Of a stretch of 64,000 nt of DNA, positions 1-64,000 are shown piece by piece. A model generated the notes under the pieces. The model saw only the letters and a program-made list of their open reading frames with translations, did no database searches and was not told where the DNA came from. The stretch is taken from the NCBI RefSeq assembly GCF_014851685.1, contig NZ_JACVAC010000003.1, forward strand, positions 372,001 through 436,000, in the 5' to 3' direction. Position 1 is the stretch's first letter; each line of letters opens with the position of its first letter. A program made the position numbers and the translations under genes. The DNA comes from Pseudomonas sp. PDM05 (GTDB taxonomy: Bacteria > Pseudomonadota > Gammaproteobacteria > Pseudomonadales > Pseudomonadaceae).

Positions 1-286
1 CCTCGGAGCGCAACAGGTTCTCGACCCGGCGCTCGATCACGCGATCGGCCGCGGGCAACAACACCACTTGCTCGAACGGCTGCGGCCAGGCCAGCAACAG
101 CCCGGCATTCTGGATACGGTCGAGGGCGCCGAAGTGCAACACCACGGCACGGTTCTGCGGGTCGATCTGGCGCACATTGGAAAGCGCCCAGGCCAACGCG
201 GCCAATACGGTCACCGCGTACAGCGCCAGGAACGTCAGGCGCCCGGCCTGGACCCATGGGCTGTCCGGGCTGTCACGCTCGGTCAT
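1..286 (-). CDS. SPFH/band-7 membrane protein (HflK/HflC-like), C-terminus beyond window
   Basis: Only the first 95 residues are visible; the gene runs off the left edge. After a short polar N-terminus (MTERDSPDSPWVQAGR) there is one hydrophobic segment at about residues 17-38, then the start of a band-7 domain with the typical 'DPQNRAVVLHFGALDRI' and 'WPQPFEQV' elements. This is the layout of HflK/HflC and related prohibitin-like proteins, which form periplasm-facing multimeric assemblies and often modulate membrane proteases such as FtsH. The start ATG overlaps the stop of the upstream band-7 gene (ATGA), so the two are translationally coupled. It is the third of three tandem SPFH genes. 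True hflK-hflC normally sits beside hflX/hfq, so this is a paralogous set of unknown role. Confidence 0.8.
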   Translation of the reverse strand, partial: MTERDSPDSPWVQAGRLTFLALYAVTVLAALAWALSNVRQIDPQNRAVVLHFGALDRIQNAGLLLAWPQPFEQVVLLPAADRVIERRVENLLRSE

Positions 287-1275
287 GGCTGGACGTCCTT
301 CGGCCCGTCCACCAGGGCGCGGAACGGCGCCGCGTCGGTGCGCAGGATGATCCTGGTGCCTGGCGAAACCACGGTACCCAAGGTGTCCAGCGAACGCAGC
401 AGGTTATACAGCTGCGGATTACCGGCGTAGGCACGGCCGTAGATCTGCGCGGCTTCGACCCGCGATTGCGCCTCGATGTCGGCGGCTTTGACCGTGGCAT
501 CGGCCTGCACGATGCGCGCGTCACGCTCGGCGGCGGAGCGGATCTGCGCCGCTTCACGCTTGCCCACGGCCGTGCGCTCGGTGGCGATGGTTTCACGCTC
601 GGCGCGCATGCGGTCGACGGTGGCGGTGAGCGTCACCGACGGCAAGGTCAGCCGTTCGATACCGACTTGGGCCACGCGCACGCCGTAGGTGGTGAGCAAT
701 TGTTGATCAATCTGTTGGCGCAACTGCGCTTCAAAATCAGCAATGCGCACTTGGCTGGCATCGGTATTGATCAAGCTCGACAGGTCAAAGCTGGCTGCGG
801 TGGTTTCCAGCGCCGAACCGACAAAGGTACGAATCTGCCGCGCCGCTTCATCCGGCTGGTTCTGCACGGCGCGCATAAAGCGCTGCACGTTGTCGGCATC
901 GCCCTGCACCTGCCACGCCACGTACGCCTGCACGATGATGCGCAGGCCATCGCGGGTGCCCACGTCCTGCAAGCCGCTGGAGGTGGTGCGCAGGCGCAGG
1001 TCCACCGGGATCGCCGCTTCGAACGGCGCCGGCCAGCGCCAGCCCAGGCCCGGCTCCAGCAGCACCCGCGCCGGGTTGCCGAAACGGGTAATCACCGTGG
1101 CTTCGCCGGAGCGCACTTGCACCAGGCTCGCGGCCGCGACCGCAAACAGCACCAGCAGCACCGCCCAGGCCATGCGCCGCCATGGGAACGGGCCGGCGGC
1201 GGGTTCGTCGCCATGATGATGGTGGTGGTGGTGATGGCCATGATGATGACCGTGATCGTGAGAATGAGCGCTCAA
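283..1275 (-). CDS. SPFH/band-7 protein with polyhistidine N-terminus (HflC-like)
   Basis: 330 residues. The first 23 residues hold 14 histidines (positions 4-21), followed by one membrane segment at about residues 34-50 (WRRMAWAVLLVLFAVAAAS) and a band-7 domain at about 55-240. The region from about 210 to 290 is rich in Ala/Glu/Arg and probably forms the coiled coil typical of HflC-type proteins ('RERETIATERTAVGKREAAQ'-like). The His run lies on the cytoplasmic side if topology is N-in, and could bind Zn, Ni or Cu; that is inference. It is 12 nt downstream of the larger SPFH gene and overlaps the next by 4 nt, so the three genes form one operon. The function is not known from sequence alone. 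Confidence 0.85.
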   Translation of the reverse strand: MSAHSHDHGHHHGHHHHHHHHGDEPAAGPFPWRRMAWAVLLVLFAVAAASLVQVRSGEATVITRFGNPARVLLEPGLGWRWPAPFEAAIPVDLRLRTTSSGLQDVGTRDGLRIIVQAYVAWQVQGDADNVQRFMRAVQNQPDEAARQIRTFVGSALETTAASFDLSSLINTDASQVRIADFEAQLRQQIDQQLLTTYGVRVAQVGIERLTLPSVTLTATVDRMRAERETIATERTAVGKREAAQIRSAAERDARIVQADATVKAADIEAQSRVEAAQIYGRAYAGNPQLYNLLRSLDTLGTVVSPGTRIILRTDAAPFRALVDGPKDVQP

Positions 1276-1287
1276 CAGACCGACTCC

Positions 1288-3192
1288 TTATTGAACGGCT
1301 TTGCGCGGCAGCGACGGATCGGCCGGCAAGGAAAAAGAACGCAGATCGATCGTCGGCGCACTGTCGGCGCCCAGGCGATGATCCAGAATCAACAGCTTGG
1401 CGTGGGCCAGGCCCTGGCTCAGTTGGCCGAGGTACTGTTCCAGCACGAAGGCTTTGCCCGCGCTGGCGTAGGCCTTTTGTTCGGCGGCGAAACGCAGGTC
1501 GGCCGCCTGGGCACCGGCATTCACTTCGCGCGCGGTGGCCGTGGCCTGGTCACGGGCGCTGCTGGCTTGCAGCAGGGCCAGGTTGGTTTGTTCGCTGGCG
1601 GCGCCGCGTTCGCGGGAGATCAGCGCCTGTGCACCGATCTGCGCAGCTTGCACGCCGTGATAGGCATTAGCGGCGCCGGCCGGTGGGTGGATCGCTTCCA
1701 CCACCGTGGCGAGGATTTCCACGCCGCTGTCGAGGTGATGCAGATCGGCCTGCACGGCGCGGCCGATCTCGTCAGCGAGGCTGGTGCGTTGCTCGCCGAG
1801 CAATTCGTCAAGGGTGCGCGAGGCAAAGTCGTGGACCAGGATGCGGCTGGCGGTGCTGCGGATCAGGGTCGGCACATCCGCGCTGTTGTAGGTGGCGGCC
1901 AGCGCGGCGTGGTCGTTGAGGCCGATGCGGTAGACGAAACGCACGTCCATGTTGACGATCTGGAAGCCCTGCTTGTCGCCGCTGCTGCTGGCGATGACCT
2001 GGGATTTGTCATTCACGTGGCTGGCGTCCCACAGGCGGTTGGCGATCAGCGGCGCCGGGCCTTCAGCGGCGGCCAGCTCCGGGGCGGCGGCCTCACTGAC
2101 GCTGGTGGCGAGTTCATGCACCACGCCGTTTTCCACACTGATCACGCGGCCCAGCGGCCAGGGCAGACCGGCATGCAGGCCAGGGCCGAACACCTCCACC
2201 GGCTTGCCGAAGCGCTCATAAATCCCACGACCTTGCAGGGGCACTTCGTGCACACCAGTAAGCGCCCAGCCTACCGCCAGCACCACCAGCAACACCGGCA
2301 GAAATGCGCGGCGGATGTAGGTAAACGCCCAGATCTGGCGCAGGTCGATGCCGAAGCGGTTGTGCAATTCGTGCTGCAAGGCGAGCAAGGGTTGCGGTGG
2401 CCAGCGCAGCAGCCCGGCGATAACGCTTTGCGCCATCAGCCGCGGTTCGAGGCGTGGTTGGCGCGGACTGAACAGCGAAAGGATGGCCCTGAGCAGAAAC
2501 TCGATGGCGACCAGCGCGGGTAACCCGCCGATCAGCACCGCGAGCCGCAACGGCCAGACCGCTTCGGCACTGGCGAACAGCAGGCAAATTCCACTGAGCA
2601 CCAGGCAGATAATCGCCACCCGGCTCAACTGCGCCAGCTGCGCGGCTTCCGGCCATTGCACGGCGGTTTCCTGGGCGAGGCGGCGTTCGAACACCAGCAG
2701 GCCAAACGCCAAGGCCAGTGCCAACGCGGCACCGATGCTGGCGGATTGACCGACTGCTGCAGCGGGCAGGGCCAGGTTCCAGAACTCGACGACACTGACC
2801 AGCGCCAGCAGCGACCAACCGCCGAGCCACACCACCGGCGTACCGATCTGCTGGGCGAAGCGCTCGGTGAAGCGGGCGTAGCGGCTGGTGTCCTCAACCG
2901 GCACTTGCGCCGCAGGTTCTTCCAGCGCCTGGGCGCGCCAATCGGCCACCCACCACGCCGACTGCAAACCGGCCACCAGCAACAGCAACGCCGACGCACA
3001 GTTGATCAACACCACCGGCCAGATCGACAGCGGCGCGAACAGCGCGACGAACAGCGCCAGTACCCACCCGCACAGCGCCACCGCCGTCAGGCTGATCCCG
3101 GCCTGGCGCAATCGACGGGCATGGAACAGCCCCTGCTGAAAACGCGGCAGGCCTTCCACCGAAGCGCCGTCAGCCTCTAGATCCACTTGCAT
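1288..3192 (-). CDS. Polytopic membrane protein with C-terminal SPFH/band-7 domain (HflK-like)
   Basis: 634 residues from ATG 3192 (MQVDLEADGAS). The open frame continues further upstream to 3378, but that extension only translates the REPIN at 3291-3377, so I rejected it. The N-terminal part of about 330 residues holds some seven hydrophobic segments in two clusters (around residues 35-80 and 120-240, then one near 305-320). A band-7 domain follows, starting at 'VPLQGRGIYERFGKPVEVFGPGLHAGLPWPL', and then an Ala/Gln-rich helical tail. Ordinary HflK has one membrane segment and about 400 residues, so the polytopic N-terminus is an added domain. It is the first gene of the three-gene SPFH operon. 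Confidence 0.8.
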   Translation of the reverse strand: MQVDLEADGASVEGLPRFQQGLFHARRLRQAGISLTAVALCGWVLALFVALFAPLSIWPVVLINCASALLLLVAGLQSAWWVADWRAQALEEPAAQVPVEDTSRYARFTERFAQQIGTPVVWLGGWSLLALVSVVEFWNLALPAAAVGQSASIGAALALALAFGLLVFERRLAQETAVQWPEAAQLAQLSRVAIICLVLSGICLLFASAEAVWPLRLAVLIGGLPALVAIEFLLRAILSLFSPRQPRLEPRLMAQSVIAGLLRWPPQPLLALQHELHNRFGIDLRQIWAFTYIRRAFLPVLLVVLAVGWALTGVHEVPLQGRGIYERFGKPVEVFGPGLHAGLPWPLGRVISVENGVVHELATSVSEAAAPELAAAEGPAPLIANRLWDASHVNDKSQVIASSSGDKQGFQIVNMDVRFVYRIGLNDHAALAATYNSADVPTLIRSTASRILVHDFASRTLDELLGEQRTSLADEIGRAVQADLHHLDSGVEILATVVEAIHPPAGAANAYHGVQAAQIGAQALISRERGAASEQTNLALLQASSARDQATATAREVNAGAQAADLRFAAEQKAYASAGKAFVLEQYLGQLSQGLAHAKLLILDHRLGADSAPTIDLRSFSLPADPSLPRKAVQ

Positions 3193-3290
3193 CCACTTAC
3201 GTCCGCTTGCACACAATTGGTTACGATATAACACGGGGCGTGAAATTTTTGTCCGGTGAATGTCGCTTTCAAACCCAACCACCGATTCCC

Positions 3291-3377
3291 TGTGGGAGCT
3301 GGCTTGCCTGCGATGCTGACAACAAGGTCTTCCAGCAAAACCGAGGTGATTCAATCGCAGGCAAGCCAGCTCCCACA
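3291..3377. repeat. REPIN-type inverted repeat (GTGGGAGCTGGCTTGCC class)
   Basis: An arm reading TGTGGGAGCTGGCTTGCCTG starts at 3291 and its reverse complement ends at 3377, separated by an unrelated centre. Copies of the same arm occur at 21332-21420 and 59357-59443. This is the REP doublet structure typical of the P. fluorescens group, dispersed by RAYT transposases. The rest of the 3193-3525 gap shows no gene and only the promoter region of the next operon. Confidence 0.85.
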
Positions 3378-3525
3378 TTGATCGTTTCCACTTCTATACC
3401 TCGTTGTGCTCGGGAGCGTGACTAAACCCCCATAAACACGCGCCATCACTGGTACAGGCCAGGATTAAGCGGCACACTCCAAGCCAGTTTTTCGCGGGCT
3501 CACGGACAAGGAAGCGTCACCTCCC

Positions 3526-4146
3526 ATGATTTCGATCTATCAGCTCAAACCGCGTTTTCAAAACCTGCTGCGCCCCCTCGTGCAGCGCCTCTACGACAAC
3601 GGCACCACCGCCAACCAGATCACCGTGCTGGCCGGCGTGGTTTCCCTGCTGGTCGGCCTGCTGATCGCCAGCTTCGCCCAACACCTGTGGCTGTTTGCGC
3701 TGATCCCGCTGTGGATGATCCTGCGCATGGCCCTCAACGCCATCGACGGCATGCTCGCCCGGGAATTCGGCCAGCAGTCGCGCCTGGGTGCCTACCTCAA
3801 TGAGTTGTGCGACGTGATTGCCGACAGCGCGCTGATCCTGCCGTTTGCATTGATTCCCGGCGTGAGCCTGGCGCCGGTGCTGCTGGTGGCGTTGCTGGCG
3901 GTGTTCAGCGAATACGCCGGGGTGCTCGGGCCGATGGTGGGCGCATCGCGGCGCTACGACGGGCCGATGGGCAAGAGCGATCGGGCGTTTGTGCTCGGCG
4001 TGCTGGCCACTGGTGTAGCGCTGGGTTGGCTCGGCGCCAGCTGGGTGGATGGGGTGATGTGGCTGGTCGCCGCCCTGCTTGCCTACACCCTGGTCAACCG
4101 GGTGCGCCAAGGCCTCAAAGAACAACAAGACTCCCCTTCTGCATAA
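3526..4146 (+). CDS. ynbA: CDP-alcohol phosphatidyltransferase family protein (YnbA-like)
   Basis: 206 residues, polytopic. The family catalytic motif D-x2-DG-x2-AR-x8-G-x3-D-x3-D is present at residues 71-96, but in altered form: N71-A-I-D74-G-M-L-A-R79 ... G88-A-Y-L-N92-E-L-C-D96. The first and third aspartates are thus asparagine, although the spacing is intact. Family members move a phosphatidyl group from CDP-diacylglycerol to an alcohol at the inner membrane. From memory E. coli YnbA has the same Asn pattern, which would make it a subfamily trait, not damage. It is the first gene of a six-gene operon whose other members also match Ynb proteins or lipid enzymes. The acceptor alcohol is unknown. 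Confidence 0.85.
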   Translation: MISIYQLKPRFQNLLRPLVQRLYDNGTTANQITVLAGVVSLLVGLLIASFAQHLWLFALIPLWMILRMALNAIDGMLAREFGQQSRLGAYLNELCDVIADSALILPFALIPGVSLAPVLLVALLAVFSEYAGVLGPMVGASRRYDGPMGKSDRAFVLGVLATGVALGWLGASWVDGVMWLVAALLAYTLVNRVRQGLKEQQDSPSA

Positions 4147-4156
4147 GGATTTTGCG

Positions 4157-5905
4157 ATGCGCGAACAACAAGCACACACCTTCAGTACCCACGATGGCGT
4201 CGAGCTGTTCTACCGGCACTGGCCGGCCACCGCGGGCGACGGGCCACGCAAGGCCATCGTGTTGTTCCATCGCGGCCATGAGCATTCGGGGCGCATTGCC
4301 CATCTGGTCGATGAACTGGACCTGCCACACTTCGACTTCTTCGCCTGGGATGCCCGTGGCCACGGCCAGTCTCCCGGCGAACGCGGCGACAGCCCCAGCT
4401 TCGCCACCAGCGCCCGCGACGTGCAAACCTTCTGCGACCACATCGGCGCCACCTATGGCATCGAGGAAGAGAACTTCGCCGTCATCGCCCAAAGCGTCGG
4501 CGCGGTGATCGCGGCCACCTGGGTGCATGACTACGCGCCAAAGATCCGCGCGCTGGTGCTCGCCTCGCCGGCGTTCAAGGTCAAGCTCTACGTGCCGTTC
4601 GCCCGGCCGGGCCTGGCGTTGATGCGCAAGTTTCGCGGCAACTTTTTCGTCAACAGCTACGTCAAGGCCAAGTTCCTCAGCCATGACCCCGAGCGCGTGG
4701 CGTCCTACGACAGCGACCCGCTGATCACCAAGGCGATCTCGGTAAATGTGCTGCTCGGCCTGTACGAAGCGGCCGACCGGGTTGTGGCCGATGCCCAGGC
4801 GATCCAGGTGCCGACCCAATTACTGGTGTCCGGCTCGGACTTCGTGGTGCACCGCAAACCCCAGCAGCAATTTTTCGACCGCCTCGGCAGCCTGAAAAAA
4901 GAGCTGCACATCCTCCCCGGTTTCTTCCACGACACCCTCGGCGAACGCGACCGCGCCACCGCCGTGAGCAGCGCCAAGCGCTTTATCCTGCAGAACTTCG
5001 AACACCCGCTGGACCGCGCCTCGCTGCTCGACGCCGACAAGATCGGCGCCACCTGCGCCGAATCCGAAGCCCTCGCCGCGCCGTTGCCGCGCAACTCCCT
5101 GCGCGACCTGTACTGGCGCCTGACCCGCGCCAGCATGGGCCTGGGCAAGAACCTGTCGGACGGGGTCAAGCTGGGCTTCGACACCGGTTTCGACTCCGGC
5201 AGCACCCTGGACTACGTGTACCGCAACAAGCCCACCGGCAAGGGCGGGCTGGGGCGGATGATCGACACCAACTACCTCAACTCCATCGGCTGGCGCGGCA
5301 TCCGCCAGCGCAAGCTGAACGTCGAGGAACTGCTGCGCCTGGCCATGGCCAAGTTGCGTGCCGATGATCGCGAAGTACGCATCGTCGACATCGCCGCCGG
5401 CCACGGTCGCTACATTCTGGAAGCCTTGCAGGGCGTTTCGCCGCTGCCGGAGTCGATCCTGCTGCGCGACTACAGCGACATCAATGTGCGTGACGGTGGC
5501 GCGCTGATTCGCGAGAAGGGCCTGGGCGACATTGCCCAATTCGTCAAAGGCGATGCATTTGACCGTACGGACCTGGCCGCGCTGGCGCCCAAGCCGACGC
5601 TGGCGGTGGTGTCCGGGCTGTACGAATTGTTTGCCGACAACGCCATGGTCGGCGGCTCGCTGGCCGGGCTGGCTGAAGCGGTAGAGCCCGGCGGTTATCT
5701 GGTCTACACCGGCCAGCCATGGCACCCGCAACTGGAGCTGATCGCCCGTGCGCTGACCAGCCACCGCCAGGGCCAGGCCTGGGTAATGCGCCGGCGCAGC
5801 CAGGCGGAGATGGATCAACTGGTCGAGGCGGCGGGCTTTCGCAAGATCACCCAGCGGGTGGACGAATGGGGCATTTTCACCGTGTCCGTGGCACAGAAGA
5901 TCTGA
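4157..5905 (+). CDS. ynbC: Fused alpha/beta hydrolase and SAM-dependent methyltransferase (YnbC-like)
   Basis: 582 residues from ATG 4157, chosen because AAGGA lies 8 nt upstream; an upstream in-frame ATG at 4079 lies inside the previous gene. Residues about 1-300 are a serine hydrolase of the monoglyceride-lipase type: nucleophile S113 in the elbow AQSVGA, D228 in SGSDF and H258 in GFFHD form a credible triad. Residues about 340-582 are a class I methyltransferase with motif I VDIAAGHGR (410-418) and the acidic residue region LRDYSDINVRD. Two activities in one chain suggest that a lipid-linked product is hydrolysed or acyl-trimmed and then methylated. The stop is 2 nt before the next start. 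The assignment by domain is firm; the substrate is unknown. Confidence 0.88.
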   Translation: MREQQAHTFSTHDGVELFYRHWPATAGDGPRKAIVLFHRGHEHSGRIAHLVDELDLPHFDFFAWDARGHGQSPGERGDSPSFATSARDVQTFCDHIGATYGIEEENFAVIAQSVGAVIAATWVHDYAPKIRALVLASPAFKVKLYVPFARPGLALMRKFRGNFFVNSYVKAKFLSHDPERVASYDSDPLITKAISVNVLLGLYEAADRVVADAQAIQVPTQLLVSGSDFVVHRKPQQQFFDRLGSLKKELHILPGFFHDTLGERDRATAVSSAKRFILQNFEHPLDRASLLDADKIGATCAESEALAAPLPRNSLRDLYWRLTRASMGLGKNLSDGVKLGFDTGFDSGSTLDYVYRNKPTGKGGLGRMIDTNYLNSIGWRGIRQRKLNVEELLRLAMAKLRADDREVRIVDIAAGHGRYILEALQGVSPLPESILLRDYSDINVRDGGALIREKGLGDIAQFVKGDAFDRTDLAALAPKPTLAVVSGLYELFADNAMVGGSLAGLAEAVEPGGYLVYTGQPWHPQLELIARALTSHRQGQAWVMRRRSQAEMDQLVEAAGFRKITQRVDEWGIFTVSVAQKI

Positions 5906-5907
5906 AC

Positions 5908-7206
5908 ATGCGCGAACCCGGTCTGCTCAAGCCCGCCGTCCTCTGGCTGCTGCTGTTGGCGCCGCTGTTCTTCAGCACCTACGGCTTCGCCACCTGGGTC
6001 ACCAGCCAGCGCAGCGACGTCGGCACGTTGGTGTTCGACTGGGAAACCCACATGCCCTTCCTGGCGTGGAGCATCGTGCCCTACTGGTCCATCGACCTGC
6101 TTTACGGGTTCTCCCTGTTGCTGCCCAACAGCCGGCATGAACTGAAGCAACATGCGCTGCGGCTATTGAGTGCGCAGGTGATTGCCGTGAGTTGCTTCCT
6201 GATCTGGCCGCTGCGTTTCACCTTCGAGCGGCCCGAACTGGATGGCGTGTTCGGCTGGCTGTTTGCCGTGCTGGCCGGGTTCGACAAACCGTTCAACCAG
6301 GCGCCGTCGCTGCACATCGCGCTGCTGGTGATCCTGTGGGTCATGTACCAGCGCCACACCCAGGGTGTCTGGCGCTGGCTGGTACACGGCTGGTTCGCGT
6401 TGATCGGTCTTTCGGTGCTGACCACTTATCAACATCACTTTATCGACTTACCCACAGGCGCCCTCGCCGGCTGGATCTGCGTGTGGCTATGGCCGGTGGA
6501 ACATCCGAGCCCGCTGCTGAATGCGCGGCTGACGCGGGACCCCAAGCGCTGGCGGCTGGGCGCGCGTTACGGCCTGGGCGCGTTGCTGCTGGCGGTGCTT
6601 GCGTTGGCCCTGGGCGGCGGCTGGCTGTGGCTACTGTGGCCGGCGGTGTCCCTGGCCTTGATCAAGGCGAACTACTTCGTGCTGGGCGCCGCAGGCTTCC
6701 AGAAGCGCGCCGATGGTCGACTGACACCGGCCGCGCGCTGGCTGTATGCGCCTTACCTGGCGGCGGCGTGGATCAACTCGCGCCTGTGGACACGCAAACA
6801 TCCACAACCGGACCGGATTGTGGATAACGTCTGGCTCGGGCGCATTCCCACGACCCGCGAGCAGGAGCCCTTCAAGGCCATCGTCGATCTCTGCGCCGAA
6901 TTGCCGATTAATCCACAGGGACGTGCCTATCAGGCCATCCCCGTGCTGGACCTGATCGCCCCGACGCCCGCCGAATGCCTGCTCGCCGCCGAGGCCATCG
7001 AACGCCTGCGCGCCAGTGGCCCGCTGCTGGTGTGTTGCGCCCTGGGCTATTCGCGCAGCGCGACGGCGGTTGCCGCGTGGCTGCTGCACAGCGGGCGGGC
7101 CACGACGGTGGAGGATGCGCTGACTATTATTCGTACAGCGCGGGCCGATGTGGTCCTGCACCCCGCTCACCGTGAAGCTTTGGAGGGTTTGCCCCATGCC
7201 CGCTGA
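5908..7206 (+). CDS. ynbD: PAP2-family membrane phosphatase fused to dual-specificity phosphatase domain (YnbD-like)
   Basis: 432 residues from ATG 5908. The N-terminal two thirds is polytopic, with PAP2 acid-phosphatase motifs PSLH (H136) and YQHHFIDLPTG (H176/H177, D180), the residues that carry out phosphate removal from lipid or polyprenyl phosphates. The C-terminal 130 residues form a cysteine phosphatase domain with a C-x5-R loop, C377-A-L-G-Y-S-R383, preceded by VDNVWLGRIPT and VDLCAEL elements typical of dual-specificity phosphatases. Such fusions suit dephosphorylation of phosphatidylglycerophosphate- or inositol-phosphate-like lipids. It is translationally close to both neighbours (2 nt before, overlap after). 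Confidence 0.88.
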   Translation: MREPGLLKPAVLWLLLLAPLFFSTYGFATWVTSQRSDVGTLVFDWETHMPFLAWSIVPYWSIDLLYGFSLLLPNSRHELKQHALRLLSAQVIAVSCFLIWPLRFTFERPELDGVFGWLFAVLAGFDKPFNQAPSLHIALLVILWVMYQRHTQGVWRWLVHGWFALIGLSVLTTYQHHFIDLPTGALAGWICVWLWPVEHPSPLLNARLTRDPKRWRLGARYGLGALLLAVLALALGGGWLWLLWPAVSLALIKANYFVLGAAGFQKRADGRLTPAARWLYAPYLAAAWINSRLWTRKHPQPDRIVDNVWLGRIPTTREQEPFKAIVDLCAELPINPQGRAYQAIPVLDLIAPTPAECLLAAEAIERLRASGPLLVCCALGYSRSATAVAAWLLHSGRATTVEDALTIIRTARADVVLHPAHREALEGLPHAR

Positions 7207-7639
7207 TATGGAACTCCAGGTCGTCGCCAGCCTGCTGCGCCGCGGCCGTTCGCTGGATCAGTTATCCACAGGCCTGACCCTGCTCGGCGTGTTGTTCGGC
7301 CTGGCCCAACTGCTGATGGCCAGCATTACGCCAATCTGCCTGCTGCTCAGCCTGTGGATGATTATCCTTGGGCTGCTGCAAAAGTACTGGGCGCTGCGCG
7401 TGGCCTTCGATGCCGACCTGTTCGCCCTGCTCGCCCGCGACACCGAACGCACCGCCGACCTCGACCTGGCCCTGCAAACCCTTGGCCTGCAAGCGCCCAA
7501 ACGCGCCGGCCGGCCCTGGACCGAACGCCGTCGCGGCGCCCTCAAACTGCTGCGCAAACAAGCCTGGTTGCTGGGTGCACAAACGCTGCTGACCCTGGGC
7601 GTGATCCTCGCCAGCCCCTGGCTGCCTTTCGCCGGATAA
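7196..7639 (+). CDS. Small membrane protein of the lipid operon, unknown function
   Basis: 147 residues from ATG 7196, with GGAGGG 8 nt upstream; a second ATG at 7208 is less well placed. Two hydrophobic segments at about residues 24-62 (GVLFGLAQLLMASITPICLLLSLWMIILGLL) and one at about 125-143 flank a charged cytoplasmic or periplasmic stretch with RDTERTADLDLALQTLGL and a basic PWTERRRGALKLLRK patch. I do not recognise a family. It overlaps the end of the phosphatase gene by 11 nt and ends 9 nt before the acyltransferase, so it is an integral member of the operon and may be a scaffold or partner of the membrane enzymes. Confidence 0.75.
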   Translation: MPADMELQVVASLLRRGRSLDQLSTGLTLLGVLFGLAQLLMASITPICLLLSLWMIILGLLQKYWALRVAFDADLFALLARDTERTADLDLALQTLGLQAPKRAGRPWTERRRGALKLLRKQAWLLGAQTLLTLGVILASPWLPFAG

Positions 7640-7648
7640 GGAATTCCC

Positions 7649-8269
7649 ATGTTCGAACCCGTGGTCGCCACGCTGATTACCTCCATGGCCCGCACCGTTA
7701 CCGGCGCCCGCAGCCTGTGGCTGGGCTGCGCACCTGTGCCGGTGCAACGCATCTACTTCGCCAACCACAGCAGCCACGGCGACTTCGTGCTGCTGTGGGC
7801 CTCATTGCCGCAAAACCTGCGCAAATTCACGCGCCCGGTGGCCGGTAGCGATTACTGGAGCAAAAGCGCCTTGCGCCGCTACATCATCAACCGTGTGTTC
7901 AACGGCGTGCTGATCGACCGCGAGCGCAAGGACCCTGTGGATAACCCGTTGCAGCCCATGTTGACCGCATTGGAAGGCGGCGACTCGCTGATCCTGTTTC
8001 CCGAAGGCACGCGCAATCTGGAAGACGGCCTGCTGCCGTTCAAAAGCGGCTTGTATCACTTGGCAAAAAGTTACCCACAGGCCGAACTGGTGCCTGTGTG
8101 GATAGCCAACCTCAACCGGGTCATGCCCAAGGGTCGCGTGTTGCCGCTGCCCCTGCTGTGCACCACCAGCTTCGGCACGCCGTTGCATTTGGAAGAAGGC
8201 GAAGACAAGACCGCGTTCCTCGCCCGCACCCGTGACGCCCTGCTCGCCCTAGCCCCGGAGCATTCCTGA
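7649..8269 (+). CDS. PlsC-type 1-acyl-glycerol-3-phosphate acyltransferase
   Basis: 206 residues. It has both acyltransferase signatures: NHSSHGD with H40 and D45 (H-x4-D catalytic dyad), and FPEGTR at 117-122 (glycerol-phosphate binding), followed by FKSGLYHLA. The protein is short and lacks a clear N-terminal membrane helix, so it is probably peripheral. The housekeeping plsC candidate is the separate gene at 53359-54129, so this copy likely feeds the operon-specific lipid pathway by making phosphatidate for the CdsA-like enzyme encoded immediately downstream (1 nt after its stop). E. coli ynbABCD, as I recall it, lacks this gene. Confidence 0.85.
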   Translation: MFEPVVATLITSMARTVTGARSLWLGCAPVPVQRIYFANHSSHGDFVLLWASLPQNLRKFTRPVAGSDYWSKSALRRYIINRVFNGVLIDRERKDPVDNPLQPMLTALEGGDSLILFPEGTRNLEDGLLPFKSGLYHLAKSYPQAELVPVWIANLNRVMPKGRVLPLPLLCTTSFGTPLHLEEGEDKTAFLARTRDALLALAPEHS

Positions 8270-8270
8270 T

Positions 8271-9203
8271 ATGCATAGCCAGACCATAATGCTGTTCGGC
8301 GGCATCGGCGCGATCCTGGTGCTCGCCTCGCTGATCGGCCTGATCCTCAAGCTGCGCACCCGTGGCACGCCTAACGCGGTGATCGACAACCTCAACGCAC
8401 GCATCAACGCCTGGTGGGTGATGGTGGTGGTCATCGGCATCGCCTTCTGGCTCGGCACCGGGGCGGTGATCCTGCTGTTCTACGCGGTGTCGTTCTACGC
8501 CCTGCGCGAATTCCTCACCCTCACCCCCACCCGCCGCAGCGACTACCCGGCGCTGGTGGCCGCGTTCTACCTGGCGCTGCCGCTGCAATACCTGCTGATT
8601 TACTCGGACTGGTACGGGCTGTTCTCGATCTTCATCCCGGTGTACGTGTTCCTGCTGCTGCCGATCCTCGCCTCCCTCGGCGGCGACAGCACACACTTTT
8701 TGGAACGGGCGTCGAAGGTGCAATGGGGCCTGATGATCGCCGTGTTCTGCGTGTCGTTCGTGCCGGCCCTGCTGACCCTCGACATTCCCGGCTACGAGGG
8801 CCGCAACCTGCTGCTGATCGCCTACCTGGTGATCGTGGTGCAACTGTCGGACGTGCTCCAGTACGTGTGTGGGAAGTTGTTCGGCAAACACAAGATCGCG
8901 CCCAACCTGTCGCCCTCCAAAACCGTGGAAGGCTTTGTCGGCGGGATCTTGCTGTCCTCCCTGATCGGCGCAGCCCTGTGGTGGACCACGCCGTTCAACC
9001 CATGGCAGTCGTTCCTGATCGCGCTGTTGATCAACCTGCTGGGGTTTGCTGGCGGCATCGTGATGTCGGCGATCAAGCGCGACCGGGGCGTGAAGGATTG
9101 GGGGCACATGATCGAGGGGCATGGCGGCATGCTGGATCGCTTGGACTCGGTGTGTTTTGCCGCGCCGATTTTCTTTCACCTGGTGCGGTTCTGGTGGACC
9201 TGA
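8271..9203 (+). CDS. ynbB: Phosphatidate cytidylyltransferase family protein (CdsA/YnbB-like)
   Basis: 310 residues with about eight hydrophobic segments. The CDP-diglyceride synthetase signature is present near residues 263-292: S-x2-KRD-x2-KDWG-x4-GHGG-x2-DR-x-D, including the metal-binding DR.D end. The reaction is CTP plus phosphatidic acid giving CDP-diacylglycerol, the donor used by the CDP-alcohol transferase at 3526. As the last gene of the operon it closes a logical loop: acyltransferase to phosphatidate, cytidylyltransferase to CDP-lipid, transferase to head-group lipid, phosphatase and hydrolase-methyltransferase to finish. The housekeeping cdsA of Pseudomonas lies elsewhere (near uppS/dxr), so this is a paralogue. 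Confidence 0.88.
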   Translation: MHSQTIMLFGGIGAILVLASLIGLILKLRTRGTPNAVIDNLNARINAWWVMVVVIGIAFWLGTGAVILLFYAVSFYALREFLTLTPTRRSDYPALVAAFYLALPLQYLLIYSDWYGLFSIFIPVYVFLLLPILASLGGDSTHFLERASKVQWGLMIAVFCVSFVPALLTLDIPGYEGRNLLLIAYLVIVVQLSDVLQYVCGKLFGKHKIAPNLSPSKTVEGFVGGILLSSLIGAALWWTTPFNPWQSFLIALLINLLGFAGGIVMSAIKRDRGVKDWGHMIEGHGGMLDRLDSVCFAAPIFFHLVRFWWT

Positions 9204-9236
9204 GTCCACCATTCTCCAGCCATCCAAAAATCAAAA

Positions 9237-9328
9237 ATGTGGGAGCGGGCTTGCTCGCGAAGGCGGTGTTTCAGCCACTTGATAGGTTGGCTGACACACC
9301 GCCTTCGCGAGCAAGCCCGCTCCCACAT
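9237..9328. repeat. REPIN-type inverted repeat (GTGGGAGCGGGCTTGCTCGCG class)
   Basis: A left arm from ATGTGGGAGCGGGCTTGCTC at 9237 and its reverse complement ending at 9328 form a long imperfect hairpin with arms of about 30 nt. It lies 33 nt after the last gene of the lipid operon and may serve as its transcript end or 3' stabiliser. The arm differs from the copy at 3291 in the GCGGG/CTCGCG bases, so it belongs to another REP subclass. Confidence 0.85.
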
Positions 9329-9359
9329 AGGCTTTGCGGTGACACCTAAAAACTTTTAT

Positions 9360-9410
9360 GCCTACAGGCTTACAAGGGTCGGTAATTTGTAAGCCTATAG
9401 GCTTACAAAT
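9360..9410. promoter_or_regulatory. Perfect 26-bp palindrome with an adjacent half copy (candidate operator)
   Basis: Bases 9385-9410 read the same on both strands, centred on GTAAGCCTATAGGCTTAC. Just upstream, 9360-9375 repeats one half (CCTACAGGCTTACAA). A perfect palindrome plus a degenerate copy about 30 bp away is a common layout for a dimeric repressor site. There is no T-tract, so it is unlikely to be a terminator. Which gene it controls is unclear: the nearest plus-strand gene starts at 9799. Confidence 0.5.
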
Positions 9411-9587
9411 CGTGCCAAACTCCGTCAGCAAACCTGCGTGCATTTGTTCTGCGGCAAAGTCTGAAACAAGCACTCCTACCACTCGCGTCCCTTTCTTTCG
9501 CAGGACATTTCCGAGAGAATCCCTGCCGCTTGTGCCCTGCCTTTTCGGTAGCTAGTCTGCGTTCGTCACTGCCCATTCAGTGACCGG

Positions 9588-9798
9588 GTTTAGCAGCTCG
9601 AATGTTCAACATTGGGCGCACAAGCGCCATCTCAAGCATGGCGTTTTTTTCTGCCAACGCTTTATGGTGGCTGTGCGCAGGGCACCTTCGGGTGCGTCGG
9701 ATTCCCAATGTTCCGGCCTGCTAACCTGCGTACAGCTGCCACCCATTGTTTAGCAGCGATGGCTGTCAGCTCCAATTTTCTACATTGGAGTTAACGCA
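9588..9798 (+). ncRNA. Candidate structured 5' leader upstream of small gene
   Basis: Seen directly: AACATTGGG (9608-9616) can pair with CCCAATGTT (9704-9712), enclosing the stable hairpin GCACC-TTCG-GGTGC (9682-9695). A second hairpin CTCCAAT (9770-9776)/ATTGGAG (9784-9790) contains the GGAG ribosome-binding site of the gene at 9799. Two related blocks, TTTAGCAG...CTCGAATGTTCAACATTGG (9589-9615) and TTTAGCAG...CTCCAATTTTCTACATTGG (9749-9788), look like duplications. A 60-codon open frame at 9612-9794 exists but has no coding character. Together this suggests an RNA element that gates translation, not a gene. Confidence 0.45.
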
Positions 9799-9999
9799 AT
9801 GAGCAAAGTAAGGCCCGACCCACCCCATCCCTTTTTCATCACCCATCCCGAACTCAGCTTCGAAGACGCCCTGGCTTACGCCTCAGACCTGCTCCAGTGC
9901 GCTGAAGCATTAGGTGACTCACCCAAAACCGCCAGCTATCTGGCGAAAATGGCCAAAGTCATGGTGGATCGCTCGCTGGAATGTATGACCCCTTCGTAA
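9799..9999 (+). CDS. Small DUF3077/DUF6124-like protein
   Basis: 66 residues: a Pro-rich start (PDPPHPFFITHPELS) then 'FEDALAYASDLLQCAEALG' and a second helix 'TASYLAKMAKVMVDRSL'. The pattern of an aromatic-rich start, DAL..AS.LL..A and a helical end resembles small Pseudomonas proteins of the DUF3077/DUF6124 type, which are multi-copy and of unknown function. The ATG has GGAG 8 nt upstream, but that site sits in a hairpin stem (9770-9790). No membrane segment or signal peptide is visible. Confidence 0.6.
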   Translation: MSKVRPDPPHPFFITHPELSFEDALAYASDLLQCAEALGDSPKTASYLAKMAKVMVDRSLECMTPS

Positions 10000-10019
10000 C
10001 ATTCCCTCGCCACAAATAA

Positions 10020-10072
10020 TGCGGCGTATCGGTGTCATCTTTTGTATCAAAGACACTGTAAGATACGCCGCA
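10020..10072 (+). promoter_or_regulatory. Long inverted repeat directly upstream of the macroglobulin gene
   Basis: TGCGGCGTATC (10020-10030) pairs perfectly with GATACGCCGCA (10062-10072); inside it GTGTC (10032-10036) pairs with GACAC (10052-10056). No T-run follows, so a simple terminator is unlikely. It ends 20 nt before the start codon at 10093, so it lies in the 5' leader and could act as an attenuator, operator or RNA stabiliser. Confidence 0.5.
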
Positions 10073-10092
10073 CTTAGCCAGGGATGCTCACC

Positions 10093-13000
10093 ATGTTCGA
10101 CTCGTTCAAAACGATCTGTCGCCGTTTGTACGGTGCATTAACGACTGTGGTGGGCGCCTTGTTCGGCCAATGGAGCCCGCCGTTCTGGCTGCGCGCCATC
10201 GGTGATGGCGTGCTGGCGCTCGGTCAGAAGGCCCGCGCTTATCCGCGCCAGGCCGGGGCCGGCGTGCTGGGCCTGGTGCTGCTGGGCGCTGCCGGGTTCT
10301 ACGGCTGGCAGTGGTATTCCCACCTGCCCAAGCCCCACACCGTGAGTTATTCGCTGCACAAGCCCAACCTCACCGATTACACCCAGCCAACGCCGGTTGT
10401 GGATAACTTGCAGGTGCGTTTCGCCGAGTCCGTGGCCCCACTGGCGGCGATTGGCAAGCCGGTGAGCGAAGGCATCACCCTCAAGCCGAGCGTGGCGGGT
10501 ACGTGGCGCTGGTCCGATGACCGCACCTTGCTGTTCGTGCCGGAGAAAGACTGGCCGATCGACGCCGGTTACACCCTGGACCTGGCGAAGAAAAACCTGC
10601 TGGCCGACGGCGTACTGCTCGACCAATACAGTGCCCAGTTCTCCACCCAACCGTTCCGCGCCACCCTGGCGCAAAACGAGCTGTACCAGGACCCGTCCAA
10701 TCCAACGCTGAAACAGCTGGTGGCGACCTTCCACTTTTCCCACCCAGTGGATGAAGACAGCCTACGCAAACGCGTGACAGTGACCCTTGGCAAAGGCCTG
10801 GCCTACCGCGACGCCCAGTTGCCCAATCGGCCGGAAGTGACGTTCGACGAGAAAAAACTCAACGCCTACGTGCGCTCCGCCGCCCTGGCTACACCGCTGG
10901 AAAGTACCCCGGTCAGCGCCAAGCTCGACGAAGGCCTCAAGGCCCGCGACGGCGGCAACGCCAGCAACGCGCCGCTGGTGGCGCAAGTCACGGTGCCCGG
11001 GCGTTATCGCCTGACATTCACTGGCGCCGAAGTCAGCTTTGTCGACAACCAGCGCGGCGAACCCGAGCCGGTGCTGATGTTCAGCAGCTCTAGCGCCGTA
11101 GCCGATGACACCATCGCCGGTAAGGTGCAGGCCTGGCTGCTGCCGGAAAAAGCCGAGGACGATACGCGCCCCTACAACAGCAACGACATCGACGATGCCC
11201 TGCTCGCCCGCAGCACCAAGGTCAACCTGACCCACGTGCCCAGCGTCGAACCGTTGAACACCCTGCATGCCTTCAAGTTCAAGGCCCCGGCCGGCCGGGC
11301 TATCTATGTGCGCGTGCCCGCCAACCTGGAAGCCATCGGCGGTTATCTGGCGAAGAATCCTACGGCGTCGCTGATCAGCATGCCGGCGTACCCGCGCACG
11401 TTGCAGTTCCTGTCTGACGGCGCCCTGCTCAGCCTCAACGGCGAAAAACGCCTGGGCTTCATGGCCCGTGGCGTGCCCGGCGCCCATGTGGAAATCGCCC
11501 GCCTGCTGCCCAACCAATTGCAGCATCTGGTGGACCAGAGCAGCGGTAGCTTTGCCCGGCCGAATTTCGGCAACGAGTACTTCGACCGCATGGTGGAACG
11601 TCAGACGCTGGACATTCCACTGTCGTCCAATGACCCGGCGAAAACCGTCTACGACAACGTCGACCTCAGCCACTACCTCACCGCCAACGGCGGCCGTCGT
11701 GGCATTTTTGTACTCAAGCTCAGCCCCCAGGACGAGCCGGTCGAGCGCACCTTCGAGTACGACCGCAGCAGCACCAGCGACCTGCGCTTTATCGTAGTGA
11801 CCGACCTGGGCATCATCGCCAAGCGCTCCAGCGATGGCAGCCATGATGTGTACGTACAGTCCATCGGCAACGGTTCGCCGGTGGCCGACGCACAGGTCGA
11901 CATCATCGGCCGCAACGGCTTGCCCGTGAGCAGCGGGCGCACCGATGGCGAAGGCCACGCGCATTTCGCCAAGCTGGATGAATTGCGCCGTGAGAAAACG
12001 CCGCTGATGTATGTCGTCACTCGCGGCAATGACCAATCCTTCCTGCCGATTGCCCGTCAGTCCCAGCAACTGGATTTGTCGCGCTTCGATGTAGGCGGTT
12101 TGGAAGAAGACGGTGCGGTTGATCGCCTCAGCGCCTACCTGTTTACCGACCGCGGCCTGTACCGCCCAGGCGAGACCGCGCACCTGGGCATGATCGTGCG
12201 CAGCGGCAACTGGAAAGGTGCCCTGCAAGGCCTGCCGGTAGAGTTGCAAATCACCGACCCACGCGGCCTGGAAGTGATTCGCCAGCCGCTGAAGCTGTCC
12301 GCCAGTGGTTTTGAAACCTTTGATTTCCCCAGCAGCGAAGTCGCCCCCGCCGGGGACTACACCGCGACCTTGCAGTTGATTGGCCAGAAACAGACCCGCA
12401 CCGACCTGGGCAGCGTCAGCTTCAAGGTCCGCGACTTTGAACCGGACCGCATGAAAGTCAGCCTGAGCCTGCATGACACTCCCGTGCAGGGCTGGATTCC
12501 ACCGGACCAAGTGGTCGCCAAAGTCACCGCGATGCACCTGTTCGGCGCCCCGGCGGCCGGGCGTCGGGTGACCGCGAAAATGTCCCTGAGCCCAACGCTC
12601 GCGGCATTCGAGCGCTATCCCGATTACCGCTTCCGCCTCAACGATTCCCTGGAAGAGGCCAGCACCGAAGACCTCGCCGAAACCACCGTGGATGACAACG
12701 GCCAGGCTCTGCTCGACCTCAACCTGCAACGCTTCGCCAACAGCACCTATCGCCTGCAGGTCATGACCCAGGTGTTCGAAGCCGAAGGCGGGCGCAACGT
12801 GGCGGCGCAAAGTGCCTTGTTGGTGTCGTCTGCGCCTTACCTTGTGGGTGTGAAAAGTCAGGACTCGCTGTCGTACGTCGCCAAGGATGCGCCACGCGAG
12901 GTGCAATGGCTGGCCGTGGCGCCGGACCTTTCGCCGCTGGCAGTGGAGGGCCTGACCAGCGAAGTGGTCGAGCACCGCTATGTGTCGGTGCTGGTGAAAC

Positions 13001-15897
13001 AGTCCAACGGCACCTACAAGTACGAGTCGCGCATCAAGAACATCAGCCAGCCGGCATCCAAGCTGGTGATGACCCAGGACGGCGCCAGGCAGAGCCTCAA
13101 CACCGGCACGCCGGGTGATTACACCCTGCAACTGAAAGACGCCAACGGCAACCTGCTCAACCAGATCGACTACAGCGTGGCCGGGCGTGGCAACACCTCG
13201 CGCTCCCTGGAGCGCAACGCCGAACTGCAACTGCGCCTGGATAAACGCAGCTACGCCACCGGCGACGAGATCGCCATCAGTATCCGCGCGCCGTACACCG
13301 GGGCCGGCTTGATCACCATCGAACGGGACAAGGTCTATACCCAGCAGTGGTTCAGGGCTGACAGCACCAACAGCGTGCAACATATCCGCGTGCCTGCGGG
13401 GCTTGAAGGCAATGCCTACGTCAACGTGCAGTTTGTGCGCGACATGGGCTCGGCCGAGGTGTATATGAGCCCGCTGTCCTCCGGCGTGGTGCCCTTCAGT
13501 ATCAACCTGGATGCGCGACGCATGGCGCTGAAAGTCGAGGGCCCGGCGAAGGTCGAGCCGGGGCAAATGCTCGACATCAAGGTCAACGCCGACCGCCCGG
13601 GCCGCGCCGTGGTGTATGCGGTAGACGAAGGCATCCTGCAAGTGGCGCGCTACCAGACGCCGGACCCGTTGGGTTTCTTCTTCCAGAAGCGCGCGCTGGA
13701 AGTCGGCACCAGTCAGATCCTTGACCTGATCCTGCCGGAATTCAGCCGCTTGCTCAGTGGGGCAGCGCCCGGTGGCGATACGGAAGGCGCCCTGGCCAAT
13801 CACCTCAACCCGTTCAAGCGTAAACATCAGCCGCCCGTGGCGTGGTGGTCCGGGTTGGTGGACCTGCCGGCCGGTGAGACTGTGCTGCATTACCAGGTGC
13901 CGGACAGTTTCAACGGCAAGCTGCACCTCTTCGCGGTGGCGGTGGACAGCGACAGCGTGGGTGTCAGTGAGGCCAACACCGAGGTGCGTGGGCCGATCGT
14001 GATCACACCGAACGTGCCGGCCTTCGTGGCGCCTGGGGATGTGTTCAATGTCAGCGCCGGGGTGTTCAGCAACCTCGACGCCGCGGCCAACGTGAAGTTT
14101 GAGGTGCAAACCAGCGACGGCCTCAAGGTGCAGGGCGACAAGGGCAGCACCTTGGCCCTGCAACCGCGCAAGGAAGGCACCGCCGAGTTCAAGATCAAGG
14201 TCGGTGAAACCCTGGGTTCGGCCGACCTGCGCTTTGTCGCGGTACTGCCGGATGGCAAGCGTATCCAGGTGGCGGAAACCACTTCGATCCGCCCCCTGAG
14301 TGAGCACCGTGTGGCCTTGAGCCTGGGCCGCTTCGACAGCGCCAGCAAAGAGCTCAAGCCAACCCGCGAGCTGTTCAGCCAACTGCGCGACGTACAACTG
14401 GGCGTCGCCGCCTCGCCGCTGGTGTGGGCCAACGGTCTCAAGCATTACCTGGATGACTACGGCTACGCCTGCACCGAGCAATTGGTGTCCAAGGCCATGC
14501 CCGCGCTGATCTGGGGTGGCAACGCCCCTGAAGCCGAGCAGGCCTTCAGCAGCGCGGTGCGCATGTTGCGCCAACGCCAGAACCAGGCCGGCGGCTTTGG
14601 TTTGTGGGCGGCCAACCCGGATGTGGCGCCGTACGCCAGCCTGTATGCCACCGACTTCCTGATCGAAGCCAAGGAGCGTGGGTTGCCGGTGCCGGAAGAC
14701 CTGCTGGTACGCTCGAACGCGTATCTGACAGATTTGGCCAACGGTCCTAGCGAAGGCCTGTCGGAATTGCGCAACCGTGCCTACGCCAGTTACCTGCTGA
14801 GCCGTCAGGGGATTCTGGTGAGCGGTGCCTTGAGTGACATTCGCGAGCGCTACGAGAGCTACTTCAAGGACAGCTGGCAGAACGACCTCGGTGCCGCTTA
14901 CCTGGCCGCCAGCTACAAGTTGCTCAAGCAGGATCGCCAGGCCGATACCTTGTTCCGCAAGATCCCTTGGCGCGCCCTTGTGGATAAGTGGACCAGCGAC
15001 GGTATGTACTACGACCCGCTGGTGCACGACGCCGAACACTTGCACCTGCTGGCGCGGCATTTCCCGGAGCTGATGGACGACGTGCCAACGGCGCTGCTGG
15101 ATAAACTCGGTAAACGCTTGAACGAACAGCGCTACAACTCGCTGTCGGCGGCACTGTTGCTGCGGGCTTTGGATAACTATGGCCAGCGTGCGCAAAGCGA
15201 CATGACGCTCAAGGCCACGGCCTGGTTGGGCGACAAGCAACAACAGTTGCTGGAAATGGCTGGCCAGCCGCCGCGCGCCGCCGTTCCCGGGGCCACGCAA
15301 AAACTGGTCATGGAAAAATCCGACGGCCCGGCCGCGTTCTACATGCTCAGCGAAGCCGGTTTCGACAAGGGCGCCAAGCTCAAGCCGATCAACAACGGCC
15401 TGGAGATCATCCACGAGTACCTCGACCTCAAGGGCGACCCGGTGAGCAAGGTCGCAGTGGGCGATGAGTTCCTGGTGCGCTTGCGTCTGCGCGCCACCGA
15501 TCGCGACCAGGTGCAGCAAGTGGCGGTGGTCGACCTGCTGCCGGGTGGCGTCGAGCCTGTGTATAACTTGCCGCCGGAGCCGGAAGCGGCCAGCAGCGAA
15601 GAGAGTGAAGGCGAAGAGTCCGAGTATGTGGAAGAAGACAGCCAGGAAGCCGAAGCCTGGCAAGCGCCCATCGGCGAGACCGAGCTGAGCAACTGGCAGC
15701 CGGACTACGTGGATGTACGCGATGATCGAGTGGTGTTGTACGGCACTGCACTGCGCGATGTAGGTACCTTCGTGTACCGCGTGCGCGCCACCAACGCGGG
15801 GACGTTCAATACGCCACCGGCCTACGCCGAAGGCATGTACGAAACCACCCTGCAAGGGCGCGGCAAAGTAGGCCATCTTGAAATTACCAAGCCTTAA
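10093..15897 (+). CDS. yfhM: Bacterial alpha-2-macroglobulin (YfhM-type) with CxEQ thioester
   Basis: 1934 residues from ATG 10093 (AGGGA about 9 nt upstream; ATG 10084 is an alternative). Bacterial macroglobulins are periplasmic, membrane-anchored traps that react with attacking proteases through an internal thioester. The thioester motif is visible as Y-A-C1460-T-E-Q1463, in the usual context of a helical thioester domain (GYACTEQLVSKAMPALIWGG). A hydrophobic stretch at about residues 53-75 follows a basic N-terminus; I see no lipobox Cys, so anchoring is by a transmembrane helix, unlike the lipoprotein E. coli enzyme. An acidic insert (Glu/Ser-rich, about 1825-1855) lies near the C-terminus. 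It overlaps pbpC by 20 nt, the classic partnership of defence and cell-wall repair. Confidence 0.93.
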   Translation: MFDSFKTICRRLYGALTTVVGALFGQWSPPFWLRAIGDGVLALGQKARAYPRQAGAGVLGLVLLGAAGFYGWQWYSHLPKPHTVSYSLHKPNLTDYTQPTPVVDNLQVRFAESVAPLAAIGKPVSEGITLKPSVAGTWRWSDDRTLLFVPEKDWPIDAGYTLDLAKKNLLADGVLLDQYSAQFSTQPFRATLAQNELYQDPSNPTLKQLVATFHFSHPVDEDSLRKRVTVTLGKGLAYRDAQLPNRPEVTFDEKKLNAYVRSAALATPLESTPVSAKLDEGLKARDGGNASNAPLVAQVTVPGRYRLTFTGAEVSFVDNQRGEPEPVLMFSSSSAVADDTIAGKVQAWLLPEKAEDDTRPYNSNDIDDALLARSTKVNLTHVPSVEPLNTLHAFKFKAPAGRAIYVRVPANLEAIGGYLAKNPTASLISMPAYPRTLQFLSDGALLSLNGEKRLGFMARGVPGAHVEIARLLPNQLQHLVDQSSGSFARPNFGNEYFDRMVERQTLDIPLSSNDPAKTVYDNVDLSHYLTANGGRRGIFVLKLSPQDEPVERTFEYDRSSTSDLRFIVVTDLGIIAKRSSDGSHDVYVQSIGNGSPVADAQVDIIGRNGLPVSSGRTDGEGHAHFAKLDELRREKTPLMYVVTRGNDQSFLPIARQSQQLDLSRFDVGGLEEDGAVDRLSAYLFTDRGLYRPGETAHLGMIVRSGNWKGALQGLPVELQITDPRGLEVIRQPLKLSASGFETFDFPSSEVAPAGDYTATLQLIGQKQTRTDLGSVSFKVRDFEPDRMKVSLSLHDTPVQGWIPPDQVVAKVTAMHLFGAPAAGRRVTAKMSLSPTLAAFERYPDYRFRLNDSLEEASTEDLAETTVDDNGQALLDLNLQRFANSTYRLQVMTQVFEAEGGRNVAAQSALLVSSAPYLVGVKSQDSLSYVAKDAPREVQWLAVAPDLSPLAVEGLTSEVVEHRYVSVLVKQSNGTYKYESRIKNISQPASKLVMTQDGARQSLNTGTPGDYTLQLKDANGNLLNQIDYSVAGRGNTSRSLERNAELQLRLDKRSYATGDEIAISIRAPYTGAGLITIERDKVYTQQWFRADSTNSVQHIRVPAGLEGNAYVNVQFVRDMGSAEVYMSPLSSGVVPFSINLDARRMALKVEGPAKVEPGQMLDIKVNADRPGRAVVYAVDEGILQVARYQTPDPLGFFFQKRALEVGTSQILDLILPEFSRLLSGAAPGGDTEGALANHLNPFKRKHQPPVAWWSGLVDLPAGETVLHYQVPDSFNGKLHLFAVAVDSDSVGVSEANTEVRGPIVITPNVPAFVAPGDVFNVSAGVFSNLDAAANVKFEVQTSDGLKVQGDKGSTLALQPRKEGTAEFKIKVGETLGSADLRFVAVLPDGKRIQVAETTSIRPLSEHRVALSLGRFDSASKELKPTRELFSQLRDVQLGVAASPLVWANGLKHYLDDYGYACTEQLVSKAMPALIWGGNAPEAEQAFSSAVRMLRQRQNQAGGFGLWAANPDVAPYASLYATDFLIEAKERGLPVPEDLLVRSNAYLTDLANGPSEGLSELRNRAYASYLLSRQGILVSGALSDIRERYESYFKDSWQNDLGAAYLAASYKLLKQDRQADTLFRKIPWRALVDKWTSDGMYYDPLVHDAEHLHLLARHFPELMDDVPTALLDKLGKRLNEQRYNSLSAALLLRALDNYGQRAQSDMTLKATAWLGDKQQQLLEMAGQPPRAAVPGATQKLVMEKSDGPAAFYMLSEAGFDKGAKLKPINNGLEIIHEYLDLKGDPVSKVAVGDEFLVRLRLRATDRDQVQQVAVVDLLPGGVEPVYNLPPEPEAASSEESEGEESEYVEEDSQEAEAWQAPIGETELSNWQPDYVDVRDDRVVLYGTALRDVGTFVYRVRATNAGTFNTPPAYAEGMYETTLQGRGKVGHLEITKP

Positions 15898-18178
15898 ACG
15901 CCTGGCGCCGCCGCTGCTGCTAGCGGCGGTGGTGCTGGCGGGGCTGCGCCTGTGGCCCCACGCCCCGCTGGAACAGGCCGTGACCTCGTCACGGCTGGTG
16001 CTGGCCGACGACGGCTCGCTGCTGCGCATGACCTTGGCGGATGACGGCCAATACCGCTTATGGCTACCGCTGGAGCGGATGTCTCCTTCACTGGTCGAAG
16101 CCTTGCTGCTCAAGGAAGACCGCAATTTCTACTGGCACCCGGGGATCAATCCCCCGGCTTTGCTGCGTGCGGCCATGGCCACCTACAGCGGTGGCCAGCG
16201 TCAGGGCGGTTCGACCTTGAGCATGCAACTGGCGCGGCGCCTATGGGACCTGAACACCCGCCAGGTGCCCGGCAAGTTGCAGCAGATGGCCTTGGCGCTG
16301 TGGTTGGAAACGCGCTACAGCAAACACGACATCCTCGAGGCCTACCTGAACCTGGCGCCGATGGGTGGCAATATCGAAGGCGCCGAGGCGGCGAGCCGCA
16401 TCTACTTTGGCAAGGCCGCCGCGCAATTGTCGTTGTCCGAAGCGCTGGCGCTGGCGGTGATTCCGCAACAGCCGGGGCGGCGCGCGCGTTTCGGGGCGTC
16501 GCTGCAAAATGCGCGGCTGCGCTTGATGGCCGACTGGCGCGAGACTTATCCACAAGACCCGCGTAACGACAGTTTGCTGGACTTGCCGCTGGAGGCGCGT
16601 AACCGCCAGCAGATCCCGTTTTTGGCGCCGCATTTGAGTGAGCAACTGCTGGCGTCCCAGCCCGGCAATGAGCTGAACAGCACCCTCAACCTGCCGTTGC
16701 AGCAACTGCTCGAACGCCTGATCAGCGGCTTTATCGCCGAGCGGCGCAGCACCGGCGTGGAAAATGCCACGGCGATCCTGATCGACAGCCGCGACCAGAG
16801 CGTCAAGGCGCTGGTGGGTTCGGCGGATTACTTATCCACAGGCATCCACGGTCAAGTCAACGGCGTGCTGTCGCGGCGCTCGCCGGGCTCCACGCTCAAG
16901 CCGTTCCTGTATGGATTGGCGTTGGACCAGGGGGTGATCCACCCCATGAGCATCCTCAAGGACTTGCCCAGTAACTTCGGCTACTTCCAGCCGGAAAATT
17001 TCGACGGCAGTTTTGTCGGCCCGCTGACGGCGCGCGATGCATTGATCCGTAGTCGCAATATCCCGGCAGTGTGGCTGGCCAGCCAGGTGAAATCGCCGTC
17101 CTTGTATGGATTGCTGCAACGCGCCGGTATCAAGGGCCTGCGTGACGAAAGTCATTACGGCCTGGCTCTGGCCCTCGGCGGCGGCGAGATGACCCCGGAG
17201 GAGCTGGCGCGGCTGTACGTGATGCTGGCCGGTGACGGGCATTTGCGGCCGCTGCGTTATTTGCAGGAGCAGCCGCAATCCACCGGGGCGCAACTGCTCA
17301 CGCCCCAGGCCGCGTTCATGGTGCGCGACATGCTGCGTCGCAACCCGCGCCCGGATGGCTTGCCCGGCCGCCATTGGCGCACCGCGTGGAAAACCGGCAC
17401 CTCCTGGGGTTTTCACGATGCCTGGAGCGCCGGCCTGGTCGGCCCCTACGTGCTGGTGGTGTGGGTGGGCAACTTCGACGGCCGGCCGAACCCGGCGTTT
17501 ATCGGCGCCAAGACCGCCGCGCCGCTGTTCTTCCGCATCGCCGACGCCCTGCCCCTGGCGTTGCCCAATGTGGTGATCAAGCCCGACAAGCCGCCCGTCG
17601 GGCTGGTACGCATCGACGTCTGCGCCGCCTCCGGCGATTTGCCCAACCGCTGGTGCCCGCAAACCCGCAAGACCTGGTATCTGCCCGGCGTGTCGCCGAT
17701 TCGAGTATCCAACCTGCATCGCCCGGTGCTGATCGACACGCGCACCGGCAAGGCCGCGTGCCCGCCCTTCGAGGCGCAGTACACCCGTGAAGAAGTCTTC
17801 GAATTCTGGCCCAGCGACATACAGCGCCTGTACCGCGCCGCCGGCCTGCCCCGGCGCACGCCGCCCAGCGTGATGAAAAACTGCCAGCCCAACCGCATCA
17901 GCGACCAGAGCGAAGCGCCGCAGATCCGCTCACCGCTGACCCAAGTGAGCTATCAACTGCGCCTGTCGCAACCCCAGGAAAGCATCCCGCTGAATGCCAA
18001 CGCGGCCAGCGATGCGGCGACGCTGTACTGGTTCGCCGATCAAACCTTGATCGGCCAGGGCCCGCCGCAGACCACGCTGAACTGGCGACCGGGCAAATCA
18101 GGGGAGTATCGGCTGCGGGTCAGCGATGATCAGGGGCGCAGTGCGAGCCGGGGGTTGCGGGTGGAGTTTGTGCCGTGA
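15878..18178 (+). CDS. pbpC: Penicillin-binding protein 1C (transglycosylase/transpeptidase)
   Basis: 766 residues from a TTG at 15878, 20 nt inside the macroglobulin gene, so translation is coupled. After a signal anchor (PLLLAAVVLAGLRLW) comes a GT51 glycosyltransferase domain with E80 in LLLKEDRNFYWHPGI and the GGSTLSMQLARRLW block. The transpeptidase domain has S338 in SPGSTLKPF (SxxK) and the K505-TGTSWGFHDAW box. The last 100 residues form the BiPBP_C domain found in PbpC. It polymerises and may crosslink peptidoglycan in the periplasm, plausibly repairing wall damage after protease or lysozyme attack that the macroglobulin senses. Confidence 0.95.
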   Translation: MKLPSLKRLAPPLLLAAVVLAGLRLWPHAPLEQAVTSSRLVLADDGSLLRMTLADDGQYRLWLPLERMSPSLVEALLLKEDRNFYWHPGINPPALLRAAMATYSGGQRQGGSTLSMQLARRLWDLNTRQVPGKLQQMALALWLETRYSKHDILEAYLNLAPMGGNIEGAEAASRIYFGKAAAQLSLSEALALAVIPQQPGRRARFGASLQNARLRLMADWRETYPQDPRNDSLLDLPLEARNRQQIPFLAPHLSEQLLASQPGNELNSTLNLPLQQLLERLISGFIAERRSTGVENATAILIDSRDQSVKALVGSADYLSTGIHGQVNGVLSRRSPGSTLKPFLYGLALDQGVIHPMSILKDLPSNFGYFQPENFDGSFVGPLTARDALIRSRNIPAVWLASQVKSPSLYGLLQRAGIKGLRDESHYGLALALGGGEMTPEELARLYVMLAGDGHLRPLRYLQEQPQSTGAQLLTPQAAFMVRDMLRRNPRPDGLPGRHWRTAWKTGTSWGFHDAWSAGLVGPYVLVVWVGNFDGRPNPAFIGAKTAAPLFFRIADALPLALPNVVIKPDKPPVGLVRIDVCAASGDLPNRWCPQTRKTWYLPGVSPIRVSNLHRPVLIDTRTGKAACPPFEAQYTREEVFEFWPSDIQRLYRAAGLPRRTPPSVMKNCQPNRISDQSEAPQIRSPLTQVSYQLRLSQPQESIPLNANAASDAATLYWFADQTLIGQGPPQTTLNWRPGKSGEYRLRVSDDQGRSASRGLRVEFVP

Positions 18179-18185
18179 TCAGCCG

Positions 18186-18551
18186 CTATGTGACAAGCTC
18201 GGTGTAGCTGGACTCCCCACCTCCCGTCGCCCCCGACAACCAACCCCATACAAACGCCAGCGTAGTGCGCCCGGCAGCATCAACGCCGACCGTGCCGCGA
18301 GACCAGCCGGCCAATAACTCGCCCTGTGTGGTCACGCACTGAAACAGCAACTCGATCGTATCCTCGCCGGTTACACGCCCGACCTGCTGGCCGATACGAA
18401 TCCGCCCGCCTTGGTAGGTGCCCCAGATGGCTTCGCCTTCGACTTGGTAATGAAAAACCGTGCCGGCGCCAGAGAGACCTTGGGTGTTGTTTGCGACCGC
18501 AAACCGGCGATTGTGCAAACGCTCGCCGATTTGGGAAAGAGGGGTTGGCAT
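18186..18551 (-). CDS. Conserved small hypothetical protein
   Basis: 121 residues. The sequence has repeated beta-strand patterns: RFAVANNTQGLSGAGTVFHYQVEGEAIWGTYQGGRIRIGQQ, then IELLFQCVTTQGELLAGWSRG. The FHYxQxGxxIWGxYxGGxIRxG pattern matches small proteins often mislabelled 'N-acetylglutamate synthase' in Pseudomonas genomes; I see no acetyltransferase motif. It is probably a lipocalin-like small beta barrel of unknown function. It lies after glmS on the same strand (63-nt gap with an imperfect hairpin at 18581-18603) and is convergent with pbpC, only 7 nt apart. Confidence 0.7.
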   Translation of the reverse strand: MPTPLSQIGERLHNRRFAVANNTQGLSGAGTVFHYQVEGEAIWGTYQGGRIRIGQQVGRVTGEDTIELLFQCVTTQGELLAGWSRGTVGVDAAGRTTLAFVWGWLSGATGGGESSYTELVT

Positions 18552-18614
18552 CGAGGTCGAATCCTTTCGTCGTGCTGATCCTGGAGACCCGAGGGGCCTC
18601 CAGGCTACGCGGGG

Positions 18615-20447
18615 TTACTCCACCGTCACCGACTTTGCCAGGTTGCGCGGCTGGTCGACGTCGGTGCCTTTGAGCACGGCGACGTAGTACGACAGCAGTT
18701 GAAGCGGGATGGTGTAGAGGATCGGCGACAGGATGTCGTGGATGTGTGGGATGTTGATGACGTGGGTGCCTTCGCCGTTGGTCATGCCGGCTTTTTCGTC
18801 GGCGAACACCACCAGTTGGCCGCCACGGGCGCGCACTTCCTGCAGGTTGGACTTGAGCTTCTCCAGCAGTTCGTTGTTCGGCGCGACGGTCACCACCGGC
18901 ATGTCGTCATCCACCAGGGCCAATGGGCCGTGTTTCAGCTCACCGGCTGGGTAGGCTTCAGCGTGGATATAGGAGATTTCCTTGAGCTTGAGGGCGCCTT
19001 CCATGGCGACCGGGTATTGCGCGCCACGGCCGAGGAACAGGGTGTGGTTTTTGTCGGCAAACAGTTCGGCGACTTTTTCCACGGTGCTGTCCATGGCCAG
19101 GGCTTCGCCCAGACGGGTAGGCAGGCGACGCAGCTCTTCGACCAGGGTGGCTTCGACGCCGGCAGCAAGGGTGCCGCGGACTTGGCCGAGGGACAGGGTC
19201 AGCAGCAGCAGGCCGACCAACTGGGTGGTGAAGGCTTTGGTCGAGGCCACGCCGATTTCACGACCGGCCTGGGTCAGCAGGGTCAGGTCGGATTCGCGCA
19301 CCAGGGAGCTGATGCTGACGTTGCAGATCGCCAGGCTGGCGAGGAAGCCCAGTTCCTTGGCATTGCGCAGGGCGGCCAGGGTGTCGGCGGTTTCGCCGGA
19401 CTGGGAGATGGTCACGAACAGGGTATCGGGCTGCACCACGACCTTGCGGTAGCGGAACTCGCTGGCGACTTCGACCTGGCACGGGATGCCGGCCAGTTCT
19501 TCCAGCCAGTAACGGGCGACCATGCCGGCGTGGTAGCTGGTGCCGCAGGCGACGATCTGCACATTGTGCACTTTGGCGAACAGCTCGGCCGCTTGCGGGC
19601 CGAAAGCGTTGACCAGCACCTGGTGCTGGCTCAGGCGCCCTTCCAGGGTGCGTTGCACCACGGCTGGTTGCTCGTGGATTTCCTTGAGCATGAAGTGGCG
19701 GAATTCGCCCTTGTCGGCAGCCTCGGCACCGTCGCGGTACTGCACGGCTTCACGCTCGACGGAGTTGCCGTTTACGTCCCAGATCTGCACGCTTTCACGA
19801 CGGATGTCGGCAATATCGCCTTCTTCCAGGTACATGAAGCGGTCGGTGACCTGACGCAGGGCCAGTTGGTCGGAAGCGAGGAAGTTTTCCCCCAGGCCCA
19901 GGCCGATCACCAACGGGCTGCCACTGCGGGCGGCAACGACGCGGTCCGGTTGGCTGGCGCAGACCACGGCCAGGCCGTAGGCACCATGCAGTTCCTTGAC
20001 CGTGGCCTTGAGGGCGGCGGTCAGGTCGCTGTGGTCCTTGAGTTTGTGGTTGAGCAGGTGGGCGATGACTTCGGTGTCGGTGTCCGAGGTGAACACGTAG
20101 CCCAGGCCCTTGAGTTGGTCGCGCAGCACTTCGTGGTTTTCGATGATGCCGTTGTGCACCACGGCCAGGTCGCCGGAGAAATGCGGGTGGGCGTTGCGTT
20201 CGCACGGAGCGCCGTGAGTGGCCCAGCGGGTATGGGCGATGCCCAGGCGGCCAACCAGCGGCTCGCCGTTCAAGGCTTGTTCCAACTCGCTGACCTTGCC
20301 CGGACGGCGCGTGCGCTCCAGCTTGCCGGCGTTGGTGAAGACGGCTACACCGGCGCTGTCATAGCCACGGTATTCCAGGCGCTTGAGGCCTTCGATCAGG
20401 ATCGGGGTGATGTTGCGTTCAGCGACTGCGCCTACGATGCCACACAT
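18615..20447 (-). CDS. glmS: Glutamine--fructose-6-phosphate aminotransferase (isomerizing)
   Basis: 610 residues, the normal family length. It makes glucosamine-6-phosphate from fructose-6-phosphate and glutamine, the first step toward UDP-GlcNAc for peptidoglycan and LPS. The N-terminal class II glutaminase domain starts MCGIVGA, with Cys2 as nucleophile after Met removal, and has [10 protein letters not shown] and the TRWATHG loop. Two SIS sugar-isomerase domains follow (about 290-420 and 460-590), with [16 protein letters not shown] and the C-terminal [11 protein letters not shown] end that closes the active site. It starts 10 nt after glmR, forming an operon; no glmS ribozyme is expected in this group and I see none. 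Confidence 0.98.
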
Positions 20448-20457
20448 GGTGTTTCTC

Positions 20458-21225
20458 CTAGATGATTGCCGCGCATATCAGCGTAATGCCGCGGGCTTGG
20501 ATCTGGTCGCGGGCCTCAAGCGGCAGGCGATCATCGGTGATCAGGGTATGGACGCTGCTCCAGGGCAGTTCCAGGTTGGGAATCTTGCGGCCGATCTTGT
20601 CGGATTCGACCATCACCACCACTTCACGGGCGACCTCGGCCATCACACGGCTCAGGCCCAGCAGTTCGTTGAAGGTGGTGGTGCCGCGCTGCAAATCGAT
20701 GCCGTCGGCGCCGATGAACAGCTGATCAAAGTCATAGGACCGCAGCACCTGTTCGGCGACCTGGCCTTGGAACGAGTCCGAATGCGGGTCCCAGGTGCCG
20801 CCGGTCATCAGCAGCACGGGCTCGTGTTCCAGTTCGCTCAAGGCGCTGGCCACGTGCAGGGAGTTGGTCATCACCACCAGGCCGGGCTGGTGGCCCAGTT
20901 CAGGGATCATCGCGGCGGTGGTGCTGCCGCTGTCGATGATGATGCGTGCGTGCTCACGCAGGCGCATCACGGCGGCACGGGCGATGGCGCGCTTGTACAC
21001 CGAAATGGGCTGAGCGGCATCGCCTACCAGTTCCTGGGGCATGGTGATGGCGCCACCGTAGCGACGCAGCAACAGGCCGTTGCTTTCGAGAGCGGCCAGG
21101 TCCTTGCGGATGGTCACTTCCGACGTTTCGAAATGCTTGGCCAATGCGTCCACGCTGACTTCGCCCTGTTCATTGAGCAAAGCCAGGATATTGTGGCGGC
21201 GTTGGGGTGTATTTCGTTTCGACAT
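20458..21225 (-). CDS. glmR: DeoR-family transcriptional regulator upstream of glmS
   Basis: 255 residues from ATG 21225 ([12 protein letters not shown]), the standard start; upstream codons in the open frame lack a good ribosome site. Residues about 8-60 form the DeoR winged helix with recognition helix [19 protein letters not shown], and residues 75-235 the sugar-phosphate-sensing DeoRC domain ([28 protein letters not shown]). In Pseudomonas this position is GlmR, which affects glmS expression and amino-sugar supply. It sits between glmU and glmS on the same strand with only 10 nt to glmS. Two TTTCGTTTCGA repeats flank its start (21212-21222, 21238-21248) and may be its own operator. Confidence 0.9.
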
Positions 21226-21248
21226 GGTGATGATAAGTTTCGTTTCGA
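21212..21248. promoter_or_regulatory. Direct repeat TTTCGTTTCGA at glmR start (possible autoregulatory site)
   Basis: The 11-mer TTTCGTTTCGA occurs at 21212-21222 (overlapping codons 2-5) and again at 21238-21248, 26 bp apart. The second copy extends to a small palindrome (TTTCGAAA). DeoR-family proteins often bind repeated TTTCG-type elements. The link to GlmR is inference. Confidence 0.3.
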
Positions 21249-21331
21249 AAGATAACGAAGGCAATCAAAACCTATTGGCGAAAGATCGTCAAGCGGGGCG
21301 TGGTAAATTTCTGGAAAAATCCCCAACCAGA

Positions 21332-21420
21332 TGTGGGAGCTGGCTTGCCTGCGATAGCGGTGTATCAGCTTGCACATCAGTGGCTGATAGATCGCTATCG
21401 CAGGCAAGCCAGCTCCCACA
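21332..21420. repeat. REPIN-type inverted repeat between glmR and glmU
   Basis: The arm TGTGGGAGCTGGCTTGCCTG at 21332 and its reverse complement ending at 21420, with inner pairing CGATAGC/GCTATCG. It is the same subclass as 3291-3377 and 59357-59443. It separates glmU from glmR and could influence the 3' end of the glmU transcript. Confidence 0.85.
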
Positions 21421-21454
21421 GGGGATCGCGCTGGCCAGGCGAGCTGTGGATAAC

Positions 21455-22822
21455 TCAGCTCTTTTTGATTTTGACCGGGCGTTTCCAGCCATCGATGTTG
21501 CGCTGGCGAGCGCGGGCGACGCCGAGCTGCAAGTTATCCACATCCTGGTTGATGGTGGAGCCGGCCGCGGTGGTGGCGCCATCGCCGACTCTCACCGGGG
21601 CAACCAACGAGTTGTTGGAACCAATGAACACGTCTTCGCCCAACACAGTCTGGTGCTTGTTGGCGCCATCGTAGTTGCAGGTGATGGTGCCCGCGCCGAT
21701 ATTGGTGCGCGCGCCGATCACGGCATCGCCCAGGTAAGTCAGGTGACCGGCCTTGGCGCCCTCGCCCAGGTGGGCGTTTTTCAGTTCGACGAAGTTACCC
21801 ACATGGGCCTTGGCCTCCAACACGCTGCCCGGACGCAAGCGTGCGAACGGGCCGGCATCGCTGCCCTCGCCCATCACGGCACCTTCCAGGTGGCTGTTGG
21901 CCTTGATCACCACGCCTTTGCGCAGGGTGCTGTCCTTGATGACGCAGTTGGGGCCGATGATCACGTCGTCTTCGATGATTACGCGGCCTTCGAGGATCAC
22001 GTTGATGTCGATCAGCACATCGCGGCCCACGGTGACTTCACCACGCACATCGAAGCGCGCCGGGTCGCGCAGGGTCACGCCCTGGGCCATCAGGCGGCGG
22101 CCTTCGCGCAGTTGGTAGTGACGCTCCAGTTCGGCGAGTTGCTTGCGGTCGTTGGCGCCCTGCACTTCCATCGGGTCGTGGGGTTGCTCGGTGGCGACCA
22201 GCAGACCATCACTCACGGCCATCTCGATGACGTCGGTGAGGTAGTACTCGCCCTGGGCGTTGTTGTTGGACAGGCGGCTCATCCAGTCGGCGAGCTTATT
22301 GCCAGGCACCGCCATGATTCCGGTGTTGCCTTCGGTGATGGCGCGCTGGGCTTCGCTGGCGTCTTTATGCTCGACGATGGCCGCGACCTTGCCGTCAGCG
22401 TTGCGCACGATACGGCCGTAGCCGGTCGGATCAGCCAGTTCGACTGTGAGCAGGCCCATCTGGCCGGGTACCACGTGCTTGAGCAGGCGTTGCAGGGTTT
22501 CCACTTCGATCAGCGGCACGTCGCCGTAGAGGATCAGCACGGTGTCGGCCGTGATGAACGGCACGGCTTGCGCGGTGGCGTGGCCGGTGCCGAGTTGCTT
22601 GTCTTGCAATACGAAATTCAGGTCGTCCGCAGCCAGGCGTTCACGTACCACATCGGCACCGTGGCCGATGACCACGTGAATACGCTGCGGATCAAGTTGC
22701 CGGGCGCTGTGGATAACATGGCCAAGCATGGAGTTGCCGGCAACCGGGTGCAGCACCTTGGGCAGTGCCGAACGCATGCGAGTGCCCTGGCCTGCGGCGA
22801 GAATGACGATTTCAAGAGACAT
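21455..22822 (-). CDS. glmU: Bifunctional GlmU: glucosamine-1-P acetyltransferase / GlcNAc-1-P uridyltransferase
   Basis: 455 residues, full length. It catalyses the last two steps of UDP-GlcNAc synthesis in the cytoplasm. The N-terminal uridyltransferase domain has [18 protein letters not shown] (residues 8-25) and the LYGDVPLI metal-site region. The C-terminal half is a left-handed beta helix of hexapeptide repeats (for example [20 protein letters not shown]) ending in the acetyl-CoA site. It lies downstream of the atp operon, separated by a terminator, in the order atpC-glmU-glmR-glmS common to pseudomonads. Confidence 0.98.
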
Positions 22823-22883
22823 GAATGGCTACCAATCCTGAGCGGTCCGGCGTCAGACCAAAGAAGTGTTTTGCAAAAAAAGA

Positions 22884-22910
22884 AAAAGGGTAGCCGAGGC
22901 TACCCTTTTT
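22884..22910 (-). terminator. Rho-independent terminator of the atp operon
   Basis: AAAAAGGGTAGCC / GGCTACCCTTTTT forms an 8-bp GC-rich stem with extra A-T pairs. Read on the minus strand, it is followed by a T-rich tract (CTTTTTTTGC). It sits 36 nt after atpC and 62 nt before glmU. Confidence 0.88.
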
Positions 22911-22946
22911 AATCAAATCACACATGAAGCATGACGGCTGGGCCGC

Positions 22947-23363
22947 TTACTTCTTGCGGATCTGCTGGAGCGTGCGCAGCTGGGCTGCAGCCTCGGCCAG
23001 ACGTACAGCAGCAGCGCTGTAGTCGAAGTCCGCACCCTTTTCATTCAGGGCCTTCTCAGCAGCCTTGACGGCTTCCTGAGCGGAGGCTTCATCCAGGTCG
23101 CCAGCACGTTGCACGGTGTCGGCAAGTACCTTGACCATGTTCGGCTGAACCTCGAGGAAACCACCGGAGATGTAGAACACCTCCTTTTCCCCGCCTTGCT
23201 TGGTCAGAGTGATCGGACCTGGCTTCAAGCTGGTGATCAACGGCGCGTGACCCATGGCAATACCAAGGTCACCGAGTTCGCCGTGTGCAATCACCATCTC
23301 TACCAGACCGGAGAAGATTTCCCCTTCCGCGCTGACGATATCGCAATGGACTGTCATAGCCAT
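22947..23363 (-). CDS. atpC: F1 ATP synthase epsilon subunit
   Basis: 138 residues. The N-terminal beta-sandwich starts [17 protein letters not shown] with the [18 protein letters not shown] segment typical of epsilon, and the C-terminal helical hairpin (residues 88-138) is Ala/Glu-rich. Epsilon couples the gamma stalk to the c-ring and inhibits ATP hydrolysis. It is the last gene of the operon, 44 nt after atpD, and is followed by a strong terminator. Confidence 0.97.
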
Positions 23364-23407
23364 CTGATTGCCTCAACCTGATGAGCGCCCGTTTCCGGGC
23401 GCTTGGA

Positions 23408-24811
<1,404 letters not shown>

Positions 24812-25672
24812 TTAAACCGCGGCAGCGCCGCCGACGATTTCCGAGATCTCTTGGGTGATCGCAGCCTGACGCGCCTTGTTGTAGATCAGCTGCAAATCGC
24901 TGATCAGATCACCGGCGTTGTCGGTAGCGTTTTTCATCGCGATCATCCGCGCCGCTTGTTCAGCTGCGTTGTTCTCGACCACCGCCTGGTACACCTGCGA
25001 CTCCACGTAGCGCACCATCAAGCCGTCAAGCAGCTCTTTGGCGTCTGGTTCGTAGAGGTAGTCCCAGTGGTGCTTGAGTTCCTGATCCGGAGTCGCCACC
25101 AGTGGAATCAATTGCTCCACGGTTGGCTGCTGGGTCATGGTGTTGATGAACTTGTTGGATACCACGGAGAGGCGGTCAATCCGGCCTTCCAGGTACGCAT
25201 CCAGCATCACCTTCACACTGCCGATCAAATCATTGATCGACGGCTCTTCACCCAGGTGGCTGATAGCTGCTACGACGTTGCCGCCGAAGTTACGGAAAAA
25301 GGCCGCACCCTTGCTACCAACAACACACAGATCGATCTCGACGCCGTTTTCGCGGTTTACCGCCATGTCCTTGACCAGGGCCTTGAACAGGTTGGTATTC
25401 AAACCACCGCACAAACCACGGTCACTGCTCACAACCACATAACCGACGCGCTTAACTTCGCGGTCGATCATGAACGGGTGGCGGTATTCCGGGTTGGCGT
25501 TGGCCAGATGCCCAATTACCTGGCGGATACGCTCCGCATAAGGACGGCTAGCAGCCATGCGCATTTGTGCCTTGCGCATTTTGCTGACCGCCACTTTTTC
25601 CATGGCGCTGGTAATTTTTTGCGTGCTTTTGATGCTCGCAATCTTACTGCGAATCTCTTTTGCGCCTGCCAT
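24812..25672 (-). CDS. atpG: F1 ATP synthase gamma subunit
   Basis: 286 residues. The N-terminal helix ([20 protein letters not shown]) and C-terminal helix ([20 protein letters not shown]) form the antiparallel coiled coil of the rotor, and the [11 protein letters not shown] motif lies in the middle domain. It rotates within alpha3beta3. It is 27 nt upstream of atpD and 50 nt downstream of atpA. Confidence 0.98.
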
Positions 25673-25722
25673 GTAACACCTATCAGGTTAGCAAGCGGGA
25701 GCCTTGCGGCTCCCGCTGCGGC

Positions 25723-27267
25723 TTACCAGGTTTGGGTGGCCTTGAACTTCTCGATACCGGCTTTCATGCCAGCGTCGATATCGTCATTGAAGTCACCCTT
25801 CACGTTGATCTTCGCCATCAGTTCGGCGTGATCGCGGTTGAAGTAAGCAATCAGCGCTTGTTCAAAGCTGCCGACCTTGGCGATTTCAACGTCGGTCAGG
25901 AACCCACGCTCAGCGGCATACAGCGACAACGCCATGTCAGCGATCGACATTGGGGCGTATTGCTTCTGCTTCATCAGCTCGGTAACGCGCTGACCATGCT
26001 CAAGTTGCTTACGGGTCGCTTCGTCCAGGTCAGAAGCGAACTGGGCGAATGCGGCCAGTTCACGGTACTGAGCCAGAGCGGTACGGATACCACCGGAGAG
26101 CTTCTTGATGATCTTGGTCTGAGCGGCACCACCCACACGGGATACCGAAACACCGGCGTTCACTGCAGGGCGGATGCCCGAGTTGAACATGGCCGATTCC
26201 AGGAAGATCTGACCGTCGGTGATGGAAATCACGTTGGTCGGAACGAACGCGGAAACGTCGCCAGCCTGGGTTTCGATGATCGGCAGTGCGGTCAGGGAAC
26301 CGGTTTTGCCGGTCACTGCGCCGTTGGTGAACTTCTCTACGTACTCTTCCGAAACGCGGGATGCGCGCTCCAGCAGACGGGAGTGGAGATAGAACACGTC
26401 GCCTGGGTAGGCTTCACGGCCTGGTGGACGGCGCAGCAGCAGGGAAATCTGGCGGTAAGCCACTGCTTGCTTGGACAGATCGTCATAAACGATCAGCGCG
26501 TCTTCACCGCGGTCGCGGAAGTATTCACCCATGGTGCAACCGGAGTACGGTGCCAGGAATTGCAGCGCAGGAGATTCCGAAGCACTGGCAGCCACGATGA
26601 TCGTGTTGGCCAGGGCGCCGTTTTCTTCCAGCTTGCGAACCACGTTGGCGATGGTCGATTGCTTCTGACCGATGGCTACGTAGACGCAGAAAATGCCGCT
26701 GTTCTTCTGGTTGATGATCGCGTCGATCGCCAGGGCGGTCTTACCGATCTGACGGTCACCGATGATCAGCTCACGCTGGCCACGGCCGACTGGGATCATG
26801 GCATCGACAGCCTTGTAGCCAGTCTGTACAGGCTGGTCTACCGACTTACGCCAGATCACGCCTGGAGCAACTTTCTCGACCGCGTCGGTCTCGGTGTTGC
26901 CCAGTGGACCTTTACCGTCAACAGGGTTACCCAGTGCGTCGACTACGCGACCCAGCAGTTCCTTACCAACCGGAACTTCCAGGATGCGGCCAGTGCACTT
27001 GGCGCTCATGCCTTCAGCCAGACTGGTGTACGCGCCCAATACAACGGCACCTACGGAGTCTTGCTCCAGGTTGAGGGCCATACCGTAGACGCCGCCCGGA
27101 AACTCGATCATCTCGCCGTACATTACGTCGGCCAGACCGTGAATCCGCACGATACCGTCAGATACGCTGACGACAGTGCCTTCGTTACGGGCTTGGGAGG
27201 TCACATCGAGCTTGTCGATGCGGCCCTTGATAATTTCACTTATTTCGGAAGGATTGAGTTGCTGCAT
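25723..27267 (-). CDS. atpA: F1 ATP synthase alpha subunit
   Basis: 514 residues, normal length. It has Walker [14 protein letters not shown], the arginine-finger region [13 protein letters not shown] and the [11 protein letters not shown]-terminal crown domain. It forms the non-catalytic nucleotide sites of the F1 hexamer. It is preceded by atpH with a 21-nt gap. Confidence 0.99.
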
Positions 27268-27288
27268 TGCTCTGCTGCCCCTTCAAAC

Positions 27289-27825
27289 TCAAGATTTCAA
27301 TGCTTCGGCAAGATTCGCGAGTTTGCCGCGAATCGAGCCATCGATAACCAGGTCGCCGGCGCGAATGACAACACCCCCAATGAGGGATGGGTCTTCCGCA
27401 ACTTGCAGGCGCACTTCCCGGTCGAGTCGTGCACTGAGAACCTTGGCGAGTTTGTCTTGCTGTTCTTGGTTCAATGCAAAAGCACTGGTCACTTCAACGT
27501 CTACCGATTTCTCTTGCTCGGCCTTGTACAGGTCGAACAGAGCGGCAATCTCCGGCAGAAGCAGGAGACGGTCGTTTTCGGCAATGACGTTGATGAAGTT
27601 CTGTGCCTTCACATCAAACTTGTCGCCGCACACTTCAATAAAAGTGGCGGCCTTGTCTGCGCTCGTCAGTCGCGGGGCCTTGAGCACGCGCTGCATGGTG
27701 TCGTCTTGCGACACTGCTGCAGCCAGGCCGAGCATGGCTGACCAAGAGGCCAGCTGCTGGTGGGCCTGGGCGTGCTCGAAGGCTGCCTTAGCGTAAGGTC
27801 GGGCCAACGTGGTCAATTCTGCCAT
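27289..27825 (-). CDS. atpH: F1 ATP synthase delta subunit
   Basis: 178 residues. It starts [19 protein letters not shown], the standard delta N-terminus, and ends with the conserved '[23 protein letters not shown]' segment. It links the top of F1 to the b-subunit stalk. It lies 12 nt after atpF. Confidence 0.98.
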
Positions 27826-27837
27826 GATCGCCCTCGC

Positions 27838-28308
27838 TTAAATTTCAGCAGCCAGTTTGTTAACCAGCTCCGCGTGCGCGTTTTGATCGATTGTGGCACC
27901 CAGGATCTTCTCAGCACCGCCAACGGCCAGAGCACCCAGTTGGGCACGCAGCGCGTCTTTGACACCGTTCAGTTCCTGCTCGATCTCGGCCTGAGCCTGA
28001 ACCTTCACACGGTCAGCGTCGATACGGGCTTTTTCAACAGCCTCTTCAACGATCTGGTTACCGCGTTTCTTGGCTTGCTCAATGATTTCGGCTGCTTGAG
28101 CTTTCGCTTCGCGCAGTTGTTGACCCGCTTTATCTTGGGCCAACTCCAGGTCGCGAGCTGCTCGTGCTGCAGCGTCCAGCCCATCCGCGATCTTCTTCTG
28201 ACGTTCGTGCAGAGCTGCGATGACCGGAGGCCATACGAACTTCATGCAGAAAACGACAAAAATCAAGAACGCTAAGGACTGACCAATAATGGTTGCATTA
28301 ATGTTCAC
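27838..28308 (-). CDS. atpF: Fo ATP synthase b subunit
   Basis: 156 residues from a GTG at 28308 ([10 protein letters not shown]), the normal length and start; the frame extends upstream but without homology. There is one membrane helix at residues 5-27, then a long charged helix rich in Ala, Glu, Lys and Gln (peripheral stalk). It lies after atpE with a 56-nt gap. Confidence 0.97.
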
Positions 28309-28364
28309 GCCAATACCTCGCTCATTCGTTGCACAACACACCAATCACTCGAAAAGACGAGTGA

Positions 28365-28637
<273 letters not shown>

Positions 28638-28710
28638 TTACGTCGTATGGTTTAGGTTTTTTAGATTTTAAAGCGGTAAAACAAATCGTTTCATAGCCCG
28701 GTAGGGCCTA

Positions 28711-28732
28711 CCTTCCCGTTTTACCGGGAAGG
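28711..28732 (-). promoter_or_regulatory. Hairpin in the atpB-atpE intergenic region
   Basis: CCTTCCCG (28711-28718) and CGGGAAGG (28725-28732) form a perfect 8-bp stem with a 6-nt loop in the 134-nt gap between atpB and atpE. No T-run follows on the minus strand for at least 20 nt, so it is more likely an RNA processing or stability element that lets atpE be expressed above its neighbours. Confidence 0.5.
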
Positions 28733-28756
28733 ACATCAGACTAGTCGAGACTGGTC

Positions 28757-30050
<1,294 letters not shown>

Positions 30051-30127
30051 CACTCTTGCTCCTCAATGGTCGGCTGCCGGAAATCAATAACTTGGCATAA
30101 TTTGTGCCGACAAAATGCGCGCAGAGT

Positions 30128-30149
30128 ATAGGGGCGGTTCTGCCCCTAT
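30128..30149. terminator. Hairpin between parB and atpI
   Basis: ATAGGGGC (30128-30135) pairs perfectly with GCCCCTAT (30142-30149) over a 6-nt loop, 49 nt after the parB stop. It lacks a T-tract on either strand, so it may be a weak or Rho-assisted terminator, or part of the atp leader. Confidence 0.4.
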
Positions 30150-30198
30150 TCAACTGTCGGGTAGTGATTTCCGATCACACGCTACATAAGCAAATGTT

Positions 30199-31071
30199 TC
30201 AGCGGATGTGGGCAAGGACGCCCTGAAGCTCATCGAGAGAGTTATAGCCGATGACCAATTGGCCTTTGCCCTTCTTGCCGTGGCGAATTTGCACCGCAGA
30301 GCCCAGCCGCTCGGCCAGGCGCTGTTCAAGACGGGCAATATCCGGATCAGGTTTGGCCGTTTCGACCGGTGCAGGTTTGCCGCTCAACCACTGGCGAACC
30401 AGGGCCTCGGTCTGACGAACGGTGAGCCCTCGTGCGACAACGTGTCGCGCCCCTTCAACCTGTTGATTTTCGGGCAAACCGAGCAAAGCGCGGGCATGCC
30501 CCATTTCCAGGTCGCCATGGGACAGCATGGTCTTGATGACTTCCGGCAGCGCGATCAGGCGCAGCAAGTTGGACACGGTCACGCGGGACTTGCCCACGGC
30601 CTCGGCCACTTGTTGCTGAGTCAGCTGGAATTCCTGCTGCAAACGCTGCAACGCGATCGCTTCTTCGATCGGGTTGAGGTCTTCACGCTGGATGTTCTCG
30701 ATCAAGGCCATGGCGATAGCGGTTTCATCCGGCACATCGCGGACCATCGCCGGGATGGTCTCCTTGCCGGCCTGCTGGCTGGCACGCCAGCGGCGTTCAC
30801 CGGCGATGATTTCAAAACGTCCGCCACCGATCGGGCGGACCACGATCGGCTGCATCACGCCCTGGGCCTTGATCGAATTGGCCAGTTCTTCCAGCGCCTG
30901 GGGGTCCATGTCCCGGCGTGGCTGGTATTTGCCGCGCTGGATCAGGTCCAGGGGCAGGTGCTGCAGCTCGCGCTCGTCGGCCTGCACCGCTTGTTCTTCA
31001 AGCGATGTGACGGTCGGACCACTCAACAGTGCATCCAGTCCACGTCCGAGACCTCGTTTCTTGACGGCCAT
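30199..31071 (-). CDS. parB: Chromosome partitioning protein ParB
   Basis: 290 residues. It has the N-terminal ParA-contact segment KKRGLGRGLDALL, the CTP-binding GERRWRA box (residues about 95-101), a helix-turn-helix with TQQQVAEAVGKSRVTVSNLLRL and a C-terminal dimer domain. It binds parS and spreads as a CTP-driven clamp to segregate the origin. Matching parS sites occur in this window at 46613, 47243 and 49796. It is 9 nt downstream of parA. Confidence 0.98.
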   Translation of the reverse strand: MAVKKRGLGRGLDALLSGPTVTSLEEQAVQADERELQHLPLDLIQRGKYQPRRDMDPQALEELANSIKAQGVMQPIVVRPIGGGRFEIIAGERRWRASQQAGKETIPAMVRDVPDETAIAMALIENIQREDLNPIEEAIALQRLQQEFQLTQQQVAEAVGKSRVTVSNLLRLIALPEVIKTMLSHGDLEMGHARALLGLPENQQVEGARHVVARGLTVRQTEALVRQWLSGKPAPVETAKPDPDIARLEQRLAERLGSAVQIRHGKKGKGQLVIGYNSLDELQGVLAHIR

Positions 31072-31080
31072 GGGGATTCC

Positions 31081-31878
31081 TTAAGTTGGCTGGGCTGCAG
31101 CGGTGCGTGAGTTGCGGCGTTGACGACGAACCATCTCGCCGGCCAGGGCCAGGTAGGCAATGGCGCCACGCGAGGATTTGTCGTACGCCAGCGCGGGCAT
31201 GCCGTAGCTTGGCGCTTCGGCCAGACGGATGTTGCGCGGGATAACGGTGTCGTAGAGCTGGTCGCCAAAGTGTTCCTTGAGCTGCGCCGACACATCGTTC
31301 ATCAGGCTCAGGCGCGGATCGAACATCGTGCGCAGCAGGCCTTCGATCTGCAGGTTCGGGTTGAGCAACTCAGCGATACGCTTGATGTTATCCACAAGGT
31401 CGCTCAAGCCTTCCAGCGCGTAGTACTCGCACTGCATGGGGATAATCACCCCATCGGCGGCCACCAGTGCGTTCAGCGTGAGCATCGACAGCGACGGTGG
31501 GCAGTCGATCAAGATGTAATCGTAATTCTCGCGGATCGGCGCCAGGGCGCTGCGCAGACGGCTTTCTTTCATCTGCATTTCCAGCAGCACCACTTCCGCC
31601 GCGGTCAAGTCGCGGTTGGCCGGCAGCAGTTGATAACCGCCGTGTTCGGAAAAGTGCATGGCCTGGGCCAGGTCGCACTCGCCGATCAGCAAGTCATAGA
31701 CCGAGTTTTCCAGGCCGTGTTTATCCACACCGCTACCCATGGTGGCGTTGCCCTGTGGATCGAGATCGATCAACAGCACCCGGCGCTTGGTGGCGACCAG
31801 GGATGCTGCGAGGTTGATGCAGGTGGTGGTTTTGCCCACGCCACCTTTCTGGTTCGCTATCGCGAATACCTTAGCCAT
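31081..31878 (-). CDS. parA: Chromosome partitioning ATPase ParA (Soj)
   Basis: 265 residues from ATG 31878 (MAKVFAIANQKGG), the usual start; an upstream TTG at 31896 adds six residues and is less likely. It has the deviant Walker A KGGVGKTTT, Walker A' (LLIDLDPQGNATMG) and Walker B (YILIDCPPSL). It moves ParB-origin complexes on the nucleoid. It lies between rsmG and parB. Confidence 0.97.
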   Translation of the reverse strand: MAKVFAIANQKGGVGKTTTCINLAASLVATKRRVLLIDLDPQGNATMGSGVDKHGLENSVYDLLIGECDLAQAMHFSEHGGYQLLPANRDLTAAEVVLLEMQMKESRLRSALAPIRENYDYILIDCPPSLSMLTLNALVAADGVIIPMQCEYYALEGLSDLVDNIKRIAELLNPNLQIEGLLRTMFDPRLSLMNDVSAQLKEHFGDQLYDTVIPRNIRLAEAPSYGMPALAYDKSSRGAIAYLALAGEMVRRQRRNSRTAAAQPT

Positions 31879-31896
31879 TCTTGCTTGTGTTCCCAA

Positions 31897-32541
31897 TCAT
31901 GCCGTGCGGCGCAGTATCAGCAGATGGCGTTGGCCTTGGCAACCGGGTACGGCCAAGGCGTGTTCGCTATCGAGGTGGAAGTCTGCCGGCAATGCTAACA
32001 GCTCGTCGCTTGGATGGACGCCCTTCATTGCCAGCCAGCGGGTGTCACGGTCGCCCAGGTGGCGAGTCCAGTTGCTGAAGTTGTCCATGCTGCTGAAGGC
32101 CCGGGAAACAATTCCGTTGAAAGGCTGTTCAGGCGTGAAGGCTTCGACGCGACTGTGGATAACTTGCAGGTTATCCAGCTTGAGTTCGAGTTTGACCTGG
32201 GTCAGGAAGCGGGTTTTCTTGCCGTTGCTGTCCAGGCAAGTCACTTGCGACTCGGGAAACAGGATGGCCAGGGGAATGCCCGGCATGCCACCGCCACTGC
32301 CGACGTCGAGCCAGCGGCCGTTTTCGATAAACGGCATCACACTCAAGCTGTCGAGCAAATGACGCGAAACCATTTCGTCCGGATCGCGCACAGCGGTCAG
32401 GTTGTAAGCCTTGTTCCATTTGATCAACAGGGCCAGGTAGCCCAACAGCAATTCGTGCTGGGCCGGGGTCAGGTCGACACCCAACTGGCGCGCACCTGTG
32501 GATAACTCTTCGGCATGTTGCGAGGTGACAGACGAACTCAA
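31897..32541 (-). CDS. rsmG: 16S rRNA (guanine-N7) methyltransferase RsmG
   Basis: 214 residues from TTG 32541, with GGAG 8 nt upstream and a 4-nt overlap with mnmG. SAM motif I is [16 protein letters not shown] (residues about 72-87), with the RAFSSM segment later. It methylates G527 of 16S rRNA (E. coli numbering). The mnmG-rsmG-parA-parB order is the conserved origin-side operon of many bacteria. Confidence 0.97.
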
Positions 32542-34430
32542 GCGCTTTGCTCCAACTGACGGCCCGCGCCGCGTTTTTTCAAATGAATCATCAACAGCGA
32601 AATGGCTGCCGGGGTCACACCGGGGATACGTGAAGCCTGGCCCAGGGTTTCCGGGCGAGTTATCCCCAGCTTGCTTTGGATTTCTTTCGACAGCCCGGAA
32701 ATCCCGGTGTAGTCGATGTCCACAGGCAGCTTGGTATCTTCACTGGCGCGCAGACGAGCGATTTCGTCCTGCTGACGGTCAATGTAACCGGCGTATTTGG
32801 TCTTGATCTCGACTTGCTCGGCGACCTGTGGATCTTCTGCGCCACCGCCCGTCACTTCGACCAGACCAGCGTAGTCGATTTCCGGACGGGACAGCAGGTT
32901 CAGCAGGTTGTACTCGTGGGTCAGCGGCGTGCCGAATTTTTCGGCAATTGCGTCGCCCTGCTCGGTACCCGGGCGAACCCAGGTACTTTTCAGACGCTGT
33001 TCTTCCAGCGCAATGCTTTCGCGTTTTTTGCAGAAGGCTTCCCAACGTGCGTCATCGACCAGGCCCAGCTCGCGACCTTTTTCGGTCAGGCGCAGGTCGG
33101 CGTTGTCTTCGCGCAGGATCAGACGGTACTCCGCCCGGGACGTGAACATCCGGTACGGTTCCTGGGTACCGAGGGTAATCAGGTCGTCAACCAGCACGCC
33201 GATGTATGCCTCATCGCGACGCGGGCACCAGCTGTCTTTGCCCTGCGCGCGCAGCGCAGCGTTGGTTCCGGCCAGCAAACCCTGGGCGCCGGCTTCTTCG
33301 TAACCAGTGGTGCCGTTGATCTGGCCGGCGAAGAACAGGCCGCCGATGACTTTGGTTTCGAGGCTGTACTTGAGGTCACGCGGGTCGAAGTAGTCGTACT
33401 CGATGGCGTAGCCCGGACGCACGATGTGTGCGTTTTCCATGCCGCGAATCGATTGCACGATCTGGATCTGCACGTCGAAAGGCAGCGAAGTGGAAATACC
33501 GTTCGGGTAAAGCTCGTGGGTAGTCAAACCTTCGGGCTCGATGAAGACCTGATGGCTTTCCTTGTCGGCAAAGCGGTGGATCTTGTCTTCGATCGACGGG
33601 CAATAACGCGGGCCGATACCTTCGATCACCCCGGAATACATCGGCGAACGGTCGAGGTTCGCAGCAATGATTTCGTGGGTACGGGCATTGGTATGGGTAA
33701 TCCAGCAGCTCACCTGTTTCGGATGCTGCTCTTTGGAGCCCATGAACGACATCACAGGTATCGGCGTATCACCGGCTTGTTCGGTCATCACCGAAAAATC
33801 CACAGAACGCCCGTCGATACGCGGCGGGGTCCCGGTTTTCAGGCGGCCGACACGCAGCGGCAATTCACGCAGGCGTTTTGCCAGGGCAATCGACGGCGGA
33901 TCACCGGCGCGACCACCGGAATAGTTCTGCATACCGATGTGGATAAGTCCGCCCAGGAACGTACCAGTGGTCAACACCACGGATTCTGCGAAGAAACGCA
34001 GGCCCATTTGGGTGACAACACCGCGCACCTGGTCCTGCTCGACGATCAGGTCGTCCGCGGCCTGTTGAAATATCCACAGGTTCGCCTGGTTCTCCAGGGT
34101 TTCGCGCACGGCCGCCTTGTACAGGATGCGGTCGGCTTGTGCCCGGGTAGCACGCACGGCCGGGCCTTTGCGGCTGTTGAGCACGCGAAATTGAATACCA
34201 CCCTTGTCGGTAGCCATGGCCATCACGCCGCCGAGGGCGTCGATTTCTTTGACCAAGTGGCTTTTGCCGATCCCGCCAATGGCGGGGTTGCAACTCATGG
34301 CACCGAGGGTTTCCACGTTGTGCGTAAGCAACAGGGTTTTTACGCCCATACGTGCTGACGCCAGTGCTGCCTCGGTACCGGCATGACCGCCGCCGATGAC
34401 GATCACTTCAAAACGGGAAGGGAAATCCAC
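32538..34430 (-). CDS. mnmG: tRNA uridine-5-carboxymethylaminomethyl enzyme MnmG (GidA)
   Basis: 630 residues. I prefer GTG 34430 ([20 protein letters not shown]) over GTG 34433 because GAGG lies 6 nt from it. The FAD-binding Rossmann motif [11 protein letters not shown] is at residues 12-22, with the [14 protein letters not shown] signature and a C-terminal MnmE-binding helical domain ([13 protein letters not shown]). With MnmE it installs cmnm5 or nm5 groups on wobble uridine 34. Its partner mnmE is 4.5 kb away at 38992, separated by an iron-uptake cassette. Confidence 0.98.
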
Positions 34431-34433
34431 CAC

Positions 34434-34980
34434 GCACCTCGTGCCTGCTTATGTAGGTAATCAGGAATTGTCTGTTGAAAGAGATTTAGAGCTTTGGCGG
34501 CAAGTATAGGGACTTAGCCCTTCCTAAAGAACCCTTTGCACAAAATTTAACCAGCTGTGGATGAATCACAGACAATAGAAATTAAAAGAGAGAAATTTAT
34601 TAAATCTTTGTTTTTATGTTTATTTCTACTGAGCCACCTTTCTGTGGATAGATCTCTACAGGCCTTTATTTACTTTGTGTACAGCGATTCAAAAGTCTGT
34701 GGTCATGTGCCAATGAGGCCGTTGGATAAGTGCTTTAAGCCTGTGGATTAAACAGGTGGTTATCCACAGATGGGTTTATCTTCAGTTTTCAAGCCCTGTT
34801 ATCAACTGGGCACAGGGGCGGTTATTCACAGGGCTTAATCCACAGAAACAGACGAATCGCGGCATATTTGGCGCATGGGGAAGCCACCGAAATCTTTCGA
34901 TTCGGTGAGAGTTCTGGAAAAAGAGACCTATTGTGAGAAACCACAGTGCAGTTAATAATAGCGATTATCATTAACCTGTC
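34434..34980. other. Origin-like region upstream of mnmG: AT-rich tract plus DnaA boxes
   Basis: A gene-free region of 547 bp. It has an AT-rich tract at about 34566-34630 followed by DnaA-type boxes: TGTGGATAG (34643), TGTGGATTA (34742), TTATCCACA (34760, perfect), TTATTCACA (34822) and TAATCCACA (34836), plus TGTGGATGA at 34557. Several short motifs recur in the same order upstream of dnaA (42942-43527): TCTGTGGATA, AGGCC, TGTACAG, GGATAAG, GTTATCCACAG. It could be a second, possibly auxiliary origin or a DnaA-titration site. The left edge also carries the mnmG promoter. Confidence 0.6.
34951..34975. promoter_or_regulatory. Fur-box-like site upstream of the sigma factor gene
   Basis: GTTAATAATAGCGATTATCA followed by TTAAC resembles the Fur consensus; GATTATCATTAAC matches 11 of 13 positions of GATAATCATTATC. 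It lies 18 nt before the ATG of the ECF sigma gene, which fits iron-repressed expression of the cassette. Confidence 0.6.
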
Positions 34981-34992
34981 TTGTCGCGCCCT

Positions 34993-35499
34993 ATGTCCCC
35001 TCCTTCACACATGGCCGCCGTCCAACACATCTACGAGCAGCACCATTCGTGGTTGCAGGGATGGCTAAAAGGCAAATTGCATAACGCCTGCGATGCGGCC
35101 GACGTGGCACACGATACGTTCGTGCGTATTCTGGGTGGACGACATGCGGCACAGATCCTGGAGCCGCGAGACTATCTAGCGACCATCGCACGGGGCTTGG
35201 TGATCGATCGTTATCGCCGCCACGCCATCGAACAGGCCTACAAACAAAGCCTGGCCGAACGCCCTGAAACCTTCGCAATCAGTGAAGAAGACAAGGCAAT
35301 CATCATCGAAACCCTAGTGGCTGTGGATAAAGCCCTGTCTGGCCTGGGGGAGCGAGCACGTCGGATTTTCATGCTGTCACAAATACAGGGCCTGACTTAT
35401 CAACAGATCGCCGATCAACTGCAGGTTTCCCTGACCACTGTGAAAAAGCACATGATCCGTGCGCTGACCGAGTGCGCGCTGATCATGGCCAGCCTCTGA
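34993..35499 (+). CDS. FecI-type ECF sigma factor for iron uptake
   Basis: 168 residues from ATG 34993 (a TTG at 34981 and ATG 35011 are alternatives; none has a strong ribosome site). Region 2 covers about residues 10-75 (HNACDAADVAHDTFVRIL, PRDYLATIARGLVIDRYRR) and region 4 about residues 105-160 (ALSGLGERARRIFMLSQIQGLTYQQIADQLQVSLTTVKKHM). FecI-type sigma factors direct transcription of the linked TonB receptor when the FecR-type regulator signals siderophore uptake. A Fur-like box precedes it, and its stop overlaps the FecR start by one base. Confidence 0.93.
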   Translation: MSPPSHMAAVQHIYEQHHSWLQGWLKGKLHNACDAADVAHDTFVRILGGRHAAQILEPRDYLATIARGLVIDRYRRHAIEQAYKQSLAERPETFAISEEDKAIIIETLVAVDKALSGLGERARRIFMLSQIQGLTYQQIADQLQVSLTTVKKHMIRALTECALIMASL

Positions 35500-36443
35500 T
35501 GTCCGCCCCCGACCGCGAGGCCTTCGAGGCAGCCGCCAGTTGGTATGTGCAGTTTCAGGCACAGCCGCCGTCCCCTAGCGAACGACATGCCTGGCAACAA
35601 TGGCTCAATGGCGATCCTTCCCACCAGGCCGCGTGGAACCAGATGGAACGGTTACAACGCAGCCTCGGTGCCCTGCCCCAGGACGTTAGCCACCGCGCAT
35701 TGTCGACCCTCGAACAACGACGACAGGTACTCAAGTGGATGCTGGTACTTGGCGGTACGGGGTATGTCGGCTGGAACGTTCAGCAACACACTGACCTGCG
35801 GAATATCTGGGCCGACTACCGTACGACCCTGGGCGGCCGGCGGCGTATCGAACTGGCTGACGGCACACGGATCGATCTCAATACCAGCACCGCCATTGAT
35901 GTGGCATTCGATGGGCGCCAGCGTTTGATTCGCCTGCGCGAAGGTGAAGTACTTATCAACACCGGCAAGTCGGGTGGGCAGACACCGTTCTATGTTGAAA
36001 CCCGCCAAGGACGAGTGCAGGCATTGGGGACGCGATTTACCGTGCGCCAACTGGCGGGCTCCACACGAGTCGGTGTGCTGGAGGACAAGGTGAACATCTC
36101 GCCTGCGGATCAACCTGAACACAGCCGATTGCTTGGCGCCGGCGAAAGCGCTGACTTCGATCGACAAAATGTCGGACCCAACCAACGCTATCTTCGTACA
36201 CAGACCGCTTGGGTCGACGGCCAGTTGATCGTCTTGGACGCACGGCTCGGTGACGTCATCGACGAACTCGCCCGCTATCGATCCGGTGTCATCAGATGCG
36301 ATTTGGCGTCGCAACACCTGCGCGTTTCCGGGACTTTCCGACTGGATGCCACCGACGCAGTGCTGGCTAACCTGCAGGCGACATTGCCGATCCAAGTGAA
36401 GTACTTCACCCGTTATTGGGTGTCGGTGCAGCGAATCGGCTGA
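35499..36443 (+). CDS. FecR-type anti-sigma/sigma regulator
   Basis: 314 residues from ATG 35499 (TGATG overlap with the sigma gene). Residues 9-55 form the DUF4880 sigma-binding domain (AASWYVQFQ... WQQWLNGDPSHQAAWNQME), 79-95 a short membrane helix, 110-205 the periplasmic FecR domain (RRIELADGTRIDLNTSTAI, VQALGTRFTVRQ), and 240-314 the receptor-contacting C-terminal domain. It passes the signal from the TonB receptor's N-terminal domain to the sigma factor. Confidence 0.92.
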   Translation: MSAPDREAFEAAASWYVQFQAQPPSPSERHAWQQWLNGDPSHQAAWNQMERLQRSLGALPQDVSHRALSTLEQRRQVLKWMLVLGGTGYVGWNVQQHTDLRNIWADYRTTLGGRRRIELADGTRIDLNTSTAIDVAFDGRQRLIRLREGEVLINTGKSGGQTPFYVETRQGRVQALGTRFTVRQLAGSTRVGVLEDKVNISPADQPEHSRLLGAGESADFDRQNVGPNQRYLRTQTAWVDGQLIVLDARLGDVIDELARYRSGVIRCDLASQHLRVSGTFRLDATDAVLANLQATLPIQVKYFTRYWVSVQRIG

Positions 36444-36533
36444 CTGAAAAATAATCCACAAGGGGGTTATCTTTTTTCAATCTGTCGCGGCCCTACAGGT
36501 AATTACGACGCAACCTTCAGGGCTTACCCACAC

Positions 36534-38972
36534 ATGCGCCTTCCTTCCCAGCTTCGCCAGCGACTGTCCCGCCACGGCTTTTCATGCGGTTTACTGTTAA
36601 GTACTGCCAGTGCCGTCGGTGTTTTCCTGCCTACCTGTGTGATGGCCGCGAGCGCGACGCAGCACTACAGCATTGCCGCTGGCCCGCTGGATAACGTCTT
36701 GAGCCAATTTGCCGCCAGGGCCAATGTCATTCTCTCTTTCTCCCCACAACAGACTGCGCATTTGCGCAGCCCTGGATTGGATGGGGATTACTCAACAGAA
36801 CAGGGTTTTGCACTGTTACTCCGCGAATCTGGCCTACAGGCCGTCGCGCAGGCGCCTGACAGTTATGTATTACAAGCCGCGCCGACCGGGGAATTGACGT
36901 TGGCACCTACCACCGTCAGTACTTATCAACAGGGTGGTTTTTATCAGGAGATTGCCGGGGACGTCGGTTACAAAGCGCAAAACAGTCGAATCGGCACCAA
37001 GACCAGTACGCCTTTGTCGGAAACGCCGCGTTCTGTATCGGTGGTCACCGGCCAACGTATCAAGGACCAGAAATCCCAGACCCTGACTGAAGTCCTTGGT
37101 TATGTACCCGGTATCTTCGCGCCGCCTTTTGCCGCAGGCGATGGTCTGGCGGGTGACCTGTTCTTCATTCGCGGGTTTAACGCCACCGATTACGGCTACG
37201 GCTTGCTGCGCGATGGCCTTCGCGTACAAGGCAACCGGTACGACACCACCAGTGAGCCCTATGGCCTGGAGCGTGTGGAAATCTTCCGGGGGCCCTCTTC
37301 CCTGCTCTATGGCGAAAACGCCCCCGGCGGCCTGGTGAATCTGGTGAGCAAACATCCAACCGCCACGCCACAGGGCGAGGTGCAACTGGGTTACGGTTCG
37401 AATAACCGCCGCCAACTGGGTGTGGATATTTCCGGCCCACTCACTGACGCCGGCAATATCCTGGGGCGCGTGGTGATGCTTGGTCGCAAGTCCGACACCC
37501 AGACCGACCATGTGCCAGATGATCGCCTCTACATTGCGCCGTCCCTGACCCTGAATTTCGACGATTACAACACCTTGACGCTGTTGGCCAACTACCAGAA
37601 AGACCACACCAACCTGGAACTCGGCCTACCCGCCGCCGGCACTCTGCTGACCAATCCAAATGGGAAATTGTCCAAGCACACCCTGCTCGGCGATCCGGAC
37701 TGGAACACGTTTGAGCGGGAAGCCTGGAGCACCGGATACGAATTCAGCCACAGCTTCAACGACGAATGGCAGTTCCGCCAGAATTCGCGTTACATGCAGT
37801 CACGCATCAACCGTCATGAGACCTGGCCCGGAGAGTTGAACAACCGCGGCTTCGGCACCCAGTTGAACATGAATGCCTACGACCGCTACAACAAGTCGAT
37901 GGTGTATTCCCTGGATAACCAGTTGGAGGGGAAATTCCAGCTGGGCGACCTGGAAAATACTGTGCTGTTCGGCGCGAGCTACGATCGCACCTCGTTCAAC
38001 CAGGACTGGGACGCCGGGTTTGCCGGGACCATCAATGTGTATAACCCGGTGTACCTGCGCGAACCGACCACACCGCTCGCCATCCAGAACACCTTGCTGG
38101 AACAGCAGATGAAAGGGGTTTATGCACAGATCCAGAGTAAGTATGACCACTGGTTGTTCTTGCTCGGCGGCCGTCAGGACTGGGTCGACAGTGATTTCCG
38201 CGACAAGGTGAAGCCCTCGACCGACTCCAGCACCACGGAACAGAAGTTCACCTACCAGGGTGGCGTGATGTACCAGTTCGACAACGGCCTGACGCCCTAT
38301 GTCAGCTATTCCACAGCATTCGTGCCGGTGCAGCAGATCTCGGTGGCGGGCTCACCGCTCAAGCCGATCACCAGCCGGCAATACGAAGTGGGTGTGAAGT
38401 ACGAGCCGATTGGCTGGGATACGGCGATGACATTATCGGTGTATGACTTGCGCAAGGAGGACGATACCTACCTCGATTCCACCACCAACACGTACCGCCA
38501 GGTGGGTGAAAGCCGTGCCAAAGGTGCCGAGGTCGAGATCAACAGCAACATCTCGCCCAACCTCAACGTGACAGCGGCCTACACCTATACCGATGCACGG
38601 ATTACCAAGGATTTCGCCGGTTCGCTGGTTGAGGGGCGCCAGATGACGGGTGTTCCGCGCAATCAAGCCTCGGTGTGGGGCAAATATCGCGTCCTCGATG
38701 GCCAGCTCAAAGGCCTGTCCTTTGGTGGCGGTGTGCGTTACTTCGATAGCGCGTTTTCCTACAGCAAGCCGAGCTTGTACGGCAAGCTCGACCCTGGAAG
38801 CGTCACATTGGTGGATGCGGTTGTGGGTTATCAGATCGACCCGCACTGGTCGGTGGACCTGAACGCCAAGAACCTGTTCGACAAGGAATATGTGTCGGGT
38901 TGCAACGATGCGGGGCGTTGCTATTGGGGTGACAGCCGTACCTTGCTCGGTACGGTGTCCTATAACTGGTAA
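36534..38972 (+). CDS. TonB-dependent siderophore receptor with signalling domain (hydroxamate type)
   Basis: 812 residues. It has a signal peptide (about 1-38, ending VMA), an STN signalling domain (about 45-112, IAAGPLDNVLSQFAARANVILSF), a linker with a likely TonB box near 118-126, a plug domain (about 150-260, RGFNATDYGYGLLRDGLRV and RVEIFRGPSSLLYGENAPGG) and a 22-strand barrel ending with aromatic W (TVSYNW). The C-terminal SGCNDAGRCYWGDSRTL with two cysteines resembles FhuA/FoxA/FiuA-type ferric hydroxamate receptors, so I infer ferrichrome or ferrioxamine uptake. The STN domain signals to the FecR-like regulator encoded upstream. Confidence 0.93.
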   Translation: MRLPSQLRQRLSRHGFSCGLLLSTASAVGVFLPTCVMAASATQHYSIAAGPLDNVLSQFAARANVILSFSPQQTAHLRSPGLDGDYSTEQGFALLLRESGLQAVAQAPDSYVLQAAPTGELTLAPTTVSTYQQGGFYQEIAGDVGYKAQNSRIGTKTSTPLSETPRSVSVVTGQRIKDQKSQTLTEVLGYVPGIFAPPFAAGDGLAGDLFFIRGFNATDYGYGLLRDGLRVQGNRYDTTSEPYGLERVEIFRGPSSLLYGENAPGGLVNLVSKHPTATPQGEVQLGYGSNNRRQLGVDISGPLTDAGNILGRVVMLGRKSDTQTDHVPDDRLYIAPSLTLNFDDYNTLTLLANYQKDHTNLELGLPAAGTLLTNPNGKLSKHTLLGDPDWNTFEREAWSTGYEFSHSFNDEWQFRQNSRYMQSRINRHETWPGELNNRGFGTQLNMNAYDRYNKSMVYSLDNQLEGKFQLGDLENTVLFGASYDRTSFNQDWDAGFAGTINVYNPVYLREPTTPLAIQNTLLEQQMKGVYAQIQSKYDHWLFLLGGRQDWVDSDFRDKVKPSTDSSTTEQKFTYQGGVMYQFDNGLTPYVSYSTAFVPVQQISVAGSPLKPITSRQYEVGVKYEPIGWDTAMTLSVYDLRKEDDTYLDSTTNTYRQVGESRAKGAEVEINSNISPNLNVTAAYTYTDARITKDFAGSLVEGRQMTGVPRNQASVWGKYRVLDGQLKGLSFGGGVRYFDSAFSYSKPSLYGKLDPGSVTLVDAVVGYQIDPHWSVDLNAKNLFDKEYVSGCNDAGRCYWGDSRTLLGTVSYNW

Positions 38973-38991
38973 ACCGCTGTGGATAACTCGG

Positions 38992-40362
38992 CTATTTGCC
39001 GATGCAGAAACTGGAAAAGATCCGTCCCAACAAATCATCGGAGCTGAATGCGCCGGTGATTTCCCCCAACAGCTGCTGCGCCTGGCGTAAATCTTCGGCC
39101 AGCAGCTCTCCGGCACCCGCCAGGGTCAACTGCGCGCGACCGTGCTCCAACGCCGCGCTTGCATGGCGCAACGCCTCCAGGTGCCTACGGCGCGCGCTGA
39201 AGCTGCTTTCGGAGGTCTGCTCGTAGCCCATGCAGGCCTTGAGATGTTCGCGTAGCAACTCGAGGCCATCACCCGCCGACTTGGCGCTCAAGCTGATAGT
39301 GACGTGGCCATCCTCGCTGGTTTCCATGGCAATCGCCTCACCCGTGAGGTCGGCCTTGTTACGGATCAACGTGACCTTGGCCGGGTCCGGCCGCTGTTCG
39401 AGGAATTCAGGCCACAGTGCAAAAGGGTCCACAGCTTCAGGTGCGGTGGCATCCACAACCAGCAACACGCGGTCTGCTTCACTGATGGCCTTGAGTGCCC
39501 GTTCCACGCCGATCTTTTCCACCTGGTCATCGGTATCACGCAAACCGGCAGTGTCGACCACGTGCAACGGCATGCCATCGATGTGGATATGTTCACGCAG
39601 GATGTCGCGGGTAGTGCCGGCGATCTCGGTGACGATAGCTGCTTCGCGCCCCGCCAGGGCGTTCAGCAGGCTGGATTTGCCCGCATTCGGGCGCCCCGCG
39701 ATAACGACCGTCATGCCATCACGCAGCAAGGCGCCCTGCCCGGCTTCGCGCAGCACTGTGGATAACTCTTCACGGACTTTATCCAGCATCGCCAGTACGT
39801 GGCCATCGGCAAGAAAGTCGATTTCCTCTTCCGGGAAATCAATCGCCGCCTCGACATAGATGCGCAGGCTGATCAATTGCTCGGTCAAGTTATGCACACG
39901 CAGGGAAAACGCCCCCTGTAACGAGCGCAGCGCATTGCGCGCCGCCTGTGCAGAACTGGCCTCGATCAAGTCGGCAATCGCCTCGGCCTGCGCCAGGTCG
40001 AGCTTGTCATTCAGGAACGCACGCTCGCTGAACTCCCCCGGCCGGGCCAATCGGCAACCCAATTGCAGGCAGCGTTGCAACAGCATGTCCAGCACCACCG
40101 GGCCACCGTGGCCCTGCAATTCCAGGACATCCTCGCCGGTGAACGAATTCGGCCCCGGGAAGTAAAGCGCCAGGCCTTCGTCCAACACACTGCTGTCAGC
40201 ATCCAGGAACGGACCGTAATGGGCATAACGCGGTTTCAGCTCCCGCCCGCTGATGGCTTGGGCCGCCACGCCAGCGAGTGGCCCGGAAATACGCACAATA
40301 CCGACGCCGCCGCGACCTTGAGCGGTAGCGACAGCAGCGATGGTTTCACGAGGAGCGCTCAT
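38992..40362 (-). CDS. mnmE: tRNA modification GTPase MnmE (TrmE)
   Basis: 456 residues from ATG 40362 ([27 protein letters not shown]), the standard start. It has an N-terminal tetrahydrofolate-binding domain, a helical domain split by the G domain ([28 protein letters not shown]), and the invariant C-terminal C-I-G-K motif that carries a key cysteine. It works with MnmG on wobble U34. It is convergent with the TonB receptor gene, separated by only 19 nt that hold a perfect DnaA box. Confidence 0.98.
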
Positions 40363-40397
40363 CGGCAGGTTCCAGAACAAAAGTGACGGAAAGCAAA

Positions 40398-40416
40398 ACG
40401 CCCCACTAGGGGGCGT
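40398..40416 (-). terminator. Hairpin between yidC and mnmE
   Basis: ACGCCCC (40398-40404) and GGGGCGT (40410-40416) form a 7-bp stem; on the minus strand TTTT follows. It lies 25 nt after the yidC stop and 35 nt before mnmE, so it may reduce read-through into mnmE. A perfect DnaA box (40426-40434) lies next to it. Confidence 0.5.
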
Positions 40417-40441
40417 CTTGAGTGGTTATCCACAGAGTAAA

Positions 40442-42145
40442 TTACGCCTCGGCTTTTTTGGTAGCCGCTTCGATTTTACGCGTGATGTACCACTGTTGAG
40501 AGATCGACAATACGTTGTTGACCACCCAGTACAGCACCAGACCAGCTGGGAACCACAGGAAGAAGAAGGTGAAGATGATTGGCATCATTTTCATTACCTT
40601 GGCCTGCATCGGGTCCGGCGGAGTCGGGTTCAGACGCTGCTGGATGAACATGGTCGCGCCCATGATGATCGGCAGGATAAAGAACGGGTCTTTGATCGAC
40701 AGGTCAGTAATCCACAGGATGAACGGCGCCTGACGCATTTCCACGCTTTCCAGCAGAACCCAGTACAGCGACAGGAACACCGGCATCTGTACCAGAATCG
40801 GCAAGCAACCACCCAACGGGTTGATCTTCTCTTTCTTGTACAGCTCCATCATGGCCTGCGACATTTTCTGCCGGTCATCACCATGCTGTTCTTTCAACGC
40901 GGCCAGTTTCGGGGCCACGGCACGCATGCGCGCCATCGACTTGTAGCTGGCTGCCGACAGTGGGAAGAAGATCCCCTTGATCAGCATGGTCAAGAAGATG
41001 ATCGAGAAGCCCCAGTTGCCGACGATGCTGTGGATATGTTGCAGCAACCAGAAAATCGGTTGGGCAATGAACCACAGGATGCCGTAGTCCACAGTCAGTT
41101 CCAGACCTGGGGACAACTCTTTGAGTACAGCCTGGCTTTTCGGCCCGGCGTACAGAGTGGCGCTGGTTTCAGCCTTGGCACCTGGTGCGACGGTCAACGC
41201 CGGGCCAGTGTAGCCAATGATGTAGTTGCCTTTGGTGTCCTTGCGCGCCGCGACCAGGTTGTTCTGGCCAGGCTGGGGAATCCACGCGGTCACGAAGTAG
41301 TGTTGCAGCCATGCAACCCAGCCACCGTTCACGTTGTAGGTGATCGGTGCCTTTTGCTTGTCTTCGGCTACCTTGTCGATATCTTTCATCGACACTTTTT
41401 TGTACGGCTCCGAACTTGTCCACAGGGCAGCGCCCAGGTAAGTCGCGGTGCCAGTCGCGGTGCTGGAAGACGGATCGGAGCTGGCATCACGCTTGAGCTG
41501 GGCAAACATCGCACCGGTCCAAGGTTGAGCGCTCTGGTTGTCGATCAGGTAAGTGACAACAATGTCGTACAGGCCGCGTTTGAGTGTGAACCGCTTGATG
41601 TAGTTGACGCCGTCCTTGCTGAACTTCAAGTCAACGACCAATTGGTTCTGGCCATCGGCCAGTTGATAACTCTTCTTCTCCGAGGAGAAAACCGGACGAC
41701 CGGTAGCGCTTGCATCGGGACCGTTGGTGCCGATCAAGCCACTTTGAGCCTGGTAAACGCGCTCGCCACCGTTATCGAACAACTGGAATGGAATTTCCGG
41801 GTGATCCTGACGGCGTGGGTACAGCGGAAGTGTCAGCTTGGCAACATCGCCACCTTGCGGGTCGATAGCCAGGTCCAATACATCCGTTTTGACCTGGATG
41901 AGGTCCGTGCTAGCGGCAACTGGCACTTCGGCAGGGGCATTGGTTTCGCCCGCGGCACGTGGAATGTCATCACTGGCGGCAGTGTTGGTGCCACTCACTG
42001 TATCGGGAAGCCCCGCTGGAACAGCATTGGCAGCAACATTCTGAGTCGGCAGGGCAGCTTGGCCGTAGTCCTGGTTCCAGTTAAGGACCATGACGTAGGA
42101 CACGATTGCCAGGGCGACGATCAGGATCGTGCGTTTAATATCCAT
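40442..42145 (-). CDS. yidC: Membrane protein insertase YidC
   Basis: 567 residues. It has an N-terminal membrane helix (MDIKRTILIVALAIVSYVMV), a large periplasmic beta domain (about 60-350) and a five-helix insertase core (IVGNWGFSIIFLTMLIKGIFFPLS onward) with a conserved arginine-bearing groove (YKSMARMRAV). It inserts small membrane proteins, including the Fo c and a subunits also encoded in this window, alone or with SecYEG. It starts 2 nt from the yidD stop and continues the rpmH-rnpA-yidD operon. Confidence 0.98.
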   Translation of the reverse strand: MDIKRTILIVALAIVSYVMVLNWNQDYGQAALPTQNVAANAVPAGLPDTVSGTNTAASDDIPRAAGETNAPAEVPVAASTDLIQVKTDVLDLAIDPQGGDVAKLTLPLYPRRQDHPEIPFQLFDNGGERVYQAQSGLIGTNGPDASATGRPVFSSEKKSYQLADGQNQLVVDLKFSKDGVNYIKRFTLKRGLYDIVVTYLIDNQSAQPWTGAMFAQLKRDASSDPSSSTATGTATYLGAALWTSSEPYKKVSMKDIDKVAEDKQKAPITYNVNGGWVAWLQHYFVTAWIPQPGQNNLVAARKDTKGNYIIGYTGPALTVAPGAKAETSATLYAGPKSQAVLKELSPGLELTVDYGILWFIAQPIFWLLQHIHSIVGNWGFSIIFLTMLIKGIFFPLSAASYKSMARMRAVAPKLAALKEQHGDDRQKMSQAMMELYKKEKINPLGGCLPILVQMPVFLSLYWVLLESVEMRQAPFILWITDLSIKDPFFILPIIMGATMFIQQRLNPTPPDPMQAKVMKMMPIIFTFFFLWFPAGLVLYWVVNNVLSISQQWYITRKIEAATKKAEA

Positions 42146-42147
42146 GA

Positions 42148-42393
42148 TTACTCGGCCATCGAAGAAGAACGGGAGGTAGGGATAGGTGGAACCGGGTCAT
42201 AACCACCGGCATTCCACGGATGACAGCGACCTAAACGACGAAAGGTCAGCCAGCCACCGCGCAGAAGACCATGATTTTCTATGGCCTCTAACGCGTAGCA
42301 GGAACAACTGGGGTAGAAACGACAGTGGTTGGCCATCAGAGGACTAATGGCATAGCGATAAAACTGGATCGGAACGATTGCCAGTTTACGCAT
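42148..42393 (-). CDS. yidD: YidD membrane insertion efficiency factor
   Basis: 81 residues from ATG 42393. It has the family signature [11 protein letters not shown], then HG-x2-RG-x4-RL-x-RC-x-P. It is an amphipathic peripheral protein that assists YidC. It overlaps the rnpA stop by 8 nt. Confidence 0.96.
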
Positions 42394-42790
42394 CAAGGCT
42401 GTCTACCCCTACAGTTTCGGTGCTGACTGCTGGTGCTGGCTTGCTGGTGCGAGCCAAACGTTTCCAGAGCTTGCCGAAATGCTGAATCAATTCGGGGTTT
42501 TCTACATCCCCCAAGCCTTTGCGCGCGACGATAACAATATCCCAACCAACCAGAGTGTCCTGGTGGAGGCGAAACGATTCGCGCATCAGACGCTTGAGGC
42601 GATTGCGCTCAACGGAGAGCTTTACGCTCTTCTTGCCGATCACCAACCCGAGACGGGGGTGATCCAGATCGTTGTTACGCGCAAGGAGCAGGAGATTTTT
42701 CCCCGGAACCTTGCCGGTGGGGGAGTCAAAGACTGCCTTGAAGTGCCGGGGGGTAAGCAAACGCTTTTCCCGACTGAAGTCCTGACTCAC
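42386..42790 (-). CDS. rnpA: Ribonuclease P protein component
   Basis: 134 residues from GTG 42790 ([23 protein letters not shown]), the usual start and length; the open frame extends upstream inside rpmH in another phase. The RNR signature [13 protein letters not shown] is present. It is the protein cofactor of the tRNA 5' maturase. It is 16 nt after rpmH. Confidence 0.96.
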
Positions 42791-42806
42791 CGCAGGTACC
42801 GGATTA

Positions 42807-42941
42807 TCAAACTGCCAGACGTGCACGACCTTTGGCGCGACGACGCGACAGGACAGCACGGCCGTTCTTGGTAGCCATGCGAGCACGGAAACCGTGGGTG
42901 CGGGCGCGTTTGATGGTGCTTGGTTGGAAAGTACGTTTCAT
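42807..42941 (-). CDS. rpmH: 50S ribosomal protein L34
   Basis: 44 residues, too short for most gene finders: [20 protein letters not shown] at the start, then [20 protein letters not shown], ending LAV. It matches L34 over its whole length. It is the first gene of the rpmH-rnpA-yidD-yidC group and faces away from dnaA across oriC. Confidence 0.98.
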
Positions 42942-43527
42942 GGCGTTGTTACCTGGTTCGTCCACAACGGGCCGGAATGGCCCCCGTTTTAAGAGACCGG
43001 CGATTCTAGAGAAAGCAAGCCTCTAGGTCAATTTCCAACCAGCTTTTCCTTCAATTAGATCTCTATAGGCCAATTCGCCGTTTCCTGTTCGCCAGGCGTT
43101 CATGAGCAATGCCATAGATATAAAAATAAAGAAGGAAGTTATTTAAAGCTTTTCTGTAAAGCTTATAAAAGCTAGGCACGCCATCCTCTGTGGATAACTG
43201 TCTCCAGGCCATATTCCACCTGATGTACAGAGAATGACAACACGGGGGAGAAACTGGGCTCTGCCTGTGCTGCACTGTCGGATAAGCTGTGGGTGGAATG
43301 GGTTGTTATCCACAGGCCAGTTACCCACAGACTTTCGCCCCCACTTGTACAACGAGCTTAGGCACGCTTATCCACAGAGCTTATGCACAGACCATTGGTC
43401 GCATTTTTTGTGCTTAACACGTTGATTTTGGCTGCCCTGTGCGCAACCTACATGTGGATAAGTGGGCGGCTCGCCGCTACAATGGCGGCTGTTTTTGCCT
43501 CACCGGCTTTCAACTTAGGGGATATCC
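42942..43527. other. oriC candidate between rpmH and dnaA
   Basis: A gene-free region of 586 bp in the place where Pseudomonas oriC is known to lie. An AT-rich tract at about 43112-43174 is followed by DnaA boxes: TGTGGATAA (43189), TTATCCACA (43306 and 43368), TTACCCACA (43321), TTATGCACA (43381) and TGTGGATAA (43453). The rpmH and dnaA promoters must also be here. Genes to the left run mainly on the minus strand and dnaA-gyrB on the plus, as expected for bidirectional forks. Confidence 0.88.
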
Positions 43528-45039
43528 GTGTCAGTGGAACTTTGGCAGCAGTGCGTGGAGCTTTTGCGCGAGGAGCTGCCTGCCCAGCAATTCAACACCT
43601 GGATCCGTCCGCTACAAGTCGAAGCCGAAGGCGACGAGTTGCGTGTCTACGCACCCAATCGTTTTGTTCTCGACTGGGTCAACGAGAAGTACCTGGGCCG
43701 CGTTCTCGAATTGCTCGACGAACATGGCAACGGTGTTGCCCCTGTGCTCTCCTTATTAATAGGAAGCAAGCGTAGCTCCGCGCCTCGCGCTGCACCGAAT
43801 GCGCCGTTGGCTGCCGCTGCCTCGCAAGCCCAGGCCGTGACGGCACCGCCGGCGCCTGCGCCAGCTCCCGCGCCATCCAAGGCCTCTGCGCAGAAAAGCG
43901 CGCCGGAGAACGAAGAGCCGTCACGCGACAGCTTTGACCCGATGGCCGGTGCCAGCTCCCAGCAAGCACCGGTTCGCGCCGAACAGCGCACCGTGCAAGT
44001 TGAAGGCGCGCTCAAGCACACCAGCTACCTGAACCGCACTTTCACCTTCGAGAACTTTGTCGAAGGTAAATCCAACCAGCTGGCCCGAGCGGCCGCCTGG
44101 CAGGTCGCCGATAACCCCAAGCATGGTTACAACCCACTCTTCCTTTATGGCGGCGTTGGCTTGGGTAAGACTCACTTGATGCACGCTGTGGGTAACCATC
44201 TATTAAAGAAGAACCCGAATGCCAAGGTTGTGTACCTGCATTCGGAGCGCTTCGTGGCTGACATGGTCAAGGCCTTGCAGCTAAACGCCATCAACGAGTT
44301 CAAGCGGTTCTACCGTTCCGTTGATGCCTTGCTGATCGATGACATTCAATTCTTCGCACGCAAGGAACGTTCACAGGAAGAGTTTTTCCACACCTTCAAC
44401 GCCCTGCTCGAAGGCGGCCAACAGGTCATCCTGACCAGTGACCGCTATCCGAAGGAAATCGAAGGCCTGGAAGAACGCTTGAAGTCGCGCTTCGGCTGGG
44501 GCCTGACCGTTGCGGTAGAGCCGCCGGAACTGGAAACCCGCGTCGCGATCCTGATGAAAAAGGCCGACCAGGCGAAAGTCGACCTGCCCCACGATGCAGC
44601 GTTCTTCATTGCCCAACGCATTCGCTCCAACGTGCGTGAGCTGGAAGGCGCACTCAAGCGGGTCATCGCGCACTCGCACTTCATGGGGCGCGACATCACC
44701 ATCGAGCTGATTCGCGAATCCCTGAAAGACCTGCTGGCCCTGCAAGACAAATTGGTGAGTGTGGATAACATCCAACGCACTGTCGCCGAATACTACAAAA
44801 TCAAGATTTCCGACCTGTTGTCCAAGCGCCGTTCGCGCTCGGTGGCACGTCCACGGCAAGTGGCCATGGCGCTCTCCAAGGAGCTGACCAACCACAGCCT
44901 GCCGGAAATCGGCGATGTATTTGGCGGTCGTGACCACACCACCGTGTTGCACGCGTGCCGCAAAATCAACGAACTCAAGGAATCCGACGCGGATATTCGC
45001 GAGGACTACAAGAACCTGCTGCGTACACTGACCACTTGA
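43528..45039 (+). CDS. dnaA: Chromosomal replication initiator DnaA
   Basis: 503 residues from GTG 43528 ([20 protein letters not shown]). Domain I covers residues 1-90, followed by a low-complexity Ala/Pro linker (about 90-150), the AAA+ domain with Walker [18 protein letters not shown] and Walker [12 protein letters not shown], and a C-terminal DNA-binding domain with the [15 protein letters not shown] signature. It binds TTATCCACA boxes and opens oriC. It is the first gene of the dnaA-dnaN-recF-gyrB block and contains a DnaA box in its own coding sequence at 44760. Confidence 0.99.
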
Positions 45040-45077
45040 TGACACCAGCGCAGCTTATTAAGGCAAGGGACTAGACC

Positions 45078-46181
45078 ATGCATTTCACCATTCAACGCGA
45101 AGCCCTGTTGAAACCCCTGCAACTGGTCGCAGGCGTCGTCGAGCGCCGACAGACCTTGCCGGTGCTTTCCAACGTATTGCTGGTGGTCGAAGGCCAGCAA
45201 TTGTCCCTGACTGGTACCGACCTGGAAGTCGAACTGGTCGGTCGTGTGCAGTTGGAAGAGCCTGCCGAACCTGGCGAGATCACCGTTCCAGCGCGCAAGC
45301 TGATGGACATCTGCAAGAGCCTGCCGAACGACGCGCTGATCGACATCAAGGTTGATGAAGCCAAGTTGGTGGTCAAGGCTGGTCGTAGCCGCTTCACCCT
45401 GTCGACCTTGCCGGCCAATGACTTCCCAACCGTGGAAGAAGGCCCGGGCTCGCTGACCTGCAGCCTGGAGCAGAGCAAGCTGCGTCGATTGATCGAGCGC
45501 ACCAGCTTCGCCATGGCGCAACAGGACGTGCGTTACTACCTCAACGGCATGCTGCTGGAGGTATCTGAAGGCATCATCCGTGCCGTAGCCACCGACGGCC
45601 ATCGCCTGGCCATGTGCTCGATGAAAGCCGACATCGGCCAGCCGGACCGTCATCAGGTCATCGTGCCGCGCAAGGGTATCCTCGAACTGGCGCGTCTGCT
45701 CACTGAGCCGGATGGCAATGTCAGCATCGTGTTGGGCCAACACCACATCCGCGCGACCACCGGCGAGTTCACCTTTACCTCCAAGCTGGTTGACGGCAAG
45801 TTCCCGGATTACGAGCGCGTACTGCCCAAGGGCGGTGACAAATTGGTGCTCGGCGATCGCCAGGCGTTGCGTGAAGCCTTCAGCCGTACCGCGATTCTTT
45901 CCAACGAAAAGTACCGTGGTATCCGTCTGCAACTGGCCAACGGTCAGCTGAAAATCCAGGCCAACAACCCGGAGCAGGAAGAAGCCGAAGAAGAAGTGGG
46001 CGTCGACTACAACGGCGGTTCCCTGGAGATCGGCTTCAACGTGAGCTACTTGCTGGACGTGCTGGGGGTGATGACCACTGAACAGGTTCGCCTGATTCTG
46101 TCGGACTCCAACAGCAGTGCCCTTGTGCAGGAATCCGACAACGACGACTCGGCTTACGTTGTTATGCCGATGCGCCTGTAA
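45078..46181 (+). CDS. dnaN: DNA polymerase III beta sliding clamp
   Basis: 367 residues, three clamp folds. It starts MHFTIQREALLKPLQLV and ends with the typical 'YVVMPMRL' C-terminus that helps form the partner-binding cleft. It dimerises around DNA as the processivity factor. It lies 38 nt after dnaA. Confidence 0.99.
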   Translation: MHFTIQREALLKPLQLVAGVVERRQTLPVLSNVLLVVEGQQLSLTGTDLEVELVGRVQLEEPAEPGEITVPARKLMDICKSLPNDALIDIKVDEAKLVVKAGRSRFTLSTLPANDFPTVEEGPGSLTCSLEQSKLRRLIERTSFAMAQQDVRYYLNGMLLEVSEGIIRAVATDGHRLAMCSMKADIGQPDRHQVIVPRKGILELARLLTEPDGNVSIVLGQHHIRATTGEFTFTSKLVDGKFPDYERVLPKGGDKLVLGDRQALREAFSRTAILSNEKYRGIRLQLANGQLKIQANNPEQEEAEEEVGVDYNGGSLEIGFNVSYLLDVLGVMTTEQVRLILSDSNSSALVQESDNDDSAYVVMPMRL

Positions 46182-46191
46182 TAGACGCTAG

Positions 46192-49717
<3,526 letters not shown>

Positions 49718-49735
49718 TCCAGGCTACCGCTAAAC

Positions 49736-49768
49736 CAAAAAGGCCAACGCTATGCGTTGGCCTTTTTT
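49736..49768 (+). terminator. Rho-independent terminator after gyrB
   Basis: AAAAGGCCAACGC and GCGTTGGCCTTTTTT make an 11-bp or longer stem with a TAT loop and a T-tract, 19 nt after the gyrB stop. The A-tract on the other side lets it also act for minus-strand transcripts from the regulator gene at 49821. Confidence 0.93.
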
Positions 49769-49795
49769 ATTGGGTGAAACTACGCATTTTGAAAA

Positions 49796-49811
49796 TGCTC
49801 CACGTGGAACA
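49796..49811. other. parS: parS site (15/16 match) downstream of gyrB
   Basis: TGCTCCACGTGGAACA differs from the consensus at the third base. It lies in the short gap between the gyrB terminator and the stop of the response regulator gene. It is the third parS within 3.2 kb. Confidence 0.85.
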
Positions 49812-49820
49812 TCCCAACTT

Positions 49821-50543
49821 TCAACCCTGTGAAGTTGCCGCCACACTCTCCAACCGATAGCCGTACCCATAGATCGTCAACAGCTGCCAACCCCTATCCG
49901 CCGTCAGCCCCAGCTTATTGCGTAGCCGATAGATATGCGTGTCCAGTGGGCGTGATGAGACCATTTCTTCATGGGTCCAAAACCGTTCATACAGGTACTC
50001 ACGGGACAGTGGTCGCGCCAAGTTGGCAAACAGGCAGCTGGCCAGGCGGTATTCCCGCTCGGTGAGGTTGATGGGTTTCCCGGCGCGGGTCACCGTCAAT
50101 TCGGCATCGTCAAAGGTCAGGTCGTTGAAGCTCTGCACTTCATGGGTAGCTGACTTTTGCAGGCCATGACGGCGCAACACTGCACTGACCCGCGCCTTGA
50201 GTTCGTTGGGCCGAAAAGGTTTGCTGACGTAATCATCGGCGCCACTGTTCAACGCGGTGACGATGTCGCTCTCGGCATCCCGGCTGGTGAGCATGATGAC
50301 GGCGGGTGGCGACTCCATGTGCTCACGGGTCCAGCGCAACAGGGCAATGCCGGAGATGTCCGGGAGCTGCCAGTCGAGGATCAGCAGGTCAAAAGTTTCC
50401 CGACGCAATTGGCGCAGCAGGTCCTCACCGCGCTCGAAGCAATGCAGGGTCCAAGGCTGTTCGGCGGTGCTGGGGATTTGTCGCAGTGTCTGTTCCACCC
50501 GACGCAGCTCGGCGGGCTCGTCATCCAGTATTGCGACACGCAT
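49821..50543 (-). CDS. OmpR/PhoB-family response regulator
   Basis: 240 residues from ATG 50543 (MRVAILDDEPAEL). The receiver domain has the acidic pair D7/D8, phosphoacceptor D57 in LLILDWQLPD, a conserved Thr/Ser in MLTSRDAES and Lys in VSKPFRPNEL. The C-terminal winged helix (about 140-235) has ITLTEREYRLASCLFANL-like and RPLDTHIYRLRNKLGL features (DNA-binding). It is divergent from the CHASE2 kinase gene at 50895 and is probably its partner. The target genes cannot be told from here. Confidence 0.9.
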   Translation of the reverse strand: MRVAILDDEPAELRRVEQTLRQIPSTAEQPWTLHCFERGEDLLRQLRRETFDLLILDWQLPDISGIALLRWTREHMESPPAVIMLTSRDAESDIVTALNSGADDYVSKPFRPNELKARVSAVLRRHGLQKSATHEVQSFNDLTFDDAELTVTRAGKPINLTEREYRLASCLFANLARPLSREYLYERFWTHEEMVSSRPLDTHIYRLRNKLGLTADRGWQLLTIYGYGYRLESVAATSQG

Positions 50544-50894
50544 GGGTAGTCCTTTTTTGTGGAGAGTACGGCAGTCGTCTGAGGGTACGTACTGCGCAGA
50601 TGCCAGCCGTTGAATCTGAAGAATTGTGCCTGGATTCATCGACCCCTTGGATCTCTCGGTACGCTGAGATCAGTGAGCGGTTAAACCCATGAACGCCCTC
50701 GGTACCAATGTGGGAAAGATACCGACTCCCGACCGTAAGGAAAAGGATCAGCCGACGCGTGAGCTGCCGTAAACTCCTGTGCGTCGATGTCGGATGCCTT
50801 TCCTTATGAACACCCAGCAGCGGAACTGTTCCAACCTGCCGAAAATGAGCTTCACTGGCTTTACCACCCATCAACCACACAGGCGCGCTGACCT
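50544..50894. promoter_or_regulatory. Divergent intergenic region between regulator and kinase
   Basis: 351 bp without a supported gene. It must hold the promoters of both two-component genes. I see a short direct repeat CTCGGTAC (50659 and 50698 regions) that could be a regulator-binding site, but no strong palindrome or terminator. Small open frames here lack coding features. Confidence 0.4.
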
Positions 50895-53177
50895 ATGATG
50901 CTCTGGGGCAAGCCCGAGAAACGCCAACCCACCCATGCCCAACGCTTGTTCCACGGCCTGGTGCGCGAGTGGTTATGGATTGGTTTGCTGCTGCTGCCCA
51001 TCACTGCCTACCTGTCGTTGAGCCCCGGTCTGGCCTTGAACAACCCGCTCTACGACAGCCTGCGCCGCCTCACACCGTTGCCAGTAGACCCCCGCATTCT
51101 GCTGGTGACCATCGACGGCCCGAGTCTCAAAAAACTAGGCCAGTGGCCCTGGCCGCGCAGTTTGCATGCCGATCTCATTGATCGCTTGAGCGCCGCTCAG
51201 CCGGCCGCGATTCTGTTTGATGTGATCTTCAGCGAGCCCGCTGACCCCACCCATGACAAACGCCTGGCCGATGCGGTTTGCAACGCCGGCAACGTCTTGC
51301 TGCCGCTGGTGCGTGAGGGTCCGGGGGGCTACAGCCAACCAGGGCCGCAAATGCTACCGCTGCTCAAATGCGCCAAGGGGCTGGGGCACATCAACGTCGA
51401 GGCGGACAGCGACGGCGTGGTGCGCAACCTGTACCTGCGTGAAGGCCCGGTGGGCGCGAAGGTGCCGCAACTGGCCTGGCTGGCGTACACGATGAGCACC
51501 CCTGAACCCGGGCCTATGCCGGGAACGTCCCACGGGAAGATCACCGAACAATGGCATCGCGAACACGGCATCCGCATCCCGTTTATCGCGACCGACAGTC
51601 ATTTTCCGAGTGTGTCTTACGCCAGCGTGTTACGGGGTGAAGTGGCCCCCGAGCTACTGCGTGATCGTCTGATACTGGTCGGCGCGACCGCGTCCGGCAT
51701 GGGGGATCGTTTTGTCACACCCATTTCCGCCACTGTCGGCACCACGGCGGGTGTGGAGGTGCAGGCGAATGTGCTCAACGGCCTGCTGCAGGGTCGCAGC
51801 ATTGTTGATCTGCCTGGCTGGCTGGCGGCACTGATGGCGTCCTCCCTGGTGGCCTTGCTGCTGGGTTTGCTGCTCTATCGTCCCCGCTACGCGCTGTGGA
51901 TGACCTTAGGCTGTATGGCCACCGCGTTGATCACTGCGTGGGCGTTGTTGCGCCTGGGCCACTGGTGGTCACCAGCCGCATGCCTGATCGGTTTGCTGCT
52001 CAGCTACCTGATCTGGAACTGGCGGCGCCTGAGCGTGATCCTCGCCTACTTCGGCTGGGAATTGGCCCGCCTGGACAACGAGCCCAAAGTGCTGCCCGAA
52101 CGCCGCCGAGCGCCTGCCAGCAAGGGCGATGTGTTGCAGGGCCGTATCTTCGCCCTGGAACAAGCTGTAAGCCGAACGCGTGATACCCGGCGCTTCATGG
52201 CCGATGGCTTGGAGTGCCTGCCGGTGGCGACGCTGATTACCGATCCCAGGGGCAATATCCTGCTGGCCAACCGCGTCGCCCGAGAAGTGTTCGGCAATGA
52301 TCTGGTCGCCGACAACCTGCTGGAGCAACTGGCCGACCTGGGTTATCCACCCCTGCACAATGGCGTGCGCCCTGCCCTCTCGGCGCTGGAACTGGTTGAG
52401 TTCCGGGACATCCGCCAGCGTAGCCTGCGCATGGAACTGGCGCCTCTGCTGCCGGCTGAAGGCGACGTGGCGCTTGGCTGGCTGCTGAGCCTGACGGACC
52501 TGAGCAAGGAACGTGAAGCCCAGCAGCATCGCGAAACCATGCTGCGCTTTCTTTCCCACGACCTGCGTGCGCCCCACTCCGCGATCCTCGCGTTGCTGGA
52601 TGTGCATGGCAGCGAGTCGCCGGTGTTTGCCCAGGTCGAGCAGCAGGTACGTCGCGCCTTGAGCCTTACCGAATCTTTCGTGCAGTTGGCAAAGGCCGAG
52701 GCGGACGGTTACCAGTTCCAGCCGACGCTGTTTGCCATGCTGGTGATGGACGCGTTTGACCAAGTGGCGTTGATTGCCCAGCTCAAGGGTATTCACCTGG
52801 TACACGATCTGGACGAAGCCGACGAGGGCATGGTGTCAGCCGATCAATCGCTGCTGACCCGTGCGTTGTTCAACGTGTTGGAAAACGCCATCAAGTATTC
52901 GCCCTCAGGAACAACCGTCAGGTTGCGCCACCACACCGCGCAGGGCTGGTTGGAATGCCGCATCAGCGACCAGGGCCCCGGTATCGCCGCCGAGGACTTG
53001 CCGGAGTTGTTCAGCCAATACCGCCGCTTTGAGTCGGCCCAGGGCAGCGAGGGGTTGGGGTTGGGGCTGACCATGGTCAAGGCCGTCGTGGAGCGCCATG
53101 GTGGGCGGATCAACTGCGAAAGCACGCTGGGCAAGGGCACCACGCTCAGCCTGCAATTGCCGTTGCTGGACAACTGA
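50895..53177 (+). CDS. CHASE2-domain sensor histidine kinase
   Basis: 760 residues. One membrane helix (about 26-48) is followed by a periplasmic CHASE2 domain (about 50-310: VDPRILLVTIDGPSLKKLGQWPWPR, FDVIFSEPAD, GATASGMGDRFVTPIS), three close helices (about 315-378), a PAS-like region (about 435-535), and a kinase core with phosphoacceptor H555 in FLSHDLRAPHSAI, an N box (NVLENAIKYSP) and G boxes (DQGPGIAAEDL, GLGLGLTMVK). CHASE2 senses an unknown extracytoplasmic cue. The divergent OmpR-type regulator is the likely partner. Confidence 0.92.
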   Translation: MMLWGKPEKRQPTHAQRLFHGLVREWLWIGLLLLPITAYLSLSPGLALNNPLYDSLRRLTPLPVDPRILLVTIDGPSLKKLGQWPWPRSLHADLIDRLSAAQPAAILFDVIFSEPADPTHDKRLADAVCNAGNVLLPLVREGPGGYSQPGPQMLPLLKCAKGLGHINVEADSDGVVRNLYLREGPVGAKVPQLAWLAYTMSTPEPGPMPGTSHGKITEQWHREHGIRIPFIATDSHFPSVSYASVLRGEVAPELLRDRLILVGATASGMGDRFVTPISATVGTTAGVEVQANVLNGLLQGRSIVDLPGWLAALMASSLVALLLGLLLYRPRYALWMTLGCMATALITAWALLRLGHWWSPAACLIGLLLSYLIWNWRRLSVILAYFGWELARLDNEPKVLPERRRAPASKGDVLQGRIFALEQAVSRTRDTRRFMADGLECLPVATLITDPRGNILLANRVAREVFGNDLVADNLLEQLADLGYPPLHNGVRPALSALELVEFRDIRQRSLRMELAPLLPAEGDVALGWLLSLTDLSKEREAQQHRETMLRFLSHDLRAPHSAILALLDVHGSESPVFAQVEQQVRRALSLTESFVQLAKAEADGYQFQPTLFAMLVMDAFDQVALIAQLKGIHLVHDLDEADEGMVSADQSLLTRALFNVLENAIKYSPSGTTVRLRHHTAQGWLECRISDQGPGIAAEDLPELFSQYRRFESAQGSEGLGLGLTMVKAVVERHGGRINCESTLGKGTTLSLQLPLLDN

Positions 53178-53200
53178 AAAACGTATTTTTCGTTGTGCAT

Positions 53201-53230
53201 AAAAAACCGGTCACAAGGACCGGTTTTTTT
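53201..53230 (+). terminator. Rho-independent terminator after the kinase gene
   Basis: AAAAAACCGGTC / GACCGGTTTTTTT with a short loop, 24 nt after the kinase stop. The A-tract on the left lets it work for the convergent minus-strand acyltransferase transcript too. A perfect DnaA box lies at 53345. Confidence 0.92.
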
Positions 53231-53358
53231 ATACGGGGAAAAACTTATGCACCTTTTTCCGGATTTTATGCGCTCGGGAAATATGTAAGTAAATCAGCTT
53301 GTTATGAAGCAAAAATGCTAATTCGCCAACAATCCGTGCACAGGTTATCCACAGATGC

Positions 53359-54129
53359 TCACGCCACCGGCGTCTCCACCACAACCGGCTCTGGCGGCAG
53401 TGAACCCATAGCGCGTTGCTGAGCCTCATTCCACGCCGCAGCCCGGTCATTCAGCGCGGCGATAGCCCGTGGGCCTTCACCTTCGGCGTACATCGGCTTA
53501 CCGATCACCACGGTGATGGTGCCCGCACGCTTGGCCCAACCTTCCTTGGGCCAGAACTTGCCGGCGTTGTGCGCAATCGGCAACACCGGCAGTTGGGCGT
53601 TGACCGCCAATGCCGTACCGCCCCGGGAGAACTTACCCACGGTACCAAACGGCACCCGCGTACCTTCCGGGAAGATCAGTACCCACACGCCGTCCTTGAG
53701 CAGCTCGTCGCCCTTCTTGGCCACGTGCTTGAGTGCGGCCTTGGGGTTGTCACGGTCGATCGCGATCGGACGCAACATGGCCATGGCCCAGCCGAAGAAC
53801 GGCACGTACAGCAGTTCGCGCTTGAGCACCTGGCTCAGGGGCGAGAAGTACGCAGAGAGGAAGAACGTTTCCCAGGTGCTCTGGTGGTTCGACAGAATCA
53901 CGCAGGGCTGGTCCGGGACGTTTTCAGCGCCTTTGACTTCGAAGTGAATGCCCAGGAACACCTTGGACAGCCACAACGCACAGCGGCACCAATAAACGTT
54001 GATAAAGCGATAGCGCGCCTTGAACGGCAAAAACGGCGCAATAAAAAAGCTCAGGGTGCACCAGAGAAACGAACTGGTGCCCAGCAGCAGGTAAAAGAAA
54101 AAGGTTCTGATGGCCTGCAAGATCGACAT
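53359..54129 (-). CDS. plsC: 1-acyl-sn-glycerol-3-phosphate acyltransferase (PlsC family)
   Basis: 256 residues from ATG 54129 (MSILQAIRTFFFYLLLGTSS). There are two N-terminal hydrophobic segments, then the acyltransferase motifs NHQSTWE and FPEGTR. Motif I is H-x4-E, not the usual H-x4-D; I believe this is normal for the pseudomonad orthologue but have not checked. It makes phosphatidic acid at the inner membrane. It is the last gene after gmhB (gap of 82 nt) in the glyQ-glyS-gmhB-plsC group, the order found in P. aeruginosa. Confidence 0.92.
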   Translation of the reverse strand: MSILQAIRTFFFYLLLGTSSFLWCTLSFFIAPFLPFKARYRFINVYWCRCALWLSKVFLGIHFEVKGAENVPDQPCVILSNHQSTWETFFLSAYFSPLSQVLKRELLYVPFFGWAMAMLRPIAIDRDNPKAALKHVAKKGDELLKDGVWVLIFPEGTRVPFGTVGKFSRGGTALAVNAQLPVLPIAHNAGKFWPKEGWAKRAGTITVVIGKPMYAEGEGPRAIAALNDRAAAWNEAQQRAMGSLPPEPVVVETPVA

Positions 54130-54211
54130 GGCGGCATTTACCGTTGCGGGGCATGGCCCGCCTGTTAAAAGCGCACTCCCGAACACTCCTTGGTCAGGAA
54201 GTCGAGGGCGA

Positions 54212-54748
54212 CTAGTTGTTGATAAGTTCTGCGGCAACCGCCGCCAGATCGTCAAAAATCAAGGTGCCCACCGGCAGGTTTTTCGCCTGGGTCTTTTCGC
54301 CTTTCCCGGTCTTAACCAAAACTGGCTGAGAGTCGACGGCTTTGGCCGCCTCCAGGTCACCGAGGCTGTCCCCGACGAACCATATCCCAGCCAGTGGCAC
54401 CTTGTAATGTTCTGCAATGATTTTCAACATGCCAGGCTTGGGCTTGCGGCAATCGCAGCCCTCGTCCGGCCCGTGGGGGCAGTAGACCACCAGCCCCACC
54501 TCACCGCCCTGCTCGGCCACCAACGTGCGCAAGCGCGCATGCATGGCGTCCAGGGTGGCGATGTCGTAGTAACCGCGAGCGATGCCGGACTGGTTGGTGG
54601 CGATGGCCACGGTCCAGCCGGCTTTGCTCAACTGCGCGATGGCCTCGATCGAACCGGGCAGTGGAATCCACTCCGCCACCGACTTGATGTAAGCGTCGGA
54701 GTCGTAATTGATCACCCCGTCCCGATCGAGAATCAGCAGTTTCAACAT
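54212..54748 (-). CDS. gmhB: D-glycero-beta-D-manno-heptose-1,7-bisphosphate 7-phosphatase
   Basis: 178 residues. HAD phosphatase motif I is LDRDGVIN (D8, D10), motif II region ATNQSGIARG, and the zinc-binding cluster CPHGPDEGCDCRKPKPGM is typical of GmhB. It makes heptose-1-phosphate for the LPS inner core. It sits 2 nt after glyS in the same direction. Confidence 0.96.
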   Translation of the reverse strand: MLKLLILDRDGVINYDSDAYIKSVAEWIPLPGSIEAIAQLSKAGWTVAIATNQSGIARGYYDIATLDAMHARLRTLVAEQGGEVGLVVYCPHGPDEGCDCRKPKPGMLKIIAEHYKVPLAGIWFVGDSLGDLEAAKAVDSQPVLVKTGKGEKTQAKNLPVGTLIFDDLAAVAAELINN

Positions 54749-54750
54749 GA

Positions 54751-56805
54751 TCAGCTCAGCGTCGAGATGTCGGCGATATTGACGAACAGACCGCGCAGAC
54801 GCGCCAGCATGGCGTAGCGGTTTTTACGCACACCTGCATCTTCGGCATTGATCATCACGGCCTCGAAGAACGCATCCACTGGGTCGCGCAAGGTCGCCAG
54901 GCGCGCCAGGGCTTCGGCGTAATTGCGTTCGGCGATCAGCGGCTTCACCGCAGTTTCTGCCTTGGCAATGGCCGAGTTCAGCGAGAACTCCTTGGCATCG
55001 GCAAACAGGCCAGGATCGACGTCTGTATTGCCCAGGCCTTCAGCCTTGCTCAGCAGGTTCGACACACGCTTGTTCACGGCGGCCAGGGCGTCGGCTTCCG
55101 GCAACTTGCGGAAGGCCTGCACGGCTTGTACACGCTGGTCGAAATCCAGCGCCGAACCCGGTTGCAGGGCACGCACTGCCAGGTACACCGACACGTCCAC
55201 GCCTTCGTCTTCGTAACGCGCACGCAGACGGTCGAACACGAATTCCAGGACCTGCTCGGCCAGGCCGGCTTGCTTGACCTTGGCGCCGAACTGGCCGACG
55301 GCGAACACCACGGCCTGGGTCAGGTCGAGGTCCAGTTTCTTGTCGATCAGGATACGCAGCACGCCCAGGGCCGCACGGCGCAGGGCATACGGATCTTTGC
55401 TACCGGTAGGCAACATGCCGATACCGAAGATGCCGACCAGGGTGTCCAGCTTGTCGGCGATGGCCACGGCCGCACCGGTCAGGGTGCTTGGCAACTCGGC
55501 ACCGGCACCGCGCGGCATGTACTGCTCGTTCAGGGCCAGGGCCACATCGTCCGGCTCGCCGTCGTTGAGGGCGTAGTAGTAGCCGGCAACACCTTGCATC
55601 TCCGGGAACTCGCCGACCATCTCGGTGGCCAGGTCGCACTTGGACAGCAGGCCGGCACGTGCGGCCCAGGCGGAATCACCACCGATGCGCGGCGCAATGT
55701 AGGCCGCCAGCTTGGAAACACGCACGGCCTTGTCGTAGACGCTGCCGAGTTTTTCCTGGAACACCACGTTCTGCAGGCGCAGGTTGAAGTCTTCCAGCTT
55801 CTGTTTCTTGTCTTGCTTGAAGAAGAACTCGGCGTCGGTCAGGCGCGGGCGCACGACTTTCTCGTTACCGGCGATGATCTGCTGCGGGTCCTTGCTCTCG
55901 ATGTTGGCCACGGTGATAAAGCGCGGCAGCAACTTGCCGTCCACATCCAGCAGGCAGAAATACTTCTGGTTGTCCTGCATGGTGGTGATCAGCGCTTCTT
56001 GCGGCACATCGAGGAAGCGTTCTTCGAACGAGCACACCAGCGGCACCGGCCATTCAACCAGGGCGGTCACTTCGTCGAGCAGGCTTGGCGGCACGATGGC
56101 GGTGCCTTCCTGCAGGCGCGCCAGTTCTTCGGTGCGCTTGCTGATCAGCTCGCGACGCTCGTTGGCGTCGGCCAGCACGTAGGCGGCACGCAGGTCGGCG
56201 GCGTAGTTGGCCGGCGAAGTGATGCGCACGGCTTCAGGATGATGGAAGCGGTGGCCACGGGAATCACGACCGGCTTTCTGGGCGAGGATGGTGCAATCGA
56301 TGACCTGGTCACCGAGCAGCATCACCAGCCATTGGGTCGGACGCACGAACTCTTCCTTGCGGGCACCCCAGCGCATGCGCTTGGGGATCGGCAGGTCGTT
56401 CAGGGAATCTTCAACGATGGTCGGCAACAGGCTGGCGGTCGGCTTGCCGGTGATGACCTGGCTGAAGCGTAGCTTCGGGCCACTCTGGTCGATCTCGCTC
56501 AGCTCGACGCCACACTTCTTGGCGAAGCCCAGTGCGGCTTGAGTCGGGTTGCCTTCAGCATCGAAAGCCGCCTGGCGCGGTGGGCCGTCGAGGTTGATGC
56601 TGCGGTCCGGCTGCTGGGTTTCCAGCGCGGTCAGCAACACCGCCAGGCGACGTGGCGCGGCGTAGACTTTTTTCGCGGCGAACTTCAGGCCAGCGCTGTG
56701 CAGGCCTTTTTCGATACCGGCCAGGAACGCGTCGGCCAGGGTGTTGAGTGCCTTCGGTGGCAGCTCTTCGGTGCCCAGTTCAACCAGGAAATCTTGAGCA
56801 CTCAT
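54751..56805 (-). CDS. glyS: Glycyl-tRNA synthetase beta subunit
   Basis: 684 residues, usual length. It begins [20 protein letters not shown], with the HD-like domain and the C-terminal anticodon-binding domain (about 570-684). It acts with GlyQ as the alpha2beta2 enzyme. Its start overlaps the glyQ stop by 4 nt. Confidence 0.98.
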
Positions 56806-57755
56806 TGTGCAGCCTCCAGCTTAGCCAACACTTCATCACGCAGGTCCGGGGTAGCCATCGGGAAGCCCAGCTTGGCGCGAGCCAGCAGGTAGGCTTGGGC
56901 GACGGAACGCGCCAGGGTGCGCACACGCAGGATGTATTGCTGACGCGCAGTCACCGAGATCGCCCGGCGCGCATCCAGCAGGTTGAAGGTGTGGGACGCC
57001 TTCAACACCATTTCATAGCTTGGCAACGGCAGCGGCTGGTCGAGTTCGATCAGGCGCTTGGCTTCGCTTTCATAGAAGTCGAACAGTTCGAACAGCTTGT
57101 CGACGTTGGCGTGTTCGAAGTTGTAAGTGGATTGCTCCACCTCGTTCTGGTGGAACACGTCGCCGTAGGTCACCTTGCCGAACGGGCCGTCAGCCCAGAC
57201 CAGGTCGTAGACCGAGTCCACGCCTTGCAGGTACATGGCCAGGCGCTCCAGGCCGTAGGTGATTTCGCCGGTGACCGGGTAGCACTCGATGCCACCGGCC
57301 TGCTGGAAGTAGGTGAACTGCGTGACTTCCATGCCGTTGAGCCAGACTTCCCAGCCCAGGCCCCAGGCGCCCAGGGTCGGCGATTCCCAGTTGTCTTCGA
57401 CGAAGCGGATGTCGTGGACCAGCGGGTCCAGGCCGACATGCTTGAGCGAGCCCAGGTACAGTTCCTGGAAGTTGTCCGGGTTCGGCTTCAGTACCACCTG
57501 GAACTGGTAGTAGTGCTGCAGACGGTTCGGGTTCTCGCCGTAGCGGCCGTCAGTCGGGCGACGACTGGGCTGCACATAAGCGGCGTTCCAGGTTTCCGGG
57601 CCGATGGCCCGCAGGAATGTTGCGGTGTGGAAAGTGCCGGCGCCTACTTCCATATCGTAGGGCTGAAGTACCACACAACCTTGCTCGGCCCAGTACTGCT
57701 GGAGGGCGAGGATCAAGTCTTGGAAGGTACGCACGGCTGGCGTAGGCTGGCTCAC
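56802..57755 (-). CDS. glyQ: Glycyl-tRNA synthetase alpha subunit
   Basis: 317 residues from GTG 57755 ([19 protein letters not shown]). I prefer it to GTG 57764 because AGGTGA lies 6 nt upstream and itself contains the earlier GTG. It is the class II catalytic subunit: [19 protein letters not shown] and [19 protein letters not shown] are typical. It is divergent from tag across 81 nt. Confidence 0.97.
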
Positions 57756-57836
57756 GAAATTCACCTGTTACTTGGGCTGCGATTTAAAGAGCGGGAGTAT
57801 ACCCGATTCGGCCCTGCCACCACTCCCTGGAGCCTT

Positions 57837-58394
57837 ATGCCACGCTGCTTTTGGTGTTCTGAAGATCCGCTGTACATGGCTTATCACGATCAGGAGTGGG
57901 GAACGCCGCTGCGCGATGCGCAGGGTTTGTTCGAGTTGCTTTTACTCGAAGGGTTCCAGGCAGGCCTTTCCTGGATCACCGTTTTACGCAAACGCGAGCA
58001 TTATCGAAAGGTCTTGTTCGGTTTTGATGCCCAGCGCCTGGCGCGGCTGAGCGATGCCGAAATCGAAGCGTTGATGTTGGACCCGGGCATCGTGCGCAAT
58101 CGCCTCAAGCTCAACGCCACCCGGCGCAATGCCGCGGCCTGGCTGGCGCTGGAAGACCCGGTGGGGTTGCTCTGGTCGTTTGTCGGCGGCGCGCCCAAGG
58201 TCAATCACTTCAAGGACCGCAGCGAAGTCCCGGCGATCACCCCCGAGGCGCAGGCCATGAGCAAAGCGCTGAAAAAGGCCGGTTTCACCTTTGTCGGCCC
58301 GACCATTTGCTACGCGTTCATGCAGGCGTCCGGCATGGTCATGGACCACACCCAGGACTGCGACCGTTACGCGGACTTGGCCAACGCCGGTTAG
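57837..58394 (+). CDS. tag: DNA-3-methyladenine glycosylase I
   Basis: 185 residues from ATG 57837. It has the Tag N-terminus RCFWCSEDPLYMAYHDQEWG with zinc ligands C4 and H17, the catalytic/base-pocket region EGFQAGLSWITVLRKRE and C-terminal zinc ligands in GMVMDHTQDCDRY. It removes 3-methyladenine from DNA. It is 40 nt upstream of the acyltransferase gene, the same order as in P. aeruginosa. Confidence 0.97.
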   Translation: MPRCFWCSEDPLYMAYHDQEWGTPLRDAQGLFELLLLEGFQAGLSWITVLRKREHYRKVLFGFDAQRLARLSDAEIEALMLDPGIVRNRLKLNATRRNAAAWLALEDPVGLLWSFVGGAPKVNHFKDRSEVPAITPEAQAMSKALKKAGFTFVGPTICYAFMQASGMVMDHTQDCDRYADLANAG

Positions 58395-58434
58395 AATGCC
58401 CGCTTTGCGCACCACACACGATCAGGAGTGACCT

Positions 58435-59322
58435 GTGGAAAAGTTAAAAGGCGCCTTGCTGGTAGGGGCTCTGCGGTTGTTCGCCCTGCTGCCCTGGCGC
58501 GCTGTCCAGGCCGTCGGCACCGCGATTGGCTGGATCATGTGGAAAACCCCCAACCGCTCCCGCGACACCGTGCGGATCAACCTCTCCAAGTGCTTCCCGG
58601 ACATGGACCCGGCCGCCCGCGAGCGCCTGGTCGGCCAGAGCTTGATGGACATCGGCAAATCCCTGACCGAAAGCGCCTGCGCCTGGATCTGGCCGGCCCA
58701 GCGTTCGATTGACCTGGTCCGCGAAGTCGAAGGCCTCGACGTGCTGCATGAAGCCCTGGCCTCGGGCAAAGGCGTGGTCGGCATCACCAGCCACCTGGGC
58801 AACTGGGAAGTGTTGAACCACTTCTATTGCAGCCAGTGCAAACCGATCATTTTCTACCGTCCGCCCAAGCTCAAGGCGGTGGATGAACTGCTGCGCAAAC
58901 AACGCGTGCAATTGGGCAACCGCGTGGCGGCGTCGACCAAGGAAGGCATCCTCAGTGTGATCAAGGAGGTGCGCCGGGGTGGCCAGGTGGGCATTCCTGC
59001 CGACCCGGAGCCGGCTGAATCCGCCGGGATCTTCGTGCCGTTCTTTGCCACCCAGGCGCTGACCAGCAAGTTCGTGCCGAACATGCTTGCCGGCCACAAA
59101 GCCGTGGGCGTATTCCTGCATGCCCTGCGGCTGCCGGACGGTTCGGGTTACAAAGTGATTCTGGAAGCGGCACCGGAAGACATGTACAGCACCGACACTG
59201 CCACGTCCTGCGCGGCGATGAGCAAGGTGGTGGAGCGGTATGTCGGCGCTTATCCGAGCCAGTACATGTGGAGCATGAAACGCTTCAAGAAGCGCCCGCC
59301 GGGTGAGGAGCGGTGGTACTGA
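58435..59322 (+). CDS. lpxL: LpxL/HtrB-type lipid A acyltransferase
   Basis: 295 residues from GTG 58435 (MEKLKGALLVGALRLFALLP). It has an N-terminal membrane helix, then the late acyltransferase motif SHLGNWE (H-x4-E) and the ADPEPAESAGIFVPFFATQA block. It adds a secondary acyl chain to lipid A at the inner membrane. Pseudomonads usually have two such genes; this is the tag-linked paralogue. It is followed by a REPIN at 59357. Confidence 0.9.
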   Translation: MEKLKGALLVGALRLFALLPWRAVQAVGTAIGWIMWKTPNRSRDTVRINLSKCFPDMDPAARERLVGQSLMDIGKSLTESACAWIWPAQRSIDLVREVEGLDVLHEALASGKGVVGITSHLGNWEVLNHFYCSQCKPIIFYRPPKLKAVDELLRKQRVQLGNRVAASTKEGILSVIKEVRRGGQVGIPADPEPAESAGIFVPFFATQALTSKFVPNMLAGHKAVGVFLHALRLPDGSGYKVILEAAPEDMYSTDTATSCAAMSKVVERYVGAYPSQYMWSMKRFKKRPPGEERWY

Positions 59323-59356
59323 CTAGCCGCTGACCTCTCTGCCAATGGAGGTCGAA

Positions 59357-59443
59357 TGTGGGAGCTGGCTTGCCTGCGATAGCATCACCTCGGTGTAACT
59401 GACAGACCGAGTTGCCAGCATCGCAGGCAAGCCAGCTCCCACA
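59357..59443. repeat. REPIN-type inverted repeat after lpxL
   Basis: The same arm as at 3291 and 21332 (TGTGGGAGCTGGCTTGCCTG), with its reverse complement ending at 59443. It lies between the convergent lpxL and TPR genes and may protect both transcript ends. Confidence 0.85.
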
Positions 59444-59452
59444 GGAATTACT

Positions 59453-59764
59453 TCAGGCCTGGCGGTCGAGTTTTTTCAGGAACACCGTCATTTCTTTCTC
59501 CGCCTGCTTATCGCCATGGGCCTGGGCCGCTTCTATCCCCTTCTCCCATGCCTGCCGTGCGGCAGCTGAATCACCTGATCCAGCCTGCGCCTTGCCCAAC
59601 AGCTTCCACGCCGCCGAATACTTCGGGTCGAACTCCACGCACTTTTGCAAATGCTCCGCCGCCTTGGCGTTGTCCTTCAAGTCCAGATAACCCTTGCCCA
59701 AACCAAAGCGCAGCAGCGAGTTATCCACACCCTTGGCGAGCATTTTTTCCAGGGATTCGAGCAT
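59453..59764 (-). CDS. Small TPR-repeat protein
   Basis: 103 residues. It has about two and a half tetratricopeptide repeats: NSLLRFGLGKGYLDLKDNAKAAEHLQKCVEFDPKYSAAWKLLGKAQAGSGDSAAARQAWEKGIEAA, with conserved A8/A20/P32-type positions (FDPKY, SAAW). There is no signal peptide, so it is probably cytoplasmic and a protein-binding adaptor. A perfect DnaA box overlaps its 5' coding end (59721-59729). REPINs flank it on both sides. Confidence 0.85.
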   Translation of the reverse strand: MLESLEKMLAKGVDNSLLRFGLGKGYLDLKDNAKAAEHLQKCVEFDPKYSAAWKLLGKAQAGSGDSAAARQAWEKGIEAAQAHGDKQAEKEMTVFLKKLDRQA

Positions 59765-59803
59765 GGCGGTGTGTCCTTTTGGCTATCCAGGATTTCAATA
59801 TCG

Positions 59804-59872
59804 TCATCGCGGGCAAGCCCGCTCCCACTGTTGGAACGCGATCTCCTGTGGGAGCGGGCTTGCCCGCGATAA
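59804..59872. repeat. REPIN-type inverted repeat, opposite arm order
   Basis: It starts ATCGCGGGCAAGCCCGCTCC and ends with its reverse complement, so the GTGGGAGC ends point inward instead of outward as in the other four copies. It lies between the divergent-ended TPR gene promoter side and the trkA stop. Confidence 0.8.
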
Positions 59873-59897
59873 CGGCGGCAGGCTCACCCAATCTTTC

Positions 59898-61271
59898 TCA
59901 GAAAAAACTCAGCCCCACGTGGAACAGTTTCTCCACATCGCGGATATGTTTTTTATCCACCAGGAACAGGATTACATGGTCCCCGGTCTCGATCACCGTA
60001 TCGTCGTGGGCAATGATCACCTCTTCATCGCGAATAATCGCGCCGATGGTGGTACCCGGCGGCAGGCCGATATCGCGGATGGCCTTGCCGATCACCTTGC
60101 TCGATTTTGCATCGCCATGGGCAATCGCCTCGATCGCCTCCGCCGCGCCTCGGCGCAGGGAGTGCACGCTGACGATGTCGCCGCGGCGCACGTGGGCGAG
60201 CAAGGTGCCGATGGTCGCCAGTTGCGGGCTGATGGCGATGTCGATGTCGCCGCCCTGGATCAGGTCGACGTAGGCCGGGTTGTTGATGATCGTCATCACC
60301 TTCTTTGCCCCCAGCCGCTTGGCCAGCAGCGACGACATGATGTTGGCCTCGTCGTCGTTGGTCAGGGCCAGGAAGATGTCGGCGTCGGCGATGTTCTCTT
60401 CCATCAACAGGTCGCGGTCCGAGGCGCTGCCTTGCAGGACGACGGTGCTGTCGAGGGTGTCGGACAAATGCCGGCAACGCGCCGGACTCATCTCGATGAT
60501 CTTGACCTGATAGCGGCTTTCGATCGCCTCGGCCAAGCGCTCGCCAATCTGCCCACCACCGGCGATGACGATGCGTTTGTAACTCTCATCGAGCCGACGC
60601 ATTTCGCTCATGACTGCACGAATATTCGCCTTGGCGGCGATGAAAAACACCTCGTCGTCGGCCTCGATCACCGTATCGCCCTGGGGCAAAATCGGTCGGT
60701 CGCGCCGGAAGATCGCGGCGACGCGGGTCTCCACGTTCGGCATGTGCTCCCGTAACTGGCGCAGTTGCTGGCCCACCAGCGGCCCGCCGTAGTACGCCTT
60801 GACCGCCACCAATTGCGCCTTGCCTTCGGCGAAGTCGATCACCTGCAAGGCCCCCGGGATCTCGATCAGGCGCTTGATGTAATGGGTCACCACTTGTTCC
60901 GGGCTGATCAGCACGTCCACCGGGATCGCGTCGTTGTCGAACAGGCCGGCGCGGGTCAGGTAGGCGGCTTCGCGCACGCGGGCGATCTTGGTCGGAGTGT
61001 GGAACAGGGTGTGGGCAACCTGGCACGCGACCATGTTGGTCTCGTCGCTGTTGGTCACCGCCACCAGCATGTCGGCGTCGTCGGCACCGGCCTGGCGCAG
61101 CACCGTCGGGAACGACGCACGGCCTTGCACGGTGCGGATGTCGAGGCGGTCGCCAAGGTTGCGCAGGCGTTCGCTGTCGGTGTCGACCACGGTGATGTCG
61201 TTGGCTTCGCTGGCCAAATGCTCGGCCAGCGTGCCGCCGACCTGCCCTGCCCCGAGGATGATGATTTTCAT
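59898..61271 (-). CDS. trkA: Trk potassium uptake regulator TrkA
   Basis: 457 residues with two RCK_N/RCK_C pairs. The first NAD-binding site is [15 protein letters not shown] (residue about 4-18) with acidic TVVDTD, the second is [16 protein letters not shown] (about 234) with [10 protein letters not shown]. It binds NAD(H)/ATP and gates TrkH/TrkG in the inner membrane. It is the last gene of def-fmt-rsmB-trkA, 23 nt after rsmB. Confidence 0.97.
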
Positions 61272-61294
61272 CCGGTCACTCCCTTAAACCCGTT

Positions 61295-62605
61295 TCAGCC
61301 GCGCGCGGCGGCGATCTTGATCAGTTTGGCGTAGTAGAAGCCATCGTGTCCGCCTTCTTGCGCCAGCAACTGGCGGCCGTGGGGCTGCTTGATGCCAGCC
61401 GACGTGGCGAGGTCCAGCTCCCGTGCACCGCTGGTGCGGGCGAGGAAGGCTTCGATCACTTCGGTATTTTCCGTCGGCAAGGTGGAGCAGGTGGCGTAGA
61501 GCAGGATGCCGCCGACTTCCAGGGTTGGCCACAGGGCGTCGAGCAACTCGCCTTGCAGCACGGCCAGGGCGGCGATGTCGTCGGGTTGGCGGGTGAGCTT
61601 GATGTCCGGATGGCGGCGGATCACGCCGGTGGCGGAGCACGGTGCGTCGAGCAGGATGCGCTGGAAGGGTTTGCCGTCCCACCAGCTGGCGGTATCGCGG
61701 CCGTCGGCAGCGATCAACTCGGCGCTGAGACCCAGGCGGGCGAGGTTTTCACGCACGCGCACCAGGCGCTTGGCCTCCAGGTCGACGGCGACTACACCAG
61801 CGAGGTCTTTTTCGACCTCCAGGATGTGGCATGTCTTACCGCCAGGCGCGCAGCAGGCGTCGAGTACACGCTGTCCCGGCGCGAGGTCGAGTAGGTCGGC
61901 GGCCAGTTGCGCCGCTTCGTCCTGCACGCTGATCCAGCCGTCGGCAAAGCCCGGCAGGCCGCGCACATCGGTAGCCGCTTCGAGCACGATGCCGTCGACG
62001 CTGTACACGCACGGTGTGGCGGTGATGCCGGCGGCCGTGAGCAGTTGCAGGTAGGCGTCACGGCTGTGATGGCGGCGGTTGACCCGCAGGATCATCGGCG
62101 GGTGCGCATTGTTGGCGGCGCAAATGGCTTCCCATTGCTCTGGCCAGAACGCCTTCAGGGACTTTTGCAGCCAGCGCGGGTGGGCGGTGCGCACCACCGG
62201 GTCATGCTCCAACTCGGCCAGCAGCGCTTCGCTTTCACGCTGGGCGCGGCGCAGCACCGCATTGAGCAGGGCCTTGGCCCAGGGCTTTTTCAGCTTGTCG
62301 GCGCACCCGACCGTCTCGCCGATGGCGGCGTGGGCCGGCACGCGGGTGTAGAGCAACTGATAGAGGCCGACCAGCAGCAGTGCTTGCACATCCGCGTCCG
62401 CTGCCTTGAACGGCTTTTGCAGCAACTTGGCCGCCAGCGCCGACAAGCGCGGCTGCCAGCGGGCAGTGCCAAAGGCCAGGTCCTGGGTGAAACCGCGATC
62501 ACGGTCTTCGACTTTATCCATCTGCGTAGGCAGCGAACTGTTCAGCGAAGCCTTGCCGTTGAGGACTGCGGCGAGCGCCTTGGCGGCGGCCAGACGTGGG
62601 TTCAT
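61295..62605 (-). CDS. rsmB: 16S rRNA (cytosine-C5) methyltransferase RsmB
   Basis: 436 residues. An N-terminal NusB-like RNA-binding domain (about 1-140) is followed by a Rossmann methyltransferase with [30 protein letters not shown] (catalytic Cys in the PC motif and second Cys in TCST). It modifies C967 of 16S rRNA (E. coli numbering). It overlaps the fmt stop by 4 nt. Confidence 0.97.
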
Positions 62606-63552
62606 TGCGCGGCCCCGAGGACGGTGCCAAGGGCAAATTTCTCACGACGGCTGTTGAACAAGTCGCTGAAATTCAACGCCTTGCCACCAGGCAATTGCAG
62701 ACGGGTCAGACACAACGCCTGCTCCCCGCAAGCGACCAGCAGGCCGTCCTTGCTGGCACCGATGATTTCACCGGGGGCGCCTTTACCGTCGGCCAAGCTC
62801 GCAGCCAGCACTTTCAGGGCTTCGCCGTTGAGGGTGCTGTGGCAGATCGGCCACGGGTTGAAGGCACGCACCAGGCGCTCCAATTCCACGGCGGGGCGGC
62901 TCCAGTCGATGCGCGCTTCGTCTTTGTTCAGCTTATGGGCGTAGGTGGCCAGGCTGTCGTCCTGCACTTCACCGTCCAGGGTGCCGGCAGCGAGGCCGGC
63001 GATGGCCTGGAGCACGGCGGGCGGGCCCAGTTCGGCGAGGCGGTCGTGCAGGCTGCCGCCGGTGTCCTGGGCGGTGATCGGGGTGGCGACCTTGAGCAGC
63101 ATCGGGCCGGTGTCCAGGCCCAACTCCATGCGCATCACGGTCACGCCGCTTTCGCTGTCGCCCGCTTCAACGGCACGTTGGATCGGCGCCGCACCGCGCC
63201 AGCGTGGCAGCAGCGAGGCGTGGCTGTTGATGCAGCCCAGGCGCGGAATATCCAGCACCACTTGCGGCAGGATCAAGCCGTAGGCCACCACCACCAGCAG
63301 GTCCGGCTGCAACGCGGCCAGCTCGGCCTGGGCTTCGGCATTACGCAGGGTCGGCGGTTGCAGCACAGCAATGTTGTGCTCAAGCGCCAGTTGCTTGACC
63401 GGGCTCGGCATCAGTTTTTGCCCGCGACCGGCCGGGCGATCCGGCTGGGTGTACACCGCGACGATGTCGTAAGGGCTGGCAAGCAGGGCCTTGAGGTGTT
63501 CGGCGGCAAATTCGGGAGTGCCGGCAAAAACAATGCGCAGTGGCTCGGTCAT
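62602..63552 (-). CDS. fmt: Methionyl-tRNA formyltransferase
   Basis: 316 residues. It has N-terminal [15 protein letters not shown], the [11 protein letters not shown] loop, the catalytic H in [20 protein letters not shown], and D in the LDTGPML segment. It formylates initiator Met-tRNA and is paired with peptide deformylase encoded immediately upstream. Confidence 0.98.
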
Positions 63553-63585
63553 GGGAGGTCTCGGTTAAAAGCAGTCACAAAAGAA

Positions 63586-63609
63586 AAAGGCTTGCCGCAG
63601 CAAGCCTTT
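63586..63609 (-). terminator. Terminator-like hairpin between def and fmt
   Basis: AAAGGCTTGC (63586-63595) and GCAAGCCTTT (63600-63609) form a 10-bp stem with a 4-nt loop. On the minus strand the stem is followed by TTCTTTTGTG, so it resembles a Rho-independent terminator or attenuator inside a cluster usually viewed as one operon. Confidence 0.6.
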
Positions 63610-63621
63610 GGAAGAAGGGCA

Positions 63622-64000
63622 TCAAGCTTGCTGGCGATGCTTTTTTTCCAGCTTCTTCTTGATCCGGTCACGCTTGAGCGTGGACAGGTAATCGACAAAC
63701 AGCTTGCCGTTGAGGTGGTCGCATTCATGCTGGATGCACACCGCCAGCAGGCCTTCGGCGATCAGCTCGAACGGCTTGCCGTCGCGGTCCAGCGCCTTGA
63801 TCTTCACGCGCAGCGGGCGTTCGACGTTCTCGTAGAACTCCGGCACCGACAGGCAGCCTTCCTGGTATTCGCCCATCTCTTCGGTCAGCGGTTCGAACTC
63901 GGGGTTGATGTACACCATCGGTTCGCTGCGATCTTCCGACAGGTCCATGACCACGACACGCTGATGCACGTTGACCTGGGTCGCGGCGAGGCCGATGCCC
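63622..64000 (-). CDS. def: Peptide deformylase (start beyond window)
   Basis: The N-terminus is cut by the right edge; the visible part starts in motif 1 [13 protein letters not shown], then motif 2 EGCLSVPE (metal ligand Cys) and motif 3 QHECDHLNG (HExxH zinc/iron site). It removes the formyl group from nascent proteins. The C-terminal [18 protein letters not shown] is typical of gamma-proteobacterial enzymes. Confidence 0.97.

Follow-up and report, generated by a model that had tools for sequence, protein, structure and literature searches.

Which phospholipid could a compact set of six genes in Pseudomonas sp. PDM05 produce, and what would the cell gain from it? The genes lie near the start of the 64,000-nucleotide stretch of DNA that we analyzed as a whole (the window). 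Our best reading is that they form a dedicated, inducible route to a phospholipid that serves membrane defense, in which the chemistry of the head-group step is uncertain.

A Tightly Packed Operon Resembling arc1A-F

Positions 3526-9203 of the window hold six tightly packed open reading frames on the + strand, separated in the order A, C, D, M, P, B by gaps of 10, 2, -11, 9, and 1 nt. Gene A (3526..4146, ynbA/arc1A type, 206 aa) belongs to the CDP-alcohol transferase family (Pfam CDP-OH_P_transf, PF01066, 32.1 bits, cut-off 22). Gene C (4157..5905, ynbC type, 582 aa) fuses a monoacylglycerol-lipase-like hydrolase to a class I SAM methyltransferase (Pfam Hydrolase_4 and Methyltransf_20), and gene D (5908..7206, ynbD type, 432 aa) combines a PAP2-like membrane part with a cysteine phosphatase (Pfam DSPc). 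Gene M (7196..7639, 147 aa) encodes a small helical membrane protein that matched no Pfam or NCBIfam family. The last two genes encode a PlsC-type acyltransferase (gene P, 7649..8269, 206 aa; Pfam Acyltransferase PF01553, 57.3 bits) and a CdsA-like CTP:phosphatidate cytidylyltransferase (gene B, 8271..9203, ynbB type, 310 aa; Pfam CTP_transf_1 PF01148, 246.6 bits, cut-off 24). The close spacing and architectures that an earlier note had listed for this DNA thus agree with the ORF calls, gaps, and Pfam matches, except that PAP2_3 in gene D stays below its cut-off.

In kind and order of genes, the operon matches P. aeruginosa arc1A-F (PA2541-PA2536). Of eight primer stretches used to delete PA2541 and PA2536 in PAO1 (PMC8926400), seven align to the P. 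aeruginosa PA7 locus at the ends and flanks of genes A and B, with 0-2 mismatches; the eighth stretch was unmatched. The six-gene order at the PA7 locus is identical to that of the window. Correspondingly, the window carries six co-directional genes with a PA2541 homologue first and a PA2536 homologue last, and from gene order and annotation, the four inner genes are presumably PA2540-37. The window copy belongs to a different Pseudomonas, whereas control and phenotype have been published only for the P. aeruginosa copy. The earlier note had overlooked this published antagonism-resistance identity (PMC8926400; PMC12663445).

Published Defense Role and Leader Motifs

According to the available passages of two published screens, the operon aids P. 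aeruginosa under T6SS attack, and one of them links its first gene to lipase toxins. The first describes arc1 as a Gac/Rsm-controlled operon needed to resist T6SS attack, and its authors give Arc1 a broader role (PMC8926400). In the same passages, the Arc1 mutant was not rescued by mutating any one effector; only a single Arc1 gene lay above the cut-off in defense against Tle3, and likewise one against ColA; and loss of Arc1 also modestly increased B. thailandensis survival. In the second (PMC12663445, 2025), arc1A mutants showed heightened sensitivity to A. baylyi equipped with Tle1 alone, and the arc1A defect against V. cholerae shrank when TseL was inactive. A strain without tssM1 and arc3A became no more sensitive there when it also lost arc1A and aas, so that arc1A is auxiliary in that setting.

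In the window, the leader of gene A (3495..3525, + strand) holds two A-N-GGA motifs, one at -24 and the other at -18. At least one such motif occurs in 62 of the 78 leaders from named Pseudomonas, and two occur in 20. The pair may form an RsmA-type site overlapping the ribosome-binding site; as evidence of such a site the motifs are suggestive only. A fold test found no stable hairpin in this leader (z +1.13).

Gene A Breaks the CDP-AP Signature

The CDP-AP signature D1xxD2GxxAR..GxxxD3xxxD4 comprises eight residues that are called absolutely conserved in the available text of PMC4634129. Gene A breaks this signature, which is new here and had escaped the earlier note: asparagine occupies D1 (N71, codon 3736..3738, + strand) and D3 (N92, codon 3799..3801, + strand; metal-bridging in M. 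tuberculosis PgsA1), and the remaining six residues are kept. Of 114 distinct A proteins, 113 carry asparagine at both positions. Counted over 116 A reads, D3 was lost in all, and D1 was asparagine in 115 and alanine in one. E. coli K-12 YnbA has asparagines at the same positions, so the feature is open to study in a harmless laboratory strain. A sister family, A', shares both asparagines (8/8) and has lost the signature arginine too, whereas all four aspartates are retained in 21 of 25 weaker relatives, and another three have the A' pattern. In a phylogenetic tree, all asparagine-type proteins fell on one side of a single branch (support 92). D1 and D3 are kept in L001, the top CDP-AP match in this genome, which we read as pgsA.

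Because asparagine replaces a metal-binding aspartate at two positions, the chemistry of A is likely unusual. With N71 and N92, A is left with two of its four metal-binding aspartates, and transfer may therefore proceed otherwise than in PIP or PGP synthase; in M. tuberculosis PIP synthase, replacing the fourth aspartate alone by asparagine nearly abolished activity (PMC4634129, available text). The conserved break sharpens the question of which lipid an asparagine-type transferase makes and with which metal. The altered signature is not mentioned in the available passages of the arc1 papers (PMC8926400, PMC12663445), and a literature search, thin on subscription papers, returned nothing on the operon product or on an altered CDP-alcohol signature.

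The nearest NCBIfam families of gene A are archaetidylinositol-P synthase (71.5 bits) and PIP synthase (50.4 bits, equivalog cut-off 170), both far below cut-off; the PgsA equivalog gave 22.2 bits (cut-off 109.1). With the PIP and archaetidylinositol phosphate synthases, A shares the Pfam family, the nucleotide-binding TM1 motif, D2, D4, and both phosphate-binding arginines, but it differs from them at D1 and D3 and in its low scores. These arginines, R153 and R192, correspond to PIP synthase R155 and R195, which are held to bind inositol phosphate (PMC4634129, available text), and are invariant in 28/28 loci with gene C and in 78/78 named Pseudomonas. Across the 106 A reads from loci with C or from named Pseudomonas, D4 (the presumed base), D2, N30/T33 (the nucleotide contact), and both arginines are invariant. 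Homology suggests inositol phosphate as the acceptor of A; this candidate is weakened by the absence of inositol-1-P synthase from the window genome and from 33 of the 37 genomes with A (present in 4).

The Operon Consists of Two Recurring Blocks

An even draw of 398 Pseudomonadota genomes yielded 37 YnbA-type loci and 27 loci with gene C, the window included; 80 named Pseudomonas loci formed a second sample. All six genes were together in 23 of the 27 gene C loci and in 75 of the 80 named Pseudomonas loci, so the grouping is not due to chance. Records of P. protegens in this survey carry the operon as well. This neighborhood survey of YnbA homologues was the check that the earlier note had proposed, and the acyltransferase and the 147-residue protein do co-occur.

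The kinship with E. coli ynb that the note had claimed was borne out, as the fetched K-12 ynbABCD locus contains homologues of A (44% identity), C (57%), D (41%), and B, all found within the window operon. It differs in order (A-B-C-D) and gene number, and the fetched 14 kb contain neither P nor M. The note had regarded these two genes as additions relative to E. coli. However, since 23 of 27 gene C loci carry all six genes, P and M are not additions; the six-gene form is the common one, outside Pseudomonas too, and by this comparison ynbABCD appears to be a reduced form of it.

The operon is modular, with blocks A-P-B and C-D-M each recurring, a split that the earlier note had missed. Among the 37 YnbA-type loci, B lies near A in 33 and P in 32. 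D and M each occur in 25 of the 27 loci with C (M at just 26-66 bits in five of its 25) and in none of the 10 without it. Of those 10 A loci lacking C, eight retain A, B, and P, so that A-P-B is found as a stand-alone set; conversely, P. oryzagri (L139) keeps C-D-M with no A, P, or B nearby. The split shows which deletions merit comparison.

Catalytic Features of the Other Gene Products

Gene P contains the motifs N-H-x4-D and F-P-E-G-T-R and reaches 47.7 bits against 1-acylglycerol-3-phosphate acyltransferase (cut-off 102.95). In gene B, S214-P-x-K217-T218 and K269-R270..K275-D276..G283-H-G-G..D289-R-x-D-S are invariant (13/13), and the NCBIfam CdsA equivalog scores 96.5 bits (cut-off 385). 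Both proteins thus have domains and motifs in common with housekeeping CdsA and PlsC but score far lower and travel with A. The genome holds two CdsA-type genes, one of them B, which supports the claim of a dedicated set. According to the available text of PMC6362211, E. coli YnbB did not complement cdsA loss, and B may thus not feed bulk CDP-diacylglycerol.

Solved monoacylglycerol lipase structures match the hydrolase half of gene C, which also shows weak similarity to lysophospholipase L2 (31.9 of 362 bits). S113, D228, H258, and the SAM loop D411..G415-H-G417 are invariant in 18/18 C sequences; their roles would be those known from the respective families. Comparison of an AlphaFold2 model of the methyltransferase half (pLDDT 83.7) with solved structures gave no informative match pointing to a substrate. 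Gene D scores as a cysteine phosphatase (DSPc, 35.4 bits, cut-off 33.5) with C377-x5-R383 invariant in 17/17. Its PAP2 matches lie below cut-off (PAP2_3, 21.9 of 27 bits; PAP2, 16.1 of 27.2 bits), and the His/His/Asp pattern H136, H176, D180, also invariant in 17/17, is presumably the PAP2 motif. The predicted model of M is all-helical with a pLDDT of only 68, too weak for its fold to be assigned by structure search.

Proposed Route and Alternatives

From these assignments we infer each enzymatic step of the route and its head group. P would acylate lysophosphatidate to phosphatidate, B would activate phosphatidate to CDP-diacylglycerol, and A would join CDP-diacylglycerol to a phosphorylated polyol, more likely glycerol phosphate than inositol phosphate, given that inositol-1-phosphate synthase is missing from most genomes with A. 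The head-group phosphate would then be taken off by D. For C the predicted tasks are acyl-chain trimming or lysophospholipid breakdown, plus methylation of the product; M probably anchors D or C at the membrane. The reaction order given in the earlier note (transfer, dephosphorylation, hydrolysis, methylation) is one that we, too, can only infer. That the six genes, which are of the arc1A-F type, make a dedicated phospholipid with whose help the cell withstands the phospholipase toxins that rival bacteria inject is a reading we regard as falling just short of probable. More doubtful is its extension, that A represents an undescribed CDP-alcohol transferase class, marked by two asparagines and its own acyltransferase and CDP-diacylglycerol synthase, whose new chemistry would yield a toxin-resistant or membrane-repair lipid as induced armor against phospholipase effectors.

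A plainer account, which we consider unlikely, is a second phosphatidylglycerol pathway, in which P, B, A, and D would make up for lipid lost to an attack by remaking phosphatidylglycerol through the usual chemistry, with glycerol-3-phosphate as acceptor and a subsequent dephosphorylation, and C would be a side activity. Glycerol-3-phosphate is universal, which favors this account, as does the lack of inositol-1-P synthase in 33/37 genomes. Section 6 of PMC8926400, in its available part, also likens four arc1 genes to phosphatidylglycerol synthesis enzymes. Gene A itself argues against it, scoring 22.2 bits on pgsA but 71.5 on archaetidylinositol-P synthase and lacking D1 and D3, both of which L001 has.

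We rank lower a lysophospholipid disposal or repair unit, in which C would hydrolyze toxin-made lysophospholipids, P re-acylate lysophosphatidate, and B and A pass phosphatidate on, lysolipid removal outweighing the lipid made. The lipase-like half of C fits this proposal, and so do, in the available passages, the requirement of arc1A in resisting lipase effectors (PMC12663445) and the prevention of lysophospholipid build-up by arc3 of the same regulon (PMC8926400). However, 10 of the 37 A loci have no gene C, and eight of these retain A, B, and P; the published single mutant hits A, not C; and PE is reportedly regenerated from lyso-PE by Aas (PMC8926400, available text).

Least probable is a non-catalytic A that, having lost D1 and D3 in 116/116 reads, now acts as a lipid- or nucleotide-binding partner steering B and P: the fourth-aspartate mutant of PIP synthase and the missing arginine of A' agree with it, but decay would not preserve the invariant D4, D2, N30/T33, and arginines. 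A is more probably a catalyst with a changed metal site.

Genomic Surroundings of the Operon and of the Sister Family

Genes for alpha-2-macroglobulin and SPFH proteins lie near only 12 and 35 of the 80 named Pseudomonas loci, respectively, and were therefore rejected as fixed parts of the system. Carriage by viruses was not borne out: a search of viral contigs with gene C as a single-protein query, which reaches close relatives only, gave no match. At 12 of 15 loci, sister family A' is likewise accompanied by P and B; the exceptions are L192 and L249, which lack them, and L250, which is cut off by a contig edge. Four queries taken from L194 found T6SS genes near just one of the 15 A' loci, so a T6SS neighborhood was rejected as a general rule and is anecdotal. 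That one locus is L194, where an A'-B-P block lies immediately downstream of a cluster made up, in this order, of VgrG, DUF4123, a Tle1-like phospholipase effector, and DUF2931.

The six-gene set and its identity with arc1

The operon occupies 3526-9203 of the + strand and consists of gene A (CDP-alcohol transferase of the ynbA/arc1A type), C (hydrolase-methyltransferase fusion), D (PAP2-like plus cysteine phosphatase), M (147-aa membrane protein), P (PlsC-type acyltransferase), and B (CdsA-type cytidylyltransferase), separated in this order by 10, 2, -11, 9, and 1 nt. The domain assignments of the earlier note agree with Pfam and NCBIfam, with two cautions. In the Pfam search, the PAP2 part of D stayed under the cut-offs, and the NCBIfam models nearest to A are archaetidylinositol-P synthase (71.5 bits) and PIP synthase (50.4 bits), so that inositol-phosphate-using synthases are its nearest kin, yet it lies far under their respective cut-offs of 180 and 170. 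Gene C shares 99% identity with its counterpart in Pseudomonas sp. CBZ-4 and 97% with that in P. canadensis, in keeping with a Pseudomonas origin of the window. Because the genome contains one further CdsA-type gene and three further CDP-alcohol transferase family matches, the six genes look like a dedicated set.

Judged by sequence, the operon is arc1. Genes PA2541-PA2536 of P. aeruginosa PAO1 received the name arc1A-F following a transposon screen in which the bacterium had to survive attacks by Burkholderia thailandensis (PMC8926400). When stretches of that study's deletion primers for PA2541 and PA2536 were placed on the PA7 locus of P. aeruginosa (L138), seven of the eight fell on the ends and flanks of genes A and B, with 0-2 mismatches apiece; the remaining stretch, with 5 mismatches at best, has no match at this locus. 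In the same source, Arc1 is under Gac/Rsm control with very low basal expression, five of its six genes have a phospholipid-related look, and the operon is reported to play no part in the response to heat, oxidative, salt, or detergent stress. Arc1 could not be tied to a single effector, and in 2022 the authors proposed a broader role. A preprint lists Arc1-3 among the Gac/Rsm targets (PMC11888443), and a CRISPRi study from 2025 found arc1A, arc3A, and aas to be important against the lipase effectors Tle1 and TseL, the roles of arc1A and aas being auxiliary to that of arc3A (PMC12663445). An Arc3A-type gene (PF10101) is also present in the genome containing the window.

Gene A carries an altered metal-site signature

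CDP-alcohol transferases share the signature D1xxD2GxxAR..GxxxD3xxxD4, whose eight residues have been termed absolutely conserved (PMC4634129). In M. tuberculosis PgsA1, D1, D2, and D3 bind Mg-1 and D3 binds Mg-2; D3 can bridge both ions, and the site lies near the presumed base D4 (PMC6506517). In gene A, D1 and D3 are replaced by N71 and N92. Aligning all sequences to one profile, we read N-D-N-D at D1-D4 in every one of the 28 C-containing loci, E. coli among them, and in all 78 named Pseudomonas loci whose A match is genuine (79 of 80 gave any match; the P. oryzagri locus L139 scored 2.9 bits and was set aside, and L109 ends before A). A loci without C have N-D-N-D in nine of ten cases, the tenth, L180, reading A-D-N-D. 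The total is thus 115 of 116 reads, among which two identical pairs (same strains in both draws) leave 114 distinct sequences.

The asparagines extend to a sister family, A' (58-74 bits on the A profile), with N-D-N-D in 8 of 8 reads, which represent eight of the nine places between 59 and 75 bits in the A-profile search (the ninth, in genome G043, was left out); here the signature arginine is also replaced by V, I, or M. As a control, 25 weaker relatives (20 from lower places of the A-profile search, L189, L190, and three family members of the window genome) gave 21 D-D-D-D, one D-D-G-D, and three N-D-N-D reads. In the tree, L199 and L201 of these three group with A', and by sequence L200 resembles A' as well. 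In a tree built with the two trait columns excluded, all N-D-N-D rows used (34 A, 15 A', and L201) fall on one side of a single branch (SH-aLRT 92, unstarred, from a quick method and with several long branches).

Residues D2, D4, the nucleotide-contacting N30/T33, R153, and R192 are invariant in the 106 A reads from loci with C or named Pseudomonas. R153 and R192 are the equivalents of two phosphate-binding arginines in M. tuberculosis PIP synthase, R155 and R195, mutation of which cripples activity (PMC4634129). Deletion of the gene A counterpart produced a phenotype that complementation partly restored (PMC8926400), so the asparagine form of A does matter in the cell.

The operon is composed of two blocks

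Of 398 genomes sampled evenly across the phylum, 27 contain the gene C family (PF12147). With profiles built here, all six genes occur together at 23 of the 27 loci with C, the window counted; L052 and L053 are without P and B within the stretch retrieved, L058 has A and C only, and L059 is without D and M. P and B of L057 are in opposite orientation. At L056, a gene for a 717-aa WG-repeat protein (10008-12158) stands between C and D. E. coli ynbABCD differs from the window operon in being without P and M, which the earlier note had regarded as additions to the E. coli version; the distribution of six-gene and shorter forms reverses this view.

Across these 398 genomes the A profile gave 37 strong matches (at least 168 bits; next match 74 bits); C is present at 27 of these loci and missing from the other 10. 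Gene A has B as a neighbour at 33 and P at 32 of the 37 loci. D and M are each seen at 25 of the 27 C-containing loci and at none of the ten that lack C. The named Pseudomonas loci have the intact six in 75 of 80 cases; L078, L091, and L109 are interrupted by contig ends, in L115 gene C is split in two, and the P. oryzagri locus L139 retains C-D-M at 9001-12513 but shows none of A, P, and B within its 19.7 kb stretch. By these linkage patterns, A-P-B forms one block and C-D-M another. The presence of C takes at least six changes on a tree that includes 34 gene A sequences, absence being unsure at L252, L259, and L260, which lie on short contigs. Other gene orders are A-B-P (L177), A-B-P-C-D (L253), and A-B-C-D (L256). 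A weak match to a VTT (DedA-type) membrane protein follows the A-B-P block of L175 at 861-1397 (29 bits, cut-off 33.9).

P and B also accompany A' at 12 of 15 loci; L192 and L249 have A' without them and L250 ends at a contig end. At L194 (7070-15153), the A'-B-P block stands directly behind a VgrG - DUF4123 - Tle1-like phospholipase effector - DUF2931 cluster on the same strand. Since the four cluster proteins have no relatives near any other of the 15 A' loci searched, this adjacency to a T6SS effector is a lead only. L193 carries a separate Hydrolase_4 gene (4606-5463) near its A'-P-B block, which may loosely correspond to C's hydrolase half.

A predicted route to a defence phospholipid

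The operon and its defence role are already published. The available parts of PMC8926400, PMC12663445, and PMC11888443 name no product, and our literature search found no report of the altered D1/D3 signature; both are absent from the literature found. In the route we propose, phosphatidate and CDP-diacylglycerol would come from P and B, and A would transfer the phosphatidyl group onto a phosphorylated polyol. Removal of the extra phosphate would be the task of D, while acyl-chain trimming or clearance and methylation would fall to C. The lipid, or accompanying lysolipid clearance, may then protect against lipase toxins. The acceptor of A's nearest relatives is inositol phosphate; because inositol-1-phosphate synthase was found neither in the window genome nor in 33 of the 37 genomes with A, the acceptor here is more likely to be glycerol phosphate or a different polyol phosphate.

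We hold this explanation tentatively, at slightly less than even confidence. Counting against it are the two metal ligands lost in A, the inability of YnbB from E. coli to stand in for CdsA (PMC6362211), the broad Arc1 phenotype (PMC8926400), and the auxiliary standing of arc1A (PMC12663445). A non-catalytic gene A gains where the route loses: that Arc1 was not tied to a single effector (PMC8926400) makes the route very slightly less likely and a non-catalytic A, which we still consider improbable, likelier by the same small step.

Surroundings of the operon

About 880 bp past the operon lies a large bacterial alpha-2-macroglobulin gene (10084-15897, 1937 aa), and 12 of the 80 named Pseudomonas loci have a similar gene nearby. 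The mag operon presumably includes an alpha-2-macroglobulin. It is described as a separate T6SS-resistance factor (PMC12663445). Upstream, the minus strand carries two SPFH / Band 7 genes (283-3378), opposite to the operon, and such genes occur near it at 35 of the 80 loci. On either side of the operon there are long inverted repeats (3290-3380 and 9240-9330) with arms ending in GCTCCCACA, and we take them to resemble the intergenic palindromes common in Pseudomonas.
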